A DNA stretch of 64,000 nucleotides from Isoetes taiwanensis (lineage: Eukaryota; Streptophyta; Lycopodiopsida; Isoetales; Isoetaceae), in the NCBI GenBank assembly GCA_021234155.1, contig JAJEKV010000046.1, positions 8,811,012 through 8,875,011 of the forward strand, given 5' to 3'. The notes under the pieces are model-generated. The model did no database searches, had not been told where the DNA came from, and saw nothing but the letters and a program-made list of their open reading frames with translations. Position 1 is the first letter of the stretch, and each line of letters begins with the position of its first letter. Both the position numbers and the translations under genes were made by a program. This document shows, piece by piece, positions 1-64,000 of the stretch.

Positions 1-1
1 G

Positions 2-682
2 ACCGACGACTTGGACGATGATTACGTCCCCAACACAGAGGGGGCGAGTTCTTCAAAACCCCCGCCCGTGGAGAAGGAAGTACCCGAGCAGGTGGCACCT
101 GAGCAGGAGCAGCCCGGGCAAGCGCCGAAGCCCCCACCTTTCCCGACGTGGGATAGAGCTAAAGCCCCGCGGCCACAACGGGAGGCATACGTGATAGACC
201 CGGTCAAGGTCTACCAGAAGAAGATTAAGGAGCACAACGCCTATATGGCGAAGTGAGAAGCATACATTGCTTATTACCAGCAGCACAGGGTACGGACAAT
301 TGAAGGCGGACACCCGACGAGGAGTCAGACCCTGAAGCCGCCACCATCGAAGCCCAAGCCTCCCAGAGCACCAGGAAAGAAGCGGAGCAAGCGCAAGCAG
401 AAGGAGCAGAGAGCTCTCAAGGAAATCCGGCACTTCCAGAAAAGTTACGGACTCTTGATCCCCCGGGCACCGTTTCAACGCTTGGTCCGAGAAGTCATGC
501 AGGAGTACAACACGGACATGCGGGTGACTGATGAGATGCTGATGTGCCTACAGGAGGCAGCAGAGGCGAAAATAGTGCAGCATTTTGAAGATTCAACGGC
601 CTGCACAGTGCACGCGAAGAGGGTCACCCTCATGAGGCAGGATATGTTTTTGGCCAGACACATCAAGGGAGAATGCCCTTGA
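2..682 (+). pseudogene. ORF A, retrotransposon-encoded histone H3/CENH3-like protein (5' end outside window, one nonsense codon)
   Basis: One frame is open from base 2 to the stop at 680-682 except for TGA at 254-256, where copy 2 has Trp; a single TGG to TGA change explains it. The N-terminal part is hydrophilic and rich in Pro, Glu and Lys, with no recognisable domain. The last 89 residues (413-679) match the histone H3 core without a gap: ALKEIRHFQK, LLIPRAPFQRLVRE, LQEAAE, HAKRVTLMRQD. RHFQK, LLIP.APF and VTLMR.D resemble CENH3 more than canonical H3, whereas loop 1 has canonical H3 length. Residues equivalent to H3 H113, R116 and D123, used in the H3-H3' contact, are present. No H3-type ARTKQ or ARKS tail motif is visible. 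The role in the element is unknown. Confidence 0.85.
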
Positions 683-826
683 ACTTCTTGTAAATAATGA
701 AAATTTTTGTTAATATAAGGAATTTTTGTGTAAATAATGAGTCCAATCTTGTTTAATTAAGTTAAGATATCGATTTCTGGATTTTATTTTGGTTAAATTG
801 GAGCTTTTGAGCAAAATTGAGACGAT

Positions 827-893
827 GTCTCACACGTCGCGCCAGGACAGAAAATGAGATTCTCATTTTCGGGCTGGGCGCAACGTGTGAGAC
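827..893 (+). repeat. 67-nt hairpin H1 upstream of ORF B
   Basis: Perfect outer arms GTCTCACACGT/ACGTGTGAGAC, then CCAG/CTGG and an apical stem GAAAATGAG/CTCATTTTC. It has the same length and outer arm as H2 and as four hairpins in copy 2. Confidence 0.9.
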
Positions 894-1025
894 CATGCCC
901 AAAAATGCCCAAAACTGCTCCAAATCGACCAAATAAGGGGTTAATTCTGCCTAACTCGGCGAGTTTAGTAGAATTACAGCCTTAGATTATCCAAATTGAT
1001 TAAGTTTAGCCCATTTAGAACCCAT

Positions 1026-1092
1026 GTCTCACACGTCGCGCCAGGACAGAAAATGAACTTTTCATTATCGGTCTGGGCGCAACGTGTGAGAC
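1026..1092 (+). repeat. 67-nt hairpin H2 upstream of ORF B
   Basis: Outer arms GTCTCACACGT/ACGTGTGAGAC, with apical stem GAAAATGAA/TTCATTAT.C. It starts 199 bp after H1 and ends 180 bp before the TATA box of ORF B. Confidence 0.9.
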
Positions 1093-1272
1093 CTCGCCCC
1101 ATTTTCTTCACCAAATGATCTCCAAATTGTTGCAATAGGTTCATTAGCCCATCTTAGCATGCTCAAACCCTAGAAGTAGTCTTCAAACTCTCAATTGCAC
1201 CCTTTAATAGAACAGAATCACCCAATCTCAGTAAAGTCTAGGTCACCCAAAAATTAGGGTTTTCCCCTTTTC

Positions 1273-1280
1273 TATAAATA
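1273..1280 (+). promoter_or_regulatory. TATA box of ORF B (copy 1)
   Basis: TATAAATA 115 bp before the ORF B ATG at 1395, in the context CTATAAATAGGTCC. The same box occurs before ORF B in copy 2 (38294-38301) and copy 3 (57620-57627), while the DNA around it has diverged. This suggests ORF B has its own transcript. Confidence 0.65.
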
Positions 1281-1394
1281 GGTCCTCCATTTCTCATTTA
1301 GCACCCTGCAAGTTTGCTCTCCACTGCTTAGGCGATCTTTCAGCTCCCTGAGGCGCTTCTGCATCCGTTCGATACTCTCTTCTTCGCTAGATCA

Positions 1395-2904
1395 ATGGCC
1401 ACTGCTGACTTCAGGCGATGGTACAGCGCCAGTGCCCATGCTGCCGAGGCGGATGTCAACGACATCTTCCAAGTCTTTGGGAAAGAAATTGATATCCAAG
1501 CTACGCTAAATGCAACCCCAAAGATATAGGCAAGTGTTAGCAGAGTTTCAAGCTAGGGTAGGACCTCCCCTTGTTCAGTTCCCCTTGCATAGGATATTTC
1601 GTTCCCCGCCCATCCCTTCAAGCAGCCTTGGGTGATGTCCCCAACATCGCCAAGTACCTAACTAACAAGGCGCAGAGGCTGCCAGACTACATGGTCCTGA
1701 CAGCCAACAGGACCAAGTATTTCTCCTACACCACCGCCCTAGCTATTTTCTTCTCCCCACAATAAAAACCCAATGGGGGCAACCTCTATCCCTCCGATGG
1801 AGGTGGACCCCATAGCAGCAGTAAGCGTAGGAGCAGATGCTTCGGGCAAAGATCGCAAGAGCGTGAAGGAGCAGAGGAAGAAGAAGAGGAGTCGGACGAC
1901 AATAAGTACACGGAGCTCGACTCAGAGGAAGAACGGCAACAAGCAGAACATGAGCTGGTCAACTTCGAGCAGAGCCGGCAGACTATCAGAGTTGCTCCCC
2001 CACTTGGGCTAGGCATCACAAGCCTAGCCCCTATCATCATCAACGGAGAGGAGTATCTACTCCTCAGCGACATCCAGAACCTTCCCGAATGCAGGGAGAG
2101 GGAGCTCAGATTGGATGAACTGCTCCACCAGCTACGGCAGTCCGACTTGGACGACTTCATCGTCCGGGGAGCCTCGGACTTTCCGCTTCAAGTGAGGGAG
2201 GCCGACACCTACACAGGGGAGTCGACTTCCGACATCCAGGCCGCATCAGGCAAATGATGGACGAGCGAGAGCTGCCAATGGAGGAGGAGTTCCTCGCCCT
2301 CCAAGAACAAATGGGGATCCGTGGGAAGACCACGAGCATCTTAATGGCCAGACCTTCGACACCACCCCCAGCAAGAGGAGCAGGAATCGACCTCAGGCGA
2401 GTCGACTCCACAATTGAAGACTACCGGGAGCTCACCGAGATAGAGGTCGACGAATACGCCGGGCGGCATAGAGCAGGAGGCCAAACAAGTGGAGAATCAT
2501 CCGCGACGCACAACGACAGATCCCTGAGGTACTACCTGCCGCTGCTGCTAGATGGGAGAGTAGCGGTGATACACCGCAAGTTCAGCCCCAGAGGTGAGGA
2601 AGGGGTGTTCATGCTGATTGCACTCTCAGGCTTCGGCAGGCATGCTCGAATAGCGGCAAACGTCGACTATGCTGTCCTAGTCAAGAGGGCAATGGCACTT
2701 GACCTCTTCGACTTCGCCATACCCCATCGACGGCAGGCGAGATTGGCGGTGACCGCGGCCCTTACAGCCGACCGCAGGGTGGAAGAGCTGGCGAGAGCCT
2801 TGCAGGGCGGCTCGTCAGCAAGCGTCATCAGGAACTTGGGTCATTCGGTAGGAACGGCCCAAGTTAAGAAGTTCCTTGAAGTCTTACCGCGATTCCAAGA
2901 CTAG
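1395..2904 (+). pseudogene. ORF B, conserved accessory protein of unknown function (frameshifted)
   Basis: Start ATG 1395 (MATADFRRWYS) is supported by the same start in copies 2 and 3. The protein is about 500 residues: an N-terminal globular part (..GYFVPR.SLQ.ALGDVPNIAKYLTNKAQR..), a strongly acidic middle, a segment LGLGITSLAPIII..GEEYLLLSDIQNLPE, and a C-terminal part from YYLPLLLDGRVAVIHRKF to the stop at 2902-2904 (..GGSSASVIRNLGHSVGTAQVKKFLE..). Copy 1 has frame breaks near 1528, 1765, 2010 and 2255. I recognise no family. The acidic stretch would suit binding a basic partner such as a histone, but that is only inference. Confidence 0.75.
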
Positions 2905-3126
2905 TTAGACTCTTGATCCCGGAGACTTTTGTACTAAAATATTATATAATATATGAATATAATTTCTGTTGCACTTTAAATGTTTTGTTGATGTATTTTT
3001 GCCCCACAACTATACCAACAAACATAAACAATGCAAGAGAACAAGTAAAACTAACCATATAGCCATGAATTACTTGTGTATGCAGTTAGAGGCCTAAGCT
3101 CAGGGGAACGACAACGCCGAGACCAT
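2905..3126 (+). promoter_or_regulatory. AT-rich spacer between ORF B and gag
   Basis: Contains TATTATATAATATATG around 2939-2954, retained almost unchanged in copy 2 (about 36625-36650) and copy 3 (about 59264-59280). It could be a gag promoter, a poly(A) region for ORF B, or both. Its conservation exceeds that of most noncoding DNA in the element. Confidence 0.4.
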
Positions 3127-4900
3127 ATGGAAGAACAGAGTCCGCCCAGGCCACCTCCGGCAAGGAACCTGTTTGAGGAATTTGGACCCATGACCCCAGA
3201 AGAGGAAATATCCCAGATGAGGACGGACCTTGAGCAGATAAAGGCCTTGCTGGCCGCGCAAGCAGGAGCAGGTTCGGTGGGCAACGCTCAGTTGCCGCAA
3301 GCATCAGCTCGGAGAGCAGGAAGAGACAAGAAGAGGAACAAGAGAAGGAGATCCTCCAGCCCGGAATCTTCCAACTCAAGCTCAGATTCAGACTCCGACT
3401 CCGAGGAAGACGAAGAGCAGGCCCAGGACCGAACAGACGCAAGGCAGAGGAACACTGCAGATGCAAGGCAGAGGGACGCCATAGAAGGACGACAAAGGGA
3501 CACCAGGGCCTCTGACTACCAGAAGAAGGTAGATTCTGCACTGGGCAATGTATGGAAGGCCCGGAAACTGGAACAGTTCTCGGGGGAGAACAGGTCAGGA
3601 TTAGAAGCAGAGGCATGGCTGGACGAAATGAGTGAGTACGGCAATGCTTATGGCATGAAGGATAAAGACAAAGGCAGAGTGGCAACAGCCAACTTGAAAG
3701 GAGCCGCACGGATTTGGTGGAAGGGTTATGCAAAGGCACATGGCTTAAGCAGGGATGCTTGTAAGTTCAGAAAGTTTGCTAAAGCCTTCAAGCGCCATTA
3801 CGTCCCAAGGGAACATAAGTCCAGTATGATGCAGCAGTTCTACAGGTTGCAGCAAGGCAACAAATCTGTCCAGAAGTTTCATGAGGCTGAGGCTGTATGT
3901 ACCAAAATTGGGCGAGAAGCATGCAGTAGAAAGCTATATTGAGGGGCTGAATGAGGAGATCCGCAAGCTTGTGAGGGCAATAAACCCTAAGACAGTATCA
4001 GAAGCTGAGTCCAAGGCTATAAGCTTGCAAGGGACGGGACCTCAGAATAGCGGGCAGAGGCAGCAGTATTTCCAGGATAAAGGCAAGGCGACAGGAAGCT
4101 ATAGCCCTAGGGCAGCCAGTCCAGGTCCAGCTAGAACCCCATATGGTGGCAACCAGGGGAAGCAGCAGGAGAAGAAGCAGGTGTCCTTCAAGGACAAGCA
4201 GGAGGGGTCAAACTACTCCAAAGCGGTGCGATCCTTTTTGCAGGCGATGCCCAAGGAAAAGAGACAGGAGTGCATAGAAAAGCAGCTTTGCTTCAGGTGC
4301 TTCCAGCCAGGCCATAGGACAGCGAACTGCCCCTACGTCATGAGTGCAGCACTAGCGGAGTTGGGAGATTGGGACACTCTGTCTGACGACGACGGCGAGG
4401 AAGGCCGCGACTACATTCAGGGTGAGTGTCATATCTTTGCCGCAATAGATACAGAGCAAGCAGAGAGCCAGTATAAAGTAATTTCCACAGTAGGGAAGGC
4501 CAAGACCAAGTCCTTCATAGTCTTGATAGACTCAGGAAGTAGCCATAACTTTGCATCCCCCAGAATGGTTCAAATGTTGAAGTTGAAACCACTAAAGTCA
4601 AAGCCAAGGCCCGTTGTCTTAGCAAGTGGAGCAGTAAGGCAGACGGCAGGCAAGAGAATTAACTTCGACGTCGACTTACCAGGGATTAATATCCAGATGG
4701 GGGCAGAAGTAATGGGCATTGGCAAGTACGACTTGATCATAGGAATGGAGTACCTTGGACCAGCAGGGGCCATTATTGATTGTGGAAAGCGGAAGGTGAC
4801 CTTCCCAACACCCGACGGCAAGATCATTGAGATCACAGGTAAAGAAGTTGTTCCCATCATGCAGTGTATGTCTTTTAAACGCCTGTTCAAGTGCATCAAG
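3127..4900 (+). pseudogene. gag-pro: gag and aspartic protease (copy 1)
   Basis: Start chosen at ATG 3127 (MEEQSPPRPPPARNLFEEFG). The gag has a charged Ser-rich region (RRRSSSPESSNSSSDSDSD, about residues 75-100), a capsid-like region ([43 protein letters not shown]) and a CCHC zinc knuckle [14 protein letters not shown] at 4288-4330. The protease active site is DSGSSHNF near 4529-4552. A frameshift near 3890 splits capsid from nucleocapsid. In copy 2 gag, protease and RT are one open frame, so gag-pol is a single fused polyprotein in this family. Confidence 0.9.
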
Positions 4901-6352
4901 AGCGAGCAGGTAGCATCTTCAAGCTTGAGATTGATGAGCCAGAGTCAGAAGAAAGCAAAGAAGACAAGGTGCTCAGCAAGTTGCCGAAGCAAATAGCTAA
5001 GCTGATCACGGAGTTCCATGATCTCTTTCCAGATGAGATCAAGCAGCTTCCTCCTTACAGGGGAGTCGAGTGTGAGATAGCACTCGAACCAGGAACAAAG
5101 CCGACAAGCAAGGCTCCATACAGAATGACGACGCAGGAGTTGACGGAGCTGAAGAAGCAATTACAGGAATTGCTCGACCTAGGCTTCATTAGACCTAGTG
5201 TCTCGCCATTTGGAGCGCCATTCTCTTTGTAAAGAAGAAGGATGGTAGTTTAAGGATGTGCATAGACTATAGGCAGTTGAACAAGCACACCATTAAGAAC
5301 AAGTATGCGCTCCCGTGCATCGATGACTTGATGGATCAGCTCCAAGGTGCAAAGGTCTTTCCAAAATCGACTTAAGGTCGCTATCATCGATCAGGATAAA
5401 GGAAGAAGATATCCACAAGACCGCCTTCGGGGACGCTTGTATGGGCATTATGAGTTCACGGTAATGCCTTTCGGCTTATCGAATGACCCCCGCGACGCTC
5501 ATGAGGCTCATGAACGACATCTTCGTGGGAGTTTTAGACACCTTTGTGATTGTATTCTTTGATGACATTTTGGTGTATAGCAGATCCCTTGAAGAGAACG
5601 CACAACACTTAAGGAGAGTGCTAGAGAAGTTGAAGAGGCACCGGTTGTAATGCCAAATTGTCGGGCGTCACTTCGCGAATGAGAGAAGGTGGAATACCCG
5701 GGTCATGTGATCTCGCAGAAGGAATCTCGACGGATCCAGCCAAGATTGAAGCCGTCATTCAGTGGCCGGCGCCGAAGAATGTGCATGAAGTCAGAAGTTT
5801 TCGGCCTAGCAGTGGTACTACAGAAGTTCGGAAGAACTTTGCTAAGATAGCGCCCCTGCTTAACGGACTTGACGAGGGGAGAAGGTGAAAGATTGGGCGA
5901 GCATTGGCACAAAAACCCAAGCAGGATTTGAATTGTTGAAGGAAGTTTTTAACAACCGCCCAGCCTTAACCCTTGGGACGGAGAAAGACAAGCTTGTGGC
6001 GACAGATGCGAGTAAGATAGCTACAGGTGCAGTGCTCATGCAAGAAGAGCGTGTGGTAGCGTATGATTCCAGGAAGATGAATGACGCCGAAACGCGCTAC
6101 CCCACCCACGATCAGGAATTGCTTGCGGTTGTCAGGGCATTAAGAATTTGGAGGCACTATCTTTTGGGAAGGAAGTTCCAATTGGATACAGACCATCAGA
6201 GCCTCCAGTATGTATTCACGCAACCACACCTCAACCTGAGGCAGAGAAGGTGGATGGAGTTCCTTGAAGAGTATGACTTTGATATAGTTTACAAGCCAGG
6301 GAAGCTCAATGTGGTAGCGGATGCGCTTTCAAGGCATCCCCTGACAATTAGA
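4901..6352 (+). pseudogene. pol: Reverse transcriptase and RNase H (copy 1)
   Basis: RT motifs in order: [48 protein letters not shown], and FDDILVYS (about 5559-5583) holding the catalytic Asp pair. RNase H follows: [68 protein letters not shown]. Frameshifts occur near 4900, 5225, 5370, 5490, 5650 and 5880. At several of these, comparison with copy 2 shows CAG reduced to CG (for example GGTCAGG to GGTCG near 5386). Confidence 0.88.
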
Positions 6353-7892
6353 GTGCATTGCAATGCAATTTCGACGCTCTCCAGCGACTTTGGTAAGAAG
6401 ATTGAGGAGTCCTTGCCAACGGATGTGGATTTCAAGGAAGTATGGGCAAGCCTCTCTAGGGAGGCTAGAACAGATAAGGAGCGGGAAGCCTTTAAACATT
6501 ATAAGAAGGAAGGCAACCTGTTATACCATAAGAACAAGTTGTGCGTACTCGAATCATCAGGCGTAAGGAAATTGATCCTCCATGACACGCCCAATAGCTG
6601 GCCATGCGGGATTCATGAAAACATATTTCAAAGTGCGCAGTAGCTATTATTGGCCAGGAATGAAAAAGCAAGTAGCTCGCTACATCAAGGAATGTCAGCT
6701 ATGTCAGCAGACGAAGGCAGAACAACTTCGAATTCCAGGAGCATTAGAGCCATTAGCGGTGCCAAACGCCAAGTGGGAAGTGATCAGCATGGATTTTATA
6801 ACATGGCTTCCAAGGACAATAAGAGGGAAGGATGCCTTAATGGTAGTGGTCGACAAGTTGTCAAAGATGGCACACTTTGTGCCTTGCAGGACCACAGACA
6901 CCGCTATGGATACAGCAAAGCTCTTCACCAAAGAGATCTTTAGGCTTCATGGCATGCCAAGGGAGATCATCTCCCATTGTGGATCCAAATTCATGAGCCT
7001 TTTGGCAAGACCTCTTTACTGACGATTCAGACCAAGCTATCCATGAGCACGGGCTGTATCATCCTCGACGGATGGCCAAACGGAGCGGATCAACGGGGAT
7101 TTTGGAAGACATGCTACTTAAACTACGCCCCGAATAAGCAAGGTATGTGGGAAGAATTTATTCACTTGGTGGAGTTTGCATACAATAGCACCAAGCAGGA
7201 ATCATCCCAAATGTCGCCGTTTATGATTAATTACGGCTATCGATGTTTAACTCCCGGACACTTGGCACAACCCCCGTCAAAAGTAGAAGTTTCAAGCAGC
7301 CAGATGTTGGCCGACATGCAAAGCAGCTCGTGGAAGAGGTTCGAGGGTATCCGCTAGCAGCAAGGAGCCGACAAAGAGCATCGCCGACAAGCATCGAACA
7401 AATCGTGGAGTTCCGGTTGGCGACAATGTGTGGCTCAAGATCAAGGTGAAGCAGGCGAAGCTCAGGATCGGGAATTGCAAGAAGCTTGCTCCAAGGTGGG
7501 CTGGACCTTTCAGAATAGTCAAGAGAGTAGGTAATCAATCCTACAAGCTAGACTTGCCAGCACACCTAAAGATTCATAATGTCTTCCACGTGAGTTTGTT
7601 GAAGAAGCACACTCCAAATCCAGACGAAGTCTTGGACACTCCAACGTTATTGGAAATGACAGAGGAGCAGCTGGAAATAATTCCAGAATTGATTCTTGAT
7701 AAAGCTTTCAAGAAAACAAGGAGGTCGGAGTTCCTTCAATATTTGGTTAAGTGGAAACACTTACCGGTGGAAGACGCGACGTGGGTACTTAAGAAAGATC
7801 TAGTAAAGCAGTACCCGCAGTTTATGGAGCAATGGGACGACAAAGTCATCTCCGAAGAAATCGGCTCAGGCATGTCGATTTGTGTGGATTAA
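6353..7892 (+). pseudogene. int: Integrase with C-terminal chromodomain (copy 1)
   Basis: HHCC zinc-binding region (HAGFMKTYF .. CQLCQQTK, 6599-6720), catalytic core start ISMDFITWLP (about 6783), VVVDKLSKMAHFVPC, a damaged second Asp region near 6975, and VEFAYNST near 7170. After LAPRWAGPFRIVKRVG and HNVFHVSLLKKH comes a chromodomain (LQYLVKWKHLPVEDATWV, about 7737-7790), which defines the chromovirus branch of Ty3/gypsy. Chromodomains of this family direct integration by binding methylated H3 tails (known for the family). Frame breaks lie near 6600, 7000, 7230 and 7400; the last 155 codons are open. Confidence 0.88.
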
Positions 7893-8056
7893 TTCTTGGG
7901 TAGTTAAGATTAATCTACGCATGCAACCTATGCTAGGTATGGGTCGCATGCGTTGTACCGATGATGGGACCGCTACGGTGATCTCTAGGGCGTGGTGTAA
8001 TGTCAATGTAGGCATGACCGCGTTTCCGCTTGGGCGAGTGGAAGGTAGATTAGAAA

Positions 8057-8083
8057 GTCTACTTCTGTCCCACGGAAGTAGAC
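8057..8083 (+). terminator. Hairpin GTCTACTTC/GAAGTAGAC in the 3' UTR
   Basis: Perfect 9-bp inverted repeat with a 9-nt loop TGTCCCACG, preceded by another GTAGA.../TCTAC inverted pair. Function unknown; listed only for its structure. Confidence 0.4.
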
Positions 8084-8716
8084 GATCTCGAGAGAAAGGA
8101 GGTCATTAAGGAATGCACTGATAGGAAAAGCACCTCTAGCCCCATATATGCTTTGATAGGAGGAATCAGGCCTTCACGCCCCATATACGGGAAGGACCTA
8201 TCCTCCACGCTGGGCAACTAGGGTGTAGGCATAAGCGGCATATAGGCATATAGGCGCTGTCTCCACGGCCATAATGGAAGATTCACCCTCTTCCTACGCC
8301 GGGAATGCATCCATGTAGATAGGTGGGGTGGTCACCATATAACCAAAATTTTATTAATAATTAAAATGGTACTAACGTAGTGTCGACCTGCAGGCCAATA
8401 GAGCGCTCCAGAGGGCAAGGAGGTCGAGCTACGAAGACTTGCAACACAAATTTTGTTGGAATGTGTTGCAAGGAATGAAGAGTACCTCGAACAATAATGT
8501 TAGACATGAAATGTTAAAATTTTGATAAACTTAATTGTCGTGATAAGTAAAACTATCGAGTAACTTGCTTAAAGATGTATGAATTGATAAGTTATTTCAT
8601 AATATAAGAGCGTGATAATGTTTTAAAAATATCACCTTAAGGTAATCTTAATAAATGTGTAAATATCATGGTAGTATATCGTATGTATCAGGTTGATTGC
8701 AGGTTAGGATGATCCC

Positions 8717-8768
8717 AAGGTGGGGAGACCCACGATGCTGCGGACAACATCATTTCAAGGTGGGGAGA
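8717..8768 (+). promoter_or_regulatory. Duplicated polypurine tract
   Basis: AAGGTGGGGAGA occurs at 8717-8728 and again at 8757-8768. The second copy abuts the LTR start at 8770, where a plus-strand primer is expected in Ty3/gypsy elements. Confidence 0.75.
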
Positions 8769-8769
8769 A

Positions 8770-10338
8770 TGTGACGTTCCAGGACAGTATACGGTCCCAG
8801 GACGTATACTGTACTGCCTCGTCACGCGTACACGCCACTCCGACTGACGTGTACGCCGACGTGTAGCCAAGTGGGTAGCCCCTAGGGGGCAACTTGCTAA
8901 GAATGTGCATTAGTATTAATGTGCACATTTTCCAATGTACACATTAATGTGGGCACACATTTCCATGTGGGCACATTTTGCCACCTAGCCATTAAAGGCA
9001 AGTGGGCCCATTCCCAATTATCCCACATGCCTAAAGGGAATAATTGGAAACCCTAGCCAACCCCATGTCTATTTAAGGAGAGAAACCCTAACTTGCCCAT
9101 TTTTCGTTTCTAGGGTTTTAGAGCTCTGTTTTGGCTGCCTCAAGAGCCAAAACCGCCTCCCAGACTCTGCCTGAGAGAATTGCACCCTTAGTTTCCATTG
9201 ATTCGAGCGTTTCAGCAGGATGGTCGAACTCAGGTCAGGAGGAGCCACTCAAGGATCAGGTATTTGGCCAATTGAATAGTCTAAACCCTATTTCAATCAT
9301 AGAATCAGTAGGTTTAGCCTATTAAATTGCCCATATCAGCCTTCTAGATCTCTAGATACCAGACCCTAACTAAAGAACCTAACTCTATGATATAGATTAG
9401 ATATAGTTCTTTAGTTCTTCTGTGATATATATGGATGATGTATCTCTATGAACTCCTTGTATTGGGAAGGGGGGTAGAGACCTCGAGCTTGGTAGTAGAT
9501 GCTCCTAGATTAGCCTCTCTAGCACACTATAGATTCGGCATGTGTACAAGAACCACACCTGGTTGTGGGTGAAGGGGCCAGACTGGCTAAGAAGGAGGTT
9601 CCTGTTCTGACTCTTGAACGATCCCTCTGGTGTGTAAGGCCTACCGGGGATCATTGTGACTAGGTCTAATGGCTTACCACCGAGAGCGGTAAGGCATGGA
9701 CTCAACACCCGCGGAAGTGGGGTTCACTTTCCCTGGGTTCGGTAATACGGGCGGGGGCCCTCTAGTCACCTTGAGTCACAGTAGATCTCGGAGGGAGTGA
9801 TCCTTCCCGCCCCATCTGAATCGGGAGATGAAACCTTAAATAGCCCCTTTGGCTATGCATCCGGGCGGGCTACAGTCATGTGTCCCGACACTTTTCAGCC
9901 TACCGCAAAGTGTGCAATGTGAGGGGCGGATGGAGTGGACAACCCTATGCCATGTTCATATGCCGCCCAAATCCATTGTCATGAATTTCTCCCGCAATGA
10001 ATTCGAGACCCAAGCCGCCACCAACCCCTAAAGTCTGAGCCTTGGGTAGGACTCCCCATATGTATTGTGCTCACCTTGTTTATGCAGATGTGATGGACCA
10101 CCCTTCGAGGTGGATATGTGCTTATGCTATATAATCGACATGTATGTTTACGCTCCGCAGCCTAGGTAGGCCCCGAGGGAGACGGGTAAAATGACCCCTT
10201 CACTCTTCCCACCGGAACCCGCCACAAAAAAGGTGTCATGTGGAGGGCCCTCAGACGGGCACGGAGTCGGGTATGGGGATGAACTCCTGCTTGTATACCT
10301 CCGGTGAGTGCACCGTGATACAAGTAGGGGACGCCACA
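8770..10338 (+). repeat. 3' LTR of chromovirus copy 1 (1569 bp)
   Basis: Starts TGTGACGTTCC directly after the PPT and ends GGGGACGCCACA. Both limits are confirmed by the reverse-strand LTR of copy 2, which ends GGGGACGTCACA one base from the PBS. The two ends form an extended inverted repeat with GTATAC palindromes (8785-8811 at the left end). TATTTAAGG near 9070 is a possible LTR promoter, followed by AAACCCTAAC. The second half (about 9685-10338) aligns over its whole length with 40845-41502. Confidence 0.85.
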
Positions 10339-12147
10339 GCCTTGTAATCTTGTTTTGCATTGCATACGTGGCTTTCCAAACCGCAAGGACCCGTATGTTG
10401 GATGGATGCATCCCAAAGTGTGTGGTAGTAGAAAACTCAATGCCCAAATACTTATAAGATCGAGCCACCTCCACTACCTGCCCCTGGTAAGTGAATGAGG
10501 GAAGACGGGTGCCGGATGATGGGACCAGCAAAGATCCTCGCCTTGGCAAGTTAACTCTCATGCCGCTGAATTGGGCGTAAAGTGTCCAAGGCATCCGTGT
10601 GGCGTTGCATGTCTTCCGGGGTATATGCGAAAGCAGGTCAACATCATCAAAGATACATGAGTTGCCGGATTATGTGGTGCATCAACCGAAGCCTCCCCCC
10701 CCGCTTTCGGCTAGCCATTCTTCTAGCTGGTCAATGTACAAGCCTAAGAGCTGCCGGGGATAGAGGGCAGCCGGCACACCCCAATGCTACTAATAACGGG
10801 CTCCCCCGACAAGCAGGAGACTAATCGAGCAAGTCTCAGATAGTATGTATATAGCATTCCTAAGTCGAACGGTGGGGGTCGCCAAATGTCTCAATCTGTC
10901 CCACAACTTATCCCGAGGTAATCGCGGTCAAAAGCCTTTGTAAATCCACAAAGCAACAAAGATGTGTTCCGGCGCTGATTCCGCTATCCTCTATGAGTGT
11001 TCGCAGAGTGAAGATATGGTCAATAGTAGAATGCCGGGCGAAGCCTCACCAAGCTGTGAGAGCCCGTGACTTCTCCATCCTCTCGCCCAAAGTGTCGGGC
11101 CGCTGCCAAGAATCCCGGCAAGCAACTTGGCAAAGACAGAACCCACCATAATGGTAATGATAGTTGGTCGGGCTGTGGGGGGTCCCCGCTTTGTATATGG
11201 GCACAACTCTACCGGGTAGTCCAAATGCAGGGGGAAGCCTTCTTGCAATGCCCTCGCTGAAGAGGCCGCGGAGAACCGCAAGACCATTGGGGGCCCGCCC
11301 ACTTGAGAAGCTCACCAAGATACCATCCAAATGCCGCCCCCCTATGTAGGCGTTGTAGGCCCATTATGACATCCCTTCAAGAATGACCCGCTAGGCCTGG
11401 CTCAAGGAGGTATCGCCGCCTGGCTTCCCATTGGGTCATACGGTGCCGCAAGTATCTCACCCATTGTTCCGGGGTAATATTTCCCGTGGGTGTGCAGCCT
11501 ACTTAAGACCTTTCTCCGTAAGGCCCTAGGGTGGCGGTCTAGTAGACCAAACATCTATTGCTGAGTTCTCGCAAGGTACCCGGCTTTCTTGGTCTTGAGG
11601 AAGGAGCGGTATTGACGGACGGCCTCAAGGGCTTAATGGTGGGTCCAAAGACTTGGCGGAGCCATCGTTTCAGCCCCGACATTCGGCCATCGAACCCGAT
11701 GATTGCGGGGAAGGTGGTTGCAGCCCCCGTGGATCGCCGAGAGCGGCCTCTCCCAAAGCATCCTGCCCCTACCCTAAGGAGCTGGTTCGGTGGCCGCCTG
11801 TTGTTGAAGTGTGGGGAGCCGCAAGACTCTCGGCAGCTCATGCTCAAGCATCCTCGCGATAGACCGCCGATGATCATAGTCCAGACGCAACCGCAGGTAC
11901 ATGGGGTGTTGGGGCAATGGGTGCTCGGTTGGCACCGCCAATCTATCCGCAAGAACAGGGCTGATGGTCGAGTCTACTTCCTCGGCCCCGCCACTGGCCC
12001 CGCCACCGGGCGAAGTGATCAAGTGTAGGCATTGCTCATCTGCTAGCACGTAATCCACCACACTGGTGCCGCCCCCCTGGTTCTCCTGTCTACAAGTGAA
12101 GCGGCTGGAGGACGGCCACTGTGCTAGCCCATTGCAAATGACCAGGT
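10339..12147 (-). pseudogene. LINE B: end of endonuclease plus reverse transcriptase region
   Basis: Read on the minus strand from 12147: FDLVICNGLAQW and VVDYVLADEQCLHLI (C-terminal part of the APE-like endonuclease, 12032-12147), then RT pieces including PTNY..(I)MVGSVFAKLLAGIL near 11130-11170 and YKYLGIEF at about 10431-10465 (the usual start of the thumb/connection region). Frames switch many times. The rest of the RT and the 3' end would lie on the far side of the inserted chromovirus copy 1. The upstream part is at 17162-19190, separated by LINE A. Confidence 0.75.
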
Positions 12148-12220
12148 CAAAGATACTGCCTTTTGGCGCTCCTTTTGTAGGCGCTCCTTTTTGTCGTTAT
12201 CAGAATTTAGGGCAACAGTT

Positions 12221-13753
12221 ATGTCTGAATTTACAGCTTGTGGATCTGGAACAGTACGTCCAAATACCACTAGGAAAGCAACGAGCCCATCTGTGGCAGA
12301 GTCGGCAGCAGTGGCAACTCCGCTTCCGCTCCAAGCATTGACACCAGGAGGAACTAGGGACTGGGGCTTTTGCTTTGAAGATAGGCATCCAAACGAAAGT
12401 CTTATTTCATATCTCATTCGGGAGCTCCAAGAAATCAAATCGAAATTAGCTGTAGTAGAAGAACAAAACCGTCAATTGCTGGAGCTGCAATCCCAGAACT
12501 CTGAAGATGTCAAAACCGTTGTGGAGACTGTTAAGGGATTGGAACAACCAGAAATGCATCAGGAAATTGGTTCTCAGGAAATTGTAGATAGCCTCCTGTC
12601 AGAAAAAGAAGCAAGGGAAAAGAAGGAATGCAATCTGAAAATCTCTGGTCTGCAAGAAACAGAAGAAGAAAACGTGAAAGAGGTAATAGCTGATCTATTT
12701 CAATCTAAAATGTTTTTGCATGAACCAAAAGTGGTCGATGCATTCAGAGTAGGCAAACAAGGAGGTAATCGACCCATCATTGTTAAATTTGAAAATGTGG
12801 CAGCCAGTGTGGGAAATTCAAATTATATATGGGTTTTCTATTGACACACTTTCTAGAATTGGATGTGTCAATTGACACACTTTAAAAAAAAGTTCATCTC
12901 ATTTGACGCATTTTGAATATCATTGACATCCTTTATTAAGCTAAAAAAGAACATGCTATTATATTCCTAACCAAAAGAATTATGAAATAAAGTTAAATCC
13001 AAAAAGTCATGGGAATGATTCAGTACAATATTCTAGGGAATATTATAATCCTCCATTTTCCTTGTTTATGTTGCTCATTGAGCCGTCTTTTATCAATTTC
13101 ATATCAATCAACTTGCCCATAGAGATTGCTTGATCATGAGACCAATAAGTGAGCATCTAATGTGTCATTGGACATTTGAGCTCTTCGTATCCTATAATAA
13201 TCAATTGTTATACAAGGTCTAAGCTAGACAAAATATTTCATATGTGAAGGGAAATCCGATATGTAATTCTAGTAGAATATGGATATAGAAACCTTATTGA
13301 TTAATAAACATAAATGATGTAAGCTATTGGCAACCTTGCAGTATTTATATGCTTAAATTGTTTTGACACACTTCATATTTTGTGGTGTGTCAAATGACAT
13401 ATTTTCACATTTTCAAAGTCTCTTTTGACACATTTTCTCGAACTAGAAAGTCTCTTTTGACACATTTTTCAAAAATCGATTGCCTCTTTGACACATTTTT
13501 TTGCTATTGACACCCTCTGGGGTGTCAAATTCCCACACTGGTGGCAGCCAAACAGAGAGTTCTAGCTCACCGCTCACATCTTAAAGGACACCGTGGTATC
13601 TGGATTGATAATGATCTAACACCACGACAAGCAGAAATGAGACGGAAGGAATGGGATAAGGTGAAGCAGCACAGAGAAAATGGAATGTGGGCCTTCCTTA
13701 GAGGAGACACAGCAGTTCTAACACAGCGCAAATATACTCCTAGATTAGATTAG
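12221..13753 (+). pseudogene. LINE A ORF1, L1-like RNA-binding protein, split by a hAT element
   Basis: From ATG 12221 to 12804, then from 13549 to the stop at 13751-13753, in one frame once the 736-bp insert and one target duplication are ignored. It has a coiled-coil region (LIRELQEIKSKLAVVEEQ, repeated Glu/Lys heptads), then EKKECNLKISGL and DAFRVGKQGGNRPIIVKF, typical of the L1 ORF1 RRM, and a C-terminal part (VLAHRSHLKGHRGIWIDNDLT). The reading frame continues exactly across the empty site, so ORF1 was probably intact when the insert arrived. Confidence 0.8.
12805..13540. mobile_element. Nonautonomous hAT-type transposon (736 bp)
   Basis: Flanked by a perfect 8-bp target duplication GTGGCAGC (12797-12804 and 13541-13548). 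Terminal inverted repeats begin CAGTGTGGGAA on both strands. Subterminal TTGACACACTTT / TTGACACATTTT motifs recur near both ends (about 12840-12905 and 13368-13500), as expected for hAT transposase binding sites. There is no transposase ORF. Confidence 0.9.
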
Positions 13754-13759
13754 CAATTT

Positions 13760-16700
13760 GACACCCTGCGGGTATGTAGCTGGAACATTGGAGGCTTCAC
13801 AGATATTAAGTCCATAGCTGCAGCAGACTTTTTCCAGCAGATAGACATAGTTTTACTAGTAGAAACTTGGGCACATGAGGCGAATACCTTACCAACACTT
13901 ACAGGTTTCTTGCAGATACATGCTACCTCAAAGACGAGAACGTCAGGGAGAGGACGAGGAGAGGGAGGGATAGCATGCTATGCTAAAAAAGAGATTGTTG
14001 TATGCATAAAGGTGATCAAAATCTGTGAACATTTGCAATACATATGGCTGGAAATACGTGGTAAAACAGAACATGTTTTCATGGCAATATGCTATCTAGC
14101 ACCGCTATCCTCAAAGATATACAAGAGTACAGGCTTATCAAAACGAGATCCATTTATGCATCTCAGTTCTGACATTGCTCTCTTCACACAGAAAGGACCA
14201 GTAATCATTACAGGGGATTTTAATGCGAGGATAGGTGATAAGCAAGTCTCTTGGATTTGTAATACGCAAACACATCCACTGTGGCTAGATGAAGAGGAAG
14301 CTTGGAAGGTTGCAGGACTGAACTGGCAACGATCCTCTCCTGATAAGGCTGGAAATACCATGGGTAAATATCTCCTTTCACTGTGTAGCTCTCTAGACTT
14401 GCTTATCTTAAATGGATGCAATAGATTCCCAAATTCGGTTTGCTACACTAATTCTACATCACGAGGGGAAAGTGTAGTAGATTATCTAATTGCAGGCAAA
14501 CACACAGCAGAGAAGTTCATTTCAGATTTTTGGATTGATACATCACTTCCAGAGTCAGAACATTCTCCTTTAGTTTTTCATTTAAAAGTCCAGGGGAGCA
14601 ACAAAAGAGATTGTAAGCAGGGGAATAACAAGGTACATAAGAAAGTAGAGAATCTGATTTTGGATTATGGGAAGAGTGCGATGTATGCAGCTAAAGTTCG
14701 GGAAGAACTAGCACATGGGTTCCCATTTGGGGATGTCACAGAAATTAACAGAGGCCTTAGGGAGAGGCTGCTGAAAGCTGCTACAGAAACATTCTCCAAA
14801 CCATTGCGGAAAAAGCGAGATAAGCTGTGGTTTGATACAGAATGCCAAAATGCAAGAGATCATTTGAAAAACACACACGGAGAGTAGAGAAAGTATTCCC
14901 TCAAATGTTATCGTAAGATGCTTAAGCGGAAGAAGGAGGTGTTCCTGCAGCATAAACAAAAGGACTTATATGCAAAGCTGTTAGACAGTCCAGCAGAATT
15001 TTGGAAAAATATAGCTGTAAAATCAGCACCATGCAGAGATATAGATGCTATGAAGCTATACGATTATGTAAAACACCTGTATTTTAAAGAAGGTGAGCAG
15101 GATGTAGTTGTACCATTTGTGCCCGAGGAGCCTTTGCTTACTATGGATGAAGTGCATCAAGCCATCATGAAACTGGCGAACGGCAAAGCAGCAGATATAG
15201 TAGGACTTAAGGCCGAAATGTTGAAATGGGCAGGACAACCGGTAGTGGAAGTGGTAACTAATTTGTTCAATAAAGCAATGCTATCTGGGTTCCCAGTGGA
15301 ATGGCAATTGAGCAGAATTGTACCGATACATAAGAGTGGTGATAAAAGTATTGTGTCTAACTATCGGACGATAATGGTAAGTAATCTCATGGCCAAGCTT
15401 TTTGGGACTGTCCTGGAGCAAAAGATATCAGAATGGGCAGATCATCATGAGGTTAGAGCCTTTACCCAAGCTGGTTTCCGCGACCCAACACCGCATAATA
15501 GATCATCTAGTTACCGTAGAAGAGTCCCCGGCAAAAAATCCAAAGGCGAAAAAAATGCAATGTATGGATGTTTTGTAGATCTCCGCAAAGCTTTCGACAT
15601 AAAGGCCTAGAAGCAAATTGCTTCAAAGATTGATTGACTTGAACATTTTGGGTTGAATTGCATAAAAGACTAGCAAGACTCTATGAACGAAGTCATTGCA
15701 CAGCTTGAGTTCACCGCTGGTTGAGATGTGTGATAAAACAATAATCAGCAATGTTGGCGCTTAAACAGTGGCTGCCCAGCCTTCCCCAACTCTATTTGGA
15801 ATCTATATGGATGATTTGGAAACATGGCTGAATAGGAATTGCGTACAGATGGAGCATTCATAGCAGGGTACCTAGTCCAATTGCTTCTATACCGATGATA
15901 TAGTGTTGATATCAAGAACTAAAGAGGGTCCGCAAAGGCATCTTCGTGTTCTAGATGCATTTTGCAAATCGATTGTGTATGATGGTAAATTTGGAAAAAC
16001 GAAGGTCATGACATTTGGAACAAGACGTAAATATGTGTGCTACTTTTAAAGGGCGTGAAATAGAACATGTAAATAGCTATAAGTATTTGGGTCCTGAATT
16101 ATGTGATGATTACAAGTGGAATTTTTGACAAAAGGGTGAATGGTGGAAGAAAGGCTTTATTTGCCATGCAATTTAAGTGCCAAAAATCACATATTAGAGT
16201 GGACCATGAGATTACATTTGTATATATATTTCGTATAAATTTAAACCGCTATTCTTTTGCCAAGTGTGGGGCCAGATTAGCGAGGAAGAAATGGAAGGAC
16301 ATTGAGACAATACGTAAACGTTTCTTGATAGGTGAATTAGGGGTAAAGTTACAAACTCCATACTCCATGATGCTGGCAGAGACGGGCATGTTACCACTAG
16401 AGGGAGAAGCAATCTATCTGCTGCTTTTCTACATTAGCGTAATTAAAAAATTACCACAGTGAAAGGCTACCAGCCTGGGGCTATGTATGAGTCACGTGAG
16501 GAGGGGTGGTTTCATGAGGGAAGGAAATGGTTGGCACGATGGAATATAGATATGATTGATCTACCAATACAACCGTAAGCTATAATGCGGATCTAGTGAG
16601 AACAAAGGTCATTGATAAGATATGGGCAAATGCACGAGGGTAAAATGGACATGTACGTGAAGGATGTTAACCCTATGATTATTTATACAAAGACAAAGAA

Positions 16701-16984
16701 GATCTTTCCGGATCCTTTGCCACTGGCCGCTAGACATCGTGATTTGTAGGATGAGGGTTAGCCCCATCACCGCAGATCGAAAGTGTGGGCGCTTGGCAAA
16801 AAGTCCAAAGAGCATTACGCATGTCCTCAGATGTGGTTCCATTCCCGTATGTGGAGATGTTGAAGATGAATACCATTTTCTTATTGCTTGTCCCGCATAC
16901 GAAGCAAGAAGAGCACGATATCATCTTCATGAGGCCGATCTAAGTAGTGTTCACACGTTGTTGCAAATGCCCTCGCAAAACTAG
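13760..16984 (+). pseudogene. LINE A ORF2: endonuclease, reverse transcriptase, C-terminal Cys/His region
   Basis: Endonuclease motifs in order: SWNIGGF (about 13778), VETWAHE, AICYLAP, VIITGDFNARIGD (about 14201-14240), VVDYLIAGK, SEHSPLVFH. One in-frame TAG at 14885-14887 precedes the RT part (KLANGKAADIVGLKAEMLKW, IVPIHKSGDKS..SNYRTIMVS, GCFVDLRKAFD to 15600). After 15610 the frame is broken, but FYTDDIVLIS (15886-15915, the YxDD active site) and SYKYLG (about 16074-16095) are readable. The C-terminal end has VEDEYHFLIACPAYEARRARY near 16858-16920. It is inactive as sequenced. Confidence 0.85.
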
Positions 16985-17118
16985 CAAAGATTTCTTCGCG
17001 TGATTTATTATGTGTGCGAGAAGCGACTTAGAAAGACTAGATTCCGATAACTCAAATTTGGAGTGTTCCTATGATTGTAAATATTTCGTCTCCTAGACCG
17101 CAGGGTCTATATGAGATA

Positions 17119-17153
17119 GTGAATACAATTTCATTTCATTTCATTTCATCGCC
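17119..17153 (+). repeat. Pentanucleotide tail of LINE A
   Basis: AATTTCATTTCATTTCATTTCAT, four TTTCA-type units, in the place where most LINEs have poly(A). Confidence 0.75.
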
Positions 17154-17161
17154 CAAAGAAC

Positions 17162-19190
17162 AAAGAGCCCGCCGGGCCATACCGCGGTCACCCGGCTGTC
17201 ATCCGACGCCTTTGGCCAAACCATCTCTCAAGGGGTCCATTTGCAACACATCCTCGCCTAGAGGTGCTTAATTTTGGGATCCGCCTCGCCTCGCGGCGCC
17301 AAGATTGAAATCTCCAAGCAACATGACCTTGCCCAATTGTTCAGACCGGGCCAGATGTCATCATATAGATCGACATAGGGCTCCCCCCCGCCCACATCCG
17401 CGCGGTGGTAAAGTTGTTTCTCAAGATGTGGGAAGTAGCAAGTCGCCACAAAGAGAGGGCTGCCATCGCCGCTCAAGACTGCACTCCACTGTGTATCTCA
17501 TATACCGTCTACCTTGCATAGGGAGACCGATTGGGCCAAGGCCGCCTCGGTAGTAACATCGCATCCTGCAGGCCCTCGCTTCCTGCGGCACTCATTGAAG
17601 ACGAGTAGCTACCGGGTATCCCCGCAAATCGTAGCCCGCGGATCAAAGATGTTCCCATGTTTCCATGAGGAAGATAAGGTCCATGTCCATGGCGATTTTA
17701 ATTGAGATCGCCCCCCTTCGCCATGGAAAGCCACCGCAATTCCGTGATACCACGCCGAGGCACGATCCCTATTTAGTGGCGTGCATCGCCACTTCAGTCC
17801 GGTGGTAGTGGTGGTCCTGTGGGGCACGGAAGATGTGGGATGCTCAGGGCGGGGCCCCTCGAGGGGACTCGAGGGGCCGAGTGCCCGTGATCTCGCTTTG
17901 GTGCTCAATTCCTCAAGATCCTTCCCTGACCAGCCCCCCCCCTCCATGTTCGCGGCAGTCCTCGACTTTGGCCAGCCCACGCTTCGGTCTCTTGTCGTGC
18001 TGGGGTCAAGTCTCGTCAACGTATTGAGCCGCCCCTTCAACTTTCGCCCCGACGCAGATGGCCACCCGCCCGGCATGCTCTCAACCGCGGAAGATGACCA
18101 CCCGGGCGTATCGTATACCAATTCCATGACGACTCGGGCTTTACAATGGTCACAGGCTGGGAACATCATCCGCCCAAGATGCGGTCCGAGCTCCGGAAGT
18201 GAGATGTTCTCCCGACTCCTCCGCCGCCTCGCACTACCACTTCTGCGGCTCCTGCCGCTCTCTGCTCGGAGTTCCACGGGGCCGCACTGTGCTGGTTGAG
18301 GTGGGTGAGGCATAGGCCGTGGGCTTCGCACGGGGTGGTGGCGCCCGGCGTGATCCTGGATGTGTCCGCAGCAGTGTTCTAGGTTGACTGTGAGGTTGGT
18401 GGGTTTTTGGGGTTGGTGTGTTCTTTGTTGTGGTTTCGCTCTCCGTGAGTCCGAGCTCGGCCTTGTAGGGACGCTGTCATGTCTTGCCATCTCCCGCGCA
18501 ATGGCCGAAGTTGCTCATGTACCTCAAGATGGAGGCCTTGCCTTGTCGGGCAATGGCCAAGCCTGCCCCCCGTGAGGCTCCCGATCTCGCGGCTAAATCC
18601 TTACCCTCAAGAGCCGGGCCTAGCTAGCTTCCAAAGTAGCCGGACTCCTTGTCTCACAAATGGGGCGGCCTCCTCAACCTCCTCGGGGAGGGCAGCCTCG
18701 TGCTCCTCGCCGCGGGCCTTAGCCTCCTCAACCCGGCCAGGATCCGAGGACAGGGGTTACAAGTGTCTCCCCGCTCTACCCGGGTTCCCTCGCCTTGTGT
18801 CCCGCCCATAGCCGCCAACACAGTGTCTACACGCCCCCTCATATCCGCAAGCTCCTCGCCGGTATTGCCGTTTTCAAATTGTAGCAAGCGGATGCTATCA
18901 TCCTACCGTCAGACGCGATCCTCCACCTGGTGATTTCGCTTTTTCCGCACCAATCGCCTGCGGCAACATCCGAGATGTTATGTTCTCCACTCGCTTGGGA
19001 GGCCTCGCAAGGCATGCATCGCTGGCCTCAACCCTCGCCTCGGATGCGCCCAAGGTTCGACCGGGCGAATTAGTTCGTGGTGGCCCGCCTGGCCGGGTCG
19101 ACCGGGCCTTGGCTCGGCCTCCCCTCCTTCATGGAAGACGCCTCCCTCCTCCCCGAGGCCTCTTCCTTGGTGGCCCCGCTTCATGGTCTT
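17162..19190 (-). pseudogene. LINE B: 5' region and N-terminal endonuclease part
   Basis: On the minus strand the endonuclease is readable in pieces: HGIA and FHGEGG (about 17705-17735), LFVATCYFPHLEKQLYHRA (17410-17455) and KVMLLGDFN (GDFN codons at 17304-17315). It continues after LINE A with FDLVICNG at 12147. Upstream, 17740-19190 is GC-rich with fragments of Arg/Gly/Pro-rich frames that may be ORF1 or a 5' UTR; I cannot identify a domain there. The 5' end is uncertain; GC-rich DNA continues to about 19495. Confidence 0.6.
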
Positions 19191-19603
19191 CCCTGCAGGG
19201 CTCGGCCGCGGGGGTCAACCGGGTGGTTGGTGTGTTTGGGCCTTCCCGTGATGGGTTGCCGTGGGTCCGAGGTAGCTCACCAACCAAGTGTGGGTCCCAC
19301 ACGGATCAGGTTGCGGGCCATGGCTTGGGGTATGACTTGGGCCATGGCAGGTCAAACAGGTTTAGGTAGGCTATATGTGGGTTTACTGTGTCCGGGCAGA
19401 GCTAGGAAAGGTGTCGGGCAAGGTCCGCGGGGTCGGCTAGGCAAGGCCAAGAGGCAGTTGGTTGGGCTATGGCAATGTCAGGTAGATGTTGGAGCCTAGC
19501 TCAACATTAATTTGTATGCTCTGACTGCCCAAATTAGGGTTGGGGGCAAAGGGGCTGAAAGGGGGCAAAAAGGAAAGTGGCTAATAGACTCCTGGATATC
19601 TAG
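19191..19603. other. GC-rich unassigned stretch
   Basis: Probably 5' DNA of LINE B up to about 19495 (same composition), then a change to ordinary composition. No coding signal seen. Confidence 0.3.
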
Positions 19604-19968
19604 TGTGTACCGGCTGCCACCAAAACCCTAGCACACAGCTCGGAAAAGTGCAGATTTGAGCACTGAAACAAAGACAAACATGCAGGTATCATACACCTTG
19701 GAAAGCTCTCTGAACCAGCTTTCCAACAAGCCCAAGCACATGAAAATCTGACACCGGATGTGAGAGAGATACAAACTGGGTCAAGTGTCTACCGGTTGCC
19801 ACAGAAACCCTAGCACACAGCCCGGAAAAGTGCCAATTTGAACATAGAAACAAAGCCAAGCATGCAGGTACCATATACCGTTGGAAAGATCTCTAAACCA
19901 GCTTTCCAACAAGCCCAAGCACATGAAAATCTGACACCGGATGTGAGAGATATGACCGATCAAAATTC
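19604..19968. repeat. Two tandem units of about 182 bp
   Basis: ACCGGCTGCCACC..AAACCCTAGCACACAG at 19609 recurs at 19791 with a few substitutions. Both units end with GACACCGGATGTGAGAGA. No array extends beyond two units. Confidence 0.85.
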
Positions 19969-20036
19969 TGCCGCAAAAACCCTAAGCCCTACGCATGAAC
20001 CCGATACCTGTAGTTCCCTCCATTCAAGATGGAGGT

Positions 20037-20822
20037 ATTTACCATGTATTTAACTTGTCTAGTTGTATTTTAAGGAGTATAAGGGTATATCAAGCTAGTC
20101 TTCTGCGTATGATAAGGGGGCTTTGCCTAACCCTAGGAACGCAGATGCCATATCCAAAATACATATAGGCGAATCCCGTGGGGTTTGAATACGTCTTTCT
20201 AAGAAACGTCTTTGAAAAATAGGTCATAAATACATGAAACTGCCTCACATTCTTTTTGATACATCACATTCTTGCATTTAATATCCATGTAGCTATATTG
20301 ATCCTACTTAAAGGTATTTTATTTGCTCGCAGTTCTCATTTAATACCCGATAAAGCTAATCTTGGTTTTCGTTTTCCTTACATTTGTGTAAAAAATGGGC
20401 TAACATGCATCTACGTTTTAAATCTGGTGTACTAAAGCCCTACAAGGATAGCGAAATTTCTCCTAACTCTTTGCAAAGAATGGAACATGCAAAACCTTCT
20501 AATATTAGAGGCGATGAAAAGGCACTTGAACCAGAAAAGATGCTCATCAAGACAAGGAGACACAAACTTCTTTTTATTGGAGGTATCTAATTAAGTTCAA
20601 ATTCCATCCGCCTTTTGATGCAATACAATATTTAAAGGCCAACTCAAAGAATACAAAGCACTAGTAGATGAATATGAGCAAACTATTTGAAATGAATAAG
20701 CAAAGTTATAAGAAATAGTAACTCTCTTGTTATATGGATATTTTCTTAAATAAAAGTTGCAACAAATGAAATTTGTATGGCCAGAACTTACCAATGAAGA
20801 ATGTCTAGAAAAAGAAAATGCC
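20037..20822. repeat. Dispersed repeat R, copy 1
   Basis: Begins GGTATTTACCATGTATTT and ends GTCTAGAAAAAGAAAA. It matches 22946-23988 along its whole length apart from an insertion in that copy. Noncoding; it runs into a gypsy pol remnant, so it may be part of an old LTR element. Confidence 0.85.
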
Positions 20823-21311
20823 ATTCTAAGGTGGCCCATCTTGAGAAAATCAAAGACCTACGTTCTTTTGTATAGTTTTTACCGCAAATTTGTGAAGGAT
20901 AATGTGAGAATAACCCTTTCACTTAATAGGTTCTAAAAAAAGGATGTACCTTACCAAAAGATGGTAACATAACTAGTATTACCTTGCCAGATTGAAATAA
21001 ACCTTTTCTAATATGTTCTGATGCTAGAGGAAATGCCATTGGCGCAATGCAAGATAGACATCTTTTAGCTTATGTTAGCTTCATGCTAAAACCATCGAAG
21101 CAAGGGTATAACATTTATGAAAGGAAATTGTTTATTTTTGGTGCATGCACTCAAGAAGTGGAGACGCGATCTCATGGGATCAAAGTTTATCGCCCCCTTT
21201 GACCAACAGAGTATGAAAGATGTTGCCAATGCATGTCAATTGCAGCTCATTGACACTACAAAGAATTTTGAAGGGTTGCAACTTGAGTACAAATATGGGT
21301 TGATGCTTTGA
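20800..21311 (+). pseudogene. Decayed Ty3/gypsy RT end and RNase H
   Basis: With frame changes one reads NAILRWPI, SFYRKFVKDN (RT C-terminal end), then RHLLAYVSFMLKPS and KLFILVHALKKWR (RNase H). It is not closely related to the chromovirus copies in this window. Confidence 0.55.
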
Positions 21312-22914
21312 GCAAAATGTTCAATTGTGCCATGTCTGTTGCAGGCAATGGAAGTAGCTTACAGAAATGGTCCTTCTTTTGTCGTTCCTTATGCTTAAAT
21401 AAAAAACGAAGGTAGAGATTATTTTGCAGAGTACATATTTCACAAAAACAAGCATATTTCAAACAAAAGATGAATCAAAAGGGAATGCACATCAAGAACG
21501 TACTCAAACCTTAGTGATGATTTAATGGGCTTAGTAGGACTCATAAATTCCAACCTCCAATATCTTTCCGATAGGTATAGAGCATGTTGGAATCACATAT
21601 AATGAAATATTATCCATCTATGGTTGTGGATACAGTTTATGACTCCAAATTCATACATATAATTTGTAGAGGGAAATAGGTAGACTGATAAGAATTGCGG
21701 AATTGAGTCTTAGACTAACTTAAATCAAGATTTTAAACGGAGATACAATAAATATTTGACAACTGCGGTCTTAATTCAAGCAAATTGATATGGACATACA
21801 ATTATCCTCCAACCGGATCCACCTCATAGGCTATAGCAAACCTATAGACACCGGGTTTGACAAATGGCCAACTTGTGGTATGTAAATATTGTTTCCTTTA
21901 GTAAGGAAAGAAAACATTGATATCATTATAAAATGGATGCCACGTGCTCATTCCGTTGATTTGGGAAAACCTATAGGAAATCCAAAATGGGATTTCAAAC
22001 TTGTTAGGTTGCCGCCGCTGAGCACCGATCTAGGCCAGGGGAAAATTGTGCATGCCCAGGTATTTAGACCACTTGGGCATGGTCTGAACTGTAGATGGGC
22101 ATATACAGTTTAAGTAGCATAAATAGGCTAAGAATTCAATTCTTAGGGAGCAGGAACGATTTGGAGAAGGCAGCAAAACCTCTTTTGTATCAGATTGAAT
22201 TGCAATCGATTTGGGCCTTCGCTACACAATCTGGCCTCCTCAAGCACCTTAGGTTGCATATCAGATGTTAAGAAAAGGATTTTGTTCCTTGCTTGCAAGA
22301 TTAGTACTTGCAAGGGTTGTGCTTCCATAGCAACAGTTAACTTGAGAAGATCAATTTTCGGCCTTCAAGCCTTAAGACTTGAGTGGTCATTTCATGAAGC
22401 CGGGCTTTACGGATAATCTCGTTGAGATTACCTGTACTAGTACAGAGGCTTCTTTAAGATCTCAGAAAGATCTGACACAGTACAAGGTTACTGCATGGTT
22501 GAAGTGGGGCTTCAATTCCTTTGCAAGTTCATTTTGGATTTTCTTGCACTTAGCAATACTGGGTACTGCTATTAAGAAGCAGAGCTTCTTGATTGATCCC
22601 TGGGAGATTAATCCCAAAGGTGAGCATGGTAAATGGATTGGGCCATCTTTATTTTGCTTCCGATGTAAGGTGTAGTCTAGAAATTATTTTTATGATTGCT
22701 AGATTCATGGATCCAGCCAAGGGTTGGCAATACTTTTGACATATGCATAAAAATGTACATGAAATTTTCCTGCCATGCGCTTGCTCAACTTCTTCCTAAT
22801 TTCATCCAGAATTGCAAGAGGTCAGTGGGTTTGGATCAAGGAAGATTCACTTGTATTATGCCCATAAACCATCTGAGTGTACGCTGAGGGGTTTTTTATT
22901 GCCTATTTCGTACT
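21312..22914. other. Stretch without a recognisable gene
   Basis: Open frames here are short and match nothing I know. It ends in a (GAATA)n run (22915-22941) immediately before repeat R', so part of it may be a short retroposon with a pentanucleotide tail. Confidence 0.3.
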
Positions 22915-22941
22915 TATAGAATAGAATAGAATAGAATAGAA
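22915..22941. repeat. (AGAAT)n pentanucleotide run
   Basis: Five units at the left edge of repeat R'. It is the same pentamer (complement of TATTC) as in the runs at 23583-23617, 42161-42230 and 55995-56005. Confidence 0.8.
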
Positions 22942-23582
22942 CAAGGGGTATTTACCATTTATTTTACTTGTCTAGTTGTATTTTAAGGAGTATAAGGGTA
23001 TATCAAGCTAGTTTTCTGCGTATGATAAGGGGGTTTTGCCGGACCCTAGGAGCACAGATGCCATATCCAAAATATATATAGACGAATCCCCCGGGGTTTG
23101 AATACGTCTTTCTAAGAAACCTCTTCGAAAAATAGGTAATAGATACGTGAAACTGGCTCACATTCTTTTTGGTACATCATATTCTTGCATTTACTATCTA
23201 TGTAGCTGCATTGATCCTACTTAAAGGTGCTTTTCCCTCGCAGTTCTCGTTTAATACCTGATAAAGCTAATCTTGGTTTTCGTTTTCCTTACATTTATAT
23301 AAAAAATGGACTAACATGCATCTAAGTTTTAAGTCCGTGTACTAAAGCCCTACAAGGATAGCTAAATTTCTCCTAAAACTTTGCAAAGAATGGAACATGC
23401 AAAACCTTCTAATATTAGAGGCGATTTAGAAGGCACTTGAACCGTAAAAGATGCTCATTAAGATAAGGAGACATGTACTTCTTTTTATTGGAGGTATCTA
23501 ATTAAGTTCAAATTCCATCCGCCTTTGATGCAAAGACAAGATTTAAAGGCCAACTCAGAGAATACAAAGCATTAGTAGATGA

Positions 23583-23853
23583 ATATGAATAGAATAGAAT
23601 AGAATAGAATAGAATAGTTTTTAACGCCCACGGAGACCAATAGGTCATGGGACCCATACAATGGGCTAGTACAATCATTACTACTAGGATTAAAAACCCC
23701 GCACAAAAGGTTTTCAAGGAAAACCTTTTGCAAAGAATGATGATACTAGACAAGCTGAGATAATAACTAACCGAGGGCTCAAGAATTGCGCAGACGCTTA
23801 TCTAGAACCTCAAGTATGTATAATGCCAAGTCATGCATAGATGGTGCTCTGAA
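23583..23853 (-). mobile_element. 3' end fragment of a LINE B-type element
   Basis: Minus orientation: a (TATTC)n tail at 23583-23617, then TTGGTCTCCGTGGGC and GGGTCCCATGACC, shared with the LINE B 3' end at 55995-56060. It also holds the structured motif at 23667-23747. Only about 270 bp remain, so it is heavily 5'-truncated. Confidence 0.7.
23667..23747. repeat. Nested stem motif, locus 1
   Basis: Core GGATTAAAAACCCCGC plus the palindrome AAAAGGTTTTC.AGGAAAACCTTTT, enclosed by an outer inverted repeat CTAGTA..ATCATT/AATGAT..TACTAG. Loci 2 and 3 are at 44946-45030 and 56072-56137. Confidence 0.6.
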
Positions 23854-24004
23854 ACTATTTGAAATGAATAAGCAAAGTTATAGGAAATAGTAACTCTCTT
23901 GTAATATGGATATTTTCTTAAATAAAAGTTGCAACAAATGAAATTTGTATGGCCATAACTTACCAATGAAGAATGTCTAGAAAAAGAAAAAGGAGATGCT
24001 ATTT

Positions 24005-24894
24005 TTTTTTTCTTTTTTTATATTGCAATATCAAAGCTCAAGTTAGAAATACACTTGATAAGACCTGATACAATTCATTGTATAGCAGCAGATATGGAAT
24101 TTTCGTGCATGATGACATGTACAGGTCTCCTTCCCTAGTGGTTTGGGCATGAGCACAAGGTTTTTGGTCTACTTTTCCATATTTGCTTCCAAATGGTAAA
24201 TGAGTTTTAACATATGGCCTTGTATTTGCGTTGAGAAAGATTTGCACATGCCACTTTTGGATGCATGAAAGACACATGTCACATGCTTGAACAAAAAGTT
24301 TTGCATGTGACTATTATATGCATGGAATGACCATGAAATGACCATGGTGATCTAACCATGAAATTGGATATAAAGATTCCCTTGATTGAAATGCAGGATT
24401 TTTTACATGCATAAAAACACATCTCAGATGAATGGCCATGGTGTGATAGATATGGCATTGTAGACATGGTAAACATGGAATTTTGTAAATGCTAAGGTAG
24501 GTGAATAAGGCAGTTTCGAAAATGCCTTTTAGGGTTGCTTAACAAAGTTAGGGTTTCGTCTAACGATTGAACGGAGCTCTGGATATTTGCCGGCAACAAA
24601 CTGCCAGTAAGGGTTTCTTAAAAATAGAGGTAAGAATTATATCTGGAATTACGCATGCAACAAAAAGCAAATTACTTAAGGGCTTCTGCAGACCAAGAAC
24701 TGTTATTAGGGACACTGCCAGAGATTCACATAAATGGCATCAATCCGGCACTTCTAGACCTAGTTTGTATTATGCCCATGCTGGGTTTTGAGCACATCCC
24801 GCATCACTACGTAACGGCTTGCAACCGGAAAGACAAGCTCACCGACCGCTGGAAAGTCCGGGCTGATCCCGAGATCAATAATACAAGTGCACTA
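24005..24894. repeat. Repeat unit U, copy I, left part
   Basis: Shares 24010-24058 with 32729-32780, about 24300-24530 with 33740-33945, and about 24530-24790 with 30594-30840 and 33945-34165. Noncoding. The unit resumes after the MULE at 27966. Confidence 0.8.
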
Positions 24895-24903
24895 TGAGCA
24901 AAC
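24895..24903. repeat. MULE target site duplication, left
   Basis: TGAGCAAAC, repeated exactly at 27957-27965. The uninterrupted unit at 30945-30960 shows the empty site. Confidence 0.9.
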
Positions 24904-25609
24904 GCTACCAGATATCGAGTCCGGATCCGGTTTTTCGACATTTTGCCCCTGGTGTTTCTGGACGTCCATAAACACCCAATGCATGCCCATCCATTGGTCC
25001 ATGCATGCATCGATGCCCAGGACGCCCGAGGATCCATGCATCCCGGCCATCTTCAACCGCGCAACTAAACCTCGCGGTTTTTTGTCCAGAAACACCACTG
25101 ATGTTTTTGAAGGCAGTTGGAGAGTTGGACGTGACACTTTTTTTGACTTGTAACTGTGGCAGTGTCCCCTGTACTTGTTTGTACGGGTGCATTTAATGAA
25201 TCTGGTGGTGATATTTCCATCCCAAGGCTGGTGGGGTGTTTCCGCCCAATTCAAAAACTAATTGGGGATCTTTGCCGTTACCACGTAAAACCACCCAGCC
25301 GCCCTGCTCGAAAAGATCCATTGGACCGCTTGGGTTCGGGCCAGGCATGGAGGCAGAGGATAATGGCATCCAGGTAGAACAGGTAAGGTTATATAGAGGT
25401 TGACATTGGGTTTAGTTTTAGCAGTGTGGCAAATCTTTGTAACTTAGTAATTTTTGTCTTCCAGACTCTTTTGCATCTCCCGGTTCAAGATCCCCCCATC
25501 AGTGTATTTTCGAGACTGCAATTGCAATGGGAGATAGAGCAGCATTTCACAGTAAGTAACCTACCCCGACAAAGAACTATTCCAAAGGCATGCATGCTAT
25601 ATCCCCACA

Positions 25610-26760
25610 AACAGTGGTGCAAGATTTCGTGGAAGGGGAGCAGAATTTGCTGTGGTGCAACACCAACTTCGTGAAGCGTGGATCTCGGGGTAGAGAAGAG
25701 GGATCTGCCAAGAAAAGAGTCGACCAAAATGCCCATCTTAAAATAACCAAGTAAGTGAATTGATTTGTCATTCAGTTTCATTTGGATTCATGGAATTTCA
25801 ATTGAAGTGAACCGGGAACTGTTATTTCTCAGCTGTAACTTAGCTAACTGAACAACTATTTCTCAATTGTATCTATTGGTGCAGCTATGGCCCTGAAGAT
25901 TATCGTGAACATTCTCGGGAGGTCAAAGATAAAACAACCCGAGCTCTAATTGCTGAAGAAAAGAAGAAGAATCCTTCCTACTCAAGGAGACAGAGAAGAG
26001 GAATGAGTATTAGGCGAGGTTGCAGGTGCCACTTTCAGGTGAAGCAGTTGTATTTGAGGCCTGATATATGTAAAATTACATACTACGAGATGAGGCACAT
26101 TGATAATCAAGAGAAAGTCTGCCATGGAATTGAGGATCCCCAATGCGCAAGAACAAGGCATGATGTAGCTCCATGGCTCTCAAAGGGTAAGAAGGCTTGG
26201 GCCTACCAACATTTGCTTCATAACCACACTCCCCAAGAGGTCTTCCGTCAACACGAGGAACAATGGGAGATAGAAAAGAGGATGGATCCCAATGCCCCCA
26301 AGAACAGAGATGCATTCTTAGCCATGGATGATTTATATAATTTGTCCCGCAAGCTGGCTGCTGACACGTGGATGCTGCACAAGAATGTGGCCGCAAGTGT
26401 TAGGATGTGGGTTGATTTACATCCAGAATATGTGTTCATGTATCAGGAGGGAGTCCCTTTCACATTGGGCATCATCACAACCGCTCCAAATGAAGATCCC
26501 GTTAGAGCATGGAAGGGGAATGCCGTAGCTTTAGATTCAACCTTCAAGACCAATGACCACCGCAACATCGGCCCTTTATGCCTTGCTAGTTTATGATACG
26601 CATGGAAATGGTGTCCCTGTTGCTTGGGTTCTATCCTCTAGTGCCACCGAGGAGGACATCCATCCTGGCTGATTGCAATGAAGAACCGCATACATAGGGA
26701 AGACCCAACTTGGGAACCCGTGATGCTTCATTGTAGATGATGCATGTGCCCTCAGAATTT
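25610..26760 (+). pseudogene. MULE transposase, truncated after the second catalytic Asp
   Basis: Two exons are readable. The first runs to about 25750 (LLWCNTNFVKRGSRG..), donor GTAAGT. The second starts after TTGGTGCAG at 25885 (YGPEDYREH..). It contains GCRCHFQVKQLYLRPDI, AWAYQHLLHNHTP, SVRMWVDLHPEYVFMYQ and NAVALDSTFKTND, the first Asp of the DDE core. A one-base shift near 26565 leads to YALLVYDTHGNGVPVAWVLSS, and a further break to DDACALRI with the second Asp (about 26735-26757). The third acidic residue and the SWIM zinc finger are missing, so this copy cannot be autonomous. Confidence 0.82.
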
Positions 26761-26869
26761 AAAAAAATCTTGTGATGATTGATGTCATGCCATTGACAAT
26801 CGATGTTTAAAGAATATTTAGTTTCGACCCACTTCAAGTGCATTTAATACTAGTACTCCCTTCCGAACA

Positions 26870-27620
26870 AAATTACCCATGGTTATGGTTAGAAACACCC
26901 AGCCAGAAACACCATAACGTTGGCTAGAAACACCTTACCCTTAGTCGACACATTATGAAATCATCATTTCCATTTGAGATTTGAAAGTTACAATTCAATA
27001 TTCTATACATTTTCAGGTTGTCATTTCCAGCTGAGATTTTTAATTATTAATAAGTTGCAATTGAGATGTTGTGGATTGACACAAACACCAAAAAATTGGC
27101 CAGAAACACCGTGCCTGGCCAGAAACACCAATGGCTAGCCATAAACAACATCCCTCAGGCCTTCCCCATGCTAGTGGCCGTAAAACACCATGCCTCCGCC
27201 GTAAAACACCATGCCTCCGCCGTAAACACCATTCCTCCGCCGTAAAACACCATTCCTCCGCCGTAAAACACCATGTCACCATGTACGAGTTGCAATTCAA
27301 TGTTTTAGATATTGTGTTCCAATGTTCTTAGCATTATTAAGTTATCAATTTTAATTGAGATTTATGATTAATAATTGGTTGCAATCGGGATCTTGTGAAT
27401 TGCAACTCAATATTATCTATCAATATTATCTATCAATGTTGCAAATTTGGCATTCACGATATTTATCTACACTATGTCAATGGGGATGGCTCTATAACAT
27501 TTGTATCCCGTGGCCGTAAAGACTTAGCCCATGACCGTAAAACACCTATGGCCGTAAATACCGTGTATTGTCCCAAACACCTACCACATTGGCATGGCCG
27601 TAAAAACCATACCCACACTA
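26870..27620. repeat. Interspersed CCAGAAACACC / CCGTAAACACC motifs
   Basis: More than 15 copies at irregular spacing, with a regular block GCCTCCGCCGTAAAACACCAT (about 20-bp period) at 27176-27273. The same motif occurs in both TIRs, so they may be extra transposase binding sites or slippage-amplified TIR sequence. Confidence 0.75.
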
Positions 27621-27956
27621 CCGGATTTGCTCACACTGGGGAATGCAATCCCGCTTGAATTTGAGGGGTACAATCATAACCCCTGAATTTAATGCACGGC
27701 AACCTCAAACGAACCCGCCATGTAAAACGATGTCGCCAGTCCAAAAGTGCCTTCAAAACATCGCTGGTGTTTTGACAAAAACCGCGCGGTTCATTGGCGC
27801 GGTTGAAGATGGCCGGATGCATGGATCCCGGGCGCCCCTGGCATCGATGCATGCATGGACCAGCGGGATAAGATGCATTGGGTGTTTTCGGACGCCCGTA
27901 AACACTGGGGCAAATGTCCGTAAACACCGGATCCCGGACTCGATATACGGGCGCCC

Positions 27957-29262
27957 TGAGCAAACGAATTTCGAAGTTATCCCTGGAGCGCACAATAGTC
28001 AGGTTCCATTTTAGTTTTTCCATTTGAATATGATGTTTACAGATTTGTCATGTAGACGTGGTAATTGCTACACTTCTCAATACTAGGCTTTGCAGAGTGC
28101 ATAACCAAAAAATAGAATATAGAGATTACATTTGTAAGTGCTTTGATGCGTACGACCATGCATTTTGATTTTAGTACTCGAAATTGTTTAAACAATTGCA
28201 TATGTTGATTGAAACCTATATTGTCTTGATGCATATAATGCCAATGACAACATGAATCTATTGATCTACATAGATTTATTGTGAATAATGGATCATTTTT
28301 ATCCTAATCTAGGCTATTATTTAGAACAGATAGAAGGCAAGTAAGAGATACAATTGCTTTCATTAACATGTTTAACAAGAACATTGGCTCCAAGGTAAGG
28401 GAGTTCATCAGTTATAGTTATGCGGGGATTTAAACCAAAATGTAGCCCAATACAAGACCGATACATAGAAATATTGGATGTATTGTGGGCCACACAGATC
28501 TACGAAAGTTATTTCCACTTTGAACATTTACATTTCTGTTAAAAATCATTTGTGGCATGGTGAAGGGGATAACCTAAGAAAACCTATAGCTTACCTGCTA
28601 GTTCTGCCTTAATTACCCTTCTTATGCTAAACTTTGGCTATTTAACTGCAGGTAATTAAGTTTCTTGCTCCATGCTTGAAATTTTTTTCGTGGATTATGG
28701 TTATAATAACTTGCAAGACTTCAAGTAAGCACTTTCCAAAGGAGGGCAACTCGGATGAGTATCATAATGTAGGAGATTGTTCAAATGAATGTATAAGAAT
28801 TTGGGATTAAAGACAGAGTTGCATAATCTATGCATCTCATATATCGACAAAGTAAAATGTTTGTATTTATATTTTCTGGAATACAATGTTAAATTCAAGT
28901 GCATATTTTGGTAATACAATATAATGGATTTGTTTTACCTAGTCTTGGCTTAGAAAATAACACCTAATAATTTTCTAAGGCTACTAATTGCAGATTTAAT
29001 AATATTAAAGATGAAAGTCTAGAAACAAATTTAAAAGATTTTTTTTTTCTTAAATTCAGTTTTCTAATTATACTCGAAAGCATGACTAGGCTAATAAACT
29101 ACATGTAGAAATCTATACTAATCCCGTTGCTGGATATTACAATAGGAAAAAAGATGCCAAATATGAACATGATGAAAAATGAGTGGATCAAGAAGCTGAT
29201 GGTTCAATATCTGGAGAAGGCTTCTTATATGGAGCAGATAAAAGACAACGTCTATAAACCCC
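27957..29262. repeat. Repeat unit U, copy I, right part
   Basis: Starts with the right MULE target duplication. 27978-29240 is nearly identical to 30994-32240. Open frames inside are shared by both copies but are short and unassigned. Confidence 0.9.
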
Positions 29263-30593
29263 TGGTATTTTGCTACATATTTTAAACGAGGTGCATCCTA
29301 ACTACCACAGTCATCGGATTACTCGATCCTACGACCCAGATCGTATGCTGAGGCCTGTTACCACCTCTCGTTTCGCTTATAGTCATTTATGATTGGAGGC
29401 GCCTATGATTTTGAAATATGAAACACGATTTCGCCTAAGGTTTTGAGGGAATATCGAACCTCTATACGGTTTTGCTTAAGATTTTAGAATATCAGATAGG
29501 GGGGCTCGAACCTCTACCAAAATAACTCAATGTCCTAATAAGACTACTTTAACCAATATACCCAGTGAGCTAATGTGATTATTTTTTATCTTGAATTTAT
29601 GTTTTTTTTTTTTATAACAACCCATTCAATTGTGTTAGGGATATATGGTCTATGTTTTCAGAAATTGTTATGTTTTACATCCATATCAAATCCCCCTGGA
29701 ACCCCAGTTATTTTGCTACATATTCTAAATGAGGTGCACTCTGGACTACCACAGTCGTTGGATTCGTCGATCTTACGACCCAGGTTGTATGTTGGGGTCT
29801 GTTGGCACCTCTCGTTTCGTTTATAGTGATTTTGAAATGTGACATACGATTTCGCCTAAGGTTTTGAGAGAATATCGAACCTCTATACGACTTTGCCTCA
29901 GATTTTAGAATTTGAAGTACGGGAGCTCGAACCTCTACCAAAATAATTCAATGGCCCAACTAAGACTACTTTAACCAATATACTCAGTGAGCTAATGCGA
30001 TTATTTTTTATGTTGCATCTATGTTTTTTTTTTATAACAACTTATTCGATTTTTTTAGGGATATATGGTCTATGGTTTCAGGAATTGTTATTTGGGTGTT
30101 TTTTTGCTGGTGGTGTACAAAAAAAACGAAATTCAAGCACTAAATCAGCACCTTCAAAGATAACATGTGTGATCGGGGCTTCACATTACTAATATGCTCA
30201 TTATGTTATACATAACTAAAGAACATCCTAATATTTTTTGAAGGGCAATGAAGGGCAAGGGAAGGGCAATGAAGGGTAGCTTGAAGGGCAATCAGCACTC
30301 GTTAAGCACCCTATGTCCTGGACTACTTTATTGTACACCACCAATAAAAAAAGACCCATTTTTACATCCACATCAAATCCCCCTGGAACGCCCTGTTATT
30401 TTGCTACATATTTTATCTTGAATTTATGTTTTTTTATAACAACCCATTCAATTGTTTTAGGGGTATATGGTCTATGGTTTCAGAAATTGTTATTTTTTAC
30501 ATCCATATCAAATCCCCCTTGAACCCCCTGTTATTTTGCTACATATTCTAATGAGGTGCACCCTGGACTACCACAATCGTCGGATTCGTAGGG
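29263..30593. repeat. Tandem units of about 430 bp with tRNA-like modules
   Basis: Unit 1 is 29263-29694 and unit 2 is 29695-30115; partial units follow at 30361-30500 and 30500-30593. Marker TATTTTGCTACATATT recurs at each start. Units 1 and 2 contain on the minus strand a box A-like TTAGCTCACTGGG and a box B-like GGTAGAGGTTCGAG (29502-29575 and 29925-29998), as in tRNA-derived SINEs. Confidence 0.75.
30094..30357. mobile_element. MITE-like element (264 bp)
   Basis: Terminal inverted repeats GGGT.TTTTTTT..TGGTGGTGTACAA. It interrupts a tandem unit where the neighbouring unit is continuous, with ATTT on both sides as a possible short target duplication. Inside is a short run of GAAGGGCAA repeats (30240-30292). 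Confidence 0.65.
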
Positions 30594-32300
30594 TTGCTTA
30601 ACAAAGTTAGAGTTTCGTCTAACGATGTTGTGGACGGTGCTCTGGATATTTGTCGGCAACAAACTGCCAGTACCTGTTTCTTGAAAATAGAGGTAAGAAT
30701 TACATCTGGAATGATGCATGCAACAGAAAGCAAATTGCTTAAGGGCTTCTGCAGACCAAGAACTGTTATTAGGGACACTGCCAGAGATTCACATAAATGG
30801 CATCAATCCGGCACTTCTAGACCTAGTTTGTATTATGCCCATCCCAGTACCACAGAATGGCATCTTGCAAATCTGTGGAAGACAAGCTCACTGGACCAGT
30901 GGAAAGTCTGACTGATCCTGAGATCAATAATACAAGTGCAGACTATGAGCAAACAAATTTAGAAGGCAACAAAAGAGCTACCAAATCAACTGTAGTTATC
31001 CCTAGAGCGCACAATAGCCAGGTTCCATTTTAGTTTTTCCATTTGAATATGATGTTTACAGATCTGTCATGTAGACGTCGTAATTGCTGCACTTCTCAAT
31101 ACTAGACTTTGCAGAGTGCGTAACCAAAAAATAGATTATAAATATTACATTTGTAAGTGCTTTGATGCATACTAGCATGCATTTTGATTTTAGTACTCGA
31201 AATTGTTTAAACAATTGCATATATTGATTAAAGCCTATATTGTCTTGATGCATATAATGCTAATGACAACATGAATCTTTTGAGAAATAGTGGATCTTTT
31301 GATCCTAATCTAGGCTATTATTTAGAACAGATAGAAGGCAAGTAAGAGATACAATTGCTTTCATTAATATATTTAACAAGAACCTTAGCACCAGGGTAAG
31401 GGAGTTCATCAGTTATTGTTATGCGAGAATTTAAACCAAAATGTAGCCCAATACAAGACTGATACACAGAAATATTGAATGTATTGTGGGCCACACAGAT
31501 CTGCGAAAGTTATTTCCACTTTGAACACTTACATTTCTGTTAAAAATCATTTGTGGCATGGTGAAGGGGATAACCCAAGAAAACCTATAGCTTACCTGCT
31601 AGTTCTGCCTTAATTACCCTTCTTATGCTAATCTTTGGCTGTTTAACTGCAGATAATCAGGTTTCTTGCTCCATGCTTGAAAATTTCTTCGTGGATTATG
31701 GTTATAATAACTTGCAAGACTTCAAATAAGTATTTTCCAAAGGAGGACAGCTCGGATGAGTATCATAATGTAGGAGATTGTTCAAATGAATGTATAAGAA
31801 TTTGGGACTAAAGACAGAGTTGCATAATCTATGCATCTCATATATTGACAAAGTAAAATGTTTGTATTTATATTTTCTGGAATACAATGTTAAATTCAAG
31901 TGCATATTTATGGAAACACAATATAATGGATTTGTTTTACCTATTCTTGGCTTAGAAAATGACACCTAATAGTTTTCTAAGGCTGCTAATTGCAGATTTA
32001 ATATTCCAACGGAATATTGAAGATGAAAGTCTGGAAACAGATTTAAAAGGTTTTTTTTTCCTTAAATTCAGTTTTCTAGTTATACTCGAAAGCATGACTA
32101 GGCTAATAAACTACAGGTAGAAATTTATACTAATCCCTTTGTTGGATATTACAATAGGAAAAAAGATGCCAAATATGAACATGATGAAAACGAGTGGATC
32201 AAGGAGCTGATAGTTCAATATCTGGAGAAGGCTTCCAGACATAAGTGATGTCAATTTGTTGGTGGACTCTTATATGGAGCAGATAAAAGATACGTCTACA
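30594..32300. repeat. Repeat unit U, copy II (uninterrupted)
   Basis: Continuous from TAGGGTTGCTTAACAAAGTTAG to about 32300. It shows the MULE empty site and aligns with both halves of copy I. Confidence 0.88.
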
Positions 32301-32728
32301 AACCCCGCAAGATATTTGCTGATGGTAAGTCCTTTTTTAGTGTCCATGCAGAAACCCAAATTAAAACAAGATATGGACCCAAGAATTGGACATATTAGAG
32401 TAATGGACCTAGGGATTATCCACAACACATGACTAAAAAGGCATTCACCAAGAGGGTAAATCATATCCCATATTGTGGATCTAGCGTTGTGGCTCTAGCA
32501 TGCAAGGTTCCATGGAGGCATTTGCCAAGGGTTAAATCATATCCCAGATTGTGGCTTCAGCGTGCAAAGATGGCATACATGCTATCACACAAAGATTTTC
32601 ATAAAAAGCATTGTGGAGCAGGGCATGTGCATTATAGCAAGGTCCTGCACTCCTTGCTATAAGAAGTAATATTTAGTTATGCAAGAATATACTTGCAATT
32701 GCCCCCCGAACAACGGTTAAAGGAAGGG
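32301..32728. other. Stretch without a gene
   Basis: Contains a partial internal duplication (AAATCATATCCCA.ATTGTGG at about 32459 and 32535) and a perfect 11-bp hairpin TTATAGCAAGG/CCTTGCTATAA at 32632-32662. Confidence 0.4.
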
Positions 32729-34165
32729 TTTTTTTTTATTGCAATGTCAAGGCTCAAGTTAGAAATACACTTGATAAGACAGTGTTGTTTACGTACTCGT
32801 ATTTTATGTTTACATACGTCTCGTACTTTCCTCACAGTAATATACGTTCTATACCTATAAGTTGACTGGTCAAATTGAGCTCTTGTTTTATTAATACTGT
32901 ACTTAACATATTAATAAGTACAGTACGTATAATACGTACTTAAAAAAAAGTCTTTAAATGACATTAGACCAATATAATTGGTAAATTTATGCATTAGGAA
33001 AAATACATTATTATATATTATAGAATTAGGAGACTTTAGACATTAGGGAAATTATGGAATTGTAGTTAAAATAAATAAATAAATAAATAAATAAAAACCC
33101 AATCTTCTTATAAATAAAAACCCAAAACCTCTGCATTTTTCTTCTCTTTCTTTTTACCCTAGCCGTGAATCAGAACAGAGATGGAGATGCAGCTCCACCT
33201 TTCTCCTTGTTTTGTCATGGCAGGGGGCAGACCTTCTCCTTAATACTTCAGTAGCTTGTATTCATGCAAGAAAGAAATACAGAGGTCAGCGTCAGTTAAT
33301 AGCTTCGGATTCAATAAATGAGCAACAATAACTTAAATTTATTTGTCTGTGGGTGTAGATTGCAAACTAGAATATGAAGAGATATAACTCTTAAATAGAC
33401 ATATTTTGGATTGAAAACTATGTTTTGCAAGGTCTTGAATAAGAAAAGCTTTGGTTACAAAGCAATGGTTACTATAGTATTTGCATGACAATGATTGAAT
33501 TATTTTCGTGTATAGTGATGTGAACAACATGTAATTTTCTTCTAGGGTCATTTGACCTATTGAGGCTATGAAGATGAAAAGCAAAAACATGGCTATGAAC
33601 ATAGATGCAAAAACCACGGCTATGAACATGGAAAGCAGGAAGAGTTGGAAAGGAGGAATGTAGAAATCACATTTTTAAGGTGTCAGACAAGTATATCTCA
33701 TGTTGAGGTTAAAGTAGTGACCATGTATTTGAAACTATTCATGGAATGACCATGGTGATCTAACCTTGAAATTGGATAAAGGGTCATTGGATTGAAATGC
33801 AGGATTTTTTACATGCATAAAAACACATCTCAAATGAATGGCCATGGTGTGATAGATATGGCATGGTAGACATGGTAAGCATGGAACTTTGTAAATGCTA
33901 AGGTAGGTGAATAAGGCAATTTGGAAAATGCCTTTTAGGGTTGCTTAACAAAGTTAGGGTTTCATCTAACGATGTTGTGGATGGAGCTCTGGATATTTGC
34001 TGCCAACAAACTGACAATACTTATTTCTTGAAAATAGAGGTAAGAAATACATCTGGAATTATGCATGCAACAGAAAGCAAATTGCTTAAGCGCTTCTGCA
34101 GACCAAGAACCGGTATTAGAGACACTGCCAGAGATTCACATAAATGGCATCAATCCGGCACATTC
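32729..34165. repeat. Repeat unit U, copy III, with about 950 bp of foreign or diverged DNA
   Basis: 32729-32780 matches 24010-24058 and 33740-34165 matches 24300-24740. 32781-33739 is absent from the other copies; it contains an inverted repeat ACTGTACTTA/TAAGTACAGT (32896-32924) and an (AAAT)n run (33068-33096). The unit ends abruptly at 34165 against chromovirus copy 2. Confidence 0.7.
33109..33243 (+). promoter_or_regulatory. Possible core promoter, leader and short ORF
   Basis: TATAAATA (33109-33116), a pyrimidine-rich leader TTTTTCTTCTCTTTCTTTTT, then ATG 33181 opening a 20-codon frame to TAA 33241-33243. The arrangement looks like a plant gene start, but no downstream exon is recognisable. 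It could be a fragment of a gene carried by the inserted segment. Confidence 0.25.
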
Positions 34166-36396
34166 TCTGAAGATGTCGTTCATGAGTCTCATGAACGTAG
34201 CTGGGGCGTTGGATAGCCCAAATGGCATTACGGTGAACTCGTAATGCCCATACCTGGTTCTGAAAGCTGTTTTGTGGATGTCCTCTTCCCTTATTCTGAT
34301 CTGGTGATAACCTGACCTTAGGTCGATCTTGGAGAAGACCTTTGCCCCTTGGAGCTGATCCATCAAGTCGTCTGATCTGGGGAGTGTGTACTTGTTCTTG
34401 ATGGTGTGCTTGTTCAATTGTCTGTAATCTATGCACATCCTCAAGCTTCCATCCTTCTTCTTGACAAAGAGGATGGGTGCCCCAAATGGTGAGACGCTAG
34501 GCCTGATGAAGCCTAGATCGAGCAATTCTTGTAACTGCTTCTTTAGCTCCGTGAGTTCATGTGTGGTCATTCTATATGGGGCCTTGCTCGTCGGCTTGGT
34601 CCCTGGTTCGAGTGCTATCTCACACTCTACTCCCCTGTAAGGAGGAAGCTTCTCGATCTCATCTGGAAAGAGATTATGGAACTCCGTGATCAAGTTGGCG
34701 ATTCGCTTGGGCAACTTGCTGAGCACTTTGTCTTCTTTGCTTCCTTCCGACTCGGGTTCCTCAACCTCGAGTTTGAAGATGTATGCTACCTGCTCGCTCT
34801 TTATAGACTTGAGCAGCTGCTTAACAGACATACACTGCATGATGGGAGTGACTTCTTTATCTGTGATCTCAATGGCTTTGCCGTCGGGCGTTGGGAAGGT
34901 CACCTTCCGCTTTCCACAATCAATGATGGCCCCTGCTGGTCCAACGTACTCCATTCCAACGATCAAGTCATACTTGCCAATGCCCATAACTTCTGCCCCC
35001 ATCTGGATATTAATCCCTGGCACGTCGATGTCGAAGTTGATCCCTTTTCCAGCTGTATGTCTTACTGCTCCGCTTGCCAAGATTACGGGTCTTGGTTTGG
35101 ACTTTAGGGGTTTCAATTTCAACATTTCAACCATCCTCGGGGATGCGAAGTTATGGCTACTTCCGGAGTCTATCAAGACTATGAAAGACTTGGCCTTTGC
35201 CTTCCCTACTGTGGAGATTACCTTATACTGGGTCTCTGCCTGTTCTGTATCTATAGCAGTGAAGATGTGGCACTCACCCTGAATGTAATCGCGTGCTGCC
35301 TCGCCGTCCTCATCTGACGGAGTGTCCCATCCGCCCAGTTCTGCTAGCGCTGAGCTCATAACAAATGGGCAATTCGCCGTTCGGTGGCCCGGCTGGAAAC
35401 ATCTAAAGCAGAGTTGCTTCTCTATGCATTCCTGCCTTTTCTCCTTGGGCATCGCCTGTAAGAAGGACCGTACTGCTTTGGAGTAGTTGGAACCTTCCTG
35501 TTTGTCCTTGAAGGACACCTGCTTCCTTTTCTGTTGTTTCCCCTGGTTGCTATTGTATGGGGACTTTGCTGGACTTGGGTTGGCTGCCCTAGGACTGTAG
35601 CTCCCTGTTGCTTTGCCTCTATCCTGATAGTAAGGTTGCCTCTGTGCATTGTTCTGTGGCCTGGATCCTTGCAAACTAATTGCCTTGGATTCTGCTTCTG
35701 ATACTGTTTTAGGGTCTATTGCCCTTACAAGTTTCCTGATTTCCTCGTTCAGCCCTTCTATGTAGCTTTCCACTGCGTGTTTCTCGCTCAGCTTCGGCAC
35801 ATACAGCCTTAGTCTCATAAACTCTTCGGTGTACTTCTGCACTGTCTTGTAACCTTGCTGCAATCTGTAGAACTGCTGCATCATATTTGACTTGTGTTCT
35901 CGAGGAACATAGTGGCGCTTGAAAGCTTTTGAGAACTTCTTAAATCGGCATGCATCTCTGCTCAAACCATGGGCCTTGGCATAGCCCTTCCACCATATGC
36001 GTGCGGCCCCTTTCAGGTTGGATGTTGCCACCCTGCTTTTGTCCTTATCCTTCATGCCGTAGGCATTGCCATACTCGCTCATTTCGAGTTTATGGGCTTT
36101 CCATACATTGCCCAGTGCTGAGTCCACCTTCTTCTGGTAATCCAGGGCCTTAGTGTCCTTCTGTCTGCCGTCCCTACGGTCCGGCGCCTGCTCGGCCTCT
36201 TTCTCGGACTCAGAATCCGAGTCGAGCTTGAGTCGGAGGTCTCTGTGCTAAGGGACCTCCTTTTCTTACTCCTCCTCTTGTCTTTCCCCGACTTCCGGGG
36301 TGTCGTTTGTGGCCCGGATGATGCTTGGGCTGCTAGTAGGGCCTTTATCTGGTCCAGCTCTGTTCGCATCTGCGACATCTCCTCTTCTGGGGTCAT
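34136..36396 (-). pseudogene. gag-pol: gag-protease-RT polyprotein of copy 2, truncated
   Basis: A single frame covers 36127 to 34136 (about 660 codons): capsid part ([20 protein letters not shown]), zinc knuckle [14 protein letters not shown], protease DSGSSHNF, then RT with [28 protein letters not shown] and [19 protein letters not shown]. The first part of gag (from MTPEEEMSQMRTEL, 36396) is in another frame. Compared with copy 1 about 20 residues after VWKA.KLE are deleted. The last six or so codons come from the flanking repeat, so RT lacks its catalytic FDD motif. The ORF shows that gag, protease and RT are translated as one chain. Confidence 0.88.
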
Positions 36397-36680
36397 GGGA
36401 CCATATCCTTCGAAGAGGTTCCTTTGAAGGGGTTGCCTGTCAGGAGTCTCTTCATCTCTGTTGGGCCTCCTGTTTTGCTCGACCGTTCATTGTTCTCTAT
36501 CTGCACACACAGTTGGTTATGGCTGTACGGTTAGTTTTATTTGTTCTCTTGCATTATATGTGATGTTGGTATAGTTGTGGAACAAAAATACATCAACAAA
36601 ACATTTAAAGTGCAAAAGAAGTTATATTCATATTATATAATATGTTAATACAAAAAGGCTTCCGGGATCAAGATTCCTAA

Positions 36681-38179
36681 CTATTCTTGATATCGCCGGT
36701 AGGATGGATTATCCTCTAGGAACTTCTTCGCTTGGGCTGTTCCCACTGAATGACCTAAGTTCCTAAGGACGTTGACCGAAGATCCACCCTGCAAAGCTCT
36801 TGCCAAATCTTCTATCCTGCGCTCGGAGGTATAGGCGGCGGTCACTGCCAGTCTTCCCTGCCGTCTGTAAGGTATGGCGAAGTAATCGAGTGCTACCACT
36901 CTCTTCACCAGGATGGCATACTCTGTATTGGGAGCTAACCGAGCATGCCGGCCAAAGCCTGAGAGCGCAATTAGCATCGATACTCCTTCCTCGCCTCTGG
37001 GGGTGAATTTGCGGTGAATTTGCGGTGAATTACCGCTATTCTTCCATCCATCAGCAGGGGAAGGTAATACCGCAACGACCTATCGTTGTGTGACGGGTCC
37101 TCGCCTCCTCGGCCTCCAACTCTGTGTCTGCCGGCATAGTCTTTGACTGTTGCTGAAGCTCTCCTTAGGTCGAACTCGCCTCTTCGCTCTCGGGGGGGCG
37201 TTGTCGAAGAACTTGCCGTTAAGATGTTAGAGGTCGCGTGGCGGATCCCCATCTGTTCCTGTAGAGCAAGGAACTCTTCCTCCGTCGGTAGTTGCCCTGC
37301 CTCCATAATCTGCCTGATATTGCTATAGGCTTGAATGTCGGAGGTGGACTCTCCCGTATAAGTGTCGGCTTCCCTTACTTGGAGTGGGAAGTCGAAAGTT
37401 CCTCGGACGATGAAGTCGTCCAGGTCTGTTCTCCGGAGTTGGTGCAGCAACTCGTCAGGTCGATACTCCCTTTCCCTGCACTCCGGGAGGTTCTGGATGT
37501 CGCTTAAGAGCAAGTACTCTTCGCCCTCGACGATGATGGGGGCTAGGCTTGTGATGCCTAGCCCAATGGGTGGCGCTATCCTGAGAGTTTGCCGGCTTCT
37601 TTCGAATTCTTGCAACTCTTGTTCTGCTAGCCGCTGCTCTTCCGCTGGGTCGAGCTCGACGTAGTCGTCATCTTCTTCTTCCGACTCCTCGTCTTCTTCC
37701 TTTCCTTCTTGCTCGTGTTCATACTGCGAAAGGAGCTGTTGTGCTGCTGCGGTGGCTAATGGGTCCACGTCCATGGGGGAAATGGAGGTTTCTCCCATGG
37801 GGTTCTCGTCACGGTGGATAAGAAAAATTGCTAACGCAGCGTTGAAAGAGAAGTACTTGGTCCTGTTGATAGTCAGGACCATTGGTTCGGGCATGCGCTG
37901 GGCCTTGTTTGTGAGATACTTGGCAATGTTAGGAACATCGCCTAAGGCTACTTGAAGGGATTGCCTAGGAACAAAGTAGCCTATGCAAGGTAGAAGCTGC
38001 ACTAATGATGGCTCTACCCTAGCTTGGAATTCTGACAGGACTCTGCTATATGCTGGGGTTGCGTGCAAGGTTGCTCGGACATCTATTTCTTTCCGGAAGA
38101 CCCGGAAAATTTCATCGATGTCAGCCTCGGCAGCATGAGCGCTGGCGCTGTACCATCGCCTGAAATCAGAAGTTGCCAT
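36681..38179 (-). pseudogene. ORF B of copy 2 (one frameshift)
   Basis: Start at ATG 38179 (MATSDFRRWYSASAHAAEAD). The upstream in-frame ATG at 38215 lacks counterparts in the other copies. The frame is open to about 36975, then shifted and open again to the stop at 36681-36683. The break coincides with an 11-bp tandem duplication (GGTGAATTTGC twice, about 37000-37030). An acidic run (KEEDEESEEEDDDYVELD) lies in the middle. The N-terminal block around ALGDVPNIAKYLTNKAQR and the C-terminal block YYLPLLMDGRIAVIHRKF..GFGRHAR are strongly conserved with copy 1. No known family recognised. Confidence 0.8.
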
Positions 38180-38293
38180 GAGTTTAGCGAGGAAGAGACT
38201 AGCAAACGGATGCAAGAGCGCCTCAGGGAGCTGGAAAATTGGCTAAGGGGGCAGGAACAAACTCGTAGGGTGCTACGTATGAAATGAGGGACC

Positions 38294-38301
38294 TATTTAT
38301 A
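38294..38301 (-). promoter_or_regulatory. TATA box of ORF B (copy 2)
   Basis: TATAAATA on the minus strand, 115 bp before the ATG at 38179, the same spacing as in copy 1. Confidence 0.65.
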
Positions 38302-38492
38302 GAAAAGGGAAAAACCCTAATTTTTGGGGGACTTGGAAAATTCTTGGGATTGGGCAATTCCAGCCTATATTGAGGTCAAAATGGGAATTGGAAGACTAAT
38401 TTAAGGGTTTGAGCATGACTGGATTACCTAAAGATGCTACTACAACAGGTTGAAGATCATTTGAACAAGTTATGGTGAAGAAATGGTAGGAG

Positions 38493-38559
38493 GTCTCACA
38501 GGTAGCGCCTCGTTCAAAAGCTACACTTTAGTTTCTTGACCAGGCGCGACGTGTGAGAT
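38493..38559 (-). repeat. 67-nt hairpin H3 upstream of ORF B
   Basis: In element sense the 5' arm is TCTCACACGTCGCGCC, identical to copy 1. The apical stem (TCAAGAAACTA with TAGCTTTTGA) differs from copy 1 but still pairs. Confidence 0.9.
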
Positions 38560-38692
38560 ATCAGTCCCATTTTGATCAAAACATGTCCAGTTTGGGTAAA
38601 ATAAGGGTGTAAGGATGATAGACTTATCAAATTAGGCAGGATTGACCCCTTAATTGGTCAATTTGGAGCTGTTTTGGGCAAATTTGGGCAAG

Positions 38693-38759
38693 GTCTCACA
38701 GCTAGCGCCTCGTCCAAAAACTAAACTTTAGTTTCTTGACCAGGCGCGATGTGTGAGAC
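38693..38759 (-). repeat. 67-nt hairpin H4 upstream of ORF B
   Basis: Starts exactly 200 bp from H3. Apical stem AAGAAACTAAA/TTTAGTTTTTG. Confidence 0.9.
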
Positions 38760-38902
38760 ATCACACTTTTTGGTCTGAAAATGTTCTATTTTACTAAAAC
38801 AAAAACTACTACTTGCTAATTTGTCCTAATTAAACAAGTTCAGGCACATAAAGTGCTCAAAATTGATTTATATTACAAAATTTTCGATTATTTACAGAAT
38901 GT

Positions 38903-40199
38903 TTAAGGGCGTTCTCCCTTAATGCGACTAGCAAGATACATGTCTTGCCTCATAAGGGTTACTCGCTTTGCATGAACGGTGCAAGCTGTCGAGTCTTCAA
39001 AATGTTGCACTATCTTCTGCTCAGCCGCTTCCTGCAGTGCCAGCAGCATCTCATCTATGACCCTCATGCCAGTGTTGAAGTCCTGCATGACTTCTCTGAC
39101 TAGACGGGCAAAGGGGGCATGGGGAATCAGGAGGCCGTAACTGCGCTGGAAGTGCCGAATCTCGCGTAGTGCTCTTTGCTCGGTCTCCTTCCTGGTGAGC
39201 TTCTTCTTGGCTGGCTTTTTCGGGACCTTGGGCTTTGGTGGTGGCGGCCTTAATGTCTGCTGCTTTGTTGGATGTCCACCCTCGATGGTCCTGACCCTGT
39301 TCTCCTGGTAGTAGGAGTTGTAAGCCTCCCACTCCTTCATGTATGCCTCGTGCTCCCTCATCTTTCTCTCATAGATCTTGACGGGGTTCGTGACATAAGA
39401 CTCTCGGGCAGGTCGTGGTTGCTTTTTCCTGTCCCACTTCGGATAAGGAGGGGGCTTCTGCACTTGGTCCTGCTGCTCCCGGTCGGGTTGCTCCTGGTTG
39501 GATATTGGCTGCTCGTCACCTGGGGGCTTAGAAGAGCTTCCCCCTTCGGTGTTGGGGATGTAGTCCTCGTCAGAGGAGTCGCCGGAGGAGTTCGGTGGCT
39601 GGTCAGGGGGCCGTTCAGTAATCACAATCTTGGGGTTGGGCTTCTTTACTTGTGGGACTTCCTTGAGTTTCCTTGGGCTCCCCACAAATTTCCCTTTCTT
39701 CTGCTTGAGTTCCTCTGCCACTTTCGCCTCCGCCTCTTCTCTCTTCCTCCTCCTGCTTTCCCTGCGGCGTTGTTTTGCTTCATGCTTTGCGATCCAGGCT
39801 ACGAGGTCTTCCTCTTCACTTGGCTCGAGCCTTGGCTTGCTAAAGCTCTTGCAGCTCTTACGCTTCTTTTCGCGAATCGGGCTTGACTTGTTCCTCTATG
39901 GTGCGGCTCACGGTGCCGGCAATCTCTTTTCTTAGCGAGCCTTGGTCCTCTGCTCATTTGTGCTCCCTCCTCTTCTTCCTCAACTATCTCCGTTCCACCT
40001 TGCAGTCGCATCTTCTTCGGTCGGTCTGCTGGCCTATCTCCTCGTTTACGCTCTTCCGCGATGCTCTCCTCACTTTCGAAGATAGTCGACCTCCCCTCAT
40101 GACGAGCCTCTCGAAGCATCTGGTGAATGAGATTGGCGTCGTGGCCCTTGGGGTTTTCGCTGGGCCGGGCTTTCTGGCGTCTGCTTGAAGTAGTGCCAT
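38903..40199 (-). pseudogene. ORF A of copy 2, histone H3/CENH3-like accessory protein
   Basis: The main frame is open from 39895 to the stop at 38903 (about 330 codons) but has no ATG at its 5' end. Likely coding continues upstream in other frames to ATG 40199 (MALLQADARKPGP), 77 bp after a TATA box, which implies two frameshifts and a protein of roughly 430 residues. The N-terminal part is basic/acidic and Pro-rich (VEEEEEGAQM, RRRESRRRKREEAEAK, PPPPKPKVPKKPAKKK). Residues at 39172-38906 form the H3 core: ALREIRHFQRS, LLIPHAPFARLVREV, DFNTGMRV, LALQEAAE, FEDSTACTVHAKRVTLMRQD, IKGERP. About 74 of 89 residues equal copy 1 and about half equal canonical H3, without gaps (counted by eye). Known H3 C110, H113, R116 and D123 equivalents are kept. 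Confidence 0.88.
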
Positions 40200-40275
40200 G
40201 TTTGACGGTTCGACAATCGGATATCGGGCGCCAAAGATCGCCTTAGGGAGCGGGAGCAGATTTCAAGTCTACTTC

Positions 40276-40283
40276 TATTTATA
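40276..40283 (-). promoter_or_regulatory. TATA box of ORF A (copy 2)
   Basis: TATAAATA on the minus strand, 77 bp before ATG 40199 and 104 bp after the nearest hairpin. Same octamer as before ORF B. Confidence 0.6.
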
Positions 40284-40386
40284 GTTTGGGCAAATTTTAG
40301 GTCAAAATTCAAGTTGCTGTTTTTAAGATGCCAAGGCACCTATTTACTTAAAACATACAATTATTTCAGAGTTTTTCCAATTATTG

Positions 40387-40453
40387 GTCTCACAGGTAGG
40401 CCCCTGTTCAAAAACTAGAGTTTAGTTTTTAGACCAGGCGCTACGTGTGAGAT
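40387..40453 (-). repeat. 67-nt hairpin H5 upstream of ORF A
   Basis: Outer arms ATCTCACACGTAGCGCC / GGCCTACCTGTGAGAC, apical stem CTAAAAACTA/TAGTTTTTGA in element sense. Confidence 0.88.
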
Positions 40454-40570
40454 CTTACACATTTTTAAGTAAAATTTAAACATACTATTCTAACTAATTC
40501 TTACCTTGGAACTGGCCTTACCATATTACTTTTCTCAAATTCATCAAGTTTAGCGTGTTCTTGGCTCGAT

Positions 40571-40637
40571 ATCTCACAGGTAGCGCCCTGCTCAAAAACT
40601 AAAGTTCAGTTCTTTGACCAGGCGCGACGTGTGAGAC
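40571..40637 (-). repeat. 67-nt hairpin H6 upstream of ORF A
   Basis: 184 bp from H5, between H5 and the PBS. Same outer arms and an AT-rich apical stem. Confidence 0.88.
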
Positions 40638-40827
40638 CACCTTGCCTGAGGAGGTTTTGGCTCATTCTTTTTTTAGTCTTATTATGTTCCAATTCAATTA
40701 ACTGTTACTAGCTTAGCATAAACTACAAAAATGAGAAAAAAAAATTCCCACTTTTCGAGGCTTGAGGGTTCTATCAAGTTAGTACTACTGGGAGCATGGT
40801 CAGTGCTTTGCTCTTGGTCTCCAAGAA

Positions 40828-40843
40828 CATGGCTCTGATACCA
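40828..40843 (-). promoter_or_regulatory. Primer binding site (initiator Met-tRNA type)
   Basis: Minus strand TGGTATCAGAGCCATG, one base after the LTR end. This is the usual plant Ty3/gypsy and Ty1/copia PBS and fixes ORF A as the first gene after the PBS. Confidence 0.9.
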
Positions 40844-40844
40844 T

Positions 40845-41502
40845 TGTGACGTCCCCTACTCGTATACGATGCCCAAGACCGTATACAAGCGGGGAGTTCA
40901 TCCCCCGCACCAGCTCCACAGCGATCTGGGGCCCTCCACATATCACTGTGACCGTCTAGAGTCCCCAGTGGGAAGAGTGAAGGGGTCATTTTACCCCGTC
41001 TCCCTCAGGGCCTACCTAGCTGCGGAAGCGTAAACATACACGTCAGTAACATAACATCATATATCCACCTCGAAGGGCGGTACATCAACATCTGCGTAGA
41101 CAAAGATCAGCACAATACAAGGAAGTTCCTACCCAAGGCTCAGACTCCAGGGGAATGACTGACAAGCTTGGGTCTCCAGAGTTCAGTGCAGACAGAATCA
41201 TGACAATGGATTGGGCTGGCATAAGCACATGGCTTAGGGTTGTCCACTCCATCCGCCCCTCCTGTGCACACTTTGCAGAGTAGGTTGAAAAGTGTTGGGA
41301 CCTGACTGTAGCCCGCCGGGTGCATAGACAAAGGGGCTATTCCTGGGTTACATCTCCCCAGTCCCGATGGGGCAGGTAGGGATTACCCCCTCCAGAGATC
41401 TACATGCTGACCCAAGGTGACTAGAGGGCTACTGCCCTTATTCGACTTAACCCACTGGAAGGTGAACACCACCCCACGGGTGTCGAGCCCATGCCTTATC
41501 TA
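40845..41502 (-). repeat. 5' LTR of copy 2, 3' part only
   Basis: In element sense it ends GGGGACGTCACA and aligns over about 650 bp with 9685-10338 of the copy 1 LTR (for example GGGCGGATGGAGTGGACAAC and GGAGACGGG.TAAAATGACC). The match stops at AAGGCATGG (about 41498), where unrelated DNA begins. Confidence 0.88.
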
Positions 41503-42235
41503 GAAAAGAAAAATCTTTATTTTGCAATCTACCACCACCTTTTGAATCTTTACATGATTCTTTATGACTATCACCAATGGATTCATCCATATATTGTGGT
41601 GATTGTCCAAACCTAATTTAGCAATTTTTATACTAGTCCAAAACTGCATTTCTAGCACAGAGGGGTTCAAACCTTGCTAAAATTAAAAGTAATTGACTTT
41701 TTTTTAATAGAGCATGTTGATTTGCATATTCCCAAGTTTTTTTACTATTTTTCTTCTTTAGTGATTCACTTTCTGGTTCTAATTGTTCGACTTGGGATCT
41801 AATAAAAATATGGACATTCAATCTAACTATTCAAGTTGGAACATCATAAAAATATGGACACTCAATCTAATAGAAGACGTCCTCGAACATGCAAGATTTG
41901 AACTCACTTGTGTGTTGGGCCTTTGGGTCATGTCTTAGTTTCAGTTGGGCAAAACTTGAACATGGGGGATTTGAACCCACTTGTGTGTTGGGCCTTTGGG
42001 TCATGTCTTAGTCTCATTTGGGCTTTTGCCCATGTTTTCTATTGTCTCATGGTCATATTTGGTCTTCTTGAGTGTTAAGATTTTCTTTTCTTTTCTTTTC
42101 TTTTCTTTTCTTTTCTTTTCTTTTCTTTTCTTTTCTTTTCTTTTCTTTTCTTTTCTTTTCTATTCTATTCTATTCTATTCTATTCTATTCTATTCTATTC
42201 TATTCTATTCTATTCTATTCTATTCTATTTCGTAA
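41503..42235 (+). mobile_element. Retroposon-like insert with compound pentanucleotide tail
   Basis: Noncoding DNA with a 73-bp tandem duplication (41885-41957 and 41958-42030) ending in (TTTTC)16 at 42081-42160 and (TATTC)13 at 42161-42225. The TATTC tail matches the LINE B tail in sense orientation, so this may be a LINE- or SINE-derived insertion into the copy 2 LTR. The other end of the LTR is not found beyond it. Confidence 0.5.
42081..42230 (+). repeat. (TTTTC)16 (TATTC)13 compound microsatellite
   Basis: Uninterrupted pentamer runs; the last unit is TATTT. Confidence 0.95.
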
Positions 42236-43718
42236 TGTGTTCAAAAACCAAAATCTCAAACCCTCAAATGGATGTCACAATATGACTAAGAATATTCATC
42301 TAGTTCCCCACTATATACCATGACTTAATGCTTTGAGCTATAATGAAGGTTTCCTTTGGTTCATTTCCCTTGCTTAGACAAATACTTTGCATCATGTTCG
42401 ATATAATCTTCCCCTAAGCAAATACTCCGCATCATGGCCCGATATAATCTTTCCAATAATCTATTTAGTGCATCTTGATGCCGCATAACTCTTTCGATCT
42501 GTCAACATCCCAAAGCATACTTAAATAATGTCACAAAACTCTTCCAATGTAGGTTTTTTCCGTTTAAAAGCACTTAAGTAATGCCACCTTGGCTATCTCA
42601 ATGTAGTTTTTCTTTTTGTTCAAGATCAACACCTTATAAGTCAATCTAAGTTTTGACTATAATAACATGTGGGTGATCTTACAACCCTACCCTATGACGA
42701 CTAAATAATGATAATGTAAGTGCAAGTCCAAAATTATAAGTACAAAATAATAGATTTTTGGATATTCAAAAGTGAAGGCAAAATAGAGGTTTTTTGGATA
42801 TTCAAACTTGCATTTCCAAACACCATTTCTAAAGAATTTAAAGCTTGGCACAAACTGCAATGCTCAAGTCAAAGAAAAATTGAAGGAATGCGTGAGAAGA
42901 TACCATTTGAATTGAATAGCCCATGTACTAATAGTAGCATAGAAGATTTAGATGCCAAGTGGAGTGATGCCTATCCAAAGTCAACATCCTTTAGACTTGA
43001 GATGCATACAGTGTACACAAAATAACCCAAGTGGTTCAAATATTTATCAAAAGATGTTGGTAATGTATACTCTATACATTCAATAATCTTCCTGAAGCTG
43101 AGCCTGCACATGTGATTGCGAACTACTAATATATTAGATTGAATAGGCATAGCAATGTAGCCTTTTAATTGCATACAAGAATTTTCCTCTACTAATACAG
43201 AACCGTTTAAAAGATGGCATTGATTCATGCTTAGAAGAAATGTTTCTATGTCATTTCAAAGTTCTTATACCAGCCTTTCTCTATTGCTTGCAGAAGTCGC
43301 ATATAAAGCTGTTGCAGGAACAAACCAATAGGAAAAAATATTACTTTGGAGCTTGCAAGCGGCTGAGATCTCCTGCCCAAAAACTTAAGTGACACTTTGG
43401 TTTAGTCTATAAACAGTCCCTATAAGGAGTGACTCAAATTTCTATTCATGAATCCATTTTTTTTGTGCTCCTTGATGCACAAAGGAGGGCGATATAAGCT
43501 CCAATATGCGATTTTGGTACAGAACGCCACATGGAGAGTAGACCTTGATACTGCAAGGACTTGCAAATCTCCAAGCAATATCTGAATCATAACTGAAACC
43601 TTCGAGCTTGATTCGTTGGCACAGAGAAAATCATTCTGGGTGCATGAAATTCCAAAGCAGAGAGTGAATATCAATCGGGGATCTAAAAATATCTAATACA
43701 GAGGAATTATGTACTCTA
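42236..43718. other. Stretch without a recognisable gene
   Basis: The longest frame (42720-43025, 101 codons) matches nothing I know and its AT-rich composition equals the flanks. No repeats within the window detected. Confidence 0.35.
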
Positions 43719-43897
43719 TGTTGGAATGTATTTATAATACATCCATACAATCTTAGCCTATTAGCCCTTCATTATTGTATATAAGAGCATGTACTCTCAT
43801 GAATTATACATTCACTTTGGGATTAACTTGTGTTCTTTTCCTCTCGTTCTCTTTGTCTTGCTGCGTCACTTTATCCTTACATGTTATATTTCCAACA
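43719..43897 (+). repeat. Short LTR (179 bp) of a Ty1/copia- or TRIM-type element
   Basis: Starts TGTTGGAA and ends TTCCAACA (8-bp terminal inverted repeat), with ATAAGAG and TATA-like sequence inside. It is followed directly by CGGTATTAGAGCCCG, a decayed Met-tRNA PBS (43898-43912). No second LTR or pol follows. Confidence 0.7.
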
Positions 43898-43912
43898 CGG
43901 TATTAGAGCCCG

Positions 43913-44940
43913 TTTCGAGTTCATAGATTACTGTAAGGATTGAAGGAAAACTGTTGCCGAAACAAAAGCTTCAAAGGAGCTTCAGACGAAAGATGAAAGG
44001 TAATACGAAGGTAACAACAACCATCTTTCTTCTTTCCATATCACACACATATGGAGAGCAAAATCCTGCTTGTGAGAGAAAACTAATTTATAATGATGCA
44101 AAAGCAAAAACAGAAAGTGGTAGCTAGAAGAACAAAATAATAGGTCGACTTTGGAAGGACGTAACTCTCTTAATATAGCTCGACTTTTTGCGATGTAAGG
44201 CTTGTTGAAAAGCTCACAGAGTCTAGTTTATGGAACAATGAAAAACAATTAAAAATAATCTAGTATTATTTGAGTTATTGATGTTTTAGTAACTAACCCT
44301 GTTTTAAGACTGCAGGAGAAAGAAGGATAGAAAGTAGTATTCACATTGAATAGTCAGTTCTTTGTTGATGATAAACTATATCCTAGTCAGTTCTGTATTG
44401 ATAATAAACTATATCTTCTTAACGAACGATTATTATTGCAAAAGAATCATGAGAAATAGAAAGAATGATTCTCTGTGATATGCTTTGTTTTATTTAGACT
44501 TTTAAGAGAGAGTGATTATCTGCGATGTGCTTTGTTTTATTTATAGTCTAAAACCTTTGTTTTTCCTCTGATTCGGCTCCTGTTGTCGTGGTGCCATTTA
44601 TATTCCTAGAGGTGCAACGTGCAAGCCTTGAATTTGTTTCATATGTTTAATAGGTGTTGGCTTTCTATTGGAAGATTCCTATCACATTACTTAATACTGC
44701 ACATTTAAAACATGACAAGATTGTTGAGTTTAAAAACTGCACATATTGATTAAGAATGCCAGACGTTATTCATAAAGTCTGATTCTATAGATAGGCTTCT
44801 CATTCATCTCAACAGATTTTCTACAATGACGGATAGTGGATAACCACACATATGCGAACTACCGACGAAAAAATAAAGGGAATGTTCAATTATACAACTT
44901 GGACCCCAAAAAATACAATGCTAATAGATGTTTGGTTTGT
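43913..44940 (+). other. Possible remnant downstream of the short LTR; no gene seen
   Basis: AT-rich, with a local duplication (GTGATATGCTTTGTTTTATTT / GTGCTTTGTTTTATTT, near 44476 and 44526). No gag or pol motifs. Confidence 0.3.
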
Positions 44941-44945
44941 GTACC

Positions 44946-45030
44946 TGCCGAAAGCTTATCGCCGGGATTAAAAAACCCCGCCCTTTCAGGTTTTCGAGGA
45001 AAAACCCTAGTGATAAGCATTCGGCAAGGG
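44946..45030. repeat. Nested stem motif, locus 2
   Basis: Outer stem TGCCGAA.GCTTATC/GATAAGC.TTCGGCA (14 of 15 pairs) around GGGATTAAAAAACCCCGC and GGTTTTC..GGAAAAACC. The core is as in locus 1; the outer stem has a different sequence. Confidence 0.65.
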
Positions 45031-45599
45031 GCTTGGACAAACGTAAAGCTGAAAAATCGCTCCAAAAAAAACCACGAATGGAGAAGTCGAAAATGTTTTG
45101 AAACTATCTACGTCATTGTCCCAGATGGAAAGGTATGATATCTTCTTGGACTCATGCATGCAAATTGATATATTTTGCTAACTATGATAGAATTCAAAAC
45201 CATGGAAAGAAAAGCCATGTGATTACTTGCATATTAGGAAAAATCAAGAGGTTATTTCAAAACATCAACGTCATATGATTAGACTTTAGGGTTAAGGGAT
45301 AAAGTAGCCATTTTACTTTTGGCCATTGCTTCCGCATATGGATGAATCACAGAAAGTATCACCCCAATTCAAGTACTAGACTCCAAGAGGTTCTAGAGAA
45401 ATGCTAATCACTCTAATCTAAGCTCTAGTTGTGGAGATATGATTAATTAAATTTAGCTTGTATTTATACCATGATTTTAGCTTTTTTTTTTTAGCAAGCC
45501 CTTGCCTTTTAGTGCCTTTGTCTTTTAATTAGAATTCTTGGATTTATCATGTAGAATATTATCTAGAACATTTGAAAATGATGCCAAATGATATTTATG

Positions 45600-45896
45600 C
45601 TTAAAGGGGGTTTCCCATGAAGGGGCCTGGAGCCCTGGACCTGAATGCTCAAGTTTTCCTGTTCCCATGAATCTAATAGACCTGAAGAAAACCTTTTTTA
45701 AATCCGAGTGGAATGATGCAAGGAGCAAAAATCTGAGCCGAAAGATCAATTCAGGTCTAAGACCTAAGCGCTAAGAAATAGGGATCCATTAGGTTTGAAA
45801 CCTGAGTCTGTTGTAATGAAGGTCGATGCCTGTTGATCCTGCCCTGGTGAAAACCTCCAAATCTCTAGGTTTGATGCCCATGGGAAAGCCCCTTAG
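45600..45896. mobile_element. Candidate MITE (about 297 bp)
   Basis: Imperfect terminal inverted repeats CTTAAAGGGGGTTTCCCATG and, at the right end read on the minus strand, CCTAAGGGGCTTTCCCATG. No ORF. Target duplication not clear. Confidence 0.4.
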
Positions 45897-46554
45897 GCTG
45901 GGTTCACATGCAACCATCGCTGGAGAGGGGCCCTGTTTTGCCCTGTGCTAATCCGAAAGAACCACTCCCTCGAGCTCGTTCTATATCAAAAACGTGCTTC
46001 GACAGTGGCAAATGTTCCCACTTACAATTGAAACTTGCTTCCTGCGACATTTGCTTTCTCCTACGACATTTTAGACCTCGGCTCCAGATTTCGACTAAAG
46101 ATGGACTCCATATGATTTCCAGCTCGGATAGTTCTACCCCAAACTATGGGTTTCCAAAAGGCCTATTACTGCATAGTTAACTGTTCAGAAATTTGGACCC
46201 TTGTAGGGATTTTGAGGCCTTTTTTTTTATCGTGTTTTTCTCCCTTGATCATGCACCAAATTGAATCGCTCGACTTCTAATTTGTACATATTGAATCGCC
46301 CTACTTCTAATTCTACGGAATGGTATTGGCTAGCTGATCCAGCAGACTCAAGGAATTGCAAATCAAACAGACGAATCCCACATCACCTAGAATAGCGTAG
46401 AAGCAAGAATAGGCTTAAGGCATGTAAACTTCCGTATATTTCATTTCGAATATTCCTGGTACATTCGCCATTTTTGGCAATTGAGAATGTGTAATAGAAT
46501 ATCCCCTCAACCTGTTTATAGCGTCCTCCGTGGGAGCGATGCTTTTGGGCCGAC

Positions 46555-49500
46555 ATGGAGGATGATTTTGAGAATGCCGAAATTGTCTTGTTTTCCGTCA
46601 AAGAATGCTATGTATATATGGTATGTTGCCTGAAGTGGTTCTCATTTTAAACTTCACGTACATGAACCTTCTCAGGAGCTAAAAGGTTATTCTCAATGCT
46701 AACAGATCCCACCGCGTAAAAGTGCAGCGTCTTACAGGTAGCCTCTCATGGATTTTATTACAATTCCTTGCGAGTCGAATTATAGTTGCTAAATAATTTC
46801 TGCAGGGCCGATGAGTGGAATGTCAATAAGTGGGCATGGGAAGGAGTAATGAAGGTTGTTAGTAGAGGGAAGCATGTACTATAAGACTCGAAGATAAGAT
46901 TTCAGGTTGTTTTCTAGACAAAAATGATTAATTGAATGCAATGTCGTGTTATTGCATTGCTTCAGAATGCTAGCATTAACCTGGGAATCGTTCGACCTTT
47001 AACAAAAGGCTACAAGAACACAAGGAGGAGGCGAGGACTAAATTTAATTTTATCTCAAAAGTGATCTAGTTAATCTGATTTGAATTGAGCTAGCACTTAG
47101 ATGATCAAATTCATAATCAATCCTGTCTTGCAGGTGAGTTGTTTGCCCAAGCTCCTATAAAGAAAGGTGAACCTCTTCCATTGGAGGATGTTATTGACAG
47201 TAGCAGGTGAAATTCTTCCTGGCATTGTGTCCATTCTGAAATGGTTGTCTTACAGACAGAGTGAACGTGTTTTGACCCCGAGATGATCTTTAGTATTAAT
47301 ATGACGCATTGTGAAACCAGGTTTAATTTACATGACAGCCCCTCAACCATAATTAGCTCTTTTTGTAGTGACAAAGATGCTAACTAAGCAAATGCAAGCA
47401 CAAGAAAAGAAGCCGTGATCAATGAATGAAGAGTGCATTCAGCAAAAAGTAAGATTGACATCAAGGCTGTACAAATAGTACATATAACAGAGATGCTAAT
47501 AAAGTATTACCATTAATGTGACATGTCACCGTTGATGGAGTCTTTTCAATGTCCTGATGAGCCATGTTGGATAAATTTCGCTTTTGATAACCTGTCATTG
47601 AATATCTCGCTCAAGGATAGACAGCCTAGTGTTATATTGCAGGTTTAAGATTGCACAATGTGCAAATGGATATGAACTTCTACATGCTTATATCGACCAT
47701 AAAAGATTGGATGATCTGCAGCTTGATTGTCTTAAACCTAGGCTTCAGATCTATGAAAGGCAAAGTACTCCGGGAGTGCGATGTGCTCTGTCTCATGTCT
47801 CAGCAAGCGACAAGCGGCGGTTGATGTTTAAGTCATGAAACAAGTAATGCGGATGGTTCTTCTTATTGTAGTCATGATGTGCCCATTATTATATACTCGA
47901 ACACTCTCCTTACAGGGACATACCATCCAACTCCTCCTCATCCTCATCGATCCGGTGCAGTTCCAGGCCCTATACTATGTTAGAAGACTGAGGATGGGTG
48001 TGGAACCCATGACCTTCTGCTTGCAAGCAAGGTGTTCTACCACTGAGTAACTTTCCTGTTAAATTTTGATAGGTCTTTCTCGTCTTACTCATGCTGTGCC
48101 CATTACCATGTACACCAACAGATCTATGTAGCTAAAATTTGACTGTAAGGTACATTAGACTTTTAAGGTAGCCCTTATCATTGCATCAGACAAGTGTCCA
48201 TTCCTGGAAGCTTCATACTTTCGAGATTTAATTTAGCATATTAATTACTCTTCTTGCACATTTGGACCGTGGCAGTTTGATGCCAGCGTTATGGAACACA
48301 CCCAAATCTGTCATATCAAATTTATTCACAAACTGCTTTTCGTTGCTTGTATTAAAATACCAAGATCAATGAGAATCACAAATTGCTTTTCAGCCTGTAC
48401 AGTTTGTGTTCCTGCCTGTAAGTGTACGATCTTGAGAATGGGATTTCATGGAAGAAGAGCTTTATATCAGCAGGGAAGTAGTGTCTGATGAAGTATAATA
48501 TCTATTCTACCATTGCATTGGTTTGACGACCAATGATTGGAACAGACAAGATGATTCATTTTCTCTCGATGCACACAAGACTTCTTGTTTGAGGTGGGGT
48601 CATTGTCTTAAATCGATAAGGGGCAATCTCAAAAGTATGTAGAATCAGTCCTGCAGATATACCTAAACAACGTTATGCATTCATGGCAGCTGTTACTCCA
48701 TCGACCAATGGAAAGGCAGTGCAATGCGTAATGTCATTCATGGTCCGTTGAACTATGAAAAGATAGTGCAGTGTGTAACATTGGAACATAGGATGCAAGA
48801 AGAATATTAGATGCTCAGTGTGACAAAGGGTTGGTGATTTCTTGAAATATAAAAAATTCTTTGTTTGCAAAGAGTTTTCAGAACCAACAGATACCAGATG
48901 ATAGGGCCAGCAAATGAACGCACAACTGGTGGAGAACAACTTTATGCTTAGCAACATGGAATCGTTAGAAGAAGTCTCTGCATCTATAGCTCAATCACCA
49001 TTGACATGTTTGTCTTGGCAGTTGCATGAAATATAATATGGCCTGATAACTTGGGGACCCAATGCTCATTTATATGGCAGGATTCTAATCCACATATATT
49101 TCTCACTAAACAATGGCAAAATGCTGGTATTTGAGCCATTTGGATGAGATGTCAGCCACATGGGTGATTAGATGGCTGCCACATGGGCTGATCCAGAATT
49201 CCGTTGTCCTACAATTGTGCATGGCTATTTAATTCCAGGGAGAAAGTATGGGACAATTGAATAAATGAATGCAATACAACCTATTTACAAAAGAATGGCC
49301 ATGAACACTATATGAGGCCACTTGCCTTAATTTCATATGCAATAAATTTCAATTTTAATCATTTTCTGATGTTCCCACCAAGTTTGAAGATGCACGTATA
49401 GAAAGCAACAATGCAAGATTACTCTCATAAGTCTATTACACCTCTTCAAATCCAAAAGGCATGTTGGTCATCTTCAGCTACAATTACAGCCCCCTTGCAG

Positions 49501-52500
49501 CATGGGCAAAATCTTAATTCTCTAGGTATGTCATATTTATGCTGCACTTATTGGTTTCCCCTTGGAACGATAAAAATCCATTTCTGGTGGCTCGTGATTT
49601 ATCAAGCACTCTTTCCGAATCTAAAGCACTCTTTTTGCAGCTAAAGTGCAGATCTAATTCTAAAATCAGCATCATATATATCCGAAATATCTAACTCACA
49701 GAAGGTATATATATATATATTTAAAATATCTAGCTCCCAATCAATCATCTAGCTGTATTGAGCTCTTCCACAGTAAAAGCCCATGAAGTCTTATAGGATG
49801 TAAATAGGATTTCTGTTGAAAATACTCCTAATGTGGGAGTGGTATTACAATTACATGATTAAAAGAGGTATAATCCATAATTATTTTCAACAATTTACTT
49901 TTGCTTAAAATCTTGTAGCAGCTCTTTCCACATACTAAAATGAAATGAGAGAACATTCTTTTGGAACATGGTCAAATCTACGCTTTGTAAAGGATCATGG
50001 ATCATAATATTCAGAAAGATCAAAAGGTAAAGCTATAGAGTCAGACTTCAATCATACAGCAGAAACAGATGAAAAGGTGACTGTTAACAAAAAAGCCAGA
50101 CCTTGTAGCATGTCATCCAATGTTATTTTTTTGGGATGGGATCATTAAGAAATACAAACTTTAATGTATCCGTCTCTTTCACTTTTTCACATTGCCATGA
50201 GTACCACAACTTCTTTAAGGATGCCATACTCCCTTCCCCATTTGCATGGGTCATAAAGGGAGTATCCACACTTTGAGCTATTTGTTGGATCACAAGAATA
50301 TAATAGTTTCCTTCCAGATTGGAAGTTGTGTAGTTGCTGGAACCTATGGCATAAAAGCAGTTTGTAATGTCTTTATGTTGGGCTGCGATGACAGGCAAAA
50401 TCGTAGCACTGCCATTAGGAGATTTGCATAAAAGGCACAAACATATCATTGGACAGAAGTGTCTATAAACTGGTGGATTAGCCAAGCCAACAATTCATGC
50501 GTATGCAGTTATTAGGATGACAGGTGGAATGTTAGCAGCAGGAGGTTGGTATTGTACATGCATAAAAGTCACAAGCATCCATTGGACAGAAGTGTTAAGT
50601 TTTAATTCATGTAAATTCACACAAGTATGACAGTACTAACAATATCCCTAGCAGTTCATGCAAAATTAAGTGTTATAAGATTGGATAAAAGACCATTTCA
50701 CATTGTCTATGCTGAACCCCAAACAATCAGTATGTCACTAACAATTGTATGGTGCTTTATGGAGCAGGTACTTTGTCTTGCGGATTGAAGATACGTCAAG
50801 TATGTAGTTCTCAACCATGGTCTAAATGGTTTAAGATCAAATCTAAAATAAAAATATTTCTTTAGTTTATTTTTACATTTTGAAGGTATAAATTAGGCGT
50901 TCAACATTTCTGTACATTTTTAGCGAACACATGATGAGCATACCAGAATCAAATTTTAAGCTTGGAACTCTGAGAAATCAAGAGTGATCTAGGCTAACAG
51001 AAATGGGTAACCTGATAAAAAGAAAGGGCCTTAGATCAAGAAAATAGATGTGGGTAAAAGATCGTTGGAGGGAGATGCAGTTTATTGTTACGCCCTGTTA
51101 AAAATGGTTTTAACCATTGTATGTGCTAGGTCCATGTACACTCAACGTTTAGACATCAGTAGTGCCATTGTAGCATGCATGTCACCTATATGTCACTGTC
51201 TATGCCAATTTATATTTTGACATCCCCTCCCGAACAACAAATTTCTCCTTGCAAGTTCACTCTTGATGCACATCATGGTAATCAGTTGTAATGGCTTACT
51301 TCATGCATTGAGACTCGAATAGTTGCCAGTTTGGGTCAAATTTTTGTTGTTACAGTGAAGAGGGACACTTGTCTGAGGAACAACCAGGATCTTGAGGCCG
51401 TTTTTACAGCTAAACAATGCCTTGTACATAGCTTCGGACTATGTTACTGCGGTCAAAGCTCATCAGAGACCCTCAGTATTAGCACAGCCAACGCGATCAA
51501 AATCATTCCAAGGAGTGAGCTTGGATGAAGAATTTCTGTAGTATTTGTTGCATTCATCGCTGAACCTCCTAAGCACGGAACAGCATTAAGAGACAATTTG
51601 ATGCCTGGTTCTATTGGAATCTTTAGTACTCTCGTCACAAGGTCTCCTCATAAGAATTCACCAGCGATATCCAGTCTTTAAGTTGAGTCTTTAGTGTACC
51701 AAGTCCAGGTATGCTACTTGAGCTTTACCAAGTAACTTCCATGCTTGATATGTCCATATTATTTGATGCCTTTATTGCATGAACCTGCTAAGCATGCCAA
51801 CAGCATGCAGATGATGCCTGGTTCCATTGGAATCTTAATCCTTATAAGAATTCATCATGCAGTATTGACTTGATGCGGGTTCCATTGGAATCGTAGTCCT
51901 TTTGATTCATCAATCCAGTCTTTAAAATTCGATCTTTAGTATGCCAATACTGAACGTGAGGGATGGTTCTCGACACCAAATATATATGGTAAAGTTCGAG
52001 TATTTTGTCCTGAGTCATTCCGACTCCAGGATCTCTTGCTCTCCTTGAATGATGGGAGGTTTATCTTGTTCCATCTTTTGCAAAGTTTGTTGAACAATTG
52101 TTCTACACTTACATTGTACTCTTGTGCGTTTCCCATAGTATAGGATTTTAGCCAATTATCAATTTGGAAGGACCATAGTACCACATAGCCAATTCTAGTA
52201 TGTACATTGCCGACATGTTGAAGACATTCCTTTGCTAAGTGTACCGACACCCATTGTCCTGGGTTTCTTGACTTTGTTCTTACGTTTCCAAACTCCTTCC
52301 AAGTTGTTGGTACAGTCTTGAGAAAGTTCATTGGTACTTTCTCTCCGAACTTGTGATAGGTGTGTCAAGTGAACGACACTATATAATCTCAAATGGTGCC
52401 CTTGGCACAGTAAACTCCAAGATATAAACAATCTCCTACTGAGATCTAGAAACATAAGCTCTCAACATATCTTTACGTTTGTTAACTACTTTAGAGTGAC

Positions 52501-54606
52501 CTTTGAGAACTTCAAGGTAGTTCCCAAGTTCTTCACAGCGGAATTATTTTTGAGGAATAATAGAAGCTTTGCATGCTATAGAGTTAGATAGTCTGTCTGT
52601 AATGGTCCAGATTTTATTATTCCTTTACTCTACTCTGTTCAACAAAATCATCCGGGGTGATCATACCTTTTGTGGTATCTACATTGATATTTTATATTGT
52701 GCATCATCAAGAAACAAATGGCTGACCTGTTCTACATGTGATGGCGCTGCCATTAATTTTTTGGCATCTTGAAATCACATATAATTTCAGATTCTGGTAG
52801 ACCATGGTTAACTTGCACATTGCCTATAATTTTTGAATTCAGGTAGACCATGCCTAACTTATACATCACCTAATCCACTACACTTTTCTCGTGCTGTCTC
52901 ATTTGTAAAGTAATGAGATCTGGATATCTTGTAACCTGAGCTAATTAAAGCAACCATCTGTAGACAGAAGATGCTGAGCCCTATTACTTTGACAACCTTT
53001 GCCATTTCTTGCCTAAGAACAATCCTGGTTTCTTGCCATCACTTCAAACTCTGATTTTCCAGATCTCTGGCACCATCAAAATCTTCCTAGGTACCAGGCC
53101 TGGGCACAGTATGGCTTTGATCTTTGAAGAAATGATATCATAAGAGGAAGATCACCCAAATGTCTCAAACGGGCTGCTTTTCAGGAAGTTCTTCCTCCTG
53201 CTGTCATGTGGACATGCCTAATGTTTTAAGATTTGGTCAGCAAGTGAGCTTACATCTGTTTGAATTCCTAGTCTCCAGCCTTGTGTCTTCATGCACACAA
53301 GGATCACTAGGTTGATAATCGAAGATGAGAGACAAAACAGAAACTGGGGAACACCCAAAGAAAGCAGGACATAAACTAACTAAGGGGGGTCGTGGTTATT
53401 GGGCATTGAAGTCACGCGTGGCTGATAATGAGTAACTGTTTACGCAACCTGGCTGATAATGGATAGATTATCAACAGACGTTAGTCTGCAATGCAACATA
53501 TATTGGATTTTTTCTTTTTTTTTTTGGCATTGTGGTGAGAGCAGCACAATGGTAAGGTGCTGAACTGTTGCAAACATCTCCCCATGTACCTTAATTATTT
53601 GCCCGTGTATTGGTTTTGTTATTGTAAGTGTCCACGCATGAACAAAAGCAGGTGGGTGCTAAATGCATGTGGTGTTTGGATCAAATTGCATCCAATCCGG
53701 TCTAACAATATGGATTATTGCCGCATCTAACAGGTGGAAAGGCAAGGCATGCTTTTATTGGTATTGGATTTCGAGAAAGAGAACAGGCATATGATTTTCA
53801 AGCTGCAATTTATGACCATGTCAAGTATCCAGTGAGTGCATGTAGGCATATACATGCTTAGTTAGAGTAAAGCCAAAAGACCAATTACACTGCACGTACA
53901 ATCATACTGATTCCACTGTGATAGACTTATGAAGATGGTGTGGTAATGACCTATGAGTCTAAATTGACATGAAGCATGAGCCGTCAAGGGGCGTTTGAAC
54001 GAACATCTTTCTAATTGCCAACGTCATGTACTTAACATATCCAGATATTTGAACAAAAAAGAGCATGCTGAGAAAATGGAAAAGGAGTATCTTGAGAAGC
54101 CTTTGGTTGATTTAAGTCTGAAAGAAGGCGAGAAACTGCATCTGGAGATAAAAGCAGTAAGTTTTATAAACTGAAAGTATTATGTTGTCGATTTCATGTT
54201 GATCCATTATTCCTTCTTGCAGCCAATTCGCGCATCAAGGCCTGCAAAGTCAAAATATTTTGAACAATCCACAAGCAGTCTGGATGCGCATGTATTGGAA
54301 CAGCCATCGAACCTAACTCCTTTGGTCCTTCCTCCACCTCCAACACTTTCAGCTTCGTCATGTGAGATTTCATTTGTATCAGGCAAGCCGGTGCATTTAG
54401 TCAGTGAATCCCAAACCCGAAATGAGCAAACTGTCAATATAGCAGGCTCAGAATCTAAACTTGATGACGATTTTGGGGACTTCAAGTTGCTTGAAGCTAT
54501 GTTCTTTTCGACATCATTGATATATCCCGTTCAGTATAGGGCATTCTTTCTCATGTCGTGGTTGCGGAACCCAGGTTCCTATTTATTTCGTATTTCTCAA
54601 ATGTGA
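46555..54606 (+). CDS. NECAP-like (adaptin-ear-binding coat-associated) protein, eight exons, one frameshift
   Basis: Exons: 46555-46620, 46706-46737, 46806-46905, 47134-47206, 50768-50799, 53734-53824, 54045-54156 and 54223-54606, all with GT..AG introns and matching phases. Readable blocks: MEDDFENAEIVLFSVKECYV, IPPRKSAASYRADEW (split across exons 2-3), NVNKWAWEGVMKVVS, IRLEDKIS, GELFAQAPIKKGEPLP, VIDSSRYFVLRIED, HAFIGIGFREREQAYDFQAA, LSLKEGEKLHLEIK. They form the PHear-type domain of NECAP proteins, which bind adaptor ears on clathrin-coated vesicles (family knowledge). A Pro-rich tail ends near DDDFGDF. Exon 3 is 100 nt where its phases require 101 (or 98): one base is missing near 46879, giving an early TAA. 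This is either a sequence error or a recent pseudogene. The last 40 codons after GDFK may be intron read-through. Confidence 0.9.
47872..48113 (-). mobile_element. tRNA-derived SINE in NECAP intron 4
   Basis: The minus strand at 48052-47992 reads like a tRNA with an Ala-type TGC anticodon: box A-like ACTCAGTGGTAGAAC, CTTGCTTGCAAGCAG and box B-like GGGTTCCACACCC. Imperfect 25-bp direct repeats, TCATGATGTGCCCATTATTA at 47872 and TCATGCTGTGCCCATTACCA at 48089, flank it as target duplications. The acceptor stem does not pair, so it is not a functional tRNA gene. Confidence 0.65.
48114..50767. other. Rest of NECAP intron 4
   Basis: AT-rich intron without recognised features. A 120-codon minus-strand frame at 50123-50485 has no known motif. 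GGCACAAACATATCATTGGACAGAAGTGT (about 50436) recurs imperfectly near 50565. A (TA)n run lies at 49706-49720. Confidence 0.4.
50800..53733. other. NECAP intron 5 with repeats and a possible gypsy remnant
   Basis: On the minus strand TTGTTGTTCGGGAGGGGA is followed by TGTCAAAATATAAATT (51235-51210), which looks like a polypurine tract and LTR start. Minus-strand frames at 51936-52455 could be decayed coding DNA of the same element, but no domain is recognisable. Around 51541-51935 the phrase GATGCCTGGTTC.ATTGGAATCTT recurs three times in a degenerate tandem repeat. Confidence 0.3.
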
Positions 54607-55333
54607 CTTGCTGAGAGGGTTCCGCAAACAAAAGAAAAAGATTTCGAAATCCAAATGCAAATAGGTATGACAGGATGGTTAAGAATAAAGAACAGTTTGA
54701 AGTCCGGCTTTGCATCTAAAGAATCATCAAAGTATAGATGTATTCTATTGTTAATTTCTTGATTGACGAAGTGTTGTAATTATTGAGAAATTGTAACATC
54801 TTCAATGAAATATGTATTTGCTGGTCAGCTAATGGCTGATAAATCTTTTTGACTCTTGTTTAAGAGACCATGATCGTAACTAAGTTGGAACATGGAAATT
54901 GGGGAGTTTATTCCATTATGCGGAATGGAAAACAGGGATCTTATTCTGCTCAATCCCGGTTTCTATATTATTGGGGATGGTATTAAACAAATGAATAACA
55001 AGAGGCAACACCAAAAGATGATAGTCTTAATGATTCATATGTAATACATAAAAACTAAAGCATCTAACTAGCAGTAACGCAGGCTTGGGACTGGATTGGG
55101 TTGAATTGATTGCATAGTTGGGTTAGGTTATCGCATTTTTGGCATTTGCCTTGTTTGTTTGGTGTAATTAGATGGTGATAAGAGAATTATGTTTATGAGT
55201 TTACATTTGGTTGTAGTGTAATGTATGTGTCAAGGGCTTTGCATTGTTGTTGTGCTCGAATATAAGGAATTTAGCCATTTGTTTTTTGAATTGCTTTTGG
55301 ATCATTTTATTTTGAAGACATTATATAAGCAGT
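54607..55333. other. 3' flank of the NECAP gene
   Basis: AATAAAG at about 54684 and AATGAAATA at about 54796 are possible poly(A) signals. No other gene seen. Confidence 0.4.
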
Positions 55334-55655
55334 ACATTTATTTCTTCAGAGTCACTAGTGTTTATCATTTTTATGTAATGCTAGTAACAAGTTCAAGTGT
55401 TTGTCCATGGTATTTTAATGTGAGTAGTAAAGTTTAGCTTCAAATGCGTTGTGTTATGGTTTTGTTTGGTTGAACGTCTGTATTTAATTAGAAGCAATAC
55501 ATTTATTTCTTGAGTCACTAGTGTCTATCATTTTATGTAATGCTAGTAACGGTGTTCAAGTGTTTGTCCATGGTTTTTTAATGCGAGTAATAAGTTTATC
55601 TTCAAATGCATTGTGTTACGGTTTTGTTTGGTTGTTGCGCGTTTGTATTTCATTA
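55334..55655. repeat. Two tandem units of about 165 bp
   Basis: ACATTTATTTCTT.GAGTCACTAGTGT at 55334 recurs at 55499; both units share GTTCAAGTGTTTGTCCATGG and TTTTGTTTGGTTG. Confidence 0.85.
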
Positions 55656-55992
55656 GAATCACGTGCGGTAAGTACGGCTATGTTTTAAGTAGAGACTTTG
55701 AAAAAATTATTTTGCAACTAGGTTTTTATATTTAACGAGTGTTTGAGCTAGAGTTACGATTGACGAGTCACTGAACTATAAACTTATGCCAGATTGATGA
55801 AGTAAGAAGACATTGATATGTTGCACATCTGCATTGTGTACAGATGTGTTGGACCACTCGAATTTTTGTGTGGTTTTGAATACCCGCTTTTTCTCAAGAA
55901 TAACAACAATGTTGGGTTAGTATAGAATTTGGAATGCATTTTTTGATTTGAATTGCCACTTTTTCGTACTAGATGATGATGACTTTGTCGCC

Positions 55993-57249
55993 ATGTAGAA
56001 TAGAATATGATTTTATCATCCACGGAGACCAACTGGCCTATGGGACCCAAGTACAAAGAGAGAGCAAGCAAGCGATACTACCGGGATTAAAACCCCACTC
56101 GAAGGGTTTTCGGGAAAACCTTTATAGCAATAAGGATGTCGACATCTTGCGCGCGCTTATATACATAATCACAAGTATAAAGGAGGTTAATGCGGACGGG
56201 GGGGGCATAAGCGAAGTCCACAGATCCATTACCTCCTGGGAGGTACGATCCCAACAAGCCTACAGAGGCCGCGGTGCTCATTAGTGCTCATGCAAGGCCT
56301 CGATGGGGCACAACTAACCGAAAACATACCGAGCCCGGATATGCCAGACACGGACACAGCCCGAGGGCGTGACTTTCATCTCAATGGGCGCTGGAGAGCA
56401 CCCGGCCGGAACCTGTCCACGCTGCCCCCGAATCCATATCCCCTCGTCTCAATGCGGGAGGTGTGCACAATGCGAATGGAAGCAATCACCCCGCTTTTTC
56501 ATGGGTAGATGGGTGAGTAGTGGTGTGGGCCCCGCAGCACACATGGGATTAACTCAGCTGCCGATAATTTGCCACCTTGACATGTGACCGTGGCCTCATC
56601 CCAAAGCTTGGCCATGAAGCAAGCATCCAAGAAATCTTTCAGGCAGCGTGTTCCCTCCGGTATGCTTTGGTCCACGCTCTGTGTACTGCACATTCTATAC
56701 TTGAGAACCACCGGGCTTGCTTGTCTTTCCGGCTAAAGCTTTGAGTCGCCAGGGCCCATCGCCCGCCAAAGCAAGGTTGGGCGGCCGGCTTCATCCATAG
56801 CCCACCACCTTCCTCGGAAGTAAATAATGTGACGCGTTCAGCGCCCCTCAGAATGGAAGGAAGCCCTTCTCTTGGAGCAAGATCGATATGGGATGGTGGA
56901 TTTCCTCGATTGCAGGGCCAAAGAAATACGTACATTTTTGCTCTAGATGGTTCCAAGTGGTGAGGGATATCAGCGGCCCCCACACTACGCCCCCATAGAG
57001 GAGGACCGTCTCAACCAAGGCCCTCGAACAAGTGTGCCTCGGTGACCCTGATGCATACAAATCAGCTTGTGATCAAGTATTTTGTACGTACATGTGGCTT
57101 TCCCAAACAAGTAGCTGGACCTGTAGCCCTGATGGATGCATCCCAAAGGTGTGGTAGTAGAAAAACTCAATGCCCAAATACTTATAAGATCGGTGCCACC
57201 TCCACTACCCCTCGGGTACCGGAGGGAAGACGCGGGTGCCGGATGGATG
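55993..57249 (-). pseudogene. LINE B, second copy: RT thumb to 3' end
   Basis: Minus strand from 57249: LISIWALSFSTTT-type remnant of YKYLGIEF (about 57165-57185), HTCSRALVETVLLYGGVVWGP, SLTTWNHLEQKC, GERRALA-like and SRKDKQARWFSSIE stretches, then a 3' UTR with the nested stem motif, GGGTCCCATAGGCC, TTGGTCTCCGTGG and a short TATTC tail at 55995-56005. Its start overlaps 10339-10520 of the first LINE B copy. At 57249 it joins chromovirus copy 3. Confidence 0.7.
56072..56137. repeat. Nested stem motif, locus 3
   Basis: Core GGGATTAAAACCCC and GGTTTTCGGGAAAACC. The outer stem is weak (GCGATA/TATAGC). It lies in the LINE B 3' UTR. Confidence 0.55.
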
Positions 57250-57372
57250 GGACTTCCCAAAACTGCTCCAAATCTAATTAAATAAAGGGTTAATTCTGCC
57301 TAACGCCGAAGTTTAGTAGAATTACAGCCTAGATTATCCAAATTGATTAAGTTTAGCCCATTTAGAACCCAT

Positions 57373-57446
57373 GTCTCACCGCGTCGCGCCCGGAGGGCGA
57401 GAAAATGAACTTTTCATTGCTCGATTGCAGGCTTAACGGTGAGAAC
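57373..57446 (+). repeat. Degenerate counterpart of hairpin H2 in copy 3
   Basis: GTCTCACCGCGTCGCGCC at the start and AACGGTGAGAAC at the end; the apical stem AAAATGAA/TTCATT is partly kept, and the length is 74 rather than 67. Confidence 0.6.
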
Positions 57447-57619
57447 CTCATATTTTCTTCACCAAATGATCTCCAAATTGTTGCAATAGGTTCATTAGCC
57501 CATCTTAGCATGCTCAAACCTAGAAGTAGTCTTCAAACTCTCAATTGCACCCTTTAATAGAACAGAATCACCCAATCTCGAAAAGTCTAGGTCACCCAAA
57601 AATTAGGGTTTTCCCTTTT

Positions 57620-57627
57620 TATAAATA
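57620..57627 (+). promoter_or_regulatory. TATA box of ORF B (copy 3)
   Basis: TATAAATA 117 bp before the ATG at 57737; conserved within disrupted surroundings. Confidence 0.55.
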
Positions 57628-57736
57628 GGTCCTCCATTTCTCATTTAGCACCACAAGTAGTTTGCTCTCCAACGCTTAAGCGTCTTTTCTCCAGGCGCTT
57701 ACGCATCCGTTCGATACTCTCTTCTTCGCTAGATCA

Positions 57737-59227
57737 ATGGCCCTTCTTGACTTGAGGCGATGAATACGGCCCGGTGCCCATGCATCTTTGCCGGATGTCA
57801 ACGACATCTTCCAAGTCTTTAAGGGAAAGAAATTGATATCCAAGCTTCACGCTAAATGCAACCCGGCATATAGGCAAGTGTTAGCGGTTTCAAGCTAAGG
57901 GTAGGACCCTCCCTTGTTCCAGGGTTCCCCTTGCATAGGATATTTCGTTTCCCATCCCATCCCTTGGCGACCTTGGGTGATGTCCCCAACATCGCCAAGT
58001 ACCTAACTAACAAACCAGAGGCTGCGGACTACATGGTCGACAAACATGGAACTGGGCATTTCTCCTACACCACCGCCCTAGCTATTTTTTCTTCTCCCCA
58101 CCGCCCGAAAACCCAATGGGGGCAACCTCTATCCCTCCGATGGAGGTGGACCCCATAGCAGCGCAAGCAGGGAGCAGATGCTTACTGCGACGCAAGAGCG
58201 AGGAAGGAGCAGAGGAAGAAGAAGAGGAGTCTGACGACAATAAGTACACCGAACTCGACTCCGGAGGAAGAAGCGGCAACAAGCGTAATGATGAGTCTGG
58301 TCAACTTCGGAAAGCAGAGCAGCGCATTCATCGAGTTGCTCCCCCACTTGGGCTAGGCATCACAAGCCTAGCCCTATCATCATCAAACGGGAGAGGAGTA
58401 TTTACTCCGGCGACATCCAGAACCTTCGAATCCGGGGGAGGGAGTCGGATTGATGAATCTGCGCCACCCGGCTACGGCGGTCCGACTTGGGCGACTTCGC
58501 CGTCCAGGAGCCTCCTGACTTTCGCTTCAAGTGAGGGAGGCCGACACCTACGAAGTCGACTTGACATCGGGGCCGCATCGGGCAAATGATGGGCGAACTG
58601 CCAATGGAGAGAGTTCCTGCGCCTCAAGAACAAATGGGGATGGTGGGAAGACCCGCGAGCATCTTAATGGCCGACCTTGACACCACCCCGGCAAGAGGAG
58701 CGGGGAATGCGACCTCAGCGAAGTCGACTCCCCACAATTGAAGACTACCGGAGCTCACGAGATAGAGGTTGGCGAATCTGTAGGAGGCTGACATAGAGCG
58801 AGAGGCCAAACAAGTGGAGAATCATCCGGCACGCTGTACGACCAGATCCACGAGGTACTACACTGCCCATTTGCTGCTGGATAAGAGAGTAAGGTGATAC
58901 ACACATAAGTTCAGCCCGTGAGGTGAGGAAGGGGTGTTCATCTTGATTGCACTCGGGCTTGGCGGGCATGCTCGAATAGCGGCAAGCGTCGACTATGCTG
59001 TCCTAGTCAAGAGGGCAATGGCACTTGACCTCTTCGACTTAGCCATACCCCATCGGCGGCTGGCCCGAGATTGGCGACCCGCCCTTACAGCCGGCCAGCG
59101 AGGGTGGAAGAGCTGGCGAGAGCCTTGCAGAGCGGCTTCGTCGGCATTGTCATCGAGGAACTTGGGTCATTGGGTAGGAGCGCCCAAGTTAAAAATTCCT
59201 TGAAGTCTTCTGCGATTCCAAGACTAG
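57737..59227 (+). pseudogene. ORF B of copy 3
   Basis: ATG 57737, stop region at 59225-59227. Fragments LGDVPNIAKYLTNK, PLGLGITSLAL, VDYAVLVKRAMALDLFDLAIPHRR are readable in three frames. It has too many frame breaks to code for anything as sequenced. Confidence 0.75.
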
Positions 59228-59448
59228 TTAGACTCTTGATCCAGGAGACTTTTGTACTAAAATATTATATAATATATGAATATAATTTACATTTGCACTT
59301 TAAATGTTTTGTTGATGTATTTTGCCCCACAACTATACCAACAAACATAAACAATACAAGAGAACAAGTAAAACTAACCATATAGCCATGAATTACTTGT
59401 GTATGCGCGGTTAGAGGCATAAGCTCGGAACGACAACGCCCAGACCAT

Positions 59449-61515
59449 ATGGAAGAAACGAGTCGCCCAGGCCACCTCCGGCAAAGGAACCCGTTTGGAA
59501 TTTGGACCCATGACCCCAGAAGGAAATATCCCAGGATGAGGGGCCGACCTTGGCGGATAAAGGCCTTGGCGGCAGCTGTAGCAAAGGCGGAGTTAGGTGG
59601 AGCAGCAGCTTCGATTCGCATAAGCTTACCGCGGCTTCAGGAGGAGCAGGAAGAGACAAGAAGAGGAACAAGAGAAGGAGATCCTCCAGCCCCGGAATCT
59701 TCCAACTCAAGCTCGATTCAGGCTTCCGTCCTCCGAGGGAAGACGAAGAAGCGGGCGGAAGGACCTAACAGGGGCGCAAGGCGAGGAACACTGCCGGATG
59801 CAAGGCGAGGACGCCATAGAAGGATCGACAAAGGGACACCGGGGCCTCGACTACCGAAGAAGGTAGATTCCGCACTAGGCAATGTATGGAAGGCCGAATG
59901 GAGCAGTTCTCGGGAGAACAGTCGGGATTAGAAGCGAGGCATGGTCGATCGAAATGAGTGAAATGCGGCAATGCTTATAGCATGAAGGATAAAGACAAAG
60001 GCGAGTGGCAACAACCAACTTGAAAGGAGTCATGGATTTGGTGGAAGGGTTATGCAAAGGCACATGGCTTAGCGGGGATGCTTGTAAGTTCAAGAAGTTT
60101 GCTAGAGCCTTCAAAGCCCATTACGTCCCAAGGGAACATAAGTCGATTATGATGCGGCCCGTTCTACAAGGTTTGCGGCAAGGCAACAAATCATCCGAAG
60201 TTTCATGGCTGAGGCTGTATGTACCAAAATTGGGCGAAGCATGCAGTAGAAAGCTATATTGAGGGGGCTGAATGAGGAGATCCGCCAACGGCGTGAGGGC
60301 AATAAACCCTAAGACGTTATCGAGCCGAAGTCCAAGGCTATAAGCTTGCAAAGGGCCGGGACCTGGAATAGCGGGCGGCGGCAGTATTTCGGGGATAAAG
60401 GCAAAGGCGACGGAAGCTATAGCCCTAGGGCAGCTGATCCAGTCCAGCTAGAACCCCATATGGTGGCAACCGGGGGCGGCGGGGAGAAAGAAGCGGTGTC
60501 CTTCAAGGACAAGCGGGGAGGGTCAAACTACTCCAAAGCGGTGCGATCCTTTTACGGCGTGCCCAGGAAAAGAGCGAGGAGTGCATAAAAGCGGCTTTGC
60601 TTCGTGCTTCAGCCAACCCTTAGAGACGTGGCCCCCCACGTCATGAGTGCGGCACTAAAAGCGAGTTGGGAGATTGGGACACTCTGTTCGACGACGACGG
60701 CGAGAAGGCCGTGACTACATTGAGGTGAAGTGTCATATCTTTGCCGCCAATGGAATCTGAGCAAGCAGAAACCCAAGATAAAGTAATTTCCACGAGGGAA
60801 GGCCAAGACCAAGTCCTTCATAGTCTTGATAGACTTTCGAAGTAGCCATAACTTTGCATCCCCAGAATGGTTCAAATGTTGAAGTTGAAACCATTAAAGT
60901 CAAAGCCAAAGGCCCGTTGTCTTAGCAAATTGGAGGCGGTAAAGCGCATCGGCGGGCAAGAGAATTAACCGGCGTCGACTTACCAGGGATTAATATCCGG
61001 ATGAGGCGAAATAATGGGCATTGGCAAGTCTGACTTGATCATAGGAATGGAGTACCTTGGACCAGCGGGGGCCATTATTGATTGTGGAAAGCGGAAGGTG
61101 ACCTTCCCAACACTCGGCAAGAAGATCATTGAGATCCGCGGGTAAAGAAGTTGTTCCCATCATGCGTGTATGTCTTTTAAACGCTTTGTTCAAGTGCATC
61201 AAGAGCGGCGGTAGCATCTTCAAGCTTGAGATTGATGAGCGAGTCGAAGAAAAGCAAAGAAGACAAGGTGCTCGGCAAGTTGCGAAGCAAATAGCTAAAG
61301 TTGATCACGGAGTTCCATGATCTCTTTCGGATGAGATCAAGCGGCTTCCTCCTGAGGAGTGAGTGTGAGATAAAGACTCGAACCCGGGGAACAAAAGCCG
61401 ACAAGCAAGGCTCCATACGGAATGATGGCGGCGAGGAGTTGGCGAACTGAAGAAGCAGTGCAATTGCTTGACCTAGGCTTCATTAGACCTAGTGTCTACG
61501 CCATTTGGGCGCCAT
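59449..61515 (+). pseudogene. gag-pro: gag and protease of copy 3
   Basis: ATG 59449 corresponds to copy 1 ATG 3127. [42 protein letters not shown] and the DNA of the protease region (60825-60870) are recognisable. The zinc knuckle (about 60595-60635) has lost its Cys pattern through indels. Confidence 0.8.
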
Positions 61516-63980
61516 TCTCTTTGTAAAGAAGAAGGATGGTAGTTTAAGGATGTGCATAGACTATAGGCGGTTGAACAAGCACACCATTAAGAACAAGTAT
61601 GCTCCCCGGTCGAGATGACTTGATGGATCAGCTCCAGGTGCAAAGGTCTTCTCAAAAATGCGACTTAAGGTCGGAGCTATCATCGATCGGGATAAAGGAA
61701 GAAGATATCCACAAGACCGCCGCCTTGAGGGCCTTGGTATGGGCATTATGAGTTCACGGTAATGCCTTTAAAACTATCGAATGACCCCGGCGTTCATGAG
61801 GCTCATGAGCGACATCTTCGAGGAGTTTTAGACACCTTTGTGATTGTATTCTTTGATGACATTTTGGTGTATAGCGATCCCTTGAAGAAGGATTACAAAC
61901 ACCAAGGAGAGTGCTAGAGAAGTTGAAGAGGCACCGGTTATGCATGGAAATTGTGAAAGTGTCACCGCCTTGAAGGGTGGAATACCCGGTCATGTGATCT
62001 CGGAAAAGGAATCTCGGCGGATCCAAAGGTAAGATTGAAGCCGCCATTCGGTGGCGGCGCCAAGAATGTGCATGAAGTCAAGTTTCTACCGGCCTGGCGG
62101 TACTACGGAAGTTAAGTGAAGAACTTTGCTAAGATAAGCGGCCCCGGATTAACGGACTTGACGAGGAGAAGGTGAAAGATTGGGCGAGCATTGGCACAAA
62201 ACCCAAAAGCAGGGATTTGAATTGTTGAAGGAAGCTTTAACAACCCCCGATCTTAACCTGCTTGGGACCGGGAGAAAGAAAGCTTGTGGCGTGCGAATCA
62301 CGAGTAAAGATAGCTACAAAAAAGTGCTCATGCAAGAAGAAGCGTGTGTGGCGTATGATTCGAGGAAGATGAATGGCGCGAACGCGGCTACCCCACCCAA
62401 TGATCGAGGGTTGTTTACTTGGTTGTCGGGGGCATTAAGAATTTGGAGGCACTATCTTTTGGGAAGGAAGTTCCAATTGGATCACGCACCGCCGAGCCTC
62501 CCGTATGTATTCTTGCCAACCACACCTCAACTGAGGCGAGAGAAGGTGGATGGAGTTCCTTGAAAAGTATGACTTTGATATAGTTTACAAGCCGGGGAAG
62601 CTCAATGTGGTAGCGGATATGCTTTCAAGGCATCCCCCGACAATTAGAGTGCATTGCAATGCAATTTCGACGCTCTCCAGCGACTTTGGTAAGAAGATTG
62701 AGGAGTCCTTGCCAACGGATGTGGATTTCAAAGGTATGGGCAAGCCTCTCTAGGGAGGCTAGAACAGGATAAGGATGGAAGCCTTTAAACATTATAAGAA
62801 GGAAGGCAACCTGTTATACCATAAGAACAAGTTGTCGCGTGCTCGGGAATCATCGGTAAAATTGATCCTCCATGACCGCCCAATAGCTGGCCATGGGGAT
62901 TCATGAAAACATATATTTCAAAGTCTTGCGATAGCTATTATTGGCCAGAATGAAAAAAGCAAGTAGCTTCGCTACATCAAGGAATGTCAGCTATGTCAGC
63001 GAGCGGCTGAGAACAACCGAATTCGGGAGCATTAGAGCCATTAGCGGTGCCAAGCGCCAAGTGGGAAGTGATCGACATGGATTTTATAACATGGCTTCCA
63101 AGGACAATAAGAGGGAAGGATGCCTTAATGGTAGTGGTCGACAAGTTGTCAAAGATGGCACACTTTGTGCCTTGCGGGACCACAGAACACGCTATGGATG
63201 CAACAAAGCTCTTCACCAAAGAGATCTTTAGGCTTCATGGCATGCCAAGGGAGATCATCTCCGGCGAGGATCGAAATTCATGAGCCTTTTGGCAAGACCT
63301 CTTTCACGACGATTGACCAAGCTATCCATGAGCGCGGCGTATCATCCTCGAGCCCAGGACGGATGGCCAAGCGGAGGAGGCGGATCAGCGGGATTTTGGA
63401 AGACATGCTTTCTGAAACTACGTCCGGAATAAGCAAGGTATGTGGGAAGAATTTATTCACTTGGTGGAGTTTGCATACAATAGCACCAAGCGGAATCATC
63501 CCAAATGTCGCCATTTATGATTAATTCGGCTATCTCGATTACTAACTCAGGACACTTGGCACAACCCCAGGTGTCAAAAGTAGAAGTTTAAAGCTGAGAT
63601 GTTGGCCGACATCACAGCGGCTTCGTGGAAGAGGTTCGAGGGTATCTGCTAGCAGCAAGGAGCCGACAAAAGAGCATCGCCGACAAGCATCGAACAGTCA
63701 GGGAGTTCGAAGTTGGCGACAATGTGTGGCTCAAGATCAAGGTGAAGCAGGCGAAGCTCAGGATCGGGAATTGCAAGAAGCTTGCTCCAAGGTGGGCTGG
63801 ACCTTTCAGAATAGTCAAGAGAGTAGGTAATCAATCCTACAAGCTAGACTTGCCAGCACACCTAAAGATTCATAAGGTCTTCCACGTGAGTTTGTTGAAG
63901 AAGCACACTCCAAATCCAGACGAAGTCTTGGACACTCAACGTTATTGGAAATAGCGGAGGCATTTGAAATAATTCCAGGT
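61516..63980 (+). pseudogene. pol: RT, RNase H, integrase of copy 3 (runs off the window)
   Basis: RT DNA with the FDD region at about 61850-61875; RNase H pieces KMNGANAATPPNDRG and [20 protein letters not shown]; integrase core DMDFITWLPRTIRGKDALMV (63076-63135); LAPRWAGPFRIVKRVG (63781-63830). The final 350 bp return to an open frame almost identical to copy 1. The chromodomain lies beyond the end. Confidence 0.82.
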
Positions 63981-64000
63981 TGATTCTTGATAAAGCTTTC

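Follow-up and report, generated by a model that had tools for sequence, protein, structure and literature searches.

The window, a 64,000-nucleotide stretch of the Isoetes taiwanensis genome (GCA_021234155.1, contig JAJEKV010000046.1, positions 8,811,012 to 8,875,011), contained three copies of a Ty3/gypsy retrotransposon (Table 1). In copy 2, a reading frame ending in a histone H3 core (ORF A) was located between the primer-binding site (PBS) and gag and was followed by a second gene, ORF B. The preliminary description had placed ORF A at the same position in two diverged copies. Copy 2 showed the order PBS, ORF A, ORF B and gag; copy 1 starts within ORF A, and its PBS lies outside the window. 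The rest of the order was common to copy 1: ORF A, ORF B, gag-pol, polypurine tract and 3' LTR. Both copies were real, but they belong to a total of at least 142, and copy 3 of the window is without the ORF A region. Since copy 3 is 5'-truncated, it has no bearing on the ORF A question. ORF A of copy 2 had been read as one frame; its 5' part was found to shift frame twice, and the longest open piece is 38903–39721 (272 aa).

Table 1. Positions of the retrotransposon features in the window.
Feature	Position	Strand	Remarks
Partial 5' LTR, copy 2	40845..41498	-	abuts PBS; 78.6% identity to 9690-10338 (end of copy 1 3' LTR)
PBS TGGTATCAGAGC, copy 2	40832..40843	-	exact match
Two hairpin repeats, leader 5' of ORF A, copy 2	40385-40641	-	family D5
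TATA-like box 5' of ORF A, copy 2	40275..40284	-	read from sequence
ORF A, copy 2, H3-like protein	38903..40199	-	ATG 40199, stop 38903; frame broken in its 5' part, open only from 39721
H3 histone core, ORF A of copy 2	38906..39172	-	profile, PDB, local alignment
Two hairpin repeats, ORF A-ORF B spacer, copy 2	38491..38763	-	family D5, 79-92% identity
TATA-like box 5' of ORF B, copy 2	38293..38302	-	read from sequence
ORF B, copy 2	36971..38179	-	ATG 38179; runs on downstream in another frame
gag - protease - RT start, copy 2	34136..36127	-	Retrotrans_gag 1.1e-17, RVP_2 1.8e-8, RVT_1 7.7e-23
3' part of ORF A, copy 1	1..682	+	one in-frame stop; H3 core 413-679; PF00125 9.6e-30
Hairpin repeats, copy 1	825-900, 1024-1099		
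TATA-like box 5' of ORF B, copy 1	1272..1281	+	read from sequence
ORF B, copy 1	1395..2904	+	ATG 1395; frame-broken
gag-pol, copy 1	3076..7892	+	several frame breaks
Integrase C-terminal chromodomain, copy 1	7680..7844	+	PF00385 E=5.6e-11, residues 85-139 of frame 7428-7889
Polypurine tract, copy 1	8757..8769	+	adjoins 3' LTR; read from sequence
3' LTR (TG...CA), copy 1	8770..10338	+	read from sequence; end matches copy 2 5' LTR
Copy 3, 5'-truncated, starts 3' of ORF A	57256..64000	+	87% identity to 908-7709

The profile search of copy 2 gave the gag, aspartic protease and reverse transcriptase (RT) order of Ty3/gypsy elements. By-eye reading of copy 1 and of the class II elements described below suggested an integrase core after RT-RNase H. 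The integrase chromodomain claimed earlier was recovered in copy 1, where a Tf2-1-like SH3 domain precedes it. LTRs, a PBS and a polypurine tract were all present, as in a Ty3/gypsy chromovirus, and the PBS is one that we take to be of the initiator-Met tRNA type. The H3-like gene thus resides in an LTR element and not in an arrangement of terminal inverted repeats (TIRs) and hAT transposase, as in hAT-H3L.

Hairpin repeats, imperfect and each about 70 nt long, stand in pairs 5' of ORF A and of ORF B, and may have a regulatory or insulator-like role. The pol of copy 2 ends at about 34169, where it is broken off by other repeats; these occupy 24332–34166 and are direct repeats about 90% identical and roughly 3 kb apart. 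Frames resembling remnants of LINE endonuclease/RT were seen at 10148–10594 (-) and 13910–15610 (+). The Pfam match of the LINE-like frame 14918–15607 to RVT_1 was below threshold (E = 0.071).

Element families in the genome

The genome searched comprised 1,658,258,908 bases in 1110 contigs. The search with ORF A found a family, alpha, in at least 142 places (at least 143 rows, one match being split) with 71–100% identity. Open frames in alpha reached 493 aa, and ORF A lay in one open frame of 407–444 aa in 10 of the 30 alpha loci cut out. The PBS 12-mer TGGTATCAGAGC was exact in 23 of these loci, 290–411 nt into the locus, and ORF B was the next gene in 29. The adjacent ORF B and the purifying selection on the core described below upheld the claim that ORF A travels with the element.

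The sole relative of ORF B found was the protein P0121 (43% identity to ORF B of copy 2, E = 1.3e-87). The genome search with P0121 gave 86 rows of a second family, epsilon. An H3 core was found 5' of ORF B in all eight epsilon loci (six whole, two in pieces), and no member without ORF A was seen among them. Alpha and epsilon were grouped as class I. The fern CENH3-like protein P0042 was used as the query for class II. Among the 150 rows listed, 59 were in open frames of at least 400 aa and 82 in frames of at least 300 aa. Thirty loci were cut out: 15 were ordinary 136-aa H3 genes, some with longer frames, and 15 were element-type H3 loci with another N-terminal domain (beta 9, gamma 4, delta 2), which together form class II.

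Two class II loci, L069 and L070, were read over 9.5 kb and showed a PBS-like site followed by the H3 gene, a gene resembling ORF B, a further ORF, gag and pol. This third gene, ORF C (L069 4160–4669, -; L070 4612–5127, +), lies between ORF B and gag and has a product of about 170 aa; its L069 copy had no Pfam match. The pol of L069 and L070 was mutually 90% identical over 580 aa and 55–84% identical to pieces of window copy 1, and delta ORF B matched P0121 with 24% identity over 243 columns (E = 8.8e-10). The likeness of pol and of delta ORF B indicated that the order H3, ORF B, gag-pol is common to classes I and II.

For at least 5 of 48 RT matches, the H3s listed included one on the same strand and no more than 15 kb upstream, in three cases at 5.5 kb. 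Two RT loci were read 4.0–6.5 kb upstream: L078 belonged to alpha and had both ORF A and ORF B, and L077 had neither. L077 (G000:C1042:6407900-6410500) lies upstream of a gypsy RT in an open frame of 1518 aa. Gypsy elements without the H3/ORF B module probably exist, as judged from this one locus, whose stretch might be misplaced for its layout.

ORF B had no Pfam family above the cut-off, and its structure model, built from three sequences, had a mean pLDDT of 38.7. Alignment scans of viral contigs gave no relative of ORF B, of ORF A or of P0037/P0057, two H3 proteins with another extension. The gag-PR-RT protein search, made among the 8000 candidates sharing most words, returned distant gypsy proteins of mixed hosts, which did not help the classification. 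The TATA-like box TATAAATA was present before ORF A in 30/30 alpha loci and before ORF B in 29/30. The E2F-like sequence TTTGGCGC was found between the TATA box and the ATG in 21 of the 30 alpha loci, against 0.4 expected from mononucleotide shuffles, the copies being related. It is a hint of an S-phase promoter for ORF A. The E2F-like site is not a feature shared with class II, where single weak matches were found in 2 of 10 loci.

The histone core and its extension

The cores of copy 2 (39172–38906) and copy 1 (413–679) aligned to H3 without a gap, as first described. PF00125 matched copy 2 with E = 3.6e-26 (92.2 bits) and copy 1 with 103.8 bits (cut-off 26.4), and class II and intact class I proteins scored 138.9, 144.1 and 99.9 bits. 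The copy 2 core matched H3.3 in the PDB with E = 4.7e-26. Local alignment to H3 of the same genome scored 249 for copy 2 and 271 for copy 1; the best of 500 shuffles scored 58 and 57. On structure, an H3-type three-helix core was obtained. Among the 120 matches listed for the ORF A protein (617 passing, 872 candidates), none spans more than 56% of the query, so the extension is absent from the listed proteins.

The H3–H3' interface residues had been described as kept, and the counts across element loci agreed. In the 28 readable alpha rows (30 loci cut out), the H3–H3' and DNA contact residues R69 and R72 were kept in 28, R83, C110, H113 and D123 in 27, and R116 in 24; K115 was also kept in 27. 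Departures from plain H3 in alpha were R63 to P (28/28), K56 to R (27/28), K122 to Q (22/28) and R128 to S (22/28). The changes at R63, R128 and K122 might make DNA binding weaker. All scored sites, including 63, 122, 128 and 56, had the H3 residue in the rows of beta (9), gamma (4) and delta (2). Epsilon (4 readable of 8) had P63, and its other scored sites were H3-like except R128.

Selection was estimated by pooled Nei-Gojobori dN/dS. The copies share descent, so that pairs do not count as independent, and synonymous sites approach saturation. For the core of copy 1 against copy 2, dN/dS was 0.064 (bootstrap 0.03–0.17; saturation at synonymous sites left 216 of 300 resamples usable). The same pair gave 0.064 for gag/PR and 0.212 for the N-terminal part of ORF A. 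In alpha (10/30 loci), the values were 0.062 for the ARTKQTARK tail (15 columns), 0.218 for the insert and 0.091 for the core. Values before the core and for the core were 0.159 and 0.049 in beta (6/9 loci), 0.292 and 0.026 in gamma (2/4), 0.126 and 0.049 in delta (2/2), and 0.022 and 0.025 in ordinary H3 genes (7/15). The results showed purifying selection on the H3 core in alpha, beta, gamma, delta and the window pair. A conserved core with a faster extension is as expected if entry into chromatin is constant and the displayed part is adapting.

These values bear on whether the gene is a passenger, that is, an H3 cDNA transduced and copied along with no role for the element. Most gene captures by transposable elements are such passengers, and the frame is broken in copy 1 as well as in copy 2 of the window. 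However, the low core dN/dS in four families and in the window pair, the constant position, with H3 at 8/8 ORF B loci and ORF B at 29/30 alpha loci, and the occupation of one or few copies by such captures, as given in the available part of PMC7264820, all speak against it. A passenger gene is already strongly disfavoured and has only a very small probability. The preferred reading is that a Ty3/gypsy lineage keeps, between PBS and gag, a gene for a variant H3 that has a large N-terminal extension or an insert in its tail. Its core, place, spread and selection were computed here and its role in the nucleosome we infer; taken together, this reading is probable.

The plan of the alpha protein was a canonical H3 tail, a charged insert of about 300 aa and then the H3 core. 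ORF A started exactly with MARTKQTARK in 17 of the 30 alpha loci cut out, and K4 and K9 were both present in 22. In several of the latter a frameshift parts the tail from the core, and the ARK tail and the core lay within one open frame in 8/30 loci. The stretch joining the insert to the core aligned with the second part of the H3 tail (GG..T..Q.L), which suggests that the alpha insert sits inside the tail, near K9. ORF A of the epsilon locus L064 also started with MARTKQTARK and had a stop 42 codons on. The K4, K9 and K27 motifs had been thought to be missing; K4 and K9 seemed absent because the start of copy 2 is mutated, while K27 and K36 were indeed not recognisable in class I by eye. Class II proteins had no ARTKQTARK tail at their start. 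The beta, gamma and delta extensions formed one family (profile probability 99.9–100) and were unrelated to those of alpha (0.5 or less).

The class I tail (17/30 exact, K4 and K9 in 22/30, dN/dS 0.062) is what would be kept if its ARTKQTARK end titrated host writers and readers of H3K4 and H3K9 outside nucleosomes. Such a decoy leaves the selection on the histone fold unexplained, and class II is without that tail at the start, so tail mimicry cannot be a function common to both classes. A decoy is therefore very unlikely, and a variant H3 kept for the nucleosome is preferred.

Resemblance to CENH3 was mixed. Several alpha-1 residues resemble those of CENH3, and loop 1 was of H3 length as first described; it was not longer than in H3, had no plant RW motif and lacked the Trp of all plant CENH3 rows aligned. 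In the H3/CENH3 tree, a grouping of class I with plant CENH3 was not rejected (p-AU 0.33) but was absent from the best tree. Beta, gamma and delta formed a clade (99/95) within canonical H3, beside the genome's own H3, and alpha and epsilon formed a clade with long branches (100/96). All these trees are limited by long branches and 95 columns. On a centromere reading, ORF A would be a CENH3 taken over by the element to mark centromeres or to exploit them, and the chromodomain integrase would target the same places. This would account for the RHFQ and LLIP.APF-type residues, the P at 63 as in angiosperm CENH3 rows and the p-AU of 0.33. The H3-length loop 1 without Trp, the position of class II within canonical H3 and the weak clustering of copies do not fit, and a centromere device is improbable.

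A single clade of all element H3 had a log-likelihood lower by 20.95 and was not rejected (p-AU 0.098). The shared gene order argues for a single uptake of H3, whereas the cores and the unrelated extensions argue for two uptakes or for replacement. P0037 and P0057 grouped with class I (96/92). Their extension, however, was unrelated by profile, and the proteins are absent from the genome, where the best match had 61% identity.

Other N-extended H3 proteins were observed in the searches. P0065, P0004, P0008, P0015, P0059, P0045, P0090 and P0104 form an H3-variant family whose N-terminal extension is a different one. Since P0065 by itself represents 156 member sequences, it may be another multi-copy, mobile H3. 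P0007, P0058, P0067 and P0081 form a further N-extended family on contigs of about 10–28 kb, and in P0007 a long insert comes after a canonical H3 tail at the start. P0055 (330 aa) has precomputed Pfam domains of histone and of the ASF1 chaperone family (PF04729), and is a possible chaperone-H3 fusion.

Known systems and possible roles

No histone-coding retrotransposon was found in searches of the open-access literature, in line with the earlier statement that no such Ty3/gypsy element is known to have been described. The nearest precedent comes from Pyrenophora tritici-repentis, where a hAT DNA transposon includes an ORF similar to H3 (H3L), according to the available part of PMC3538342. There, too, the H3-like ORF belongs to a mobile element and is multi-copy, and ESTs are given for hAT-H3L. 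The hAT element is a DNA transposon with TIRs, and its 26 H3L genes, all in one species, are young and nearly identical (PMC3538342, in part). In contrast, the Isoetes elements are LTR retrotransposons of several diverged families with a long extension, purifying selection and a fixed place before gag. Mobile elements with an H3-like gene were thus known once, and the new finding is a gene kept across retrotransposon families.

The Isoetes elements share the gag-PR-RT order, the integrase chromodomain, the LTRs and the initiator-Met-type PBS with plant Ty3/gypsy chromoviruses (PMC6317226, PMC3350952). They differ by the addition of ORF A and ORF B before gag, and in class II also of ORF C. The available part of PMC6317226 mentions no histone gene; "histone" occurs there once, about H3K9 binding. 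Plant LTR retrotransposons with additional ORFs (PMC7264820 and PMC12786077, available parts) likewise carry an accessory gene of host origin, which may act against control by the host, such as the AlkB-type demethylase of an orchid Ty3/gypsy lineage (PMC12786077). In the Isoetes elements the product is a core histone encoded before gag, whereas the site between pol and the 3' LTR is commoner elsewhere (PMC7264820, available part), a text in which the word "histone" does not occur. The word was also absent from the available main texts of the I. taiwanensis (PMC8566536) and I. sinensis genome papers.

Giant DNA viruses and a bracovirus, the latter with H4, also encode core histones in a parasite genome (PMC9145170, available part). 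These are DNA viruses and their histones are often fused doublets, unlike the Isoetes elements; "retrotransposon" and "retrovirus" do not occur in the available review text. By analogy, ORF A might package the RNA of the element or its cDNA before integration, much as the histones of giant viruses pack viral DNA. The protein is basic and histone-like, and viral histones form nucleosomes. However, H3 without an H4 partner makes no particle, and no H4-like gene was present among the window ORFs or in the two class II elements that were read. A role in the particle or on cDNA is accordingly hardly probable.

A variant H3 acting in host nucleosomes is preferred. The ORF A protein would be produced in the nucleus, perhaps under a TATA-type promoter of its own, and its conserved H3 interfaces would let it pair with host H4. 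It would be built into nucleosomes, with the element-specific extension projecting from chromatin. More speculatively, such nucleosomes might protect new or existing copies from silencing, or mark a landing site for the integration complex.

For a landing pad, the extension would bind integrase or Gag, and new copies would enter chromatin that holds the variant. The integrase chromodomain and an extension that differs by class on a core that remains H3 are consistent with it. Alpha copies were clustered about twofold (24 pairs within 1 Mb against 12.0 expected; 4 within 100 kb against 1.17), a mild excess of close pairs that also fits, but such weak clustering could reflect ordinary genome heterogeneity or duplications. 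This integration tether is rather unlikely, though not remote. Interference with silencing and a landing pad were regarded as the two best uses of the protein, and we lean slightly towards the former.

Keeping an own H3 under selection suggests that the elements help to build the chromatin they inhabit. A bolder form of the variant-nucleosome reading is offered tentatively, with the balance somewhat against it: the H3 would be ancient and obligate, taken up once or twice, and would act in nucleosomes with its extension to decide targeting and silencing, as a histone-variant system competing with that of the host.

Because 15 of the 30 loci in one H3 search were of the element type, counts of H3-like ORFs in such genomes may include transposon genes. 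Hosts silence transposons largely via marks on histone H3. If the reading is true, an H3 supplied by the element would hit silencing at its substrate; one class has kept the K4/K9 tail, and the other bears a bulky domain that looks folded. Histone-variant function, integration targeting and arms races would then be testable as a natural experiment across the families of one genome.
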